Part shown: in pieces, positions 1-40,257 of the stretch
Layout: each line of letters opens with the position of its first letter
How positions within the stretch are numbered: position 1 is the stretch's first letter
Assembly: GCA_947627745.1 (NCBI GenBank)
Contig: CANQXH010000011.1
Span: forward strand, 1-40,257
Length of the DNA: 40,257 bases
Reading direction: 5' to 3'
Origin: an uncultured Oscillospiraceae bacterium
GTDB taxonomy: Bacteria > Bacillota > Clostridia > Oscillospirales > Oscillospiraceae
Translations under genes and position numbers: made by a program
Notes under the pieces: generated by a model
The model's input: only the letters and a program-made list of their open reading frames with translations
Databases searched by the model: none
Told to the model about the DNA's origin: nothing

Positions 1-293
1 AGTCGGACACGGTGTTCGTCTTTGACGAGCCCACCATCGGCCTGCATCCGCTGGACGTGGAGGTGCTGCTGAAGGTGTTCCGGCGGCTCATTGAGAACGG
101 GGCCACGGTTGTCGTCATTGAGCACGACCAGGATGTGATTCAAAACGCCGACTATATCCTGGACATGGGCCCGGGGGGCGGCGTTCTCGGTGGGCGGATC
201 GTGGCTAGGGGCACACCCGACCAGATTCGGGAAAACAGCCAGAGCCTGACGGGCCATTACCTGAAAAATTCAAAGAAACGGGACCCCGCCTGA
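1..293 (+). CDS. uvrA: UvrA-type excinuclease ATPase, 3' end only
   Basis: Only the last 97 or so codons are in the window, and the gene continues upstream. The visible part is the C-terminal half of the second ABC ATPase module of UvrA, the DNA-damage recognition subunit of nucleotide excision repair. The Walker B/D-loop DEPTIGLHP is followed by the H-loop VVVIEHDQDVI and the UvrA-typical tail YILDMGPGGG...GGRIVARGTP and LTGHYL. Reading frame 3 is open from the window edge to the TGA at 291-293. The zinc fingers and first ATPase lie outside, so I cannot tell canonical UvrA from a UvrA2-type paralogue. The stop codon lies inside a hairpin that probably ends transcription, and the convergent sbcC gene ends 42 bases downstream. 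Confidence 0.85.
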   Translation, partial: SDTVFVFDEPTIGLHPLDVEVLLKVFRRLIENGATVVVIEHDQDVIQNADYILDMGPGGGVLGGRIVARGTPDQIRENSQSLTGHYLKNSKKRDPA

Positions 294-310
294 CGGCAGG
301 GCCCCGCTTT
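279..310. terminator. Bidirectional rho-independent terminator between uvrA and sbcC
   Basis: An imperfect hairpin, C-GGG-CCC-GCC against GGC-GGG-CCC-G with two single mismatches and a four-base TGAC loop, is followed by CTTTT on the plus strand. It lies at the convergent 3' ends of uvrA and sbcC. Read from the minus strand, the stem is followed by a looser T-rich stretch (GTTTCTTTG), so it may serve both genes. The left arm overlaps the last uvrA codons. Confidence 0.7.
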
Positions 311-334
311 TACTTGGAGAAAGGGCTTTGCCCC

Positions 335-3103
335 TCAGACCTCGATCACGGCCTGGCTGCCGCCGCTTCTTCCCTTGGTGACGACGATTTTCCGGTCGAT
401 CCGGTCCTTCAAATCAGCCACATGGGAGATGATCCCCACCAGGCGGTTGCCGTTTGTCAGGTCGGAGAGGGCCTTCATGGCCTGGTCCCGGGCGCCGTCG
501 TCCAGGGAGCCGAAGCCCTCGTCCACAAACATGGCGTCCAGCCTGACGCCGCCGGCGGCGGACTGAATTTCGTCGGAGAGGCCCAGGGCCAGGGCCAGGG
601 ACGCCAGGAAGGACTCGCCGCCGGAGAGGGTCTTGACGCTGCGCTCCGTGCCGTTGGCGTGGTCGATCACGTCCAGCTCCAGGCCGCTTTGGCTCCGGTA
701 GTTGTCCGCCTCCCGCTGCCGCCGAAGCTCATATTGGCCCTCCGACATGACCATCAGCCGCAGATTGGCCCGGCGGAGGATCCGGTCGAAATAGGTGGTC
801 TGGATGTAGGCCTCCAGGGTGACTTTCCCCTTCCCGGGGATGGCGCCGTTGGCGGTTTTGCTCAGGGCCTCCAGCCAGGTCAGGCGCTTTTCCAACGCCG
901 CCAAATCGCCGGACTTTTCCCGGATGTTTTTCAGGGCAGGCCGGTTCACGGCCAGCCGCCGGTCGATGCCCGTCCGAATCTCCTCCGCCCTTGCCCGCTG
1001 GGCCAGGAGGGCGTTCTTTTTTTGCTTTTCCGCCGCCTCGTCCAAATCCCAGGTGACGGAGAGCTGCCGGTCCAGGGCCGCTATTTTGGCTTCCAGGGTG
1101 GCCAGCGCCTTTTCGGAGTTGTGAAAAGCGGTCTGGGTCCGGAGCTGGGCGTCTTTCCCTTGCCGGTATTGGCGTTCCAGTTGCCGGATTTGTTCCTCCG
1201 CCTGGCGGCGGCTTTCAAACCGCAGATGCTGCCGTTCCTCGTCAAATTGGCTCTTTTTCGCGGCAATATCCGACGCTGCCGCCGCTTTTTGCTCCCGAAT
1301 CTTCTCCAAATCCCCTTTTAGGCTGGCAAGCGCTGCTTCCTTTTGGGGGATCTCCTTTTCAAGAGCCGCTTTCCGGACCCGCTGCCCCTCCGTCAGGGAA
1401 ATGGCTTCCTTTAAATGCCGAAGGACCTGGGCGGTCTGCGCCCGCTCCAGGCTCAGCCGCTCCGGCGCGTCCTGGAGGGAAGCGTCGGGCCAGAGGGCCT
1501 GGATCCGTTCGCCCAGCCCTTGGAGGAAGGTTTCCAGACTGGCCTTTGCCCCGGAGCATGCCCGGCTTTTTTCCTGGGCGGCCTGCTGGGCGGCGCTGGC
1601 GTCCTTTTCCAATTGCTTCAGCTCCGCCTCCGTGGGGGCGTTTTCGGATTTGCGGGCCGGATGGGGGTGGTCCAGGGCACCGCAGACGGGGCAGGGCTTC
1701 CCGTCCTCCAGGGTCCCGGCGATAATCCCGGCCTGCTCGTCCAGAAACGCCTGACGCTTTTCGTGGAACAGCCCCTCCTTTTCCGAGGCGGCGCGGCATT
1801 CCGCCACATAGTCCTCCTGCTTCCGCCGGAGATGCTGGGCATCCGAAGCGTATTTGGTCAGCAGGGCGGCCAGGGCGTCCAGCCGCTCCCGCTTTTCTTC
1901 CGCTTTTTCCTTTTGAGAACGGAGCTTTTCCAATTCCAGCTCCGCCCCGGAGAGAGCGGAAAGCTCCTCCTTCGCCCGCAGAAGGGCCTGCTCGGCCTGG
2001 ACGCAGGCCGCCTCCGTCTTGCTCAGCGCTTCGTTTTGGGCTTCCAGAGCGCTCTGCTTTTGCCGGATCTCCTTGGAAAGGGCTTCCAGGGCAAGGTACC
2101 GGGGCAGCTCCGCCTCCAGACGGGCCTTTTCCAACCCGATTCTTTCCACTTCGGGGGCTTTCGCCTGTTCCGCCTCCCAGGCGGCCTTCCAGTTCCGGTG
2201 GCGCTCCCGCTCCTGGAGCCATTCCCGCTGAGCGGTCTCCCGATCCAACTTTGCTTTGGCCTGGGCCTCCAGCTTCCCCAGATTCCCGTTGACCTGGGCC
2301 AGCTGCCCGTCGATCTCCTGGATTTTCCCGTTCAGGCCGGCCTTCCGCGCCTCCTCCCGCTGAATGCAGTCCTCCAGGAGCCGGGCCGTGTCCTCTATGG
2401 GAAGTGTACCCCCCCGGCCCTTTGCCAGGTCCAGGGAAAAGGGGTCCCCGTCCTCCACCTGAACGCTCTCCAAAAACTGCCGGAGGCTGCCGCGAAGCTG
2501 GGCGCACTGGCCGCCCAGGGTCCTGGCCTCCTCCCGGAGCAGATCCTGGAGCTTTTGATACCGTTCCGTCTTGAAAATTCTGCGGAAAATCGCCTTCCGT
2601 TCCTCTGTGGAGGCAAGGAGCAGCTTCCAGAAGTCCCCCTGGGCAATCATGGCGATCTGCAAAAATTGCTCCCGGCCAATGCCCAAAATCTCTTCCCGGA
2701 TGGCCTGATCCACATCCTTTTGCCGGGTGATCACACGCCCGTCGGGGTATCGCAGCTCCGCCTCGGCCTTCTGGACGGTCACGCCCTCCCCCCGGGCTTT
2801 GGGGCGGCTGTATTCCGGGTTCCGCCGGACGGTGTAGTTTTTCCCCCCGCAGGAAAAGGTCAGCATCACTTCGGTGGGGGTGCCGGGCGCGGCGTACTTG
2901 GAGCGCAGCATGGCGGGCTCCCGGTTGTCGCCGCTGGCTCTGCCGTAGAGGGCGAAGGTGATGGCGTCGAAAATGGTGGTCTTTCCCGCGCCGGTGTCCC
3001 CCGTGATCAGGTAAAGGCCGCTCTCGCCCAGCCGTTCCAAATCCAGGTCGATCCGGTCCGCGTAGGGACCAAACCCGGAAATCGTCAGTTTCAGCGGTCT
3101 CAT
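335..3103 (-). CDS. sbcC: SbcC, ATPase/coiled-coil subunit of the SbcCD nuclease
   Basis: 922-residue SMC-like ATPase that with SbcD forms the Mre11-Rad50-type nuclease, which opens DNA hairpins and processes double-strand ends. The Walker A motif GDTGAGKTT is at about residues 35-43. Two long charged coiled-coil arms flank the zinc hook CPVCG (Cys471 and Cys474). The ABC signature LSGGE is at about 826-830, and Walker B FVDEGFGSLDD has Asp861/Glu862. Length fits the family. I placed the start at 3103 (MRPLKLTISGFG) rather than five codons upstream. A GGGAGGGAG ribosome site precedes it at good spacing, and the ATG overlaps the sbcD stop as ATGA, indicating translational coupling. Long open frames antisense to this gene are composition shadows. 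Confidence 0.95.
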   Translation of the reverse strand: MRPLKLTISGFGPYADRIDLDLERLGESGLYLITGDTGAGKTTIFDAITFALYGRASGDNREPAMLRSKYAAPGTPTEVMLTFSCGGKNYTVRRNPEYSRPKARGEGVTVQKAEAELRYPDGRVITRQKDVDQAIREEILGIGREQFLQIAMIAQGDFWKLLLASTEERKAIFRRIFKTERYQKLQDLLREEARTLGGQCAQLRGSLRQFLESVQVEDGDPFSLDLAKGRGGTLPIEDTARLLEDCIQREEARKAGLNGKIQEIDGQLAQVNGNLGKLEAQAKAKLDRETAQREWLQERERHRNWKAAWEAEQAKAPEVERIGLEKARLEAELPRYLALEALSKEIRQKQSALEAQNEALSKTEAACVQAEQALLRAKEELSALSGAELELEKLRSQKEKAEEKRERLDALAALLTKYASDAQHLRRKQEDYVAECRAASEKEGLFHEKRQAFLDEQAGIIAGTLEDGKPCPVCGALDHPHPARKSENAPTEAELKQLEKDASAAQQAAQEKSRACSGAKASLETFLQGLGERIQALWPDASLQDAPERLSLERAQTAQVLRHLKEAISLTEGQRVRKAALEKEIPQKEAALASLKGDLEKIREQKAAAASDIAAKKSQFDEERQHLRFESRRQAEEQIRQLERQYRQGKDAQLRTQTAFHNSEKALATLEAKIAALDRQLSVTWDLDEAAEKQKKNALLAQRARAEEIRTGIDRRLAVNRPALKNIREKSGDLAALEKRLTWLEALSKTANGAIPGKGKVTLEAYIQTTYFDRILRRANLRLMVMSEGQYELRRQREADNYRSQSGLELDVIDHANGTERSVKTLSGGESFLASLALALGLSDEIQSAAGGVRLDAMFVDEGFGSLDDGARDQAMKALSDLTNGNRLVGIISHVADLKDRIDRKIVVTKGRSGGSQAVIEV

Positions 3104-4239
3104 GGCTCTCCCTCCCATACGCGTTCCATCAGCGTCCGCACGAAGTCCGCCTGCTCCCGGCTCATGGGCTGGTTGTTCTGCGCCCGGTAGAAATCGGAAA
3201 AGAGTTGAAGGGGAGACTTGGCCTCGATCTCTTCCGCGGCTTGGAGCGCCCCCTGGCTCCGGGTGCGGGTGTTGTCGTAGTCCAGCTTCATCAGCCGGTG
3301 GTAAATGGTCCGCAGCTTCCCAATGGCGTCGGGGACGTCCTCCTCGTCGGTCAGGGTGATGTGGACGTAGTCCTCCTGCCAGGAGGTGTTCGCGTAAAAG
3401 GCTTTCAGGGTCAGATCTTTGTATGTCCCCTTCAGCTCCACCAGATCGTGGAGGGGCGTCAGGGGCACCGTCCGGCAGGAAAGGGTTCCTTTTTCCCCAA
3501 GCTCCACAACGGTGACGGATTTGGCGTCCCTGGACTCCGAAAAGGAGTATTTTAACGGCGTGCCGCAGTAGCGGATCCGGTCTGTTCCGCAGTTCTGGGG
3601 GGTGTGGAGATGGCCCAGGGCCACATAGTCGAAGGCCGCGAACACCCCGGCGTCCACGTTGTCCGCTCCGCCGACGGACAGCTCCTCCGACTCAGAGCGC
3701 CGGGCCCCGGTGACAAACTGGTGGGTCACCAGCACGTTTCGACGCTTCGGGTCAATATCCATGCTCTGAATGGCCCGGTCTACGGCCTCCGTGTAAGTGG
3801 ACAGCTCCGCGCCCTCGAAAAACCGACGGACCTGGGCGGGTTTCAAAAAGGGAAGCATATAGACGTCCACCGGGCCGTACTCGTCCTCTAACGACGTGGG
3901 CCGCACCTTGCCGCCGTACACGGGGGCCAGGTGAATTCCGCTGGCGTCCATGATCCTGGCGCCGAAGGAGATCCGCTCCGGGGAATCGTGGTTACCGCTG
4001 ATGACGAACACCTCCAGCCCCCGCCGGGCCAGGCCCACCAGAAACTCGTCAAACAGCTCCACCGCCTCCGTAGGCGGAACGGCTTTGTCGTAGACGTCTC
4101 CGGCCAGGAGCACGGCGTGGGGCTTTTCCGCGTCGATGATCGTAAGGATCTGCTTTAGGATGTACGCCTGATCCTCCAGCATGGAGAACTCGTTTACCCG
4201 TTTCCCCAGGTGCAGGTCCGATAAGTGAATGAGTCTCAT
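3100..4239 (-). CDS. sbcD: SbcD, Mre11-type exonuclease subunit
   Basis: 379-residue metallophosphoesterase, the nuclease partner of SbcC. The metal-binding series is complete: HLSDLHLGK at the N terminus, then AGDVYD, SGNHDSPER, VTHQF and GHLHTP. The frame stays open a further 121 codons upstream. I start at MRLIHLSDLHLGK (4239) because the first motif normally begins at the N terminus, a GAAGGG ribosome site precedes it, and a good promoter lies inside the upstream open stretch. The gene overlaps sbcC by four bases (ATGA), forming a two-gene operon. Confidence 0.95.
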   Translation of the reverse strand: MRLIHLSDLHLGKRVNEFSMLEDQAYILKQILTIIDAEKPHAVLLAGDVYDKAVPPTEAVELFDEFLVGLARRGLEVFVISGNHDSPERISFGARIMDASGIHLAPVYGGKVRPTSLEDEYGPVDVYMLPFLKPAQVRRFFEGAELSTYTEAVDRAIQSMDIDPKRRNVLVTHQFVTGARRSESEELSVGGADNVDAGVFAAFDYVALGHLHTPQNCGTDRIRYCGTPLKYSFSESRDAKSVTVVELGEKGTLSCRTVPLTPLHDLVELKGTYKDLTLKAFYANTSWQEDYVHITLTDEEDVPDAIGKLRTIYHRLMKLDYDNTRTRSQGALQAAEEIEAKSPLQLFSDFYRAQNNQPMSREQADFVRTLMERVWEGEP

Positions 4240-4270
4240 GGCGGCGCCCTTCTTTCTGTTTTTCACGTCT

Positions 4271-4299
4271 ATTTTAGCAAAAGCGGTCAAAAAATGCAA
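4271..4299 (-). promoter_or_regulatory. Predicted housekeeping promoter for sbcD-sbcC
   Basis: On the minus strand, TTGCAT and TAAAAT are separated by exactly 17 bases. The predicted transcript start lies about 25 bases before the chosen sbcD ATG. The site is inside the apparent N-terminal extension of the sbcD frame, which supports the shorter start. Confidence 0.6.
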
Positions 4300-4410
4300 C
4301 CCTGGGGCCCAAAATGTGGCAGCCGGCACGGATTTTGACCGTGCGCGGGCGGCGCGGCGCCTGGAAACGACGGGCCTGGATCGAGGAAACCGGGCCTGGA
4401 CGCGCCGCCG

Positions 4411-4479
4411 TACAAGGGCGCCTCTTTCATCATTCTGGACGAACCTGCCGCCGCCCTGGACCACCCAGGCCTGGTATGA
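4411..4479 (+). pseudogene. Relic of an ABC transporter ATPase (Walker B/D-loop piece)
   Basis: Twenty-two codons followed by TGA read YKGASFIILDEPAAALD and a few more residues. This matches the conserved stretch of ABC ATPases running from the end of the signature helix through Walker B (IILDEP) to the D-loop (ALD). No Walker A or LSGGQ motif, and no start codon with a ribosome site, is present upstream in any frame. I read it as the decayed remnant of a deleted ABC transporter gene. The similarity is short and could be chance in GC-rich DNA. Confidence 0.45.
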
Positions 4480-4762
4480 TACGGATTGACGCTTAAAAGG
4501 ACCGGTTTCGACCGCAAAAAAGGACACATTTCGGCAAAGGGCCGAAAGCCTCTGAAATCCCAGGAACTTTCGGCGCTTTTTACAAATTTTTCCTGTGGGC
4601 ACGCGTTTTGCCGTTTTTGAAAAAACGCCTGATTCTCGGCTTCATTCTGCTTTTTCGGGATATTGACAGAAAACGACGGTCAAAAAGCACAATATATGGG
4701 AGCATTTCCCTTACAAACCACTATTTTTTCTGAAAAAAGGGGGAGATGTTGTTGTTCTTTCA

Positions 4763-4791
4763 TTGACAAATGGCCCGCCGCATAGTATAAT
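4763..4791 (+). promoter_or_regulatory. Near-perfect sigma-A promoter of the glycan locus
   Basis: Consensus TTGACA (4763-4768) and consensus TATAAT (4786-4791) are separated by 17 bases, the best promoter match in the window. The predicted transcript start is near 4798. It faces the 29-kb plus-strand glycan cluster, whose genes are separated by short gaps or overlaps, so it may drive much of it. Confidence 0.85.
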
Positions 4792-4797
4792 AGCAAC

Positions 4798-4833
4798 GCT
4801 ATGGGCGGATTGCGCCGCTTTTCATAGCTTTTT
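4798..4833 (+). terminator. Terminator-like hairpin at the very start of the glycan transcript
   Basis: GCTATG (4798-4803) pairs with CATAGC (4823-4828). An inner GGCG/CGCC stem (4804-4807 with 4813-4816) closes a GATTG loop, a six-base bulge lies on the 3' side, and five T follow directly (4829-4833). It begins at the predicted +1 of the consensus promoter, so most initiations could abort after about 35 bases unless antitermination occurs. This fits an early attenuator for a long exopolysaccharide operon. The bulge weakens the fold, so function is inferred. Confidence 0.5.
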
Positions 4834-4885
4834 CCCATGCCTATTAAATTTGTATACTTTACGACACATTGAAAGGAGCGGTCGC

Positions 4886-4999
4886 ATGATTCAGTCTGCC
4901 AATAGTTGGGAAGCATGCCGGGCCGCTTCTATTATGCGCTTCAAAATTGGCAAGCCGCCGTTATCCATCCAGCCGGGACCTGAGAAAGCTGCCGCGTGA
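4886..4999 (+). CDS. 37-residue leader ORF in the glycan operon 5' region
   Basis: An ATG preceded by GAAAGGAGCGGTCGC, a strong ribosome site at good spacing, opens 37 codons (MIQSANSWEACRAASIMRF..., ending EKAAA, TGA). It lies between the promoter and rfbA. I recognise no family, and the peptide has no clear membrane segment. Its stop codon abuts the left arm of a long-loop hairpin (4989-5036), so ribosomes finishing this ORF would prevent that stem from forming. That arrangement resembles a regulatory leader peptide. It could instead be a small protein of its own or a chance frame. Confidence 0.45.
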   Translation: MIQSANSWEACRAASIMRFKIGKPPLSIQPGPEKAAA

Positions 5000-5036
5000 C
5001 GATGGCGCGGGAATGAGAAACGGAATACCGCGGCAG
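4989..5036 (+). promoter_or_regulatory. Long-loop hairpin between leader ORF and rfbA
   Basis: CTGCCGCG (4989-4996) and CGCGGCAG (5029-5036) form a perfect 8-bp stem with a 32-base loop. The left arm is the last coding part of the 37-codon leader ORF. No T run follows, so it is not a simple terminator. An alternative short hairpin, GAAGC/GCTTC, lies upstream at 4910-4929. A role in coupling leader translation to downstream expression is inference only. Confidence 0.35.
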
Positions 5037-5095
5037 ACATGGCGAATAAAAAGAAACCGTTTGACGAATTCGGTCAAAAACAGGGGGACGCAGGA

Positions 5096-5980
5096 ATGAA
5101 GGGAATTATTTTAGCGGGCGGATTGGGTACACGGCTGCATCCGCTGACATTGGCGATGTCAAAGCATTTACTGCCGGTCTACGACAAGCCAATGATTTAT
5201 TACCCGCTTTCCACGCTGATGCTGGCAAAGGTGCGGGATATTCTCATGATTTCTACGGAGCAGGACGTTGAAAAATATCGGAAATTGTTGGGCGACGGCC
5301 ATCAATTTGGCGTGAATTTAAGCTATGCCGTACAGGCGTCCCCGGACGGGATCGCGCAGGCGTTTCTCATCGGCAAAGAGTTCATTGGCGAGGAGTCCTG
5401 CGTTCTGATCCTGGGGGACAATATCTTCTACGGAAGCAACTTTACAAGCAAGCTGCTCCGGGCGGGCAGGAATGCGGACCTGGGCCAAGCCACGATTTTT
5501 GGATATTATGTAAAGCATCCGGAGCGATTTGGCGTAGTTGAATATGATGACAACGGCCAGGTGGTTTCCATTGAAGAAAAGCCTCGGAAGCCAAAGAGCA
5601 ATTACGCGGTTGTGGGCCTGTACTTCTACCCTGCGGGGGCGGCGGAAATGGCCGGGCGTGTGGAGCCATCTCCCAGAGGGGAGCTGGAGATCACAAGCAT
5701 GAACGAGATGTATTTGAAGGCCGGGAAGCTGAATGTAGAGATTTTGGGCCGTGGCAACGCCTGGATGGATGTGGGGACAGTCGAGAGCCTGAGCGACGCG
5801 TCCATGTTCATTCGGATGGTGGAGCAGCGGCAGGGCATTCAGATCTCCGCCCCGGAGGAGATCGCCTACCGGTACAAATGGATCAGCAAAGAGGAATTGA
5901 TAAAATCCGCCAATAGATACGGAAATACCTCCTATGGCGCCCATCTGCGCGCGGTGGCGGAAGGAAAAATGAATTGGTAA
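5096..5980 (+). CDS. rfbA: Glucose-1-phosphate thymidylyltransferase RmlA/RfbA
   Basis: 294-residue cytoplasmic nucleotidyltransferase that makes dTDP-glucose from glucose 1-phosphate and dTTP, the entry to dTDP-deoxysugars. The N-terminal GGLGTRLHPLT signature, LPVYDKPMIYYPLS, LILGDNIFYG and the C-terminal GNAWMDVGT are all textbook. I start at MKGIILAGG (5096), preceded by AGGGGGACGCAGGA, because family members begin there. An upstream in-frame ATG at 5039 lacks a ribosome site. No rmlB, rmlC or rmlD follows in the window, so the dTDP-glucose must be used by enzymes encoded elsewhere or by the unusual enzymes downstream. It is the first full-length gene of the glycan cluster. Confidence 0.93.
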   Translation: MKGIILAGGLGTRLHPLTLAMSKHLLPVYDKPMIYYPLSTLMLAKVRDILMISTEQDVEKYRKLLGDGHQFGVNLSYAVQASPDGIAQAFLIGKEFIGEESCVLILGDNIFYGSNFTSKLLRAGRNADLGQATIFGYYVKHPERFGVVEYDDNGQVVSIEEKPRKPKSNYAVVGLYFYPAGAAEMAGRVEPSPRGELEITSMNEMYLKAGKLNVEILGRGNAWMDVGTVESLSDASMFIRMVEQRQGIQISAPEEIAYRYKWISKEELIKSANRYGNTSYGAHLRAVAEGKMNW

Positions 5981-6029
5981 AGCGATCTTGAGATGATAAT
6001 CCTAAGGAATCAGTGGCAGGAGGAAAAAT

Positions 6030-7055
6030 ATGCCGACAGTTAACAATTTCAATGCGGATGAGAAAATCATGAGATATCTGGATAAGCTGGACTATTTTTT
6101 TAATGGTCATAAGACGCTTATCGTTACGGAGTTTGACTTGACGAACCGGTGCAACAACAGATGCCCGGGATGCTGCGGCGTCAATGGAAATGGCGCGGAA
6201 CTGTCGCGGCATCAGGTGGAGCTGGTGGTAAAGAGTATCGCGGATATGGGGGGACAGGGCGTGATCCTGTCAGGCGGGGGGGAACCCCTGATTAGTCCGC
6301 AGTTTGTTTATGCGGTTACCGAATTGAAGAACAGGGGCATCAAGCTGGGCCTTAACTCCAATGGCCTGGCGCTTACAGAGGAATTGGCAGAATTGATTGC
6401 CAAAAACTTTGAGTATTTCCGAATCAGCCTGGACGCCGCGACTCCTGCGCTGTATGAGAAGACGCATGGAATGCCGGAACGGGCGTTTCTTAAGACGGTA
6501 GACAATATACGCCTATTCTCACGGGTAAAGAAGGAATTGCATAGTCCGGTGAGCTTTGGCGTCGGCTTTTTGACGAGCGAGGAAACCGCCGCGGAGATGG
6601 AGGATTTTGTCCGTTTGGTAAAAGACTGCGGCGCTGACTTCGCGCAGTTTAGGCCCTTTACTGGAAATATGTGCGATATCACTGAAGAGTATCTGCGCAT
6701 TAAGGAAAAATATGAAACAGACTGCTTCGCGGTGCGCGCATCCCTGCAAAAATACCGGGAGATGAAAACAGGAGGAGACCGGAATTACGACAAATGCCGG
6801 GGAATGTTTTTCTCCACGGTGATTACCGCCGACGCGAAGGTGTTTTCCTGCCTCCACCATCGTCAGGAAGAACAGCATTATTTGGGCCAGATCAGCGACA
6901 CCGTCAGCCTTTCAGATATTTTCCGAAGCGCCCGCATGAGGGAGGTCTACGAAAATATGGACTGTTCGCAGTGCCCCACGCTGTGCAGAAACGATGTGTT
7001 TAACCGGACGCTGAATACGTTGTCATTTGACGTGGCGCATTGTGAGTTTCTGTAG
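6030..7055 (+). CDS. Radical SAM enzyme with SPASM/twitch-like C-terminal cysteines
   Basis: 341 residues. The radical SAM 4Fe-4S motif CNNRCPGC (Cys41, Cys45, Cys48; CX3CX2C) is followed by the SAM-contacting LSGGGEP and GLNSNG stretches. The C-terminal part carries further cysteines (YDKCRGMFF, VFSCLHH, CSQCPTLC, AHCEFL) in a pattern like the SPASM or twitch auxiliary-cluster domain. A ribosome site GGCAGGAGG precedes the ATG. It sits between rfbA and a sugar aminotransferase gene. A role in an unusual sugar-nucleotide reaction (deamination, dehydration or epimerisation) is inferred from context. The substrate cannot be read from sequence, and radical SAM maturation of a peptide is the main alternative. 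Confidence 0.85.
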   Translation: MPTVNNFNADEKIMRYLDKLDYFFNGHKTLIVTEFDLTNRCNNRCPGCCGVNGNGAELSRHQVELVVKSIADMGGQGVILSGGGEPLISPQFVYAVTELKNRGIKLGLNSNGLALTEELAELIAKNFEYFRISLDAATPALYEKTHGMPERAFLKTVDNIRLFSRVKKELHSPVSFGVGFLTSEETAAEMEDFVRLVKDCGADFAQFRPFTGNMCDITEEYLRIKEKYETDCFAVRASLQKYREMKTGGDRNYDKCRGMFFSTVITADAKVFSCLHHRQEEQHYLGQISDTVSLSDIFRSARMREVYENMDCSQCPTLCRNDVFNRTLNTLSFDVAHCEFL

Positions 7056-7215
7056 AAGTACAGACCGGGAATATGCGCTGAACCGCTCTCTGCAAGGAAA
7101 ATCATCGAACGCCAAAATGGGACAACTCGGGCAAAAACCGATTCAGGAGCGCCGCTTTTGAAATTCGCTTTTACAGTCACTGAGTTGTAACCTTCATTTG
7201 CTACAATGTTCATTG

Positions 7216-7236
7216 GCAGAGGACTTGTTCCTCTGC
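7216..7236 (+). promoter_or_regulatory. Perfect 8-bp hairpin upstream of the DegT aminotransferase gene
   Basis: GCAGAGGA and TCCTCTGC flank a five-base loop within the 235-base gap between the radical SAM gene and the aminotransferase. No T run follows, so it is unlikely to terminate. The gap is otherwise featureless; a TACAAT at 7202-7207 has no matching -35. It may be an RNA-processing or stability element. Confidence 0.3.
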
Positions 7237-7290
7237 TGGATGTGCATTGTCAAAAGCAAGCACACAAAAAGAAAAAAGGAGGGGCTGTTT

Positions 7291-8391
7291 ATGGAGAAAA
7301 TCAATGTTATTCGCTCATCGATGCCCCCATTTGAAGAATATGTAGAAGAGATTCGGGACATTTGGGACAATCGATGGCTGTCAAATTGCGGCCCTAAGCA
7401 CCAAACATTGGAGCAGGAACTGTCAAAATATCTCGGGGTAGACAATACTTCTCTGTTTTGCAATGGCCACACAGCCTTGGAGGCCGCGTTTTCCCTGCTT
7501 CCCCCAGGCTCGGAAGTGATCACAACGCCCTTTACATATGCCTCGACGACTCTTGCCATTGCCCGATGCGGTCTCATTCCGGTATTTTGCGATATTGAGC
7601 CAATGTATTATACGATTGATCCGGAGAAGATTGAGGCGCTAATAACGGAAAAGACGGCGGCAATTGCGCCGGTCCATGTTTACGGAAACCTGTGCGATTG
7701 GCGCGGGATCCGGGAGATTGCCGCAAAGCATGGCCTGAAAGTGATTTATGATGCGGCCCACGCCTTCGGGGTCAAGGACGGAACCATCGGCGCCGGTAGT
7801 CTTGGAGATGTTTCTATGTTCAGTCTCCATGCGACAAAGGTCTTTCACACCATTGAGGGGGGCTGCTTAACCTATCACGATGCGGAGCTTGCCTCGCGGT
7901 TCAAAGCGTGGAGCCAGTTTGGCATGTACGAAAAAGACTGTACGGAAATTCTGGGCACCAACGCCAAGATGACGGAGTTTTCGGCAGCTATGGGGCTGTG
8001 CAATCTGCGCCATGTGTCGGAATATATTGCGCGGCGGCGTGATGCGGCTATGCGTTACCGGGAGAGACTTTGCCGCAGGGACGGCTTGGTGCTTTGTGGG
8101 GAACAGCGGGGAGTCGTGTCAAATTATGCATACATGCCGGTTCAGATAGATCCGGCAAAATTCGGGCATGATAGGGATGAACTAGCGGGGTATCTTGCAG
8201 AGCGTGAAATATATGTAAGAAAATATTTCTATCCTCTCACCTCCAGCTTCCCCCTTTGCCAGAGGAATTTCACGATTCAGGAGACCCCGGTGGCGGACAA
8301 GATTTCTGAGCGGATCCTATGTCTGCCGCTATATTCCGATTTGGAGATTCAGGACGTGGACAGGATCTGCGACGCCATCCTGGCGTTTTGA
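7291..8391 (+). CDS. DegT/DnrJ/EryC1 sugar aminotransferase
   Basis: 366-residue PLP-dependent enzyme of the fold that aminates keto-sugar nucleotides. Family landmarks are NRWLSNCGPKHQTLEQEL near the N terminus, FCNGHTALEAA, VIYDAAHAFG (the cofactor-stacking Asp) and SLHATKVFHTIEGG with the Schiff-base Lys183. I start at MEKINVIRSSMPP (7291), preceded by AAAAGGAGGGGC. The open frame runs 31 codons further upstream without a better site. With RmlA upstream, a 3- or 4-amino-dideoxy dTDP-sugar is one plausible product, but no dTDP-glucose 4,6-dehydratase is present here. Confidence 0.88.
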   Translation: MEKINVIRSSMPPFEEYVEEIRDIWDNRWLSNCGPKHQTLEQELSKYLGVDNTSLFCNGHTALEAAFSLLPPGSEVITTPFTYASTTLAIARCGLIPVFCDIEPMYYTIDPEKIEALITEKTAAIAPVHVYGNLCDWRGIREIAAKHGLKVIYDAAHAFGVKDGTIGAGSLGDVSMFSLHATKVFHTIEGGCLTYHDAELASRFKAWSQFGMYEKDCTEILGTNAKMTEFSAAMGLCNLRHVSEYIARRRDAAMRYRERLCRRDGLVLCGEQRGVVSNYAYMPVQIDPAKFGHDRDELAGYLAEREIYVRKYFYPLTSSFPLCQRNFTIQETPVADKISERILCLPLYSDLEIQDVDRICDAILAF

Positions 8392-8479
8392 TTCTGGCGG
8401 AACATAACATGTTTTTCAGCATTTTTTCTTTGCGTGCTGATCCGCACGGTTGATTTTGATAAAAGGACTGAAATGAGTT

Positions 8480-9637
8480 ATGCGCATTTCAAAAATGGCA
8501 AAAGTAATCGAGCCCTCGCTTACGAGGAAGCTCTTCGATATGGCAAAGGGGTACCCGGATGTGGTAGATTTCACGCTGGGGGACCCGGATTTTCCAACGC
8601 CGGAACACATCAAGCGCGCCGCCTGCCAGGCTATTATGGAGGGGAAAACCAAGTACTCCGCCAACGCGGGACTTCAGGAGCTTCGGAACGTAGTTGCTGA
8701 CAGGATCCAGCGGGAGACGGGCGTGGGTTACGACCCCGCCACGGAGATCCAGATAACGGTGGGAGCCATGGAGGCCATCTATCTGGCGCTGTGCTGTCTC
8801 ATCGATCCGGGCGACGAGGTAATCATCCCCTCGCCCCACTGGGTAAATTACAGGCACATGACATCGCTTCTTGGAGGCGTCCCGGTCCTTGTCGATGCGG
8901 ATGAGGAGCATGACTTCGTGGTGACCGTGGAGAGTATCCTGAATGCCGTCACTGAGAGAACAAGGGCCATCATCATTAACTCCCCCAATAACCCCACCGG
9001 CACGGTCTATGACCGGGCCACCCTGGAAGCCATAAGCCGGGTCGCGGTGGAGCGGGACATCACGGTGATCTTTGACGAGTGCTACAAGAGCATCCTCTAT
9101 GATGGGGCGGTGTTTACATCGATTTTGGATTTTCCTGGCATGAAGGAGCATGCGGTCGTTATCAACAGCTGCTCCAAGCGCTATGCCATGACGGGCTGGC
9201 GGCTGGGATATGCGGCGGGGCCGGCGGAGCTTATCGCCAATATGCCCAAACTGCAGGAAAACATCGCCGCCTGTGCGCCGCTGCCGTCACAGTATGCGGC
9301 GATCGTTGCGCTGTCCGGCAGCGATGAGGAGCCCAACGCCATGCGGGATGGGTATGAGAAGAGAAGAAATATTCTCCTTGAACAGATCAATAAAATCGAT
9401 AAACTCAGCTGCAAACCACCCAAGGGAACTTTTTATGCGCTGGTCAATATTAAAAAGACCGGTATGAAAAGTGAGGAGTTTGCCTATGCGCTTTTGAAGG
9501 CCGTCCATGTGGCGGTGGTGCCGGGGATTACCTATGGGGATGCCTGCGAGGGGTATGTCCGGATCGCTTACACCGTTACAGAGGAAAAGCTCCGGGAGGG
9601 CCTGAGAAGAATCGGGGAATTCGTCAATTCCCTCTGA
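8480..9637 (+). CDS. Class I/II PLP aminotransferase, aspartate aminotransferase-like
   Basis: 385 residues of fold-type I aminotransferase: FTLGDPDFPTPEHI, KYSANAGLQELR, IINSPNNPTGTVYD, IFDECYKSILY and the lysine loop SCSKRYAMTGWRLGY with Lys233. This is the family of amino-acid aminotransferases (AspC, AraT-like), not the class V fold of 2-aminoethylphosphonate transaminase PhnW. The start is uncertain: ATG 8480 has its nearest AGGA 13 bases away, and an ATG at 8495 is weaker. It ends 12 bases before the ATP-grasp gene, with that gene's ribosome site overlapping its stop, so the pair likely works together, perhaps making an amino acid or keto acid that the ATP-grasp enzyme ligates. Confidence 0.85.
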   Translation: MRISKMAKVIEPSLTRKLFDMAKGYPDVVDFTLGDPDFPTPEHIKRAACQAIMEGKTKYSANAGLQELRNVVADRIQRETGVGYDPATEIQITVGAMEAIYLALCCLIDPGDEVIIPSPHWVNYRHMTSLLGGVPVLVDADEEHDFVVTVESILNAVTERTRAIIINSPNNPTGTVYDRATLEAISRVAVERDITVIFDECYKSILYDGAVFTSILDFPGMKEHAVVINSCSKRYAMTGWRLGYAAGPAELIANMPKLQENIAACAPLPSQYAAIVALSGSDEEPNAMRDGYEKRRNILLEQINKIDKLSCKPPKGTFYALVNIKKTGMKSEEFAYALLKAVHVAVVPGITYGDACEGYVRIAYTVTEEKLREGLRRIGEFVNSL

Positions 9638-9649
9638 GGAGTGTATGTG

Positions 9650-10852
9650 TTGAAGAAACTTTTGATGCTGGGCGGGTCCATGCAGCAATTACCCGCCATA
9701 AAGCGTGCCCGGGAGATGGGGAATTATGTGATTGTCTGCGACTACCTCCCGGATAATCCGGGGCAGTACCATGCGGATGAATATCACAATGTGAGTACTA
9801 CCGACTGCGACGCGGTGCTGGCGCTTGCGAGAGAGCTCAGGATCAATGGCATTGTGGCCTATGCCTCCGACCCGGCGGCGCCGACGGCGGCGTTCGTTGC
9901 GGAGAAGCTGGGTCTTCCGGGGAACCCATATGAGTCCGTGCGGCTCCTGACAAGAAAGGACCTTTTCCGAAGTTTCCTCCGGGAACATGGATTCAACACC
10001 CCTGAGGCTAGGGGCTACGATACATATGAGCAGGCGATGGCGGACATTGACCGTTTTCGTTTTCCCGTGATGGTGAAGCCTGTGGACTCCTCCGGCAGCA
10101 AGGGTGTCGTCAAAGTGTATGATGCGGCTGGCGTGAAGGCCGCTGTGGAGGAGGCGCTGTCCTATTCCAGAAGCGGTCGCTTCATTATTGAGGAATTTAT
10201 TGAGAAAAAAGGCTATCAGGTCTCCGGCGACGGCTTTTCCGTGGACGGCAGGCTGGTCTTCACCAGCTACGGCAACGAGCTGTACAGCGGCAAGGGCACC
10301 AGAGAATATGTGGCGTTGGGAGAGTTTTGGCCGTCGCTTTTGACACCGGAGCAAAAGAACAAGGTGGACTGTGAGCTTCAGCGGCTGATTACGGCCTTGG
10401 GCATGAGGACGTGCGCCTATAATATTGAGGTTATCCTGGACAAAAACGACATACCCTATGTTATCGAGCTGGGCCCGCGCAACGGCGGGAGCTATATTCC
10501 GCAGCTCATCAAATACGCCACAGGTGTGGACCTCATCGATTATACCGTTCATGGCGCTTTGGGGGAGCCCTGCGGGGACCTGAAGATGACTCCTACGCAC
10601 GGTGTCTGGAGCAACTACATGATCCTTAGCAAGAAAAGCGGGGCATTTCGGGAGCTCTGGTTTGACGAGGATTTCCGCAAAAACAACCTTTTAGAGGTTC
10701 ACTGCACTGCCAAACCCGGTGACGCGGTTCATGCTTACCAAAATACCACCCATTCCCTGGGCACTATTCTTTTCAAAGCCAATTCGGTGGAAGAGATGGT
10801 GAAGATTACGGATAATATAGAGAGCTACTACCGGGTGGAAATTGATGATTAA
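9650..10852 (+). CDS. ATP-grasp ligase (carbamoyl-phosphate-synthase/peptide-ligase-like)
   Basis: 400 residues. An N-terminal Rossmann-like pre-ATP-grasp domain (KKLLMLGGSMQQLPAIKRA, VIVCDYLPDNPGQY, DEYHNVSTTD) is followed by the ATP-grasp core, with MVKPVDSSGSKGV, FIIEEFIEKKGYQVSGDG and the metal-binding YNIEVILDKNDIPYVIELGP. Enzymes of this group join a carboxylate to an amine using ATP. I chose the TTG at 9650 (reading MKKLLMLGG). It has a GAGGAG ribosome site eight bases upstream, and relatives start at this residue; GTG at 9647 or 9641 is less good. It may attach an amino acid or other acid to an amino sugar of the repeat unit. Confidence 0.82.
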   Translation: MKKLLMLGGSMQQLPAIKRAREMGNYVIVCDYLPDNPGQYHADEYHNVSTTDCDAVLALARELRINGIVAYASDPAAPTAAFVAEKLGLPGNPYESVRLLTRKDLFRSFLREHGFNTPEARGYDTYEQAMADIDRFRFPVMVKPVDSSGSKGVVKVYDAAGVKAAVEEALSYSRSGRFIIEEFIEKKGYQVSGDGFSVDGRLVFTSYGNELYSGKGTREYVALGEFWPSLLTPEQKNKVDCELQRLITALGMRTCAYNIEVILDKNDIPYVIELGPRNGGSYIPQLIKYATGVDLIDYTVHGALGEPCGDLKMTPTHGVWSNYMILSKKSGAFRELWFDEDFRKNNLLEVHCTAKPGDAVHAYQNTTHSLGTILFKANSVEEMVKITDNIESYYRVEIDD

Positions 10853-10878
10853 AATTTTGGTTAAAGAGGGAAAGAACC

Positions 10879-11330
10879 ATGCAGGCGCTGCAAAATGTAC
10901 AAAACAAATACTTATGCGTTTCCTGAAGAAAGCAGAAATTGGCCCGACTGATAGCCGAAGATACATTGCCGGTCGTTGATCAGGATATGTGCAATGTGAA
11001 GTCCCTGACACATTTTACATGCGATATGGCAAAAGGATATTGGATATCTTTATTGCCATGTTGGCTCTTGTCGTAACAGCGCCTATCAATCTTGTGATTA
11101 TGGTGATTACCTATTTTGATGTGGGACGGCCAGTTTTATTCAAACAATTGCGAAAAGGTAAAAGCAATAAATTGTTTACACTGATCAAGTTTCACAATAT
11201 GACAAATGAAACGGATGCAAACGGTGCTCTGTTACCGGCGTTTTTATGGGTTGTTTTAAGAATGAAAGAGTAATGACATCCGGTGAGATATCCGCTGAAT
11301 ATTATATGAGAGACGTTCTAATTTACCACT
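10879..11330 (+). pseudogene. Decayed copy of the phosphoglycosyl transferase gene
   Basis: The stretch aligns with the intact sugar transferase gene at 12933-13745. From ATG 10879 the frame reads MQALQNVQNKY..., hits TGA at 10924, and continues as LARLIAEDTLPVVDQD (intact copy: LAEQIARENLPKVNDG). It shifts frame near 10988 and then reads VPDTFYMRYGKRILDI, ITYFDVGRPVLFKQ and NMTNETDANGALLPA. After that the conserved catalytic part (SLDELLNFW, GPRP) is missing and the frame ends at 11271-11273. A following MTSGEISAE resembles the MTSEDVTEQ tail of the intact copy, so an internal deletion is likely. At least one stop, one frameshift and one deletion make it non-functional. Confidence 0.85.
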
Positions 11331-11355
11331 GCTTTTTGCTATGGAGGGTATCAAG

Positions 11356-11874
11356 ATGAGCTACAAATTACGCGACCTGAGAAAAGAAGATATGGCAGTA
11401 ATCAATGAATGGAGAAATGATCCCGAGTTGATAGAGAATGTTTGCGCACCCTTTAGATTTATAAATCTAGAAACAGATGAGATTTGGTTTAATCGTTATA
11501 TGTCTTCAAAAAGTAATGCGGTGCGGTGCGGTATTGTTGAGTGCGAAAGCGATCGTTTGATTGGATGTGTATATCTCTTAGATATTGACTGGGTGGCCCG
11601 CTGCGCTGAGCTGGGCATCATGATTGGATCACCTCTTGACCGTGGACGTGGGGGGGGTAAATTTGCTATAACAGCTATTTTGAAGCATGCTTTTTTAGAT
11701 TTAAACCTTCACAGAGTGCAGTTAGAGGTCCTTACTGAAAATATAAGAGCGCATAGTCTGTATAAAAAATGTGGTTTTAGAGATGAAGGAGAAAAGCGGC
11801 AGGCAGTTTATAAGAATGGCAGATACCTAGATATTACATTCATGGGCATTCTGAAAACGGAGTATACTATCTGA
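11356..11874 (+). CDS. GNAT acetyltransferase with a G8 tract in its acetyl-CoA loop
   Basis: 172-residue acetyltransferase of the RimJ/RimL/SpeG-like GNAT group: KLRDLRKEDM and NEWRNDPE at the N terminus, the acetyl-CoA pyrophosphate loop DRGRGGGKFAI (RxxGxG pattern), and NLHRVQLEVLTENIRAHSLYKKCGF at the C terminus. I start at MSYKLRD (11356), preceded by TGGAGGGTATCAAG; an in-frame ATG five codons upstream overlaps that ribosome site. In this neighbourhood it most likely N-acetylates an amino sugar, as PseH-type enzymes do. The RGRGGG segment is encoded through eight consecutive G, so slippage would switch the gene off; the tract reads in frame here. Confidence 0.85.
   Translation: MSYKLRDLRKEDMAVINEWRNDPELIENVCAPFRFINLETDEIWFNRYMSSKSNAVRCGIVECESDRLIGCVYLLDIDWVARCAELGIMIGSPLDRGRGGGKFAITAILKHAFLDLNLHRVQLEVLTENIRAHSLYKKCGFRDEGEKRQAVYKNGRYLDITFMGILKTEYTI
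11650..11657 (+). repeat. Poly-G tract (G8) inside the acetyltransferase gene
   Basis: Eight consecutive G encode part of the acetyl-CoA-binding loop. In this sequence the frame is intact; seven or nine G would truncate the protein. Such tracts are classic slippage sites, but the codons also encode conserved glycines, so it may be coincidental. Confidence 0.5.
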
Positions 11875-11979
11875 ACAGTTGAGTTTGCCCTCATGCCCGT
11901 TCTTCATGTTTAGTTCTACACCATGTGGAGGCTAATAGGCAGGGTGCACACGATAGGGAAATGAAGGGGAATTGGCCAT

Positions 11980-12933
11980 ATGGGAGAGATCGGCGGGTTT
12001 ATCGAGCTTTGGGAGAATACAGGCCCCATGCTGCACGATGGAGCTGTGGCTTTAAATTCCGCTAGAGGGTGCCTTGCGTACCTTATCGAGGCAAGGGGAA
12101 TTAAAAAGCTGGCGTTGCCGTTTTTTCTATGCGACTCTGTTTTAAAGCTTTGCCAGATTCTTGGCGTTGAGGTCAGCTTTTACCAGATCGACAAGTCTTT
12201 CCTGCCACGGAATGTCGCACTGAGTGATGGCGAGTGGCTATATCTTGTAAATGCCTATGGTCAGCTGGACAGCAATGAAATACGCACCTTTAGGGAGCGC
12301 TTTGGCCGTGTGATTATGGATAATGTCCAGGCATATTTCGATGAGCCAGTGGAAGGGATCGATACCTTGTACTCATGCCGAAAATTCTTTGGTGTGGCAG
12401 ATGGCGCATTTCTCTATACGGATGCTGTGCTTGGACACGAACTGGAGCGGGACGAGTCGTGGAACCGTATGAAGCATCTCCTAGGCAGGTATGATAGATG
12501 TGCTTCCGATTTTTACGGCATGTATGTGGCGTGGGAGAACGCTTTCGATGCACTTCCCTTTAAAAGGATGTCAAGACTAACGGAAAATCTCCTGCGGGGG
12601 ATCGACTATGGCTGGGCAAAACGGCGAAGAACCGAAAATTATGGTTATCTTAGCGAAAGGCTTGGGCACTTAAACAGGCTGAATCTCAAGAAGACCGAGG
12701 GACCGTTTGCGTATCCACTGCTGATTGATAACGGTCCCGAGCTTCGGAGAAAGCTCATAGCCCAAAAAATATATATTCCCACACTTTGGTCCAATGTGCT
12801 GGAGACTTGCACACCGGATACGCTGGAGTACGATTTGGCGGCCAACATCCTGCCGCTGCCATGTGACCACCGATATAGTGTGACAGAGATGGAACGCATA
12901 TGCAACCTAGTAGAAACAAGGGGAAATTACTGA
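11980..12933 (+). CDS. DegT-like PLP protein of surface-glycan clusters
   Basis: 317 residues, shorter than standard DegT aminotransferases. It retains the fold's order: substrate-side ALNSARGCLAYLIEARG, LYLVNAYGQLD, the Asp-containing RVIMDNVQAYFD, and SCRKFFGVADGAFLY with the candidate Schiff-base Lys135. The RKFF-GV-DGA motif marks a divergent subgroup usually found beside capsule and O-antigen genes. The exact reaction of the subgroup is not known to me. The ATG at 11980 is preceded by AAGGGGA. Its stop overlaps the ATG of the phosphoglycosyl transferase gene (TGATG), so the two are translationally coupled. Confidence 0.7.
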   Translation: MGEIGGFIELWENTGPMLHDGAVALNSARGCLAYLIEARGIKKLALPFFLCDSVLKLCQILGVEVSFYQIDKSFLPRNVALSDGEWLYLVNAYGQLDSNEIRTFRERFGRVIMDNVQAYFDEPVEGIDTLYSCRKFFGVADGAFLYTDAVLGHELERDESWNRMKHLLGRYDRCASDFYGMYVAWENAFDALPFKRMSRLTENLLRGIDYGWAKRRRTENYGYLSERLGHLNRLNLKKTEGPFAYPLLIDNGPELRRKLIAQKIYIPTLWSNVLETCTPDTLEYDLAANILPLPCDHRYSVTEMERICNLVETRGNY

Positions 12934-13745
12934 TGCCGGTTGAAAATGTAAATAAGGGCGTGCGATACCGTGACCTGACGGAAGAGCAGGTGAAGCTGCT
13001 GGCAGAACAGATCGCACGCGAGAATCTGCCCAAGGTCAACGATGGCTTTGTGGAGTTTGAGATCCCTGATACCTTCTATACAAGATACGGCAAGCGTGCC
13101 CTCGATATAGTTATTTCAGCTCTTGCACTGATCGTATTTTCCCCGATTATCCTGGTGGTGCTGATTGCCACCTACTTTGATGTTGGCAAGCCGATCCTGT
13201 TCAAGCAAGAGCGGATCGGAAAAGACGGAAGGGTGTTTACCCTAGTCAAGCCGCGCAACATGACAAATGAACGAGATGAAAACGGCATCCTGCTTCCCGC
13301 ACCCGAACGGATCACAAAATGGGGCCGGTTTGTCAGAAAGTATTCGCTTGATGAGCTGCTGAATTTCTGGAGCATTTTGAAAGGTGATATGTCTATTATT
13401 GGCCCGCGGCCGCTGAATGCTTTCTATGCGGCACGTTTTTCAAAACGCCATAATATGCGTCACAAAGTCCGGCCCGGCCTGGAGTGCCCACTTCATGACC
13501 CTTCCATGGGCGCCATGACCTGGGATAATCGTTTTGAAAATGACGTATGGTATGTTCAAAATATCAGCTTTAGAACCGATATAAAAATGCTCTTTTTACT
13601 ATTTCGAGATACTTTATGGGGTCGGGATCGGTGCAGCCGCGCCGATGCCGATGTTGGTGGTGATTTTATGGGGTATACTGAGAATGGTCAAGTCATGACA
13701 TCAGAGGATGTCACGGAGCAGCAGCTTATAGCTGTCATAACGTGA
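12933..13745 (+). CDS. Phosphoglycosyl transferase initiating repeat-unit synthesis (bacterial sugar transferase)
   Basis: 270-residue membrane enzyme that transfers a sugar 1-phosphate from a nucleotide sugar to undecaprenyl phosphate, the first membrane step of Wzx/Wzy glycan assembly. A soluble N-terminal stretch is followed by FYTRYGKRALDI, one hydrophobic membrane-inserted helix (LDIVISALALIVFSPIILVV), GKPILFKQERIGKDG, SLDELLNFWSILKGDMS and IIGPRPL, all hallmarks of the monotopic PglC/WcaJ-type family. The start at 12933 has AAGGGG upstream and overlaps the previous stop. Sugar specificity cannot be read. A decayed paralogue lies at 10879-11330, which suggests replacement of one initiating enzyme by another. 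Confidence 0.9.
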   Translation: MPVENVNKGVRYRDLTEEQVKLLAEQIARENLPKVNDGFVEFEIPDTFYTRYGKRALDIVISALALIVFSPIILVVLIATYFDVGKPILFKQERIGKDGRVFTLVKPRNMTNERDENGILLPAPERITKWGRFVRKYSLDELLNFWSILKGDMSIIGPRPLNAFYAARFSKRHNMRHKVRPGLECPLHDPSMGAMTWDNRFENDVWYVQNISFRTDIKMLFLLFRDTLWGRDRCSRADADVGGDFMGYTENGQVMTSEDVTEQQLIAVIT

Positions 13746-13783
13746 CTAATCTATTATATGTAGAATTATATGCAGGTGCAAAA

Positions 13784-14644
13784 ATGGATAAGTTTATTTT
13801 TGTAGGCAATCGTTTTTTCGTTTATGAAAAAATGATTAATATGGGCCTGGACGTGACAACTGTTTATGCGGTCAGAGATTCTTTTCTGGAAAAAGAGCTG
13901 TTGAATCGAAAAATTCCTTATGAGATCCTCCCGGGGAAAAAGGAGTTTATAGATCTACTAATGAGCGGCTGTTATGATTACCTTATTTCCAACGGTTGCC
14001 CTTATATTCTTCCAATTTCTAAATTAGCTGATGGGCATAAGAAATTCATCAATATTCACCCATCACTTCTTCCCGACATGAAAGGGAAGTCTCCGATCAA
14101 TGGTGCGCTACTATTTCACAGGCGGCATGGTGTTACATGCCACTATATGAATGATGGTATCGATAGTGGCAATGTGATTGCACAAATGGAAATCCCGCTG
14201 ACATACGATGTAAATCTTGATCTTTTGTATCAAATCTCTTTTAGGCTTGAAGGAGCAGTGTTTGAAAAAGCATATCAAAATGGTTTCCGCCCGTCAGATC
14301 CCATTTGCATACCAAAGCAGCCGATCTATTACTCCCGCAATGAGGCAGACAGGATTATTACAATCCATGACGGTTGGGATAAAGCCTTTTCAAAGATTCG
14401 CGCTTTTCATTTAGCGGGACAGTACCTCTATATTATGCACTCTGGTAAGCCATATGAGATTACGGGTGCAACGGTTATTACAAACCCTGTTGTGCGGGAA
14501 ATGTATTTTGATGATAAGTTGGAAAATTGTATTTGTGCGGTATATAGCGGTAAATATGTATTGGCGAAAATATGGGGCATGCTTCTGCAATTTGAGCTGT
14601 TAGATGTTGCTGGTTTGGCTGTCGGGGAAAGCTTAATTCGATAA
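13784..14644 (+). CDS. Formyltransferase-fold enzyme, probable sugar N-formyltransferase
   Basis: 286 residues of the formyl_trans_N fold shared with methionyl-tRNA and sugar-nucleotide formyltransferases. The catalytic triad is visible: NIHPSLLPDMKG gives Asn90 and His92, and DGIDSGNVIAQ gives Asp127. The C-terminal part differs from the tRNA-binding domain of Fmt, as in sugar formyltransferases that move a formyl group from N10-formyl-tetrahydrofolate to a dTDP-amino sugar. I start at MDKFIFVGNRFF (13784), preceded by AGGTG. An upstream GTG at 13742 that overlaps the previous stop would add 14 unlikely residues. Neighbouring aminotransferases could supply the amino group. Confidence 0.82.
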   Translation: MDKFIFVGNRFFVYEKMINMGLDVTTVYAVRDSFLEKELLNRKIPYEILPGKKEFIDLLMSGCYDYLISNGCPYILPISKLADGHKKFINIHPSLLPDMKGKSPINGALLFHRRHGVTCHYMNDGIDSGNVIAQMEIPLTYDVNLDLLYQISFRLEGAVFEKAYQNGFRPSDPICIPKQPIYYSRNEADRIITIHDGWDKAFSKIRAFHLAGQYLYIMHSGKPYEITGATVITNPVVREMYFDDKLENCICAVYSGKYVLAKIWGMLLQFELLDVAGLAVGESLIR

Positions 14645-14791
14645 ATTCTTGAATACAGAAAAAAGATTGAAATTATGATGCAGTCCAAATGCTGTCTGAT
14701 TTGTTGGAGAATGCCTTACAATATAAATGTGAAAACAATTGGAAAACCTTGCATTTGTAGAATAATTGATATGATTTGTAGGTGAAATAAA

Positions 14792-15691
14792 GTGACGGAC
14801 GTAAGAAAACTGCAGCTTGTGGAGAAAGAATTGCTCAAAGTAGCTGTTGATATCTGCGAAAAGGAACATCTGAGGTACTACATCATAGGTGGTACTTTGC
14901 TTGGTGCCGTGCGCCACAAAGGCTATATTCCCTGGGACGACGATACGGATGTTGCGATGCCAAGAGAAGATTATGACAGATTTTTGCAAGCGGCAGAATC
15001 CTATCTTTCGGACCATGGTGGCTATAAATTAGAAACATATGAAAAAACAGCCGGATACTTTCGCTATTTTAGCCGTGTTACGGATCGCCATGTAAAAATG
15101 CGCTTTGTGACTTCGACAGAAGGTTTGCTTGAAAATGTTTGGGTGGACATATTCCCCTTGGATGGGATGCCAGACGGAAAATTTGCATCAAAAATTCATG
15201 CTCTACACATGCTGTACCACCGTGCGATGTATATGTTTTCGATATTCAGCAAGTTTGAGCATCCAAAGCGAAGCGGCAGACCTTGGTATGAAAAGTTTCT
15301 GATTTGGGTCGGCTATCATTTCCCCGTTGAAAAATTTCTAGAGCCCTATAAAAGATTGATGTTAATGGACAAGGCCATGCGAAAATATCCCACGGTATCA
15401 TCTAACGTATGGATCAATTTTATGAGTTCCTACAAAATGAAAGAGATGTTTCCCAGAGAGGTCTTTGGCGAGGGGCGGCTATATGAATTTGAAGGCATGA
15501 TGCTTAAAGGCCCACAGGATGCGGAAACCTATCTTACCCAGGTGTATGGCGATTATATGTCACCACCACCTATCTCCGAGCGGGGTGGACACTGTGTGGA
15601 GATCATTGAAAGCGAATCGGGCTATTTGGATAAACTGTTTGGAGGAGAGCAATGCCACAGAAATGTAGCCGGGGGGGGTACACCTACCTGA
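14792..15691 (+). CDS. LicD-family phosphotransferase, first copy
   Basis: 299-residue LicD family protein (nucleotidyltransferase fold). Members move a phospho-alcohol such as phosphocholine or ribitol phosphate from a CDP-activated donor to a glycan. The hallmark GGTLLGAVRHKGYIPWDDD followed by TDVAM is at about residues 33-56, with VWVDIFPLDGMPDG and the C-terminal FEGMMLKGP and YGDYMSPPP. GTG start with GTAGGTGA upstream. The last residues (CHRNVAGGGTPT) are beyond the family's usual end. They are encoded by DNA that also holds the start of the second copy, and they cross a G8 tract, so the tail depends on tract length. With CMP-phosphonate genes downstream, a phosphonate donor is the favoured substrate. 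Confidence 0.88.
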   Translation: MTDVRKLQLVEKELLKVAVDICEKEHLRYYIIGGTLLGAVRHKGYIPWDDDTDVAMPREDYDRFLQAAESYLSDHGGYKLETYEKTAGYFRYFSRVTDRHVKMRFVTSTEGLLENVWVDIFPLDGMPDGKFASKIHALHMLYHRAMYMFSIFSKFEHPKRSGRPWYEKFLIWVGYHFPVEKFLEPYKRLMLMDKAMRKYPTVSSNVWINFMSSYKMKEMFPREVFGEGRLYEFEGMMLKGPQDAETYLTQVYGDYMSPPPISERGGHCVEIIESESGYLDKLFGGEQCHRNVAGGGTPT

Positions 15692-16601
15692 TTATAGTAC
15701 CTGTCTGGATACTCAGCAGCAAACAGCCGCTGGAGCACTTAAGGACATCAGGAAATTGCAGCTTGTCGAAAAAGAACTGCTCAAAGCTGTTGTTGATATC
15801 TGCGAACAGGAGCATTTGAGGTACTACATCATTGGTGGTACTTTGCTTGGCGCTATACGCCATAAAGGATATATCCCGTGGGATGACGACACTGATATTG
15901 CGATGCCAAGAGAAGATTATGACAGGTTTTTGCATGTGGCGGAGCGCTATCTTTGCGCATATGACGGTTACAGTTTGGAGACTTACCGTGGAACAGAGGA
16001 CTGTCTTCTTTGCATATCGCGCATTACGGACTGCCACGTTAAACTTCGAATAGCTGAATCCGTAACAGGGCGCCAAGATAATATCTGGGTAGATATATTC
16101 CCCTTGGACGGGATGCCGGGGGGAAAGCTCATGTTTAAATTTCACGCATTTCGCCTGCTGTATCATCGTGCCCTGTTTGCCTATTCCAGGTTCAGTCAGT
16201 TTAAGCATTTGGAAAGAGAAAAAAGACATTGGTATGAGAAGCCGTTGTTATGGCTAGGCTACCATTTCCCTATAGAAAAATTTCTGTCGCCGCGAAAATG
16301 CTTGGAATCGTTGGACAAAGCTATGCGCAGATATCCCTGTGAGACATCGCCTCAATGGATCAATTTTATGAGCGTCTACAAAATGAAAGAGGTATTTTCC
16401 AAAGAGGTTTTCGGTAACGGTGCATTGTATGAATTTGAGGGCATGCAGTTACGAGGGCCGCAGGACTATGAAACGTATCTTACCCAACTCTATGGCGACT
16501 ATATGACGCCGCCACCTATCTCCGAGCGGGGTGGGCACCGTGCAGAGATCATAGAGACCGAACCCGGCTATTTGGATAAGATCTGCGCCGGAAAACAATA
16601 A
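15652..16601 (+). CDS. LicD-family phosphotransferase, second copy; out of frame here at a G8 tract
   Basis: A tandem, diverged duplicate of the preceding gene. The conserved body (from KLQLVEKELL at 15753, with GGTLLGAIRHKGYIPWDDD, WVDIFPLDGMPGG and FEGMQLRGP) is intact to 16601. It has no usable start in its own frame: TAG at 15666 closes it upstream, and only CTG 15705 or TTG 15756, both without good ribosome sites, precede the conserved domain. ATG 15652 has GGAGGAG six bases upstream but is one base out of frame and, as written, makes a 55-residue peptide ending at 15817-15819. Adding one G to the tract at 15671-15678 gives MPQKCSRGGVHLPDYST... running straight into the LicD domain. I read it as a phase-OFF gene; an assembly error is the alternative. 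Confidence 0.75.
15671..15678 (+). repeat. Poly-G tract (G8), candidate phase-variation switch for LicD2
   Basis: Eight G lie 17 bases after the LicD2 ATG and inside the last codons of LicD1. Predicted states: G8 (seen) gives LicD1 ending at 15691 and LicD2 off. G9 gives LicD2 on from ATG 15652 and LicD1 with a longer tail ending at 15819. G7 joins the LicD1 frame directly to the LicD2 body as one fusion protein. Homopolymer slippage during replication is the known mechanism for such loci, for example in lipooligosaccharide genes of Haemophilus and Campylobacter. Confidence 0.65.
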
Positions 16602-16671
16602 ACAATCCTTGGTAAATGGCGATACCGACGCTGCCAATGCAAAGGTAAAAAGACTGCAAGGAGAAAGACAG

Positions 16672-17688
16672 ATGATCATCACGAAGACCCCGTTTCGGAT
16701 GTCGTTTTTTGGCGGCGGGACGGACATGGAGGACTTTTTCAGAGTCCACGGTGGAGCCGTTCTCTCCACCACCTTCGATAAATATTGCTACGTCAATGTT
16801 CGGCATTTGCCCCGCTTTTTTCACTATAAAAGCGAGCTGAGCTATGCGGAGACGGAGCGGGTGTCCTCCTTTTCGGAGATTCGCCACCCCGCGATCCGGA
16901 ATGCCATGCAAATGCTGGATATTCATGAAATACATCTGTCCTATGATGCGGATCTGCCCGCCCGGTCGGGATTGGGCACCAGCAGCTCCTTCGCGGTTGG
17001 GATGCTGAACGCTTTTTACGCACTGAAGGGGAAATATGCGGACCGGCAGAAGTTGGCTGCGGAGGCCATCTATTTGGAGCGGGTCCTCTGCAACGAAACC
17101 GGTGGCTGGCAGGATCAGATCGCGGCGGCCTACGGCGGCTTCAACCGGATTGATTTTTCCAAAGCAGGCTTTTCCGTGAGACCGGTTATCATTTCGCCGG
17201 AGCGAAAGCGGCAGCTGAACGACAATCTGATGCTGTTTTTTACCGGCTTTACCCGCTTTTCTGCGGAGGTGCAGGCAGCCAACGCCAAGGACCGCAAAAA
17301 TAAGTCTGCGCAGCTGCTAAAGATGCGCTCCCTGGTAGACGAGGCGGAAGGGGTCCTGACCAACAAAGCGGCGGATCTGGATGACTTCGGCCGCCTACTG
17401 GACGCCACGTGGAGGCTCAAGCGGCAGACGGGCTCCGTGATCTCCACGGACAGCATCGATAGCCTTTATGAGAAAGGAATCGCGGCTGGCGCCCTGGGCG
17501 GAAAGCTCCTGGGGGCGGGGGGCGGAGGGTTCCTGCTGTTTTATGTCCAGCCGGAGCGGCAGGCGGCAGTGAGGGAGGCCATGAAGGGGCTTCTCCATGT
17601 TCCTTTCGCTTTCGAGGACGATGGAACCCGCGTCATTTACTATGCACCGGAGAGCTATGAACCGGAGCAGGATGCGTGCGTAAAGTGA
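16672..17688 (+). CDS. hddA: D-glycero-alpha-D-manno-heptose 7-phosphate kinase (HddA-like GHMP kinase)
   Basis: 338-residue GHMP-family sugar kinase. The N-terminal TPFRMSFFGGGTDMEDFF, the ATP loop LPARSGLGTSSSFAVG, CNETGGWQDQIAAAYGG and the glycine-rich C-terminal GKLLGAGGGGFLLF match heptose 7-phosphate kinases. These phosphorylate C1 to give heptose 1,7-bisphosphate for the GDP-heptose route. Start 16672 (MIITKTPFR) is preceded by AAGGAGAAAGACAG; a longer frame upstream is rejected. The gene overlaps the heptose guanylyltransferase fusion by 13 bases, and GmhA follows, so the assignment is supported by neighbours. Confidence 0.88.
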   Translation: MIITKTPFRMSFFGGGTDMEDFFRVHGGAVLSTTFDKYCYVNVRHLPRFFHYKSELSYAETERVSSFSEIRHPAIRNAMQMLDIHEIHLSYDADLPARSGLGTSSSFAVGMLNAFYALKGKYADRQKLAAEAIYLERVLCNETGGWQDQIAAAYGGFNRIDFSKAGFSVRPVIISPERKRQLNDNLMLFFTGFTRFSAEVQAANAKDRKNKSAQLLKMRSLVDEAEGVLTNKAADLDDFGRLLDATWRLKRQTGSVISTDSIDSLYEKGIAAGALGGKLLGAGGGGFLLFYVQPERQAAVREAMKGLLHVPFAFEDDGTRVIYYAPESYEPEQDACVK

Positions 17689-18938
17689 AGACGGTTATTA
17701 TGGCTGGGGGCAGGGGCACACGGATCGCCCAATTGGTGGGAAGTATTCCCAAGCCCATGATTCCCATAGAGAACAAGCCCGTGCTGGAGCGGGAGATCGA
17801 ATGCCTGCGCGAACAGGGCTTCACGGAGATTCTTCTTACCGTCGGCTATATGGCGGACAAGATCATCGACTATTTTGGCGACGGGAAACAGTTCGGCGTA
17901 AGCATCGAATACTTTGTGGAAAAGGAGCCCTTGGGGAACGCTGGAGCTCTGTTTCGGCTGTGGGAGAAGCTTACTGAGGACTTTCTTCTACTCAACGCCG
18001 ATTCGGTGTTTCATATCGACTTCAACCGCTTTGTGGCTTTTCATAAAGAGCACGGCGGCCTGGCCACCCTGTTTACCCATCCCAATGACCATCCCTATGA
18101 CAGCGGCCTGATTATTTCCGATGAAAGAGGCGCCGTTTCGCACTGGCTGACCAAGGAAGACCAGCGTCCCCAGTGGTACAAAAACCGCGTCAATGCGGGG
18201 CTCCACATTCTCTCCCCCAAGCTGCTGGAAAATCGGCCGGATACCCCAAAAGTGGATCTGGACCGGCAGGTTCTGAAGCCCCTGGCGGGTACGGGGAAGC
18301 TGTTCTGCTATGACAGCCCGGAATATGTCAAGGATATGGGTACTCCGGAGCGGTACAAAGCCGTGTGCCGAGACTTTGCCGCTGGCCGGGTTACGGCCCG
18401 AAATCTGAAAAACAAGCAGAGGGCTATCTTTCTGGACCGGGACGGCACTATCAACAGCTATGTGGGCTTCTTGCGAAACATTGACAACTTCAAGCTTTTG
18501 CCCGGTGTGGCGGAGGCGATCCGGGAGATCAATCGGTCCGGATATCTGGCCATCGTGGTGACCAACCAACCGGTGATTGCCCGGGGCGAGGTGACATGGG
18601 AACAGCTTCGGGAGATCCACAACAAGCTGGAGACCCTTCTGGGCGAAGAAGGGGCCTATCTGGATGGGATCTACGTCTGCCCCCACCATCCCCACAAGGG
18701 CTATCCAGGGGAGATCCCGGAGCTGAAAATCGACTGTGACTGTCGGAAACCGAAGCCTGGGCTGCTGCTTCGGGCGGCGCAGGACTTTAACATCGACCTT
18801 GCCGCTTCCTGGATGGTGGGGGACAGTGAAAACGATATGCTTGCGGGGCAAGCGGCGGGGTGCCGCTGCGTGAAGCTGGAGACCGATGGGGATCTGAGGG
18901 CGGCGGTACAGGCAATTTTGGAGGGTAAATCTGAATGA
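17676..18938 (+). CDS. Fused heptose 1-phosphate guanylyltransferase (HddC) and heptose 1,7-bisphosphate phosphatase (GmhB)
   Basis: 420 residues with two enzymes in one chain. Residues 1 to about 235 are a nucleotidyltransferase (MAGGRGTRIAQLVGSIPKPMIP, LLLNADSVF, EYVKDMGTPERY) like HddC. From about 248 the chain is a HAD phosphatase like GmhB: FLDRDGTINSYVGF with both nucleophile aspartates, VVTNQPVIARGEV, the zinc-binding CPHHPHKG...CDCRKPKPG, and MVGDSENDM. Together these remove the C7 phosphate of heptose 1,7-bisphosphate and then make GDP-D-glycero-alpha-D-manno-heptose. GTG 17676 has GGAG eight bases upstream; GTG 17685, overlapping the previous stop as GTGA, is an alternative. The last bases overlap gmhA (ATGA). 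Confidence 0.9.
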   Translation: MRKVKTVIMAGGRGTRIAQLVGSIPKPMIPIENKPVLEREIECLREQGFTEILLTVGYMADKIIDYFGDGKQFGVSIEYFVEKEPLGNAGALFRLWEKLTEDFLLLNADSVFHIDFNRFVAFHKEHGGLATLFTHPNDHPYDSGLIISDERGAVSHWLTKEDQRPQWYKNRVNAGLHILSPKLLENRPDTPKVDLDRQVLKPLAGTGKLFCYDSPEYVKDMGTPERYKAVCRDFAAGRVTARNLKNKQRAIFLDRDGTINSYVGFLRNIDNFKLLPGVAEAIREINRSGYLAIVVTNQPVIARGEVTWEQLREIHNKLETLLGEEGAYLDGIYVCPHHPHKGYPGEIPELKIDCDCRKPKPGLLLRAAQDFNIDLAASWMVGDSENDMLAGQAAGCRCVKLETDGDLRAAVQAILEGKSE

Positions 18939-19579
18939 CGGAAGCGGTAAAATCGCATTTGAATACGCTGCTGGAGCGATACCCGGCGCTCATCATTTGC
19001 CGGGCGGATATCCAAAAAGCATATGAGGCGCTTGCCGCCTGCTTTGATAATGGCGGGAAATTGCTAGTTGCCGGAAACGGGGGCAGTGCGGCGGACGCGG
19101 AGCATATTGTGGGAGAGCTGATGAAAGGCTTTGTGAAGCCCAGAAGGCTGAACCGAGAGGATGCTGAAGCCCTGACAGCGGTAGACGGGGAACTGGGGCC
19201 GGTTCTGGCGGAAAATTTGCAGTGCGCTCTTCCAGCCATTGCGATGGACGGACATCCGGCACTCTCCACGGCCTATCTGAACGACTGTGAACCGGCGCTG
19301 TGCTTTGCCCAGCAGGTGAACGGTTTTGGCAAAGCGGGGGATGTGTTTCTGGGGATTTCCACCAGCGGAAACAGTAAGAATGTTCTCTATGCGGCGGTGA
19401 CGGCGAGGGCGAAGGGCATGAAGACCGTCGGCCTGACGGGCGCAAAAGAGAGCAAGCTCGCGCTGCTGTGCGATGTATGCATCCGGGTACCGGAAACCGA
19501 GACCTATAAAATCCAGGAGCTCCACCTACCGGTGTACCACACCCTGTGCTTGATGGTGGAGGAACGGTTTTTTGGTTGA
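18935..19579 (+). CDS. gmhA: Sedoheptulose 7-phosphate isomerase
   Basis: 214-residue SIS-domain isomerase that converts sedoheptulose 7-phosphate to D-glycero-manno-heptose 7-phosphate, the first heptose-specific step. The signature AGNGGSAADAEHIVGEL, the SIS motif GISTSGNSKNV and the C-terminal ELHLPVYHTLCLMVEERFF are diagnostic. ATG 18935 overlaps the stop of the HddC-GmhB gene. With HddA, HddC and GmhB, the complete GDP-heptose pathway is encoded within 16672-19579. Confidence 0.93.
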   Translation: MTEAVKSHLNTLLERYPALIICRADIQKAYEALAACFDNGGKLLVAGNGGSAADAEHIVGELMKGFVKPRRLNREDAEALTAVDGELGPVLAENLQCALPAIAMDGHPALSTAYLNDCEPALCFAQQVNGFGKAGDVFLGISTSGNSKNVLYAAVTARAKGMKTVGLTGAKESKLALLCDVCIRVPETETYKIQELHLPVYHTLCLMVEERFFG

Positions 19580-19622
19580 CCAATTAATTCTATTGATTCT
19601 ATTGAGAAAGTGACGATTTAAT

Positions 19623-20516
19623 ATGTTCGTTGTTGTTGGCGCAAACGGCTTTTTAGGGAGTTATATTCTCCGCTCTATCCTTGAAAACACAGACGAACAG
19701 GTGATAGCAACAACCAGGCACATCCCGGATCCCGATGGGCAAAATGAACGGATTCAATGGCAATACTGCGATGTCCAATCTGAAAAATCCGTCGATGCGC
19801 TGCTGGAGGGCCTGAAGGCAGAACGCTCCGTAAGCGTTGTCTATCTGGCGGCCTATCATCATCCGGAAGAGGTGCAGGCCAATCCAAGCCTGGCGTGGGA
19901 TATCAATGTTACTGCCTTGTCCCGTTTTGCCAACAAGGCCGGCTTTGTTGACCGTTTTTACTATGTTTCCACAGACAGCGTATATGGAGACAGCGTGGAT
20001 CATTATCATTTCCGCGAAGATGACCCGCTGAGACCCGTTAATTTTTACGGGCACTGCAAATGCGCTGCTGAAGCCATTACGGTGCATTTGGAACGGAATG
20101 TGGTCCGACTGCCGTTCCTCATTTCTCCCAGTCTTGCGGGGAAAAAGCATTTTTACGACAAGATTGTGGATACAGCCAGGCAGGGAAAAAGGGTGGAGAT
20201 GTTTTCGGATTCATTTCGTTCCACTCTGGGATTTGACCAGGCGGCCAAGCTGATTGTCGCGCTGATCCAAAGCGGCCAAAAGAATCCGGTTGTCAATATA
20301 TGCGGAGACGAGGAGCTTTCCAAGTACGATGTAGGGCTGATGATTGCCAAACGGGAGCATTTGGACCCAAATCTAATTATTCCTGTGTTGTCAGAGGCCT
20401 CCGAGGAATGGAATCAGGTGCAGCGTGCGCACAGCACTCTGATGGATAATACATTGCTCAAAACGATTCTTGATATTGACCGGATTCGTTTGTTTGAAGA
20501 AATTTCGATTTCATGA
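19623..20516 (+). CDS. Short-chain dehydrogenase/epimerase-type sugar enzyme
   Basis: 297-residue extended-SDR protein. The NAD(P)-binding GANGFLGSYI, the DVQSEKSVDAL second-strand Asp, VYLAAYHHPEE, STDSVYGDS and the catalytic pair in YGHCK are visible. RmlD- or GMER-like reductases of 4-keto-6-deoxy sugars have this build. It lies between gmhA and the GDP-sugar dehydratase, so reduction or epimerisation of a GDP-4-keto-6-deoxyheptose is the favoured role, though the fold alone does not prove it. The ribosome site is weak (AAAGTGA). Confidence 0.78.
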   Translation: MFVVVGANGFLGSYILRSILENTDEQVIATTRHIPDPDGQNERIQWQYCDVQSEKSVDALLEGLKAERSVSVVYLAAYHHPEEVQANPSLAWDINVTALSRFANKAGFVDRFYYVSTDSVYGDSVDHYHFREDDPLRPVNFYGHCKCAAEAITVHLERNVVRLPFLISPSLAGKKHFYDKIVDTARQGKRVEMFSDSFRSTLGFDQAAKLIVALIQSGQKNPVVNICGDEELSKYDVGLMIAKREHLDPNLIIPVLSEASEEWNQVQRAHSTLMDNTLLKTILDIDRIRLFEEISIS

Positions 20517-20541
20517 CTATAAAAAGGGAGTTGCGTAAAGT

Positions 20542-21576
20542 ATGAAAAAGGCTTTAATCACCGGCATCACCGGCATGGTGGGTTCCCACTTGGCGGACTT
20601 TCTGCTTGCGAATACGGACTGGGACGTCTACGGTGCATGCCGTTGGCGGAGTCCCCTGGACAATGTGAGCCAGCTTTTGGAGCGGGCTAACCGGCAGGAC
20701 CGGGTCTACTTTGAGTATGCGGATCTGAACGACCAGGTCTCCCTGATTACTCTGGTGCGCAAGGTCCGGCCGGACTATGTGTTCCACCTGGCGGCCCAGA
20801 GCTATCCGCTGACCAGCTTTACCGCACCTATCGATACCCTGAATACCAACATCCTGGGCACCTGCCGCCTTCTGGAGGCGTTGCGGCTGGCCATGGAGGA
20901 GGACGGGGAATATCATCCGGTGATCCACGTCTGCGCCTCCAGCGAGGTGTTTGGCAAGATCCCGGCGGAGAAGAAGCCGGAGACCGGCATCCATGAGGAG
21001 TGCCCCTTCCATCCGGCCAGTCCCTACGCCATCTCCAAGGTCGGCACAGACCTCTTGGGCCGCTACTACGCCGAGGCCTACGGCATGACGGTAATGACCA
21101 CCCGGATGTTCACCCATACCGGCCCCCGCCGGGGAGATGTGTTCCATGAGTCCACCTTTGCCAAGCAGATTGCCATGATCGAGGCAGGGCTGATCGAGCC
21201 CAAAGTGATGGTGGGGAATCTTAAATCCCTGCGAACCTACGCCGACGTTCGGGACGCGGTGCGGGCCTACTATATGCTGGTGACCGTGGATCCCATTCCG
21301 GGGGCGTACTACAATATCGGCGGCTCCTATACCTGCGAGGTAGGGGACACCTTGAACACCCTGATCTCTTACTCTCCCATGAAGGACAAAATCGAGATCG
21401 TCACCGACCCGGCCCGTCTGCGGCCCATCGATGCCGACCTCCAGGTCCCGGACTGCCGGAAGTTTAAGGCTCACACCGGCTGGGAGCCGGAGATCCCCTT
21501 TGAGAAGACCATGCACGACCTGCTGGACTACTGGCGGGAGCGGGTCCAAATGGGCGGAAAGTTCCTGACGAGGTAA
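20542..21576 (+). CDS. GDP-mannose 4,6-dehydratase-like enzyme, probable GDP-heptose 4,6-dehydratase
   Basis: 344-residue extended SDR of the GMD group: GITGMVGSHLADFLL, YADLNDQVSL, VFHLAAQSYPLTSF, the catalytic CASSEVFG and YAISKVGTD (YxxxK), then TRMFTHTGPRRGDVF and a C-terminal GWEPEIPF. GMD homologues such as WcbK and DmhA act on GDP-manno-heptose to make GDP-4-keto-6-deoxyheptose. The immediate neighbours are GDP-heptose genes, and no mannose pathway is seen, so the heptose substrate is preferred. GGGAG precedes the ATG. The TAA touches the cupin reading frame. Confidence 0.85.
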   Translation: MKKALITGITGMVGSHLADFLLANTDWDVYGACRWRSPLDNVSQLLERANRQDRVYFEYADLNDQVSLITLVRKVRPDYVFHLAAQSYPLTSFTAPIDTLNTNILGTCRLLEALRLAMEEDGEYHPVIHVCASSEVFGKIPAEKKPETGIHEECPFHPASPYAISKVGTDLLGRYYAEAYGMTVMTTRMFTHTGPRRGDVFHESTFAKQIAMIEAGLIEPKVMVGNLKSLRTYADVRDAVRAYYMLVTVDPIPGAYYNIGGSYTCEVGDTLNTLISYSPMKDKIEIVTDPARLRPIDADLQVPDCRKFKAHTGWEPEIPFEKTMHDLLDYWRERVQMGGKFLTR

Positions 21577-21582
21577 ATGGGA

Positions 21583-21942
21583 ATGCTGATGGAATATCTC
21601 AGGCCCGACTTCGTGTTTGAAAACGACAGCGGCTGTCTGAAGCAGCTTGTCCACGACGGCTGGAAGCAGATCAACGTGATCACCTCCCGGGCCGGAAGTG
21701 TCCGGGGCGGGCATTACCACAAATACAACGACGAGGGATTCTATGTGGTCCGCGGCCGGTTTACACTGACCCTCTGGCGAGATGATGTGAAGGAGACCTA
21801 TGAAATGAAGGAAGGGGATCTGTTCCGGATCCCGCCGTATGTGTTCCACACCTTTGCGTATCATGAGGACACGATTCTGGTCTCCATGTACAGCCGGGGC
21901 GTGGAGCTTTCAGAAACGGAAAAGGACATTTGGACAGAGTAA
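21583..21942 (+). CDS. Small cupin protein, possible sugar-nucleotide epimerase or isomerase
   Basis: About 119 residues forming a single cupin domain. The metal-site motif GGHYHKYNDEGFYVVRG is followed by EGDLFRIPPYVFHTF with a further His. It resembles the C-terminal cupin of CapF and WxcM-like proteins more than full-length RmlC or FdtA. A 3- or 5-epimerase or ketoisomerase acting on the 4-keto heptose is inferred from position. I chose ATG 21583, nine bases after GAGG; ATG 21577 directly after the previous stop has the ribosome site too close, and ATG 21589 is also possible. Confidence 0.75.
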   Translation: MLMEYLRPDFVFENDSGCLKQLVHDGWKQINVITSRAGSVRGGHYHKYNDEGFYVVRGRFTLTLWRDDVKETYEMKEGDLFRIPPYVFHTFAYHEDTILVSMYSRGVELSETEKDIWTE

Positions 21943-21953
21943 GGAGCGACGGA

Positions 21954-23204
21954 ATGAGAATTGCTGTATTGGGCGCTGGAATATCAGGACTGAGCGCTGC
22001 CAGGTTATTGAAGGATCGGGGCTGTGACGTCACAGTGTACGAAAAGAATCCGACTATAGGTGGTCTGGCCCGTAGCCGGGTGACGGACGGCGTTCTTTAT
22101 GATCCCCATGGCGGACATATCTTGAATTCTAAGCATCCAGAGGTCATGGACTGGGCTTTCTCGCTGTACCCCAAGGAAAACTGGCAGTTTACGGAACGGA
22201 ATGCGAAGATCTATTTCAATGGGAAATTCGTCTCCTATCCCTTTGAGCTGTCTCTGTGTGAGTTAGACACGGAAGACGCAGTCAACTGTGTGCATGATTT
22301 TATTCTTTCTCAGCAGGGACCCCGGCCGGACAATTACCGGGACTGGCTGGTGTGGAATTTTGGTCAGGCAATCTGCGACTACTATATGATCCCCTACAAC
22401 GAGAAGATCTGGGCCTATCCATTGGAAAAGATGGAGACCCACTGGATGGAGGGGAAAATGCCCCTTCCAACCAAGAAGGACATGATCCGCTCTATGTTGC
22501 TCAAGGATCCGACCGAGCGCAAGATGCCCCACTCCACCTTCTACTATCCCCTTCACGGCGGGATCCAAAGCTTTGTCGATGCCGTGGCGGCGGGGCTGCG
22601 AATTTACCGCAATGCATCGGTTCAGCGGATCGAGCGGCAGGAGAACCAGTGGTTTGTCAATGGCGACGGCCCTTATGACTGGGTGATCAGCACGATCCCA
22701 CTGCCAATCCTTCCCCATGTTATGAATCTGCCGGTCCATGTCGCGGAGAGCATCGGCGATTTGAAATACAACAGCTTGACGACGGTGCTTTTCGAGTGCC
22801 CGGAGACGGACGTTACCTGGCTGTATATACCTTCCCACGACTATCGCTCTCATCGGGTGGGCTACCAGAGCACACTGACACCCTATGCGGGGAATCAGCC
22901 TGGCGGCAGTTGTGCGGCGCTGGAGATCATCGGCAGCCGCTTTGATGTGGAGGGGTTGGACAGGCAGCCGAACATTCTGCCGGTGGAGCTGGGGTATACC
23001 CAGACGCTGGACAGCGAATTTACAGAGTACGCCTATGTAATCCACGACTGGAACATTCGCAGGAATTTGGCGTGTGTCAACGAGTATTTTGACAGCTTGC
23101 CCGGCTTTGAGCTTCTGGGCCGGTGGGGCCGGTGGAACTACAACAATATGGACCTGTGCATTTGGGATGCAATGAAACTGACGGAAAAATTGGAATTAAA
23201 ATGA
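21954..23204 (+). CDS. FAD-dependent UDP-galactopyranose-mutase/protoporphyrinogen-oxidase-like enzyme
   Basis: 416 residues. The N-terminal dinucleotide fold AVLGAGISGLSAARLL plus VYEKNPTIGGLARS binds FAD. IYFNGKFVSYPFE, MIPYNEKIWAYPLEKM and the C-terminal GRWGRWNYNNMDLCIWDA recall UDP-galactopyranose mutase and the broader amine-oxidase group. UGM contracts a pyranose to a furanose; here a nucleotide heptose or deoxysugar could be the substrate, but the overall chain is not classic Glf. Start 21954 is fixed by AAGGAGCGACGGA; it lies 11 bases after the cupin stop. Possible but unproven: furanose formation or redox change on the heptose. Confidence 0.72.
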   Translation: MRIAVLGAGISGLSAARLLKDRGCDVTVYEKNPTIGGLARSRVTDGVLYDPHGGHILNSKHPEVMDWAFSLYPKENWQFTERNAKIYFNGKFVSYPFELSLCELDTEDAVNCVHDFILSQQGPRPDNYRDWLVWNFGQAICDYYMIPYNEKIWAYPLEKMETHWMEGKMPLPTKKDMIRSMLLKDPTERKMPHSTFYYPLHGGIQSFVDAVAAGLRIYRNASVQRIERQENQWFVNGDGPYDWVISTIPLPILPHVMNLPVHVAESIGDLKYNSLTTVLFECPETDVTWLYIPSHDYRSHRVGYQSTLTPYAGNQPGGSCAALEIIGSRFDVEGLDRQPNILPVELGYTQTLDSEFTEYAYVIHDWNIRRNLACVNEYFDSLPGFELLGRWGRWNYNNMDLCIWDAMKLTEKLELK

Positions 23205-23282
23205 AAGGAGCATTCAAATTATGCCGTCTTTTTTGATCATCATAAAATACTCTCCGTATAGATTGAATTGAGGTGAAATAGA

Positions 23283-24653
23283 TTGGCTTCGCTAGTTGTA
23301 TGGATTGCCACATTAGTTGTATTACTGATAGTATGCAACATCTTTTCAAAAAAGGTTTTACTGACGCCACAGTTTTGCTATGTAGGGTGCTTCTTGCCAC
23401 AGGCGCTTTTTGCTATTACCCTTGCAACGAAATGGAACATCAATCTTAGCGTTGAAACTACGCTTGTACTGATAATTGGGACAACCTTGTTTGTTGCCGC
23501 CAGTATTTTTTTTAATTGGCTGTTATCGAGAAGAAAGGGAAATAAAGAAACACCGGTATTAGTTTCAAACAAACAGGATGAAATATGCATACCATTGAAA
23601 CAAAACATAGAAAGTTGGAAACTAATTGTCTTTCTATTGTTTCAAATTGTTGCGTCTATTATCTTTATCGCTTATGGTATCAATAGCCAGCCGGGAGCAA
23701 CTGTCCTTGAAAAATTGAGATACATTAATGACATTAATAAGTTTGGAAATATTGAGGACAAAATTACGTTTCCAATTTGGGTAAGCTGGCCTCGAACAAT
23801 TAGTTCATCTTCCACTTATTTAATTGGGTATTTTTTACTTCGTGGTATTGTATTCAAAGATAAGAAAAATAGAGTTTTACTGGTTTTTAATCTTCTCATT
23901 GGGTTTTTTAGCACCTTCTTATCGGGCGGACGCATACAGGCTGTCTCAGTAATAATTGCTTTAATTATACAAGCTTATTTTATCTGGGGCAGCGCTGTAA
24001 ATTGGGAGAAAAGAATTCCCTTGAGAGCAGTGCTTATAGTAACTGCTGTTTGTAGCTTTGTTTTGTTGGCTTTTCAGTGGACAGCGCAGTTCATTGGAAG
24101 AGGAAGCTCGTCTTCTATTATTGAATACCTTGGGGTTTATGTTGCTGCTCCATTAAGAAATCTAGATACTTTTGTTCGTCAAAGAAATTATGGGAATAGT
24201 ATCTCTAACTGGGAAACATTATTAACAGCAGTTAACAATATAGGAGAACTCTTTGGAATTGATAAATGGGTTCATCAACATGATTTACCATTTATATATG
24301 AAAACGGGCAAAATTTCGGTAATGTATATACATGCTATTATGATTATCTACATGATGGCGGGTATTTTGCGCTGGTTGGATTCGTATTGCTGGAAGCCTT
24401 TCTTATGCAAGCATTATTACATCGAGTTTTGAAAAACGCACATAAAAATAAAACAAATGTAAGCTTAGTCGTGTACTCATATTTAATGGCGGGTGTGGTT
24501 TTAAGCTTCTTTATGAATCGCTTTTATTCTATTGCTTTTTCAAGAACAATGATATATACTCTTATATGTTGGTGTCTCCTTAGCTGGTTTTTCACAGAGA
24601 TGCGTATTTCAAAATATATTCAGCTTATAAAGTCGAAGAGAAAGACTGATTGA
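23283..24653 (+). CDS. wzy: Oligosaccharide repeat-unit polymerase (Wzy-like)
   Basis: 456-residue integral membrane protein with roughly ten hydrophobic helices spread along the chain and a large extracytoplasmic loop in the second half (about 255-360). FLSGGRIQAVSVIIALIIQAYF and YYDYLHDGGYFALVGFVLLEAF resemble O-antigen/EPS polymerases, which join lipid-linked repeat units outside the membrane. TTG start at 23283 with GAGGTG seven bases upstream. The gene is visibly AT-richer than its neighbours, as Wzy genes often are, consistent with lateral exchange. It contains a T8 run (23516-23523). Assignment rests on topology and context because Wzy sequences are poorly conserved. Confidence 0.8.
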   Translation: MASLVVWIATLVVLLIVCNIFSKKVLLTPQFCYVGCFLPQALFAITLATKWNINLSVETTLVLIIGTTLFVAASIFFNWLLSRRKGNKETPVLVSNKQDEICIPLKQNIESWKLIVFLLFQIVASIIFIAYGINSQPGATVLEKLRYINDINKFGNIEDKITFPIWVSWPRTISSSSTYLIGYFLLRGIVFKDKKNRVLLVFNLLIGFFSTFLSGGRIQAVSVIIALIIQAYFIWGSAVNWEKRIPLRAVLIVTAVCSFVLLAFQWTAQFIGRGSSSSIIEYLGVYVAAPLRNLDTFVRQRNYGNSISNWETLLTAVNNIGELFGIDKWVHQHDLPFIYENGQNFGNVYTCYYDYLHDGGYFALVGFVLLEAFLMQALLHRVLKNAHKNKTNVSLVVYSYLMAGVVLSFFMNRFYSIAFSRTMIYTLICWCLLSWFFTEMRISKYIQLIKSKRKTD

Positions 24654-24761
24654 GTCGGGTGTGCTGATGTAAGCTGAATCCGCAAAGGGAGATATTCGGC
24701 TCTGGTTTCCGGCGAAGCGACCACCGAAGGCGTGACCAAACCACACGGGAGAGAAACTTTT

Positions 24762-25817
24762 ATGAAATTCAATTTGAAATCTCTGAAACAGCGCCTGAAA
24801 CAAAACGACTTTGTCAATATCGTCTACCGTATGCTAACCAATAAGGAATACAGAGGCTATTGTGCAGATTTCGGGCGCAACGGCAGGATTTTTCGTTTCG
24901 AGCATCCAGGTACTGAGAATCCCGAAGAAAAAATATACCTTATCCAGGATGGTGTCAGTTCTCAAGGAATGTTTTCACTAGTAACATGGACGTTACGTCG
25001 ATTGGAAGTGGCGGATAGATTCTGCTTTACTCCGGTGGTAGCATGGTCGGAGGATATACCGTATGCAGTTATGGGCTGCTCAAATCCCTTCTTGCTGTAC
25101 TTTCAACCGGTTTCCCAAATTTCTGTCGAATCCGCCGTCAAAAGTGCGGATGTAGCGTTTGCAAATAAATGGGACCGGGCATATGGCTCTACTGCGGATA
25201 GTTATGAATTCAGCCAGGATGAAATAAACCGTCTAGCGCGAATCTACAAAAAATACATGAGGCTACAGCCGGATCTTCAAGAAAGAATCGACTCTGAGGT
25301 CAGAGAACTGTTAGAAGCAACTTCCGGCAAGGTACTGGGCGTCCATGTACGCGGTGTGGATTGGCGCCAAAAAAAGATATATAACCACCCGATTGCAATT
25401 ACAGAGGAAGACTACCTACAGGTTGCCCGGGAGTTGATGAAGGAGCTTGGATATGAAAAGATCTTTCTGGCAACTGACGGCAACGGAACGATTGAGAAAT
25501 TCCGGGCGGAATTTGGAGATTGCCTGATTACTGCTCAGGCTGTGAGGGCTCCTGCGGATAGCGGCGCCTTGGCGATCTTTGACGAAAAAAACGACGGATA
25601 TCAAATGGGGTATGAAGTTCTGAGGGATGCATATGCTCTTGCGACCTGTGACTCCCTACTGTGTGGACTGTCCTATGTCAGTTACGGAGCGAGAATTATT
25701 CGTCAAGCACAGGGCTTGCCTTATGAAAAAGTTGTAGTTCTTAATAAGGGAAAGGCTGAAAACGGACAGTCGCCGCAGGCTGCTGAAAAGAAAGAGAGAA
25801 AATCCCTGCGTAAATGA
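24762..25817 (+). CDS. Fucosyltransferase-superfamily glycosyltransferase
   Basis: 351 residues. The motif LGVHVRGVDWR (HxRxxD) followed by IFLATDG and a C-terminal ATCDSLLCGLSYVSYGARI is the donor-binding layout of the GT11/GT23/GT65/GT68 fucosyltransferase clan, which uses GDP-sugars. A GDP-(6-deoxy)heptose donor made by the upstream genes would suit such an enzyme. Start 24762 (MKFNLKSLKQ) has GGGAGAG upstream; a GTG at 24732 is rejected. It is the only clear sugar-to-sugar glycosyltransferase in the cluster. The C terminus is a low-complexity, Lys/Glu-rich tail. Confidence 0.72.
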   Translation: MKFNLKSLKQRLKQNDFVNIVYRMLTNKEYRGYCADFGRNGRIFRFEHPGTENPEEKIYLIQDGVSSQGMFSLVTWTLRRLEVADRFCFTPVVAWSEDIPYAVMGCSNPFLLYFQPVSQISVESAVKSADVAFANKWDRAYGSTADSYEFSQDEINRLARIYKKYMRLQPDLQERIDSEVRELLEATSGKVLGVHVRGVDWRQKKIYNHPIAITEEDYLQVARELMKELGYEKIFLATDGNGTIEKFRAEFGDCLITAQAVRAPADSGALAIFDEKNDGYQMGYEVLRDAYALATCDSLLCGLSYVSYGARIIRQAQGLPYEKVVVLNKGKAENGQSPQAAEKKERKSLRK

Positions 25818-25847
25818 TAAAAGGGAAATGGGGCATTGGAATTAAAA

Positions 25848-27338
25848 ATGGAGAAAGATGCAAATCGGCATCCGACGCTTTGGGGAACAAAACTGCCGCT
25901 GAAAGTGAATATGCTGCTGAGTGCGGTCAAGGGCTTGATGAGCGTTCTGTTCCCGCTGATTTCCTTCCCCTATATCTCCCGGGTACTGGGAGTGGAGAAT
26001 GTCGGAAGGTATGACTTTGCCCACTCCATTATCAGTTATTTTCTGCTCATTGCTGGACTGGGAATCAGTAAGTACGCGATCCGGGAGGGCGCCGGAATCC
26101 GGGACCGGGAGGAATTTCCCCGCTTCGCCGACGAGATATTCACCATCAATGTGATCGCAACGGTGGTAGCCTATGCGCTGCTGGCTCTGGCAATGCTGCT
26201 CCCCAGACTGCGGGAATACCGGGCGCTGCTGGTGGTCCTCTCCATGCAGATCGCTTTTACGACCCTGGGCGTTGAGTGGCTTTATTCGATCTTTGAGGAT
26301 TATGTGTTTATCACTGTCCGCAGTGTATTGTTTCAGCTGCTGTCGCTGGTGCTGATGTTTGCATTTGTGCATACTTCAGATGATTTGCTGATTTATGCCG
26401 CCATCGTGACCTTGTCTGGAACGGGCGCGAACATATGGAATTTCTTCCACTCAAAACGCTATTGCAGGATCCGCTTAACCGGTAAAATTGACTGGAAGCG
26501 GCATATGAAGCCCATCTGGATCCTGTTTGGTATGAGCCTGACCGTTTCCATTTATGTTGCTTCAGACACAACGATTCTGGGCTTTCTGTGCGGAGAATAT
26601 ACAGTCGGCATCTACTCCGCTTCTGTAAAAGTATACACTGCTGCCAAGACGGTTCTGTCCGCTATTTTGGTGGTCTCCATCCCCAGACTCTCCTCTTTGC
26701 TGGGCAAGAAGGAGAAACAGGCGTTTGACCGGGAAGCCGTGGATATTTATTCCACCTTGCTGACTTTCGTGGTGCCCGCCATTATAGGGATCATTCTCCT
26801 GCGTAAGCAGATCATTTTACTGCTGTCTGGCAGCGCCTTTCTTCCCGCCACATCCTCGCTGGCCCTGCTGGCTGTTGCGCTCTTCTTTTGCATGGGCGCA
26901 TGGTTTTGGGGCCAGTGCATCATGGTCCCGCTGAAGATGGATACGCAGATTTTGCAGATCACGGTCATAAGCGCACTTGTGAATATCGCTTTGAATTTCG
27001 TGCTGATTCCGCTATGGAAGGAAAACGCCGCTGCGCTTACAACGATTTTAGCGGAGGGGATCTCTTTCTTTGGGTGCCGGTATTTTGGGCGAAAATATGT
27101 GTCCATCAAGGGAATTGGAACCATCATTGCCAAAGTTCTTGCCGGATGTATCGCGATCGCGGCCGTCTGCCTTTTCCTGCGGCTTCTTCTGCCGAATTTG
27201 CTGGCGTATACGATTTTGGCCGTACTAGTGTCGGTTATTGTATATTGCATTGTGGAAGTACTGCTTCGCAACCAGGTCATGGTGAATATCCTGCATAGCG
27301 TTCAGTCCCGTCTTCAGAAAAGCAAGAATCAACAATAG
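25848..27338 (+). CDS. wzx: Wzx-type repeat-unit flippase (MOP superfamily)
   Basis: 496-residue polytopic membrane protein with about 12-14 hydrophobic helices. FPLISFPYISRVLGVENVGRYDFAHSI near the N terminus is characteristic of polysaccharide transporters of the MOP superfamily, as are LGVEWLYSIFEDY and MVPLKMDTQILQITVISALVNIALNF. It would flip undecaprenyl-linked repeat units across the membrane for Wzy. The start is uncertain: ATG 25848 (MEKDANRHPTLWG) has a modest GGA, while TTG 25836 lies nearer AGGGAAATGGGG. The preceding gene ends 30 bases upstream. Confidence 0.92.
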   Translation: MEKDANRHPTLWGTKLPLKVNMLLSAVKGLMSVLFPLISFPYISRVLGVENVGRYDFAHSIISYFLLIAGLGISKYAIREGAGIRDREEFPRFADEIFTINVIATVVAYALLALAMLLPRLREYRALLVVLSMQIAFTTLGVEWLYSIFEDYVFITVRSVLFQLLSLVLMFAFVHTSDDLLIYAAIVTLSGTGANIWNFFHSKRYCRIRLTGKIDWKRHMKPIWILFGMSLTVSIYVASDTTILGFLCGEYTVGIYSASVKVYTAAKTVLSAILVVSIPRLSSLLGKKEKQAFDREAVDIYSTLLTFVVPAIIGIILLRKQIILLLSGSAFLPATSSLALLAVALFFCMGAWFWGQCIMVPLKMDTQILQITVISALVNIALNFVLIPLWKENAAALTTILAEGISFFGCRYFGRKYVSIKGIGTIIAKVLAGCIAIAAVCLFLRLLLPNLLAYTILAVLVSVIVYCIVEVLLRNQVMVNILHSVQSRLQKSKNQQ

Positions 27339-27372
27339 AAAAATAAACCTTTATTTTGAAGGGGATAAAGAA

Positions 27373-28680
27373 ATGACAAATCAACCTTCCGTCTATATTT
27401 CCTTCTCCACAGACATTCTCCACAGTGGGCACCTGGCGATTCTGAACAAAGCAGCCGCCCTGGGCCGTGTCACGGTTGGCGTGCTGGCCGACCGGGCGGT
27501 GGCCAGCTTTAAGCGGTACCCGCTGCTGCCGTTCAGTGAGCGCAAGGCCCTGTTTGAAAACTTAAAGGGCGTGGAGCGGGTCGTCTGCCAGGAGACGCTG
27601 AGCTATAAGGGCATCGTGGAGCAGCTCCACCCGGACATCGTGGTGCATGGGGACAACTGGAGCACCGGTTTTCAGAGCCCCATGCGGGCGGAACTCATTG
27701 AGCTCCTGAACGCATACGGCGGGAAATTGGTGGAGTTTCCCTATACGGAGAGCCCGGAGCTTCGCGCTATCGAGAGCCGGAGCCGTGCCGACGCCGCCAT
27801 TCCCGACGTGCGCCGGGGCCGGCTGAAAAAACTGCTGGACATGAAGGGCTTTGTCCGAATTTTGGAGGCCCACAGCGGCCTTTCCGGCCTGATCGCCGAG
27901 AACGCCGCTGTCTATCAGGAGGGTGCCGTCCGCTCTTACGACGGGATGTGGATCAGCTCCCTGTGCGACTCTACCATGAAGGGCAAGCCGGATATCGAGC
28001 TGGTGGACATGACCAGCCGGATCCAGACCATTAACGAGATCATGGATGTGACCACCAAACCCATTATTCTGGACGGGGACACCGGCGGCCTGACGGAGCA
28101 TTTCGTACATCACGTCCGCACCCTGGAGAGTATGGGCGTTTCCGCCATCATCATTGAGGATAAGACGGGTCTGAAAAAGAACAGCCTGTTCGGGACCGAG
28201 GTGGCCCAGACCCAGGACAGCGTGGAGAATTTCTGCGCCAAGATCGCCGCCGGGAAGCGGGCCCTGCGCACCCGGGAGTTTATGATTATCGCCCGGATCG
28301 AGAGCCTGATTCTGGAACGGGGGATGGAGGATGCGCTGACTCGGGCCCAGGCCTATGTCCAGGCGGGGGCGGACGCCATCATGATCCATAGCCGGCGAAA
28401 GGAACCGGACGAGATCTTCGAGTTTGTCGAAAAGTTTCGGGCGGCTGATGCCGCGACGCCCATTGTGGTGGTGCCGACCTCTTTTAATACGGTGACGGAG
28501 GAGGAATTTCAGGCCCGGGGCGTGAACATTGTGATCTATGCCAACCAGCTGATCCGCAGCGCCTTCCCCGCCATGATGGATACGGCGAAGAGCATTTTGG
28601 AGCATCACCGCGTCAAGGAAGCGGAGGATCACCTACTGCCCATCAGCAAAATATTGACATTGATCCCGGAAGAGCTGTAA
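27373..28680 (+). CDS. aepX: Phosphoenolpyruvate mutase fused to an N-terminal cytidylyltransferase (Fom1-like)
   Basis: 435 residues. Residues 1 to about 135 form a cytidylyltransferase domain (VYISFSTDILHSGHLAIL with HxGH at 17-20, VVHGDNW). The rest is PEP mutase of the isocitrate-lyase superfamily, with the diagnostic EDK-x5-NS motif at 262-271 (EDKTGLKKNS) and ILDGDTGG. PEP mutase makes the C-P bond, giving phosphonopyruvate. In fosfomycin producers the same fusion, Fom1, uses its N-terminal domain to turn 2-hydroxyethylphosphonate into the CMP adduct. Phosphonopyruvate decarboxylase and an Fe-alcohol dehydrogenase downstream complete that route here. AAGGGG precedes the ATG. The gene is GC-rich relative to the AT-rich gene that follows. 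Confidence 0.93.
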   Translation: MTNQPSVYISFSTDILHSGHLAILNKAAALGRVTVGVLADRAVASFKRYPLLPFSERKALFENLKGVERVVCQETLSYKGIVEQLHPDIVVHGDNWSTGFQSPMRAELIELLNAYGGKLVEFPYTESPELRAIESRSRADAAIPDVRRGRLKKLLDMKGFVRILEAHSGLSGLIAENAAVYQEGAVRSYDGMWISSLCDSTMKGKPDIELVDMTSRIQTINEIMDVTTKPIILDGDTGGLTEHFVHHVRTLESMGVSAIIIEDKTGLKKNSLFGTEVAQTQDSVENFCAKIAAGKRALRTREFMIIARIESLILERGMEDALTRAQAYVQAGADAIMIHSRRKEPDEIFEFVEKFRAADAATPIVVVPTSFNTVTEEEFQARGVNIVIYANQLIRSAFPAMMDTAKSILEHHRVKEAEDHLLPISKILTLIPEEL

Positions 28681-28735
28681 GCCGAAAAGCATTTTTAGAA
28701 AAGAACAATAACTGTCTAAGGATGGAGAAAGCAAT

Positions 28736-29764
28736 ATGGGGAAAATAGGTCTGCTCGATTGTACACTAAGAGACGGGGGCAATGTAAATAATTGCTTGTT
28801 CGGAGCTGAAAACATAAATGATATTATTAGCGGCCTTATTGATACGGGGGTCAATATCATTGAGATCGGTTTTTTACGCGATGAGACGTATAATCCGGAT
28901 AGATCCGTTTACGCGCACAGAGAGGACATTGAGTCCGTTTTACAAAACGTAAGATATAACAATCAAAAAGTAAGATTTGCTGTCATGATAGAACAACAGG
29001 AAACCGTTGAGAAAACCTTTCCGCTTAAAAAGGTTGCAGCATTAAAGGATTGTGGGATAGATCTAATAAGAGTAACCGCATGGGAACGGTTGCTTGAAGA
29101 ACATCTTGAATATTGCAAAAAAGTCTCGGATATGGGTATAAAAATATCTGTTCAACCAACAAATGTGTCAGACTACACAGATGAAAGATTCATCAAACTG
29201 TTGGAAATGGTCAATGAGATACATCCATATTCATTTTATATTGTTGATACTTTTGGAACTGAACTTCCGGGGAAAGTGCGACATTTAGCAGATATGGCGG
29301 ACAAAATTTTATTGCCGGATATTATTCTCGGCTATCATGGACATAACAATAAAATGCAAAGTTTAGCGTGTCTTGAAGCCATTCTGGGAATGAATATGCG
29401 CAGAGACTTATTGTGCGACGCAAGTATTGGGGGAATGGGAAAAGGTCCAGGAAATCTTCAGACTGAGGTTGCTGCGGATGTGCTTAATGTAGAAAGAAAT
29501 GGAGATTATAATGTTGAAAGGTTATTCAGCATATATGAAAAGAACGTGGCGAGGTTTAATGAGGAAACGCCATGGGGATATTCGCTCTATTATTTTATTG
29601 GGAGTCATAATTTAGCTACACAGAATTATGCATCCTATTTCAAAAGAATGGGTTACGGAGAGGAACTATTTTCAACATTTGTAAAAAGTTTAAATATAAG
29701 AGAGAAAGGCTATTTCCGCAAGGACTTTACAGAAAATCGCTTAAAGGAGTTAGGACTAAAATGA
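28736..29764 (+). CDS. HMGL/DRE-TIM aldolase, 4-hydroxy-2-oxovalerate-aldolase-like
   Basis: 342 residues. The N-terminal LLDCTLRDGGNVNN contains the catalytic Arg12-Asp13, and GYHGHNN contains the metal ligands His201 and His203. ASIGGMGKGPGN completes the DRE-TIM metallolyase pattern. Relatives cleave or form C-C bonds with pyruvate or acetyl-CoA. It begins 55 bases after the PEP mutase gene and overlaps the next gene by four bases, so it belongs to the phosphonate operon. A condensation of pyruvate with phosphonoacetaldehyde, by analogy with acetaldehyde in 4-hydroxy-2-oxovalerate aldolase, is my inference. The gene is strikingly AT-rich compared with both flanking stretches. Confidence 0.85.
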   Translation: MGKIGLLDCTLRDGGNVNNCLFGAENINDIISGLIDTGVNIIEIGFLRDETYNPDRSVYAHREDIESVLQNVRYNNQKVRFAVMIEQQETVEKTFPLKKVAALKDCGIDLIRVTAWERLLEEHLEYCKKVSDMGIKISVQPTNVSDYTDERFIKLLEMVNEIHPYSFYIVDTFGTELPGKVRHLADMADKILLPDIILGYHGHNNKMQSLACLEAILGMNMRRDLLCDASIGGMGKGPGNLQTEVAADVLNVERNGDYNVERLFSIYEKNVARFNEETPWGYSLYYFIGSHNLATQNYASYFKRMGYGEELFSTFVKSLNIREKGYFRKDFTENRLKELGLK

Positions 29765-31359
29765 AGGTTTCGGATTACATCGTCAGGGCCCTGGAAAAAG
29801 AGAACATCACAGATGTTTTTGGGATTCCAGGCGTCGGCTGCGGTCACTTTACCGATTCTCTAAAAAAGTCCAGCATCCGAAACCATATCACATATCATGA
29901 ACAGGGCGCGGCATTTGCGGCCTGCGCCTACGGACAGGCTACAAAAAATATCGGGGTCGCATACGCAACAGCTGGGCCGGGCGCGACCAATCTGCTGACT
30001 GGAATTGCCAATGCCTATGTCGACTCGGTACCAGCGCTCTATCTTGTAGGCGATAAGGATTCGGACACGCTTCGAGGCAACTTAAAAATCCGGCAAAAGG
30101 CTTCCCAAGAGGTGGGCATTGTCGGGATGGCGCACCCTGTGACGAAGTGGAGCTATCAGATTCAAAATGCCGGGGAAGTGCGCTTTGCTCTTGAGAAAGC
30201 GCTTTACATTGCCAGGAACGGCAGGCCGGGGCCGGTATTGCTGGACATCCCCAGCGATATCCAACGGGCAGAATATGAAGACCAGAGCGGTTTCATTTCG
30301 GAGCCTGAAACAGGTTATCATGTGGATGAAATAACCACAGCCCTTCGGCGGTCTTCCCGCCCGCTGTTCCTTGTGGGAGGAGGCGCGAAGCAGGCGGGTC
30401 TGATAGAGGATTTAAAAACGATCTCTGCCCGCTGCGGCATCCCGGTTGCCGCGACCATTGTATGCGACGATGAACTGTTCGGATATGAAAACTATATTGG
30501 CTTTTTGGGGATCGACGGGGATCCTGGCGCCAATCAAGCGGTTGCCTCTTGCGATTTGCTGGTTTGTTTCGGCGCCAGGCTGAATTTGAAAGAAGTTGGT
30601 AAGAACCGGAATGACTTCGCTTCCCAAGCCCATATTATCCGGATCGATGTGGACCCGGCGGAGCTGGAGTATCAAATTGGCTCCGAAAAGGCGGTCCATG
30701 CCGACCTGAAAGCGGTTATTCCGGCCCTTCTGGCACATGCTACAGAAATCGGGGAAAAAGACGCTTGGGTGTGCGGTAGCATTCGGAGAAATGACGGTGC
30801 TTCGACTTCCAACAGCGCGGCATTCCAGCTGGTCACGGAGGTAGCTTCCAAGATCCCTGAGAATGTGGATATATCTGTCGGGATCGGCAGCCATAGAAGG
30901 TGGTTCCTTTCCGGCAGGATGGTCAAAACGGGCTGGCGGATCTTTCAGTCGGCGGGCTTGGCTTCCATGGGCTACGCTCTGCCGGCAGCGATCGGTGTTC
31001 ACTTTGCATCGGGCCGGCCGGTAGTCTGCGTGGACGGAGATGGCGGGCTACTGATGAATGTCCAGGAATTGCAACTTATTCGCCGGGAACAACTTCCAAT
31101 CACGGTGGTGGTCTGCAATAATCGGTGCCTTGGCGAGATCATGGAATTCCAAAAGAAAATTTTCAACAAGAATTATATGGGCACCACCGAGGAAACCGGA
31201 TATTTATCAGCGGATTTCGAGGCAATCGCCGCGGCTTTTCACCTCGCGTACCGAAAAGTGGTGTCCACGGCGGATCTAGAAGCTTTAGAATTCAATTTTA
31301 CAAGGCCGGAGCTGATCGAATTGCTTCTGCCGACCAATATTGAGAGGGAAACGTCATGA
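29761..31359 (+). CDS. Acetolactate-synthase-like thiamine-diphosphate enzyme
   Basis: 532 residues with the full three-domain layout of the acetohydroxyacid synthase/pyruvate decarboxylase family. YHEQGAAFAACAYGQA contains the catalytic Glu47, TAGPGATNLLTGIANAY follows, and the ThDP/Mg motif GDGG (426-429) ends in CNN about 25 residues later. Such enzymes decarboxylate 2-keto acids and may ligate the resulting unit to an acceptor, as YerE does on sugars. It is wedged between the aldolase and the Fe-alcohol dehydrogenase by ATGA overlaps on both sides. It could process a keto-acid product of the aldolase, but the true substrate is unknown. It is not a plain branched-chain biosynthesis gene, since no ilvN, ilvC or leu genes surround it. 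Confidence 0.85.
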   Translation: MKVSDYIVRALEKENITDVFGIPGVGCGHFTDSLKKSSIRNHITYHEQGAAFAACAYGQATKNIGVAYATAGPGATNLLTGIANAYVDSVPALYLVGDKDSDTLRGNLKIRQKASQEVGIVGMAHPVTKWSYQIQNAGEVRFALEKALYIARNGRPGPVLLDIPSDIQRAEYEDQSGFISEPETGYHVDEITTALRRSSRPLFLVGGGAKQAGLIEDLKTISARCGIPVAATIVCDDELFGYENYIGFLGIDGDPGANQAVASCDLLVCFGARLNLKEVGKNRNDFASQAHIIRIDVDPAELEYQIGSEKAVHADLKAVIPALLAHATEIGEKDAWVCGSIRRNDGASTSNSAAFQLVTEVASKIPENVDISVGIGSHRRWFLSGRMVKTGWRIFQSAGLASMGYALPAAIGVHFASGRPVVCVDGDGGLLMNVQELQLIRREQLPITVVVCNNRCLGEIMEFQKKIFNKNYMGTTEETGYLSADFEAIAAAFHLAYRKVVSTADLEALEFNFTRPELIELLLPTNIERETS

Positions 31360-32456
31360 AGCTGTACAATCCAACCAAAGTATATTTTGAAAAGGATTGT
31401 GCCGTGAACCACGGGAGGGAAATAACAGGCAGGCATATTCTGATTCTGACTGGCCGGAATTCTGCCAAAGCGAATCATTCCCTGGATGATGTTCTTGCCG
31501 GGATTGGCCCTGGGGTAGAGGTATCGGTCTTTGATGAAGTAGAATCCGATCCGACGATTGAAACCGTCGTAAGAGCTGCAGCACAGAATCGGGCCGCTGG
31601 GATTGATTTCTGCGTTGGTGTAGGCGGTGGTTCCGCGATCGACGCGGCAAAAGCTGTGGCGGTCCTGCTGGCAAACGAGGAAAACGCGGATTTGGAAAAG
31701 CTGTTCTACGCGGACCGGAACGCTGTCCATCTTCCCATTGCGGCTGTACCTACTACTTGCGGAACTGGTTCGGAGGTGACTCCGTTTTCGGTTTTGACAG
31801 ATTCTGCGCAAGGTACAAAGAGAACAATTTTTTCCCAGCTCTATCCTCAACTGGCTCTGGTAGATCCAAAGTATTTGGAAACAATTCCCTATCGAACATG
31901 CGTTTCTACCTGCGTTGATGCGCTGGCCCACCTGATCGAGGCGTATATGACTACGCGGGCGAACAATTACAACCGATTTTACAGCATCACGGGGCTGCGC
32001 TTGTTCCGGGAATTTAAGGACTTCCTGAAAGGTCCAGAGTATTTTGAGCGGATCGACGACGCGGTCCGGGAAAAGATGATGGCCTGCGCGATGTTTGGAG
32101 GCTATGCGATTGCCACGAATGGATCCGGACTCCCTCATGGGCTGGCCAATTCCATTACTCATGAGCTGCAGCTCGCCCACGGCAGGTCGGTGATTTTGTT
32201 TATCCCCGGTTTTTTGCGGTATTACCAGGACCAGACCGTGGTAGCCGAGATCCTGAAGCTGCTGGGCTACCAGTGCGTGGACGAATTGGAAGATGATTTG
32301 TACGCTATATTAGGCTGCGTCCCGGTACCTGTGGACCTTTGGAACCGGGAAATTGATAAAATGCTCTCTAATGCGCACAAGCTGTCCAGTTATCCGTTCC
32401 AGATGACCGAGGATATTTTGAGACGCTATCCCGGGAAACTGTTTCGCTGCATATAA
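31356..32456 (+). CDS. Iron-containing alcohol dehydrogenase, probable phosphonoacetaldehyde reductase
   Basis: 366-residue group III alcohol dehydrogenase: GVGGGSAIDAAKAVAVL, AAVPTTCGTGSEVTPFSV, and metal ligands in STCVDALAHLIEAY, GLPHGLANSITHELQLAHG. Homologues in phosphonate pathways (FomC, DhpG, PhpC) reduce phosphonoacetaldehyde to 2-hydroxyethylphosphonate. Its place two genes before phosphonopyruvate decarboxylase, which makes that aldehyde, supports this role. The ATG overlaps the previous stop (ATGA), with GAGAGGG upstream. An aldehyde from the preceding ThDP enzyme is an alternative substrate. Confidence 0.87.
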   Translation: MKLYNPTKVYFEKDCAVNHGREITGRHILILTGRNSAKANHSLDDVLAGIGPGVEVSVFDEVESDPTIETVVRAAAQNRAAGIDFCVGVGGGSAIDAAKAVAVLLANEENADLEKLFYADRNAVHLPIAAVPTTCGTGSEVTPFSVLTDSAQGTKRTIFSQLYPQLALVDPKYLETIPYRTCVSTCVDALAHLIEAYMTTRANNYNRFYSITGLRLFREFKDFLKGPEYFERIDDAVREKMMACAMFGGYAIATNGSGLPHGLANSITHELQLAHGRSVILFIPGFLRYYQDQTVVAEILKLLGYQCVDELEDDLYAILGCVPVPVDLWNREIDKMLSNAHKLSSYPFQMTEDILRRYPGKLFRCI

Positions 32457-32468
32457 GGAGGAATCGAA

Positions 32469-32927
32469 ATGGAGTACTTAAGCAGAGAGGATTTAAATCT
32501 CAAAGAGGGAGAAAAGCTGGTTTACGTCCCCATGGCGGCGGATATCGTCCATCCCGGGCACATCAATATTCTGAAGAAGGCAAGAGAGCTGGGGACGGTA
32601 ATGGTGGGCCTTTTCACGGATGACGCGATCCGAAGCTATAAGCCGGAACCATACATGGATTATGGAATGAGAGAAAAAGTGATCTCTGAGATCAAAGGCG
32701 TTGCTTTTGTGGTGCCTCAAGTCTCCAAGGATTATAAGCCTAATTTGAGGAAGTTTCACCCTGATTATATGGTGCATGGCACCGATTGGAGAAACGGCCC
32801 GCTTGCGGATGTACGCCGGGAGGCGATCGCATTGATGGCTGAGTGGGGCGGCGAGGTTGTTGAGCCGGAATATACGCAGGGCGTCTCTTCCACAGAATTG
32901 AAAAAGAAGGCAAAGCAGCAAGTATGA
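32469..32927 (+). CDS. Stand-alone cytidylyltransferase (glycerol-3-phosphate-cytidylyltransferase-like)
   Basis: 152-residue single-domain nucleotidyltransferase: VPMAADIVHPGHINIL with the HxGH motif, VGLFTDDAIRSYK, DYMVHGTDW, and the C-terminal GVSSTELKKK typical of the TagD/GCT family. It would form a CDP-alcohol or CMP-phosphonate. The PEP mutase fusion already has one such domain, so the locus encodes two activating enzymes alongside two LicD transferases. AAGGAGGAATCGAA gives a strong ribosome site. Its last four bases overlap the decarboxylase gene. Confidence 0.9.
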   Translation: MEYLSREDLNLKEGEKLVYVPMAADIVHPGHINILKKARELGTVMVGLFTDDAIRSYKPEPYMDYGMREKVISEIKGVAFVVPQVSKDYKPNLRKFHPDYMVHGTDWRNGPLADVRREAIALMAEWGGEVVEPEYTQGVSSTELKKKAKQQV

Positions 32928-34051
32928 GAGTCGAAGACCTTGTAAATTGTATTGGCGCGGAGTTTTACACCGGCGTGCCGGACTCCCAGCTGCGGGCGCT
33001 GTGTGACTGTCTGATGGAGCGGTACGGCATCGACCCGAAGCGTCACCTGATCGCCGCCAACGAGGGAAACGCGGTGGCTCTTGCGGCGGGGTATCACCTG
33101 GCCACGGGCAGGGTTCCGGTGGTGTACCTTCAGAACAGCGGCGAGGGGAACATCATCAACCCCGTGGCTTCCCTTCTAAACGAGAAGGTCTACGGCATCC
33201 CCTGTATCTTCATTGTCGGCTGGCGGGGAGAGCCGGGGGTCCACGACGAGCCCCAGCACATCTTCCAGGGAGAAGTGACCTTGAAGCTGCTGGAGGACCT
33301 GGATATTGCGTACTTTGTCATCGGCAAGGAGACCACGGAGGGCCAGGTGTCCGCCAAAATGGCGGACTACCGCGCCCTGCTCTCCGCCGGCAAGCAGGTG
33401 GCCTTTGTGATCCGCAAGGGCGGGCTCACCTATGAGGGCAAGGTCAAGTACCGGAACGGCTGCACGCTTGCCCGGGAGGAAGCGATTCGGCATATTGTCG
33501 CGGCCACGGGGGAGAATCCCATCGTTTCCACCACCGGCAAGGCGTCCCGGGAGCTGTATGAGATCCGGGAGGCCCGGGGGGAAGGCCACGGACGGGATTT
33601 CCTGACGGTGGGGTCCATGGGCCACGCTTCCTCCATTGCCCTGGGCATCGCCGCCCAGCGGCCGGAGAAACGGGTCTGGATCATCGACGGGGACGGGGCG
33701 GCAATCATGCACCTGGGAGCCATGGCGGTGATCGGGGCCAACCGGCCGGAGAACTTGGTACACATCGTCATCAACAACGAGGCCCATGAATCCGTAGGCG
33801 GCATGCCCACGGCGGCGGGAAAGATCCGCCTGACTCAAATCGCGGAGGGCTGCGGTTATCCCACTGCCGTCAGCGTCTCTACGCCGGAGGCTCTGGACGC
33901 GGCGCTGACCGCCGCGAAGGAGCGGCGGGAGCTGTGTTTCCTGGAGGTAAAGTGCGCTGTCGGCGCCCGGCCCGACCTGGGCCGGCCCACCACCACGCCC
34001 CAGGAGAACAAACAGGCCTTTGCCAGCCATTTGAGCGGAGATCCGGTCTAG
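32924..34051 (+). CDS. aepY: Phosphonopyruvate decarboxylase
   Basis: 375-residue ThDP enzyme that drives PEP mutase forward by decarboxylating phosphonopyruvate to phosphonoacetaldehyde. EFYTGVPDSQLRALCD, the catalytic-Glu segment ANEGNAVALAAGYHLATG, YLQNSGEGNIINPVASL, TVGSMGHASSIALG, and the ThDP motif IDGDGAAIMHLGAM ending in NNEAHESVGGMPT are all specific to this family (AepY, Fom2). It is shorter than acetolactate synthases because the middle domain is lacking. ATG 32924 overlaps the cytidylyltransferase stop. It is the last gene of the plus-strand cluster, and a hairpin follows 15 bases after its stop. Confidence 0.96.
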   Translation: MRVEDLVNCIGAEFYTGVPDSQLRALCDCLMERYGIDPKRHLIAANEGNAVALAAGYHLATGRVPVVYLQNSGEGNIINPVASLLNEKVYGIPCIFIVGWRGEPGVHDEPQHIFQGEVTLKLLEDLDIAYFVIGKETTEGQVSAKMADYRALLSAGKQVAFVIRKGGLTYEGKVKYRNGCTLAREEAIRHIVAATGENPIVSTTGKASRELYEIREARGEGHGRDFLTVGSMGHASSIALGIAAQRPEKRVWIIDGDGAAIMHLGAMAVIGANRPENLVHIVINNEAHESVGGMPTAAGKIRLTQIAEGCGYPTAVSVSTPEALDAALTAAKERRELCFLEVKCAVGARPDLGRPTTTPQENKQAFASHLSGDPV

Positions 34052-34065
34052 AATACAATAGAGCG

Positions 34066-34094
34066 AGGCCAGGAACCGTGAAGGTCCCTGGCCT
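34066..34094. terminator. Hairpin at the convergent end of the glycan cluster
   Basis: AGGCCAGG and CCTGGCCT form an 8-bp stem extended, after one mismatch, by ACC/GGT around a GTGAA loop. TTGGTATTTGG follows on the plus strand, a weak T-rich tail. It lies between the ends of the decarboxylase gene and the minus-strand gene at 34117, so it probably serves both. Its right half, 17 bases from 34081, is repeated exactly at 37560-37576. Confidence 0.6.
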
Positions 34095-34116
34095 TGGTAT
34101 TTGGATCCGCTTCCTC

Positions 34117-34692
34117 TTATTTCGCGCAGTATTGGTCGAAAAAGTCAGGTAAACGCGCCGCGCAGTCCTCCGCCGAAGCACCGTCCACCGCAGCCGCCAG
34201 GTAGGTATCCTCCCCTTGGAAATCGTCCAGCAGCAGGTATTTCCCGTCGCTGCTGATGGCATAGTAGCTGTTCCATCCGGGAAGGATATCGAACTCCCCG
34301 TTGGGGTAGGGGAAGTACCCCGTCTTGATGTCGAAGTCCGGGTCGCCGTTCTTATTGTACAGCCCGTTGTAGGTGGACCACAAATAGTCGCCGGTCGTAG
34401 GCATGGGGGTACCAAAGGTAAACCCGTAAAACAGAAGCGTGCCGTCCCCGTCGGTCACCCGGATGCTGGCACTCATTGCGTTCTCCGACCAAAGTTTGAT
34501 GTACTTGGTGCCCTGAAGCTGGATTGTCACCGCCTCCGCCCGCTGGCCCTCCTGGACAACATAGCCCTGCATGACCTGGTCCACCTCCTGCTGGAAGGAA
34601 ATAAAGGGGAGGGCGCACACCAGGCAGAACAGGACGATCACCATAAGCGCGATCAACACATAGAGAAGGCCTTTTTTGGTGGTTGTTTTCAT
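34117..34692 (-). CDS. Unknown membrane-anchored extracytoplasmic protein
   Basis: 191 residues. A lysine-rich start (MKTTTKKG) leads into one hydrophobic helix (LLYVLIALMVIVLFCLVCALPF), followed by a soluble domain of about 160 residues with Tyr/Trp/Gly-rich segments (YLWSTYNGLYNKNGDPDFD, GYFPYPNGEFDILPGW). This predicts an N-terminally anchored outside-facing protein or uncleaved signal. I recognise no family. ATG 34692 has GGGTGG upstream; a TTG two codons earlier is less likely. It follows the four-helix protein gene by 68 bases and is probably co-transcribed from the promoter at 35304-35332. Confidence 0.7.
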   Translation of the reverse strand: MKTTTKKGLLYVLIALMVIVLFCLVCALPFISFQQEVDQVMQGYVVQEGQRAEAVTIQLQGTKYIKLWSENAMSASIRVTDGDGTLLFYGFTFGTPMPTTGDYLWSTYNGLYNKNGDPDFDIKTGYFPYPNGEFDILPGWNSYYAISSDGKYLLLDDFQGEDTYLAAAVDGASAEDCAARLPDFFDQYCAK

Positions 34693-34760
34693 CAGCAATC
34701 CACCCTTTCTAAATGAATGGAGATATTCTCACGTCACATCCGCTTCCCGCTCGCGCCGCT

Positions 34761-35234
34761 CTACGCTTCCTCGTGCTTGGCGGCCAACCAGGAAAAGAGG
34801 ATGATCAGCATCTGCGCGACAGCCGCGACCATGAGCAAAACCACCAGCGCCATCAGCAACCAGCCGCCGTCAAAGGGAAACCGGATCCCATAGTCGCTGA
34901 CCAGCATTCCCAGATTGTATAGCTGCGCGGCGGCGGCCCGCAGGGTCGGCACCTCCAAAACAATCAGCCCAGTGGAGAAGACGCCGCATAGGACGGAGCT
35001 CCCGGCGGAGGGCGCCATCCAGCAGGAGAGGATCGCCTGGCAGCAGGCAAGCACGGTCATTGCGGCGGTCAGGCCCAGCAGGACCCAGCAATGGGAGACG
35101 TACTGGGGGTGTTCCGCTTGGAAAACAGATTGGTTGGAAATGAAATTCGCGGTCTGCCAAGCGCAAATGGCCAGGCAGAGGAATCCAAGGGAAATGATGA
35201 TGGATGTAGTCACTTTAAAACCTTTTGTTTTCAT
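34761..35234 (-). CDS. Small four-helix membrane protein, unknown
   Basis: 157 residues with four predicted membrane helices, starting at about residues 9, 47, 77 and 120, and a short charged C terminus (AAKHEEA). No catalytic motif and no family recognised; it is not an AgrB-like peptidase. I start at MKTKGFKVTT (35234), preceded by AGAGGTGCTTTTGGT. The open frame runs 44 codons upstream through the promoter and is rejected. It is the first gene of a two-gene unit preceded by a good promoter and a LytTR-type direct repeat, so the neighbouring two-component system probably controls it. Confidence 0.7.
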   Translation of the reverse strand: MKTKGFKVTTSIIISLGFLCLAICAWQTANFISNQSVFQAEHPQYVSHCWVLLGLTAAMTVLACCQAILSCWMAPSAGSSVLCGVFSTGLIVLEVPTLRAAAAQLYNLGMLVSDYGIRFPFDGGWLLMALVVLLMVAAVAQMLIILFSWLAAKHEEA

Positions 35235-35303
35235 ACCAAAAGCACCTCTTTTATAGAAACGAAAAATTCTTGGGCAGCTTTGGGAAATACGCCCACTAAC
35301 GCC

Positions 35304-35332
35304 ATTATAGACAGAGAATTTGTTTCTTTCAA
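35304..35332 (-). promoter_or_regulatory. Promoter of the small membrane-protein operon
   Basis: On the minus strand, TTGAAA (35332-35327) and TATAAT (35309-35304) are separated by 17 bases, pointing at the gene starting at 35234. The upstream edge lies six bases from the direct repeat at 35339-35370. Confidence 0.75.
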
Positions 35333-35338
35333 GAGGTT

Positions 35339-35370
35339 TGGCACAACTGGGGATTTTCTGGCACAACTGG
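35339..35370 (-). promoter_or_regulatory. Tandem 12-bp repeat, probable LytTR regulator binding site
   Basis: CCAGTTGTGCCA (minus-strand sense) occurs twice as a perfect direct repeat 20 bp apart, at 35370-35359 and 35350-35339. It ends just before the -35 of the promoter at 35304-35332. LytTR regulators such as AgrA and ComE bind direct repeats containing a CAGTT-like core about two helical turns apart, directly upstream of the promoters they activate. The only such regulator in view is encoded 1.4 kb away at 36723-37454. Confidence 0.65.
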
Positions 35371-35394
35371 AGAAAAGCAACAAAATGTAACTAG

Positions 35395-35421
35395 AATGCT
35401 CCGGCGAAAAACCGGAGCATT
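35395..35421 (-). terminator. Hairpin terminator after the two-component operon
   Basis: AATGCTCCGG and CCGGAGCATT form a perfect 10-bp stem with a 7-base loop, 19 bases beyond the kinase stop codon. The minus-strand sequence that follows is only moderately T-rich. It separates the kinase gene from the downstream LytTR-site promoter. Confidence 0.6.
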
Positions 35422-35439
35422 TCTCCAAATGGAATCTGT

Positions 35440-36717
35440 TTATTGGGGCCGGGGGATCTCCGCCGCGAACTGGAACCAGCCATCGGCGTATTTGAAGGTG
35501 TATTCCGCGTTCCACTGGTTTAGGATGCCGCGAACGGTGGCCAGGCCATAGCCGTGGTTCAGCTTGTCCGCCTTGGTGGTGATGATGTGCCCGTTGTAGA
35601 TCGCCACCTTGGGGGAGGTATTCCGCACGGAGAGGTAAAGGCTGTCCTCTAACAGCAGGCAGCAGGCGATCTCCTTGGTCCCGGCACATTTTTCCGCCGC
35701 CTCGATGGCGTTGTCCAGAAGGTTGGATAATAGCACCACCGTGGCGTCCTCCGGCAAAGGGAAGGCGGCGAGATCGTTCACTTGGATCTGCATGGCGATG
35801 CCCTTTTCCTGGGCTGCCTGATATTTTTCGTTCAGCACCACGTCCAGAATGGGATTTTTGGAGTTCACGCTGAACACCCGGACGGTCTGGGTCTGCTGGA
35901 GGCTGTCCAGATATGCCTGGGCTTTGGAAAATTGCTGCTCGTCCAGGAGGGCGTGAAGGGCCTGCAAGTGATGGCGAAACTCGTGGACGTTCTGCCGCTG
36001 GGCCCGGTAGCTCTTTTCCAGGGCGGTGATGCTCTCCGATTGGAGGGCGATCTGCTGCCGCATCAGGGCGGCCTCCCGGTCCTTTTGGGTGGTTTTTTCC
36101 AGAGAGAAGATGGCAAACTGGATCCCGATATTCGCCAGCGCCAAACCGATACTCAGGATCACCGCGCCGACGGAGATATCGGGCTGATCCGGCGCCGTAA
36201 AGAACAGCGTACATAGAAAGACCGTGCTTAATGTGGGGAAAGCGAGCGCCAGGAGCAGCCACTGGCCCCGCATCCGGACGCCCTGAAAAGAGGAGAAATG
36301 CTTCAAAAGGTAGGCGGCCAGGAGCATAAAAAGCCTTTCCGAAGTAACAACGAAGGTAAACAGTCCTCTTCGGGAAGTAAACTCTTCAACCGACAATCCA
36401 AGAATTGCCGAAGTTCCGTATCCGGCAACCGCGTCCATGACGGCCGAAATCAGGAGGGCATTCACGCACAAAATGAGCCTTGCGGACAATTTGCCGTCGA
36501 ACAGGTAATAGGAAACAAGCAAAAGATCAATAAAGGAGGTTAAAGAATGGAGTGGGTTCGGGAGCGCGTTCAAAAGAATGATTTGCGCGGCCGTGAAAAA
36601 TAGATAACCGAGAACGATTTGCGTCCGGTTCCGCTTCACAGGTAAAAACGCGGACAGGAACAGCAGAAGCGCCAGATCGTCGATCAGCGCCCAGAGAGCG
36701 GTCAGCACATATTCCAT
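35440..36717 (-). CDS. AgrC-like sensor histidine kinase with GHKL ATPase domain
   Basis: 425 residues. The N-terminal half has about six membrane helices. It is followed by a coiled linker (TTQKDREAALMRQQIALQSE) and the HPK10-type phosphoacceptor segment VHEFRHHLQALHALL with His249. The N box is LLSNLLDNAIEAAEK and the G box NHGYGLATVRGIL, an ATPase lid typical of AgrC/ComD-type peptide sensors. I start at MEYVLTALWAL (36717), preceded by GAGG eight bases away; ATG 36723 overlaps the regulator's stop but is too close to that site. No agrB/agrD or other peptide-pheromone gene is seen in the window, so its signal is unknown. Confidence 0.88.
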   Translation of the reverse strand: MEYVLTALWALIDDLALLLFLSAFLPVKRNRTQIVLGYLFFTAAQIILLNALPNPLHSLTSFIDLLLVSYYLFDGKLSARLILCVNALLISAVMDAVAGYGTSAILGLSVEEFTSRRGLFTFVVTSERLFMLLAAYLLKHFSSFQGVRMRGQWLLLALAFPTLSTVFLCTLFFTAPDQPDISVGAVILSIGLALANIGIQFAIFSLEKTTQKDREAALMRQQIALQSESITALEKSYRAQRQNVHEFRHHLQALHALLDEQQFSKAQAYLDSLQQTQTVRVFSVNSKNPILDVVLNEKYQAAQEKGIAMQIQVNDLAAFPLPEDATVVLLSNLLDNAIEAAEKCAGTKEIACCLLLEDSLYLSVRNTSPKVAIYNGHIITTKADKLNHGYGLATVRGILNQWNAEYTFKYADGWFQFAAEIPRPQ

Positions 36718-36722
36718 GCCCA

Positions 36723-37454
36723 TCACCTCGGCTGCTTCCACAGTAGATACTTTTGCTTGATCTCGTTGTACTGCATTTGGCTGACCCGCAGGACCGTTCC
36801 ATTGTCCAAGACGACCCCTTTGCTGGACAGCTTCGCGATGAACCGCATGTTCACCAGATAGCTCTTATGGATCCGCAGAAATCCACACACCTCCAGGTCC
36901 CGCGCGATCTCGGAAAGGGTGCCCCGGATTTGATAGCGCTTGCCCGCCGTCTCCGGTGGGATTGGGCACAGGAAGATCTCGATATTGTGCCCCAAGACCT
37001 CCAGGCGCTCCAGATATTTGATCGGCAGCTCTACCTTTTTGCCGTCCACCCAGATGGGGTAGACCTCCCGTGCCAACCGAATGCGGTCAAGGGCTTGGCT
37101 GAGATAGGTATTGAAGATCCCCTCCAGATCCCGTTTGAGGACATAGCGGAAGGCGCTGACCTCGTAGCCGGCGGGGGCGAACTCGATGAAATTGGTGACG
37201 AAGATCAGCACCGCGTCCTGGCGGAAGGCGCGGAGCCGCCGGGCCAAGGCAATGCCGTCGTCCTCGGGAGTGGCCAGGTCCACATCCAGCAGCGCCAGAT
37301 CGCAAAGGGACAGCTCCCGGTCGGTGACGCGCGCTGGGTCGGTGCGGGCCAGAATCTCAAATCCTTCCCCCTGACTGCTCAGAAACGCCTCCACACGGCT
37401 TTTCACACGGTCCAGGAACAGCGCATCATCATCACAAAGCAGAACATGAAGCAC
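36723..37454 (-). CDS. LytTR-family response regulator, AgrA-like
   Basis: 243 residues. The receiver domain (LHVLLCDDDALF acidic pocket; phosphoacceptor Asp57 in ALLDVDL; VTNFIEFAP; Lys in RYVLKRD) is followed by a LytTR DNA-binding domain (FLRIHKSYLVNMRFIAKL, TVLRVSQMQYNEIKQKYL). Partner of the kinase, whose gene it overlaps or abuts. GTG 37454 (MLHVLLCDDD) fits family starts and has GGGAGG eight bases upstream; a GTG three codons earlier lies within the ribosome site. The likely target is the repeat-bearing promoter at 35304-35370; control of the glycan locus is possible, but no matching repeat was seen near 4763. Confidence 0.9.
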   Translation of the reverse strand: MLHVLLCDDDALFLDRVKSRVEAFLSSQGEGFEILARTDPARVTDRELSLCDLALLDVDLATPEDDGIALARRLRAFRQDAVLIFVTNFIEFAPAGYEVSAFRYVLKRDLEGIFNTYLSQALDRIRLAREVYPIWVDGKKVELPIKYLERLEVLGHNIEIFLCPIPPETAGKRYQIRGTLSEIARDLEVCGFLRIHKSYLVNMRFIAKLSSKGVVLDNGTVLRVSQMQYNEIKQKYLLWKQPR

Positions 37455-37475
37455 AAGAATCACCTCCCAAATACT

Positions 37476-37504
37476 ATTTTACAGGCAAAACGGTTCAATT
37501 TCAA
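37476..37504 (-). promoter_or_regulatory. Promoter of the regulator-kinase operon
   Basis: Minus-strand TTGAAA (37504-37499) and TAAAAT (37481-37476) are separated by 17 bases. Transcription would start near 37468, leaving a leader of only about 15 bases containing the ribosome site before GTG 37454. No LytTR-type repeat is visible upstream, so autoregulation is not suggested. Confidence 0.65.
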
Positions 37505-37544
37505 CCATAAATAGCAGGGGAGGGATACAAAGATCGACAAAGGC

Positions 37545-37573
37545 AGGCCAGGGACTGAAAAGGTCCCTGGCCT
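37545..37573. terminator. Perfect 11-bp hairpin between the regulator operon and the next membrane-protein gene
   Basis: AGGCCAGGGAC and GTCCCTGGCCT pair perfectly around a 7-base loop. It lies downstream of the minus-strand gene ending at 37713 and upstream of the regulator promoter, so it probably ends that transcript, though the T tail is poor on either strand. Its right arm shares 17 exact bases (37560-37576) with the hairpin at 34066-34094. The rest of the 37505-37712 gap shows nothing else. Confidence 0.55.
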
Positions 37574-37712
37574 TGGCGCTTTGAGACGACATTGACTTTG
37601 GGTGCGGTGACGCTTTGGGGCAGATTTTTCGCCGTTTCAAAAGGGTATACGGTGGCTGAACAGGATGGATGATCCTACGGGGCGTCACCGCCGATTCCTG
37701 CCTGCGGTTCGG

Positions 37713-38213
37713 TCATTGACCGCTGGGCTGCTCTTCCTTTTTGTCCTTTCCGAATTTCTTTCTGAGCAGCAGGCCCAGGCCATAGGCTGCCGGCAGCAGC
37801 GTATAGGCAAACACGTAGGCGCCCATACCGGACTCAAGCCCGATGGCGCGCAGAGTCGCCTCCAGCATCGCCTCCAGGCTGATTTGGGACCAGAAGGGCA
37901 GATATACGATGCTGTGCAGCACAAACGCCGCCACGGCCCAGATCACGATGGTCACGAGACCCCCAACCAACCCGGGCCGGCAGACGCGGGGCGTGAACCA
38001 CCCCATCATCACCCAGAACAGGAGAATCAGGACCCCGTTCGCGAGATATTCCCCAAAGCTCATAAAATTGTAGATGTGGACCGATCCATGGAACACAAAC
38101 ATCAGCAAATAATAGACCGCCACACCAAATAAATCGGCCAGAATTTGCACCAACAATATCCACAAAAACTGCTGGATGGTGATTTCGACCCGGCCCAATA
38201 TTTTTTCCTTCAT
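37713..38213 (-). CDS. Small four-helix membrane protein, unknown
   Basis: 166 residues. After an amphipathic MKEKILGRVEITIQQ come about four hydrophobic helices: FLWILLVQILADLFGVAVYY, NGVLILLFWVMMGWF, LVGGLVTIVIWAVAAFVLH and YVFAYTLLPAAYGLGLLL. The C terminus is strongly basic then acidic (RKKFGKDKKEEQ). No family recognised. Start 38213 has AAGGAAGG upstream; the in-frame extension to 38273 is not supported. It may be another membrane component of the signalling block, but nothing ties it to the LytTR site. Confidence 0.65.
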   Translation of the reverse strand: MKEKILGRVEITIQQFLWILLVQILADLFGVAVYYLLMFVFHGSVHIYNFMSFGEYLANGVLILLFWVMMGWFTPRVCRPGLVGGLVTIVIWAVAAFVLHSIVYLPFWSQISLEAMLEATLRAIGLESGMGAYVFAYTLLPAAYGLGLLLRKKFGKDKKEEQPSGQ

Positions 38214-38253
38214 AAATAGCGCCTTCCTTTCCGTGTTGCTTTTTATAGAGAAA

Positions 38254-38512
38254 TCAACGGGCGTTCCGTTCATTTCCGCTTGCTAGGAATAGATCGGTCA
38301 GCATCACGCCCTCGGCGTCGCTGTCCACGTTTTTCGGCGTCACATAAATCAGGGCCAGCTTCTCCGAGTGGACGCCCCGGCTCCGCCAGGCCCTCCAAAT
38401 AGGAAAGGGTTTCGGTGTATCCACCACCGCTAGTCGTACAGGCAATCATCCGGCCACGAAGGCCTATCACATCAGCCAACAGCAAAACATATCCAAAAAT
38501 AAACTTTTTCAC
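38254..38512 (-). pseudogene. Frameshifted small ORF, possibly secreted or lipoprotein
   Basis: Two minus-strand frames join into one plausible protein if a single G is removed near 38381-38384. Frame one reads MKKFIFGYVLLLADVIGL and IACTTSGGGYTETLSYLEGL, and frame two continues VHSEKLALIYVTPKNVDSD to LASGNERNAR and a stop. The start would be GTG 38512, without a good ribosome site. The Lys-Lys plus hydrophobic start followed by Cys hints at an export signal. There is a faint likeness to the N domain of GerAC-type germination lipoproteins, which I would not rely on. It may be a gene fragment or an indel in the sequence. The rest of 38214-38529 shows no other feature. Confidence 0.4.
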
Positions 38513-38529
38513 AGTCAATAAATGAAATA

Positions 38530-40257
38530 TTACTGTTCAACTACGGATGTGTCGCACTTAATTGTCCGGCTCAATTCAATGGCTTCAACCGGTGTATCCC
38601 AAGAATCCAAATCATAGGAAGCATATACGGACACATAAACCGTTTCTTTATTGCTTGGGCAATCGAAAGTTACTGCGGGTTCAAAAGCAAAAGAGGTTTT
38701 CCGCGCGGAATCACGGAGCGTAACATCCCAAGTAGCGGTATTGGTGGAACAAGATGCTTCAATATCGGTATCGTCAATATCGCACGTCCAGCTCCAACCA
38801 CCGCTCGTAGACCAAGCGCCAGCCACATCAACGATATAACTTTTTGTATCTATTGTTCTATGTGGACCATATGCATCGATTGTTACGCTGCTCGTTGAAG
38901 TTCCGATCGTTGCGTATATCCCCTTGCCTTGATACTTTGAATCATATTTGGCGCCGCTCAAAATACAGCCGGGTATCCCATTCAAAGTCGCTTTTACAAT
39001 ATAATAATCACGGCCGCTGAAATCTTGCGCGGTAAATACTTCATAGCACGCGTTCAATGTTCCTTTGGGTTCTCGTATTGTCGCGATATCAATCATTCCG
39101 ATTGATGCAGCGGATATTGATCCATCGTTTGGATCGGATTCTTGACGCTCTCGAATGGCGGAAATCGCGTCGGCAATTAGCGCGTCTTGCCGCGGATTGT
39201 CGTTGGTCCCCACATTGATAATATAGATTCCATCACGACCATTTCCGTAGTTATAATACAGCGTCGCGATATCTTTTCCCAAATCGCCACGCACAGTACT
39301 GCTGTTTAGATCGCTTTCCACCGAAAAAGGAAAACCCAGCTGTTCCGCGGAAATCTTCTTTTCTTCTCCATTATGAACAGCAATGACAATGCCACCGTCA
39401 TTCATAAAGCTTCGTAATTGTTCTGGGTTATCATTTTCATCTGTGAGATACTGGACATTCCCTTCATCCCCGCTTGCGGTGATACCGGAGATACCGTTCG
39501 GGTCCACAAGGAGAAAACTTCTGATTACCAAATAGTCTGGAAGATCTTTTGGCAGCCGCAATTCATACGCCGTTTCAAAGCCCTCCTCGGTCAGCCGGGA
39601 GATGACCACCTTTCGGTCCTTGTACACATTCAAAACATAGACGTTGCCATCCGATTGAACGCTCACAAGGGACTCAAAAAAGCTGTCTCGGGGCTCATCG
39701 GGAGGGTCGGGCGTCCAGATGCTGTAAGCGTCCTGGAACACAAAGGGCATGGCGTATATTTCGATGTTTTCCGCGTCGGAGACCACAATGGCGTCCCCGT
39801 CTTCGACAAATGCGTAGACTTTTCCGTTTCTCGCGCACATTGGCGCGGAGGTAGAACCGCTGACCAAGCCAAGATACGGTGCCTCTTTGAGGTATTCCTT
39901 CACCAGTTTGCTGGAGACAAAGGCGTCCGAATCCAGATCGTACACATTCACCAGGACGTCCAAAATATATGTTTCCTCTGTGTAGTCCCTGGTATAGCAC
40001 ATGACCCGGTACATCAGCCCATCCTTCACGATGGAGCGGCTGTAAGAAATATGACCGTCGGACAAGCCGGGATCGGAAACGATATGAAGTCCTTCGTCCA
40101 ACACATAGCGGGAAGTAGATTCCTGATAGGAAATGGTGGCATATACCAGGGCGTTTTTCTCAAACTCGGGGTGGGCGCCGCTGTTGGTGCTGACCACGCA
40201 CACAAAGCGGTTTCTCTCCTGGTCAAAGCTGATGTGGTCCAAAAAATAGGGCAGCAC
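38530..40257 (-). CDS. Large unknown protein, 5' end outside the window
   Basis: At least 575 codons are open to the window edge, and the N terminus is missing, so neither start nor signal peptide can be judged. The upstream half contains repeated short segments of the type VYDLDSDAFV, GKVYAFVEDGDAIVVSD and GNVYVLNVYKDRKVVISRL, suggesting a beta-propeller-like sensor or surface domain. A middle part (RDGIYIINVGTNDNPRQD, ISAIRERQES) links to a C-terminal part rich in Ser, Thr and Asp (GAWSTSGGWSWTCDIDD), likely beta-rich and extracellular. I recognise no family. The DNA from about 38530 to 39540 is more AT-rich than the rest of the gene, as if the C-terminal part had been exchanged. Confidence 0.65.
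   Translation of the reverse strand: MLPYFLDHISFDQERNRFVCVVSTNSGAHPEFEKNALVYATISYQESTSRYVLDEGLHIVSDPGLSDGHISYSRSIVKDGLMYRVMCYTRDYTEETYILDVLVNVYDLDSDAFVSSKLVKEYLKEAPYLGLVSGSTSAPMCARNGKVYAFVEDGDAIVVSDAENIEIYAMPFVFQDAYSIWTPDPPDEPRDSFFESLVSVQSDGNVYVLNVYKDRKVVISRLTEEGFETAYELRLPKDLPDYLVIRSFLLVDPNGISGITASGDEGNVQYLTDENDNPEQLRSFMNDGGIVIAVHNGEEKKISAEQLGFPFSVESDLNSSTVRGDLGKDIATLYYNYGNGRDGIYIINVGTNDNPRQDALIADAISAIRERQESDPNDGSISAASIGMIDIATIREPKGTLNACYEVFTAQDFSGRDYYIVKATLNGIPGCILSGAKYDSKYQGKGIYATIGTSTSSVTIDAYGPHRTIDTKSYIVDVAGAWSTSGGWSWTCDIDDTDIEASCSTNTATWDVTLRDSARKTSFAFEPAVTFDCPSNKETVYVSVYASYDLDSWDTPVEAIELSRTIKCDTSVVEQ

Follow-up and report, generated by a model that had tools for sequence, protein, structure and literature searches.

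The window, a stretch of 40,257 nucleotides from an uncultured Oscillospiraceae bacterium, is part of a 150-contig, 2.33-Mb genome that is 98% complete. Two licD genes lie in tandem on its + strand (14792-16601). The first, licD1 (14792-15691), starts with a GTG behind an AGGTG (14780-14784), encodes 299 aa and ends with a TGA (15689-15691), while the second, licD2, has an open body frame of 310 codons (15669-16601) that runs without a stop to its TAA (16599-16601). Both products match PF04991 over profile positions 1-227 of 227, LicD1 with 161.6 bits and LicD2 with 155.9 bits (cut-off 22.6), and they are 68% identical over 287 residues. Their similarity ends at Gln287 and is followed by a 12-residue LicD1 tail that is coded through a tract of exactly eight G (G8, 15671-15678), by which the two genes are joined. 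A Shine-Dalgarno-like GGAGGAG (15641-15647) lies within the end of licD1, and this motif and the ATG at 15652 are located at the end of the LicD1 homology, with six bases between the end of GGAGG and the ATG. The frame opened by this ATG (15652-15819) crosses the tract and has 55 codons with a stop at 15817; its first six codons form the presumed licD2 leader, and the tract starts in its seventh. The coordinates given in the first-pass annotation hold, as does its placing of the tract in the last codons of LicD1, and translation confirmed its frame arithmetic, by which the LicD2 body is one base out of frame with the ATG 15652 frame. After G8, the frames continue for 3 codons (LicD1's own), 46 codons or 306 codons (LicD2). 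GGAGG followed by ATG after four to nine bases occurs 8 times on the + strand of the window, and at least two of the other occurrences are listed ORF starts (6030 and 32469). These results show that the ribosome-site signal of ATG 15652 is good and that it is not unique in the window.

The same window carries a set of phosphonate genes on the + strand (27373-34051), encoding a PEP mutase-cytidylyltransferase fusion, a phosphonopyruvate decarboxylase, an Fe-alcohol dehydrogenase and a second cytidylyltransferase, identified by Pfam and by the NCBIfam models TIGR02320 (415.4, cut-off 319.55) and TIGR03297 (465.8, cut-off 312.5). PF01467 is found in two proteins of the window, as is PF04991, and PEP mutase, phosphonopyruvate decarboxylase, cytidylyltransferase and LicD-like transferase, the Pnt-type gene set, thus occur together. 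Heptose-type sugar genes (below NCBIfam cut-offs), a sugar transferase and a flippase are also present. In the Pnt pathway of oral anaerobes, phosphonates are activated by cytidylylation beside LicD-like transferases (PMC6697681), and the PEP mutase-cytidylyltransferase fusion with LicD-like transferases in its neighbourhood is as in the window; in contrast to the reading given below, no switching is described for Pnt in the part of that report on which we draw (PMC6697681), and the group transferred in the window is putative. Because phosphonate genes lie in the window and Pnt loci contain LicD-like transferases, we infer by analogy that the two LicDs would transfer a CMP-activated phosphonate, not phosphocholine, to the surface polysaccharide of the locus, and the genes at 27373-34051 are possible makers of the transferred group. 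An acetolactate-synthase-like TPP enzyme and an HMGL-like aldolase lie between these phosphonate genes, and the locus as a whole is of capsule type.

Decay of the LicD2 body had been named in advance as an argument against a switch at the tract, and we found the body to be undecayed. Besides having no stops, it shows 0 differences from its relative P0001 at 48 columns conserved at 90% or more, versus 42 differences at the 263 scored columns overall (P about 0.0002). Of the 50 columns with a conservation of at least 90%, LicD2 is off the consensus at 2, and P0001 has both departures too. Between licD1 and licD2, dN/dS is 0.14 and dS is almost saturated. Across 42 aligned LicDs (40 of 120 listed database proteins and the two of the window), the residues D72, D73, D74 and D76, which we take to be the conserved acidic motif of nucleotidyltransferase type, are invariant, window LicD2 included. 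The AlphaFold model of LicD2 has a mean pLDDT of 90.2, and the 13 best PDB matches of the LicD fold model are all chains of the solved relative FKRP (best E 2.6e-6), with modest TM-scores by query length (0.37-0.43). LicD2 is identical to P0001 at 235 of 278 residues and LicD1 to P0002 at 229 of 299, which shows at the protein level that the two paralogues each have their own relatives. For this locus, no close relative was found among 136 genus, 400 family and 394 order genomes (overlapping sets). The pair was rejected as a feature of the genus, the best congener being 44% identical, and a viral origin was rejected too, as the one pattern match in viral contigs is not a relative. Taken together, selection has preserved the LicD2 body although the frame ahead does not lead into it, and seems to have done so in at least two lineages. 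Such a situation requires a switch, recoding or a poor start at a TTG.

On balance we think it probable, by a modest measure, that the G8 joining the two tandem licD genes acts as a switch of the slipped-strand type, by replication slippage. Slips at G8 would decide in which of three frames reading continues. In the phase found here, LicD1 would end three codons past the tract and the LicD2 leader would enter a dead frame, and LicD2 would be off or very low, made at best from a TTG at 15756. In another phase the leader would read into LicD2 and turn it on, and in a further phase LicD1 would read into LicD2 and give a fusion. Such a switch would vary the phosphonate decoration of the surface polysaccharide from cell to cell. 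Two features of a slipped-strand locus are present, a coding homopolymer that links a start to an intact out-of-frame body and the preservation of that body, and the joint is a candidate phase-variable locus.

The first-pass annotation had stated that the LicD2 frame has no usable start, which is too strong. A TTG at 15756, the sole ATG, GTG or TTG in the LicD2 frame ahead of the domain, has an AAGGA (15741-15745) 10 bases upstream, the whole element spanning 15741-15758. A protein begun here would start at LicD2 residue 30, with 15 residues before the Pfam LicD domain (from residue 16 of the product), and would retain the whole of that domain. It is conceivable, then, that there is no switch, that licD1 simply ends at 15691 with a Gly-rich tail, that licD2 is translated from TTG 15756 by reinitiation and that ATG 15652 is accidental. 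Database proteins lend this some support. The LicD1-type protein P0002 (on 4 contigs) has the tail Gly-Gly-Gly-Thr-Pro-Thr of LicD1 and thus uses the LicD1 frame through the tract, the annotation of P0001 begins at an internal residue, and P0010 begins one residue earlier in the alignment than the TTG product. However, the TTG product omits Arg28, which is kept in 39 of the 40 rows that cover this column, and it begins inside helix 1 of the predicted fold (residues 10-47), near the middle of the helix; the pLDDT of the model averages 52-58 over residues 1-20, 85 over residues 21-30 and about 97 later. Because TTG 15756 lies inside a predicted helix and loses the conserved Arg28, it could serve as a start, though a poor one. 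P0001 as annotated begins past both Arg28 and Gln31, and its start looks like a stop-gap call. In addition, the 12 bases just before the TTG, coding for Asp26-Lys29, differ at only 3 sites between licD1 and licD2, which argues weakly against a start behind them (P about 0.08 if licD1 alone is constrained and 0.004 if neither is). We therefore regard translation from the TTG as unlikely.

The layout of the licD joint recurs elsewhere in the genome. The locus L119 (G000:C24:22037-22044) encodes an acyltransferase (Pfam Acyl_transf_3, 56 bits) that is preceded by a G-rich ribosome-site-like stretch, an ATG, 17 codons and a G8, with the body in another frame; the first ATG, GTG or TTG of the body frame is an ATG at 1558, 50 bases past the tract. 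The protein database contains P0121, with a 342-aa body identical to that of L119 in frame with exactly the leader of L119. P0121 is found on 2 contigs of at most 2847 bases, while the L119 tract lies beyond 22 kb of its own contig, and P0121 therefore does not come from that contig. Its source is given as "-", the sign otherwise used for proteins of the window, and it may thus stem from a different fragment of this sample or genome. As a comparison of sequences, this pair is our best evidence that tract length varies in or near the species. Among 120 listed homologues of L119 (P0121-P0240), the leader motif was recognised in 104, whose leaders look mutually unrelated. Gly runs of 3 or more number 31 in 2258 leader residues versus 1 in 37485 body residues (Fisher 9e-38, a value that treats the relatives as independent), which suggests that the Gly runs in these leaders are encoded by poly-G. 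Of the other 16 homologues, 9 begin at a Met inside the body, 1 (P0218) begins just before the body and 6 have leaders in which the motif was missed. The internal and near-body starts of the 9 and the 1 match what an out-of-frame leader would force. Leader DNA was covered for L119 and three congeners, and in these congener acyltransferases (L183, L184 and L185) no G-run of 6 or more was found at the leader. It looks as if many acyltransferase genes of the L119 type may carry a poly-G switch.

Tracts at the 3′ ends of other licD genes give a further parallel. Among 23 other distinct tandem licD junctions in the fetched loci (34 rows, from which 6 of the window and 5 duplicates were removed), a G-run of 7 or more was present at 2, in G129 of the same genus (G10) and in the Lachnospiraceae locus L033 (G7). 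In G129, the G10 lies at the 3′ end of the first licD (L179, 2319-2328, reverse complement), whose own frame stops 4 codons past the tract; another frame stays open for 25 codons, and its TGA stop overlaps the start codon (ATG) of the next licD. The proteins P0242 and P0243, identical to the first licD product of G129 at 191 of 250 and 177 of 238 residues, have tails of 25 and 28 aa like that of the other G129 frame, with 16 identical residues in the 25 and 14 in the 28. The tails of P0244 and of P0241, the protein of G129 itself, are short. Judged from these tails, the frame after the tract does differ between relatives at the G129-type joint, and one state would link the two genes end to start. 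In L033, the G7 (4879-4885) is at a licD end, and a G9 (6232-6240) lies near the end of a nearby gene that is nucleotidyltransferase-like by reading only.

G-runs at licD 3′ ends are occasional, and we rejected them as a general feature. Across the fetched loci with the window excluded, a G-run of at least 7 lies within 230 bases at 2 of 146 licD ends; as background, G or C runs of this length number 13 in the 918137 bases of the fetched loci, some of them duplicates. When G7 was sought by pattern within 100 bases after a licD C-terminus, a gap outside which the window falls, 2 of 400 family genomes matched. One match is a licD with G7 just past its stop, while the other, judged from its letters, is not a licD; a reversed control gave 0 among the rows listed. 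At the protein level, licD tails have 4 Gly runs of 3 or more in 2202 residues versus 3 in 26932 body residues (Fisher 0.00095; 16 of 120 proteins dropped for want of the motif, and P0002 and P0003 near relatives), and a second set has 4 in 1928 tail residues versus 2 in 22206 body residues (Fisher 0.0005; 29 of 115 dropped, and all four cases in one small clade). Because the cases are near relatives or belong to one clade, the independent cases of Gly-run licD tails are few.

The window has 2 runs of G8 or C8 and longer, versus means of 0.65 to 2.62 in Markov simulations of orders 1 to 4, and it is not rich in G-runs by count. In the whole genome, G8 is the longest G-run and occurs 5 times; 2 of these tracts sit in the window, which is 1.7% of the genome (binomial about 0.003, computed by hand and post hoc). 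The second G8 of the locus (11650-11657, + strand) lies in a GNAT acetyltransferase gene (ORF 11341-11874; PF13302, 69.8 bits) whose frame is open, and it is another candidate switch. The remaining three lie in the L119 acyltransferase, in a helix-turn-helix/TPR regulator-like gene (L116) and in an intact uronate isomerase-like gene (L120), the last two named by eye. The regulator-like gene is frame-broken at its G8, whereas in the sister genome G128 a copy that is 98% identical upstream combines a shorter run with an open frame (L116 1501-1508; L187). Run lengths thus differ between sister genomes in a gene unrelated to licD (G8 in G000, shorter in G128). A G128 gene that reads by eye like a TrkH transporter is also frame-broken at a G8 (L212, 1501-1508). 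Because ordinary genes are also broken at G8, such as this regulator and the transporter, a broken frame at G8 need not mean a switch. For the licD locus itself G128 is uninformative, because it has only one match of 62 bases to window positions 4600-19600. Each of the 5 genomic G8 tracts is on the + strand of its contig and 0 are on the - strand, possibly by chance.

Instead of a switch, the tract could reflect an error of assembly or base-calling, or licD2 could have been lost recently by chance, with a true tract of another fixed length. That the window is a contig of a 150-contig assembly and that G8 interrupts an ordinary regulator would fit an error or a chance loss. Against it, P0002, from other contigs, has the same LicD1 end, the other G and C runs of 7-8 in the window lie within long open frames, and the shorter run and open regulator of the sister genome are unlike systematic under-calling of longer G-runs, which we rejected on this ground. 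We consider an error or chance loss quite improbable. Loss of mismatch repair as a cause was rejected as well, since the genome has a MutS_I match within an open frame of 890 codons.

Eight G in a row could serve as a slip site. Fixed recoding, in which ribosomal frameshifting or RNA polymerase slippage at G8 would yield some LicD2, by way of the ATG 15652 frame or of licD1, from unchanged DNA, could account for an out-of-frame layout that seems constant (window, P0002 tail, P0001 internal start) while the body is conserved, but we hold it to be very unlikely, since no frameshift-stimulating RNA structure was found beside G8, where the RNA is not unusually stable (folding z-scores -0.70, 0.01 and 0.36), and since the in-frame acyltransferase P0121 exists, by which that layout appears to vary in DNA.

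The slippage switch proposed in the first-pass annotation is thus partly supported. In its favour are the anatomy, the undecayed body and three parallels, namely L119 with P0121, the Gly-run leaders of the L119 homologues and the frame differences at the G129-type licD 3′ tract. Against it, no second tract length was seen at the G8 of the window, the one other database protein showing the tract (P0002) being in the same frame, only 2 of 23 junctions have a tract, and three congeners have no leader G-run. No in-frame LicD2 was found among the 120 listed of 5800 matches, and none of the matches listed is a LicD2 relative with an intact non-repetitive start, as judged on proteins. Because P0002 has the same frame and P0001 an internal start, a fixed arrangement, whether by an alternative start or by recoding, retains some weight.

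G-tract phase variation is best known from Gram-negative pathogens. Among gut commensals, a clear case is the Bifidobacterium pilus: in Bifidobacterium breve UCC2003, a G-tract replication-slippage switch of sortase-dependent pili was shown by experiment (PMC9187656). As in the window, an upstream start with a ribosome site opens a short frame that leads through a G-tract to an out-of-frame body without a good start, and, as proposed here, a surface structure of a gut commensal is affected (PMC9187656); in contrast, as the source presents it, the pilus case concerns one gene with experimental proof (PMC9187656), whereas the window has the joint of two homologous genes, known from sequence only. 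The three-state switch had been called unusual in the first-pass annotation, and it is not wholly without precedent, since in Helicobacter canadensis a late poly-G tract was proposed to merge HCAN_0660 and HCAN_0661 (PMC2823697). There, poly-G at the 3′ end alters the C-terminal sequence, with a possible fusion of two coding sequences in one instance, but the tracts are of 10 or more with ranges of length in the reads, the G8 of the window being shorter, and, as far as the cited account goes, the merger is one of hypothetical proteins in a different phylum (PMC2823697). In Neisseria, poly-G in pptA makes phosphorylcholine on pilin phase-variable (PMC10434233). As in the window, the coding sequence of a decoration transferase contains a homopolymeric G tract; unlike the window genes, PptA is not a LicD, and no two-gene joint is described in the portion of that report cited here (PMC10434233). 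The literature as far as searched, by titles and the starts of abstracts under open licence, gave no poly-G switch of licD or acyltransferase genes in gut Clostridia. What the window holds at G8 is most likely a switch of a known kind in a little-described place.

Only tentatively can this be extended to the idea that poly-G licD joints and acyltransferase leaders form a widespread, little-described contingency system of gut Clostridia, in which slippage at the joint would pick LicD1 alone with LicD2 off, LicD2 on, or a LicD1-LicD2 fusion or coupled pair, and would vary capsule phosphonate from cell to cell. If the leaders and joints are slippage switches, many uncultured gut Clostridia would alter their surface glycans randomly, which would affect how sensitive they are to phages and how hosts recognise them, and annotation with internal starts or "broken" calls would hide such switches. 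With a single tract serving as the tail of one enzyme and the beginning of its paralogue, two decoration enzymes would be compactly tied to each other. Poly-G contingency as a general rule across the genus was rejected. A G9 or longer run is present in 73 of 136 genus genomes, and most runs lie between genes or in ordinary genes, not in surface genes, as read by eye, without family searches, at 56 loci from part of the genus list, 7 of which were set aside for a run near a contig end. As a minor observation, TA follows the run in 16 of 88 runs of 7 or more versus 8 of 134 runs of 6.
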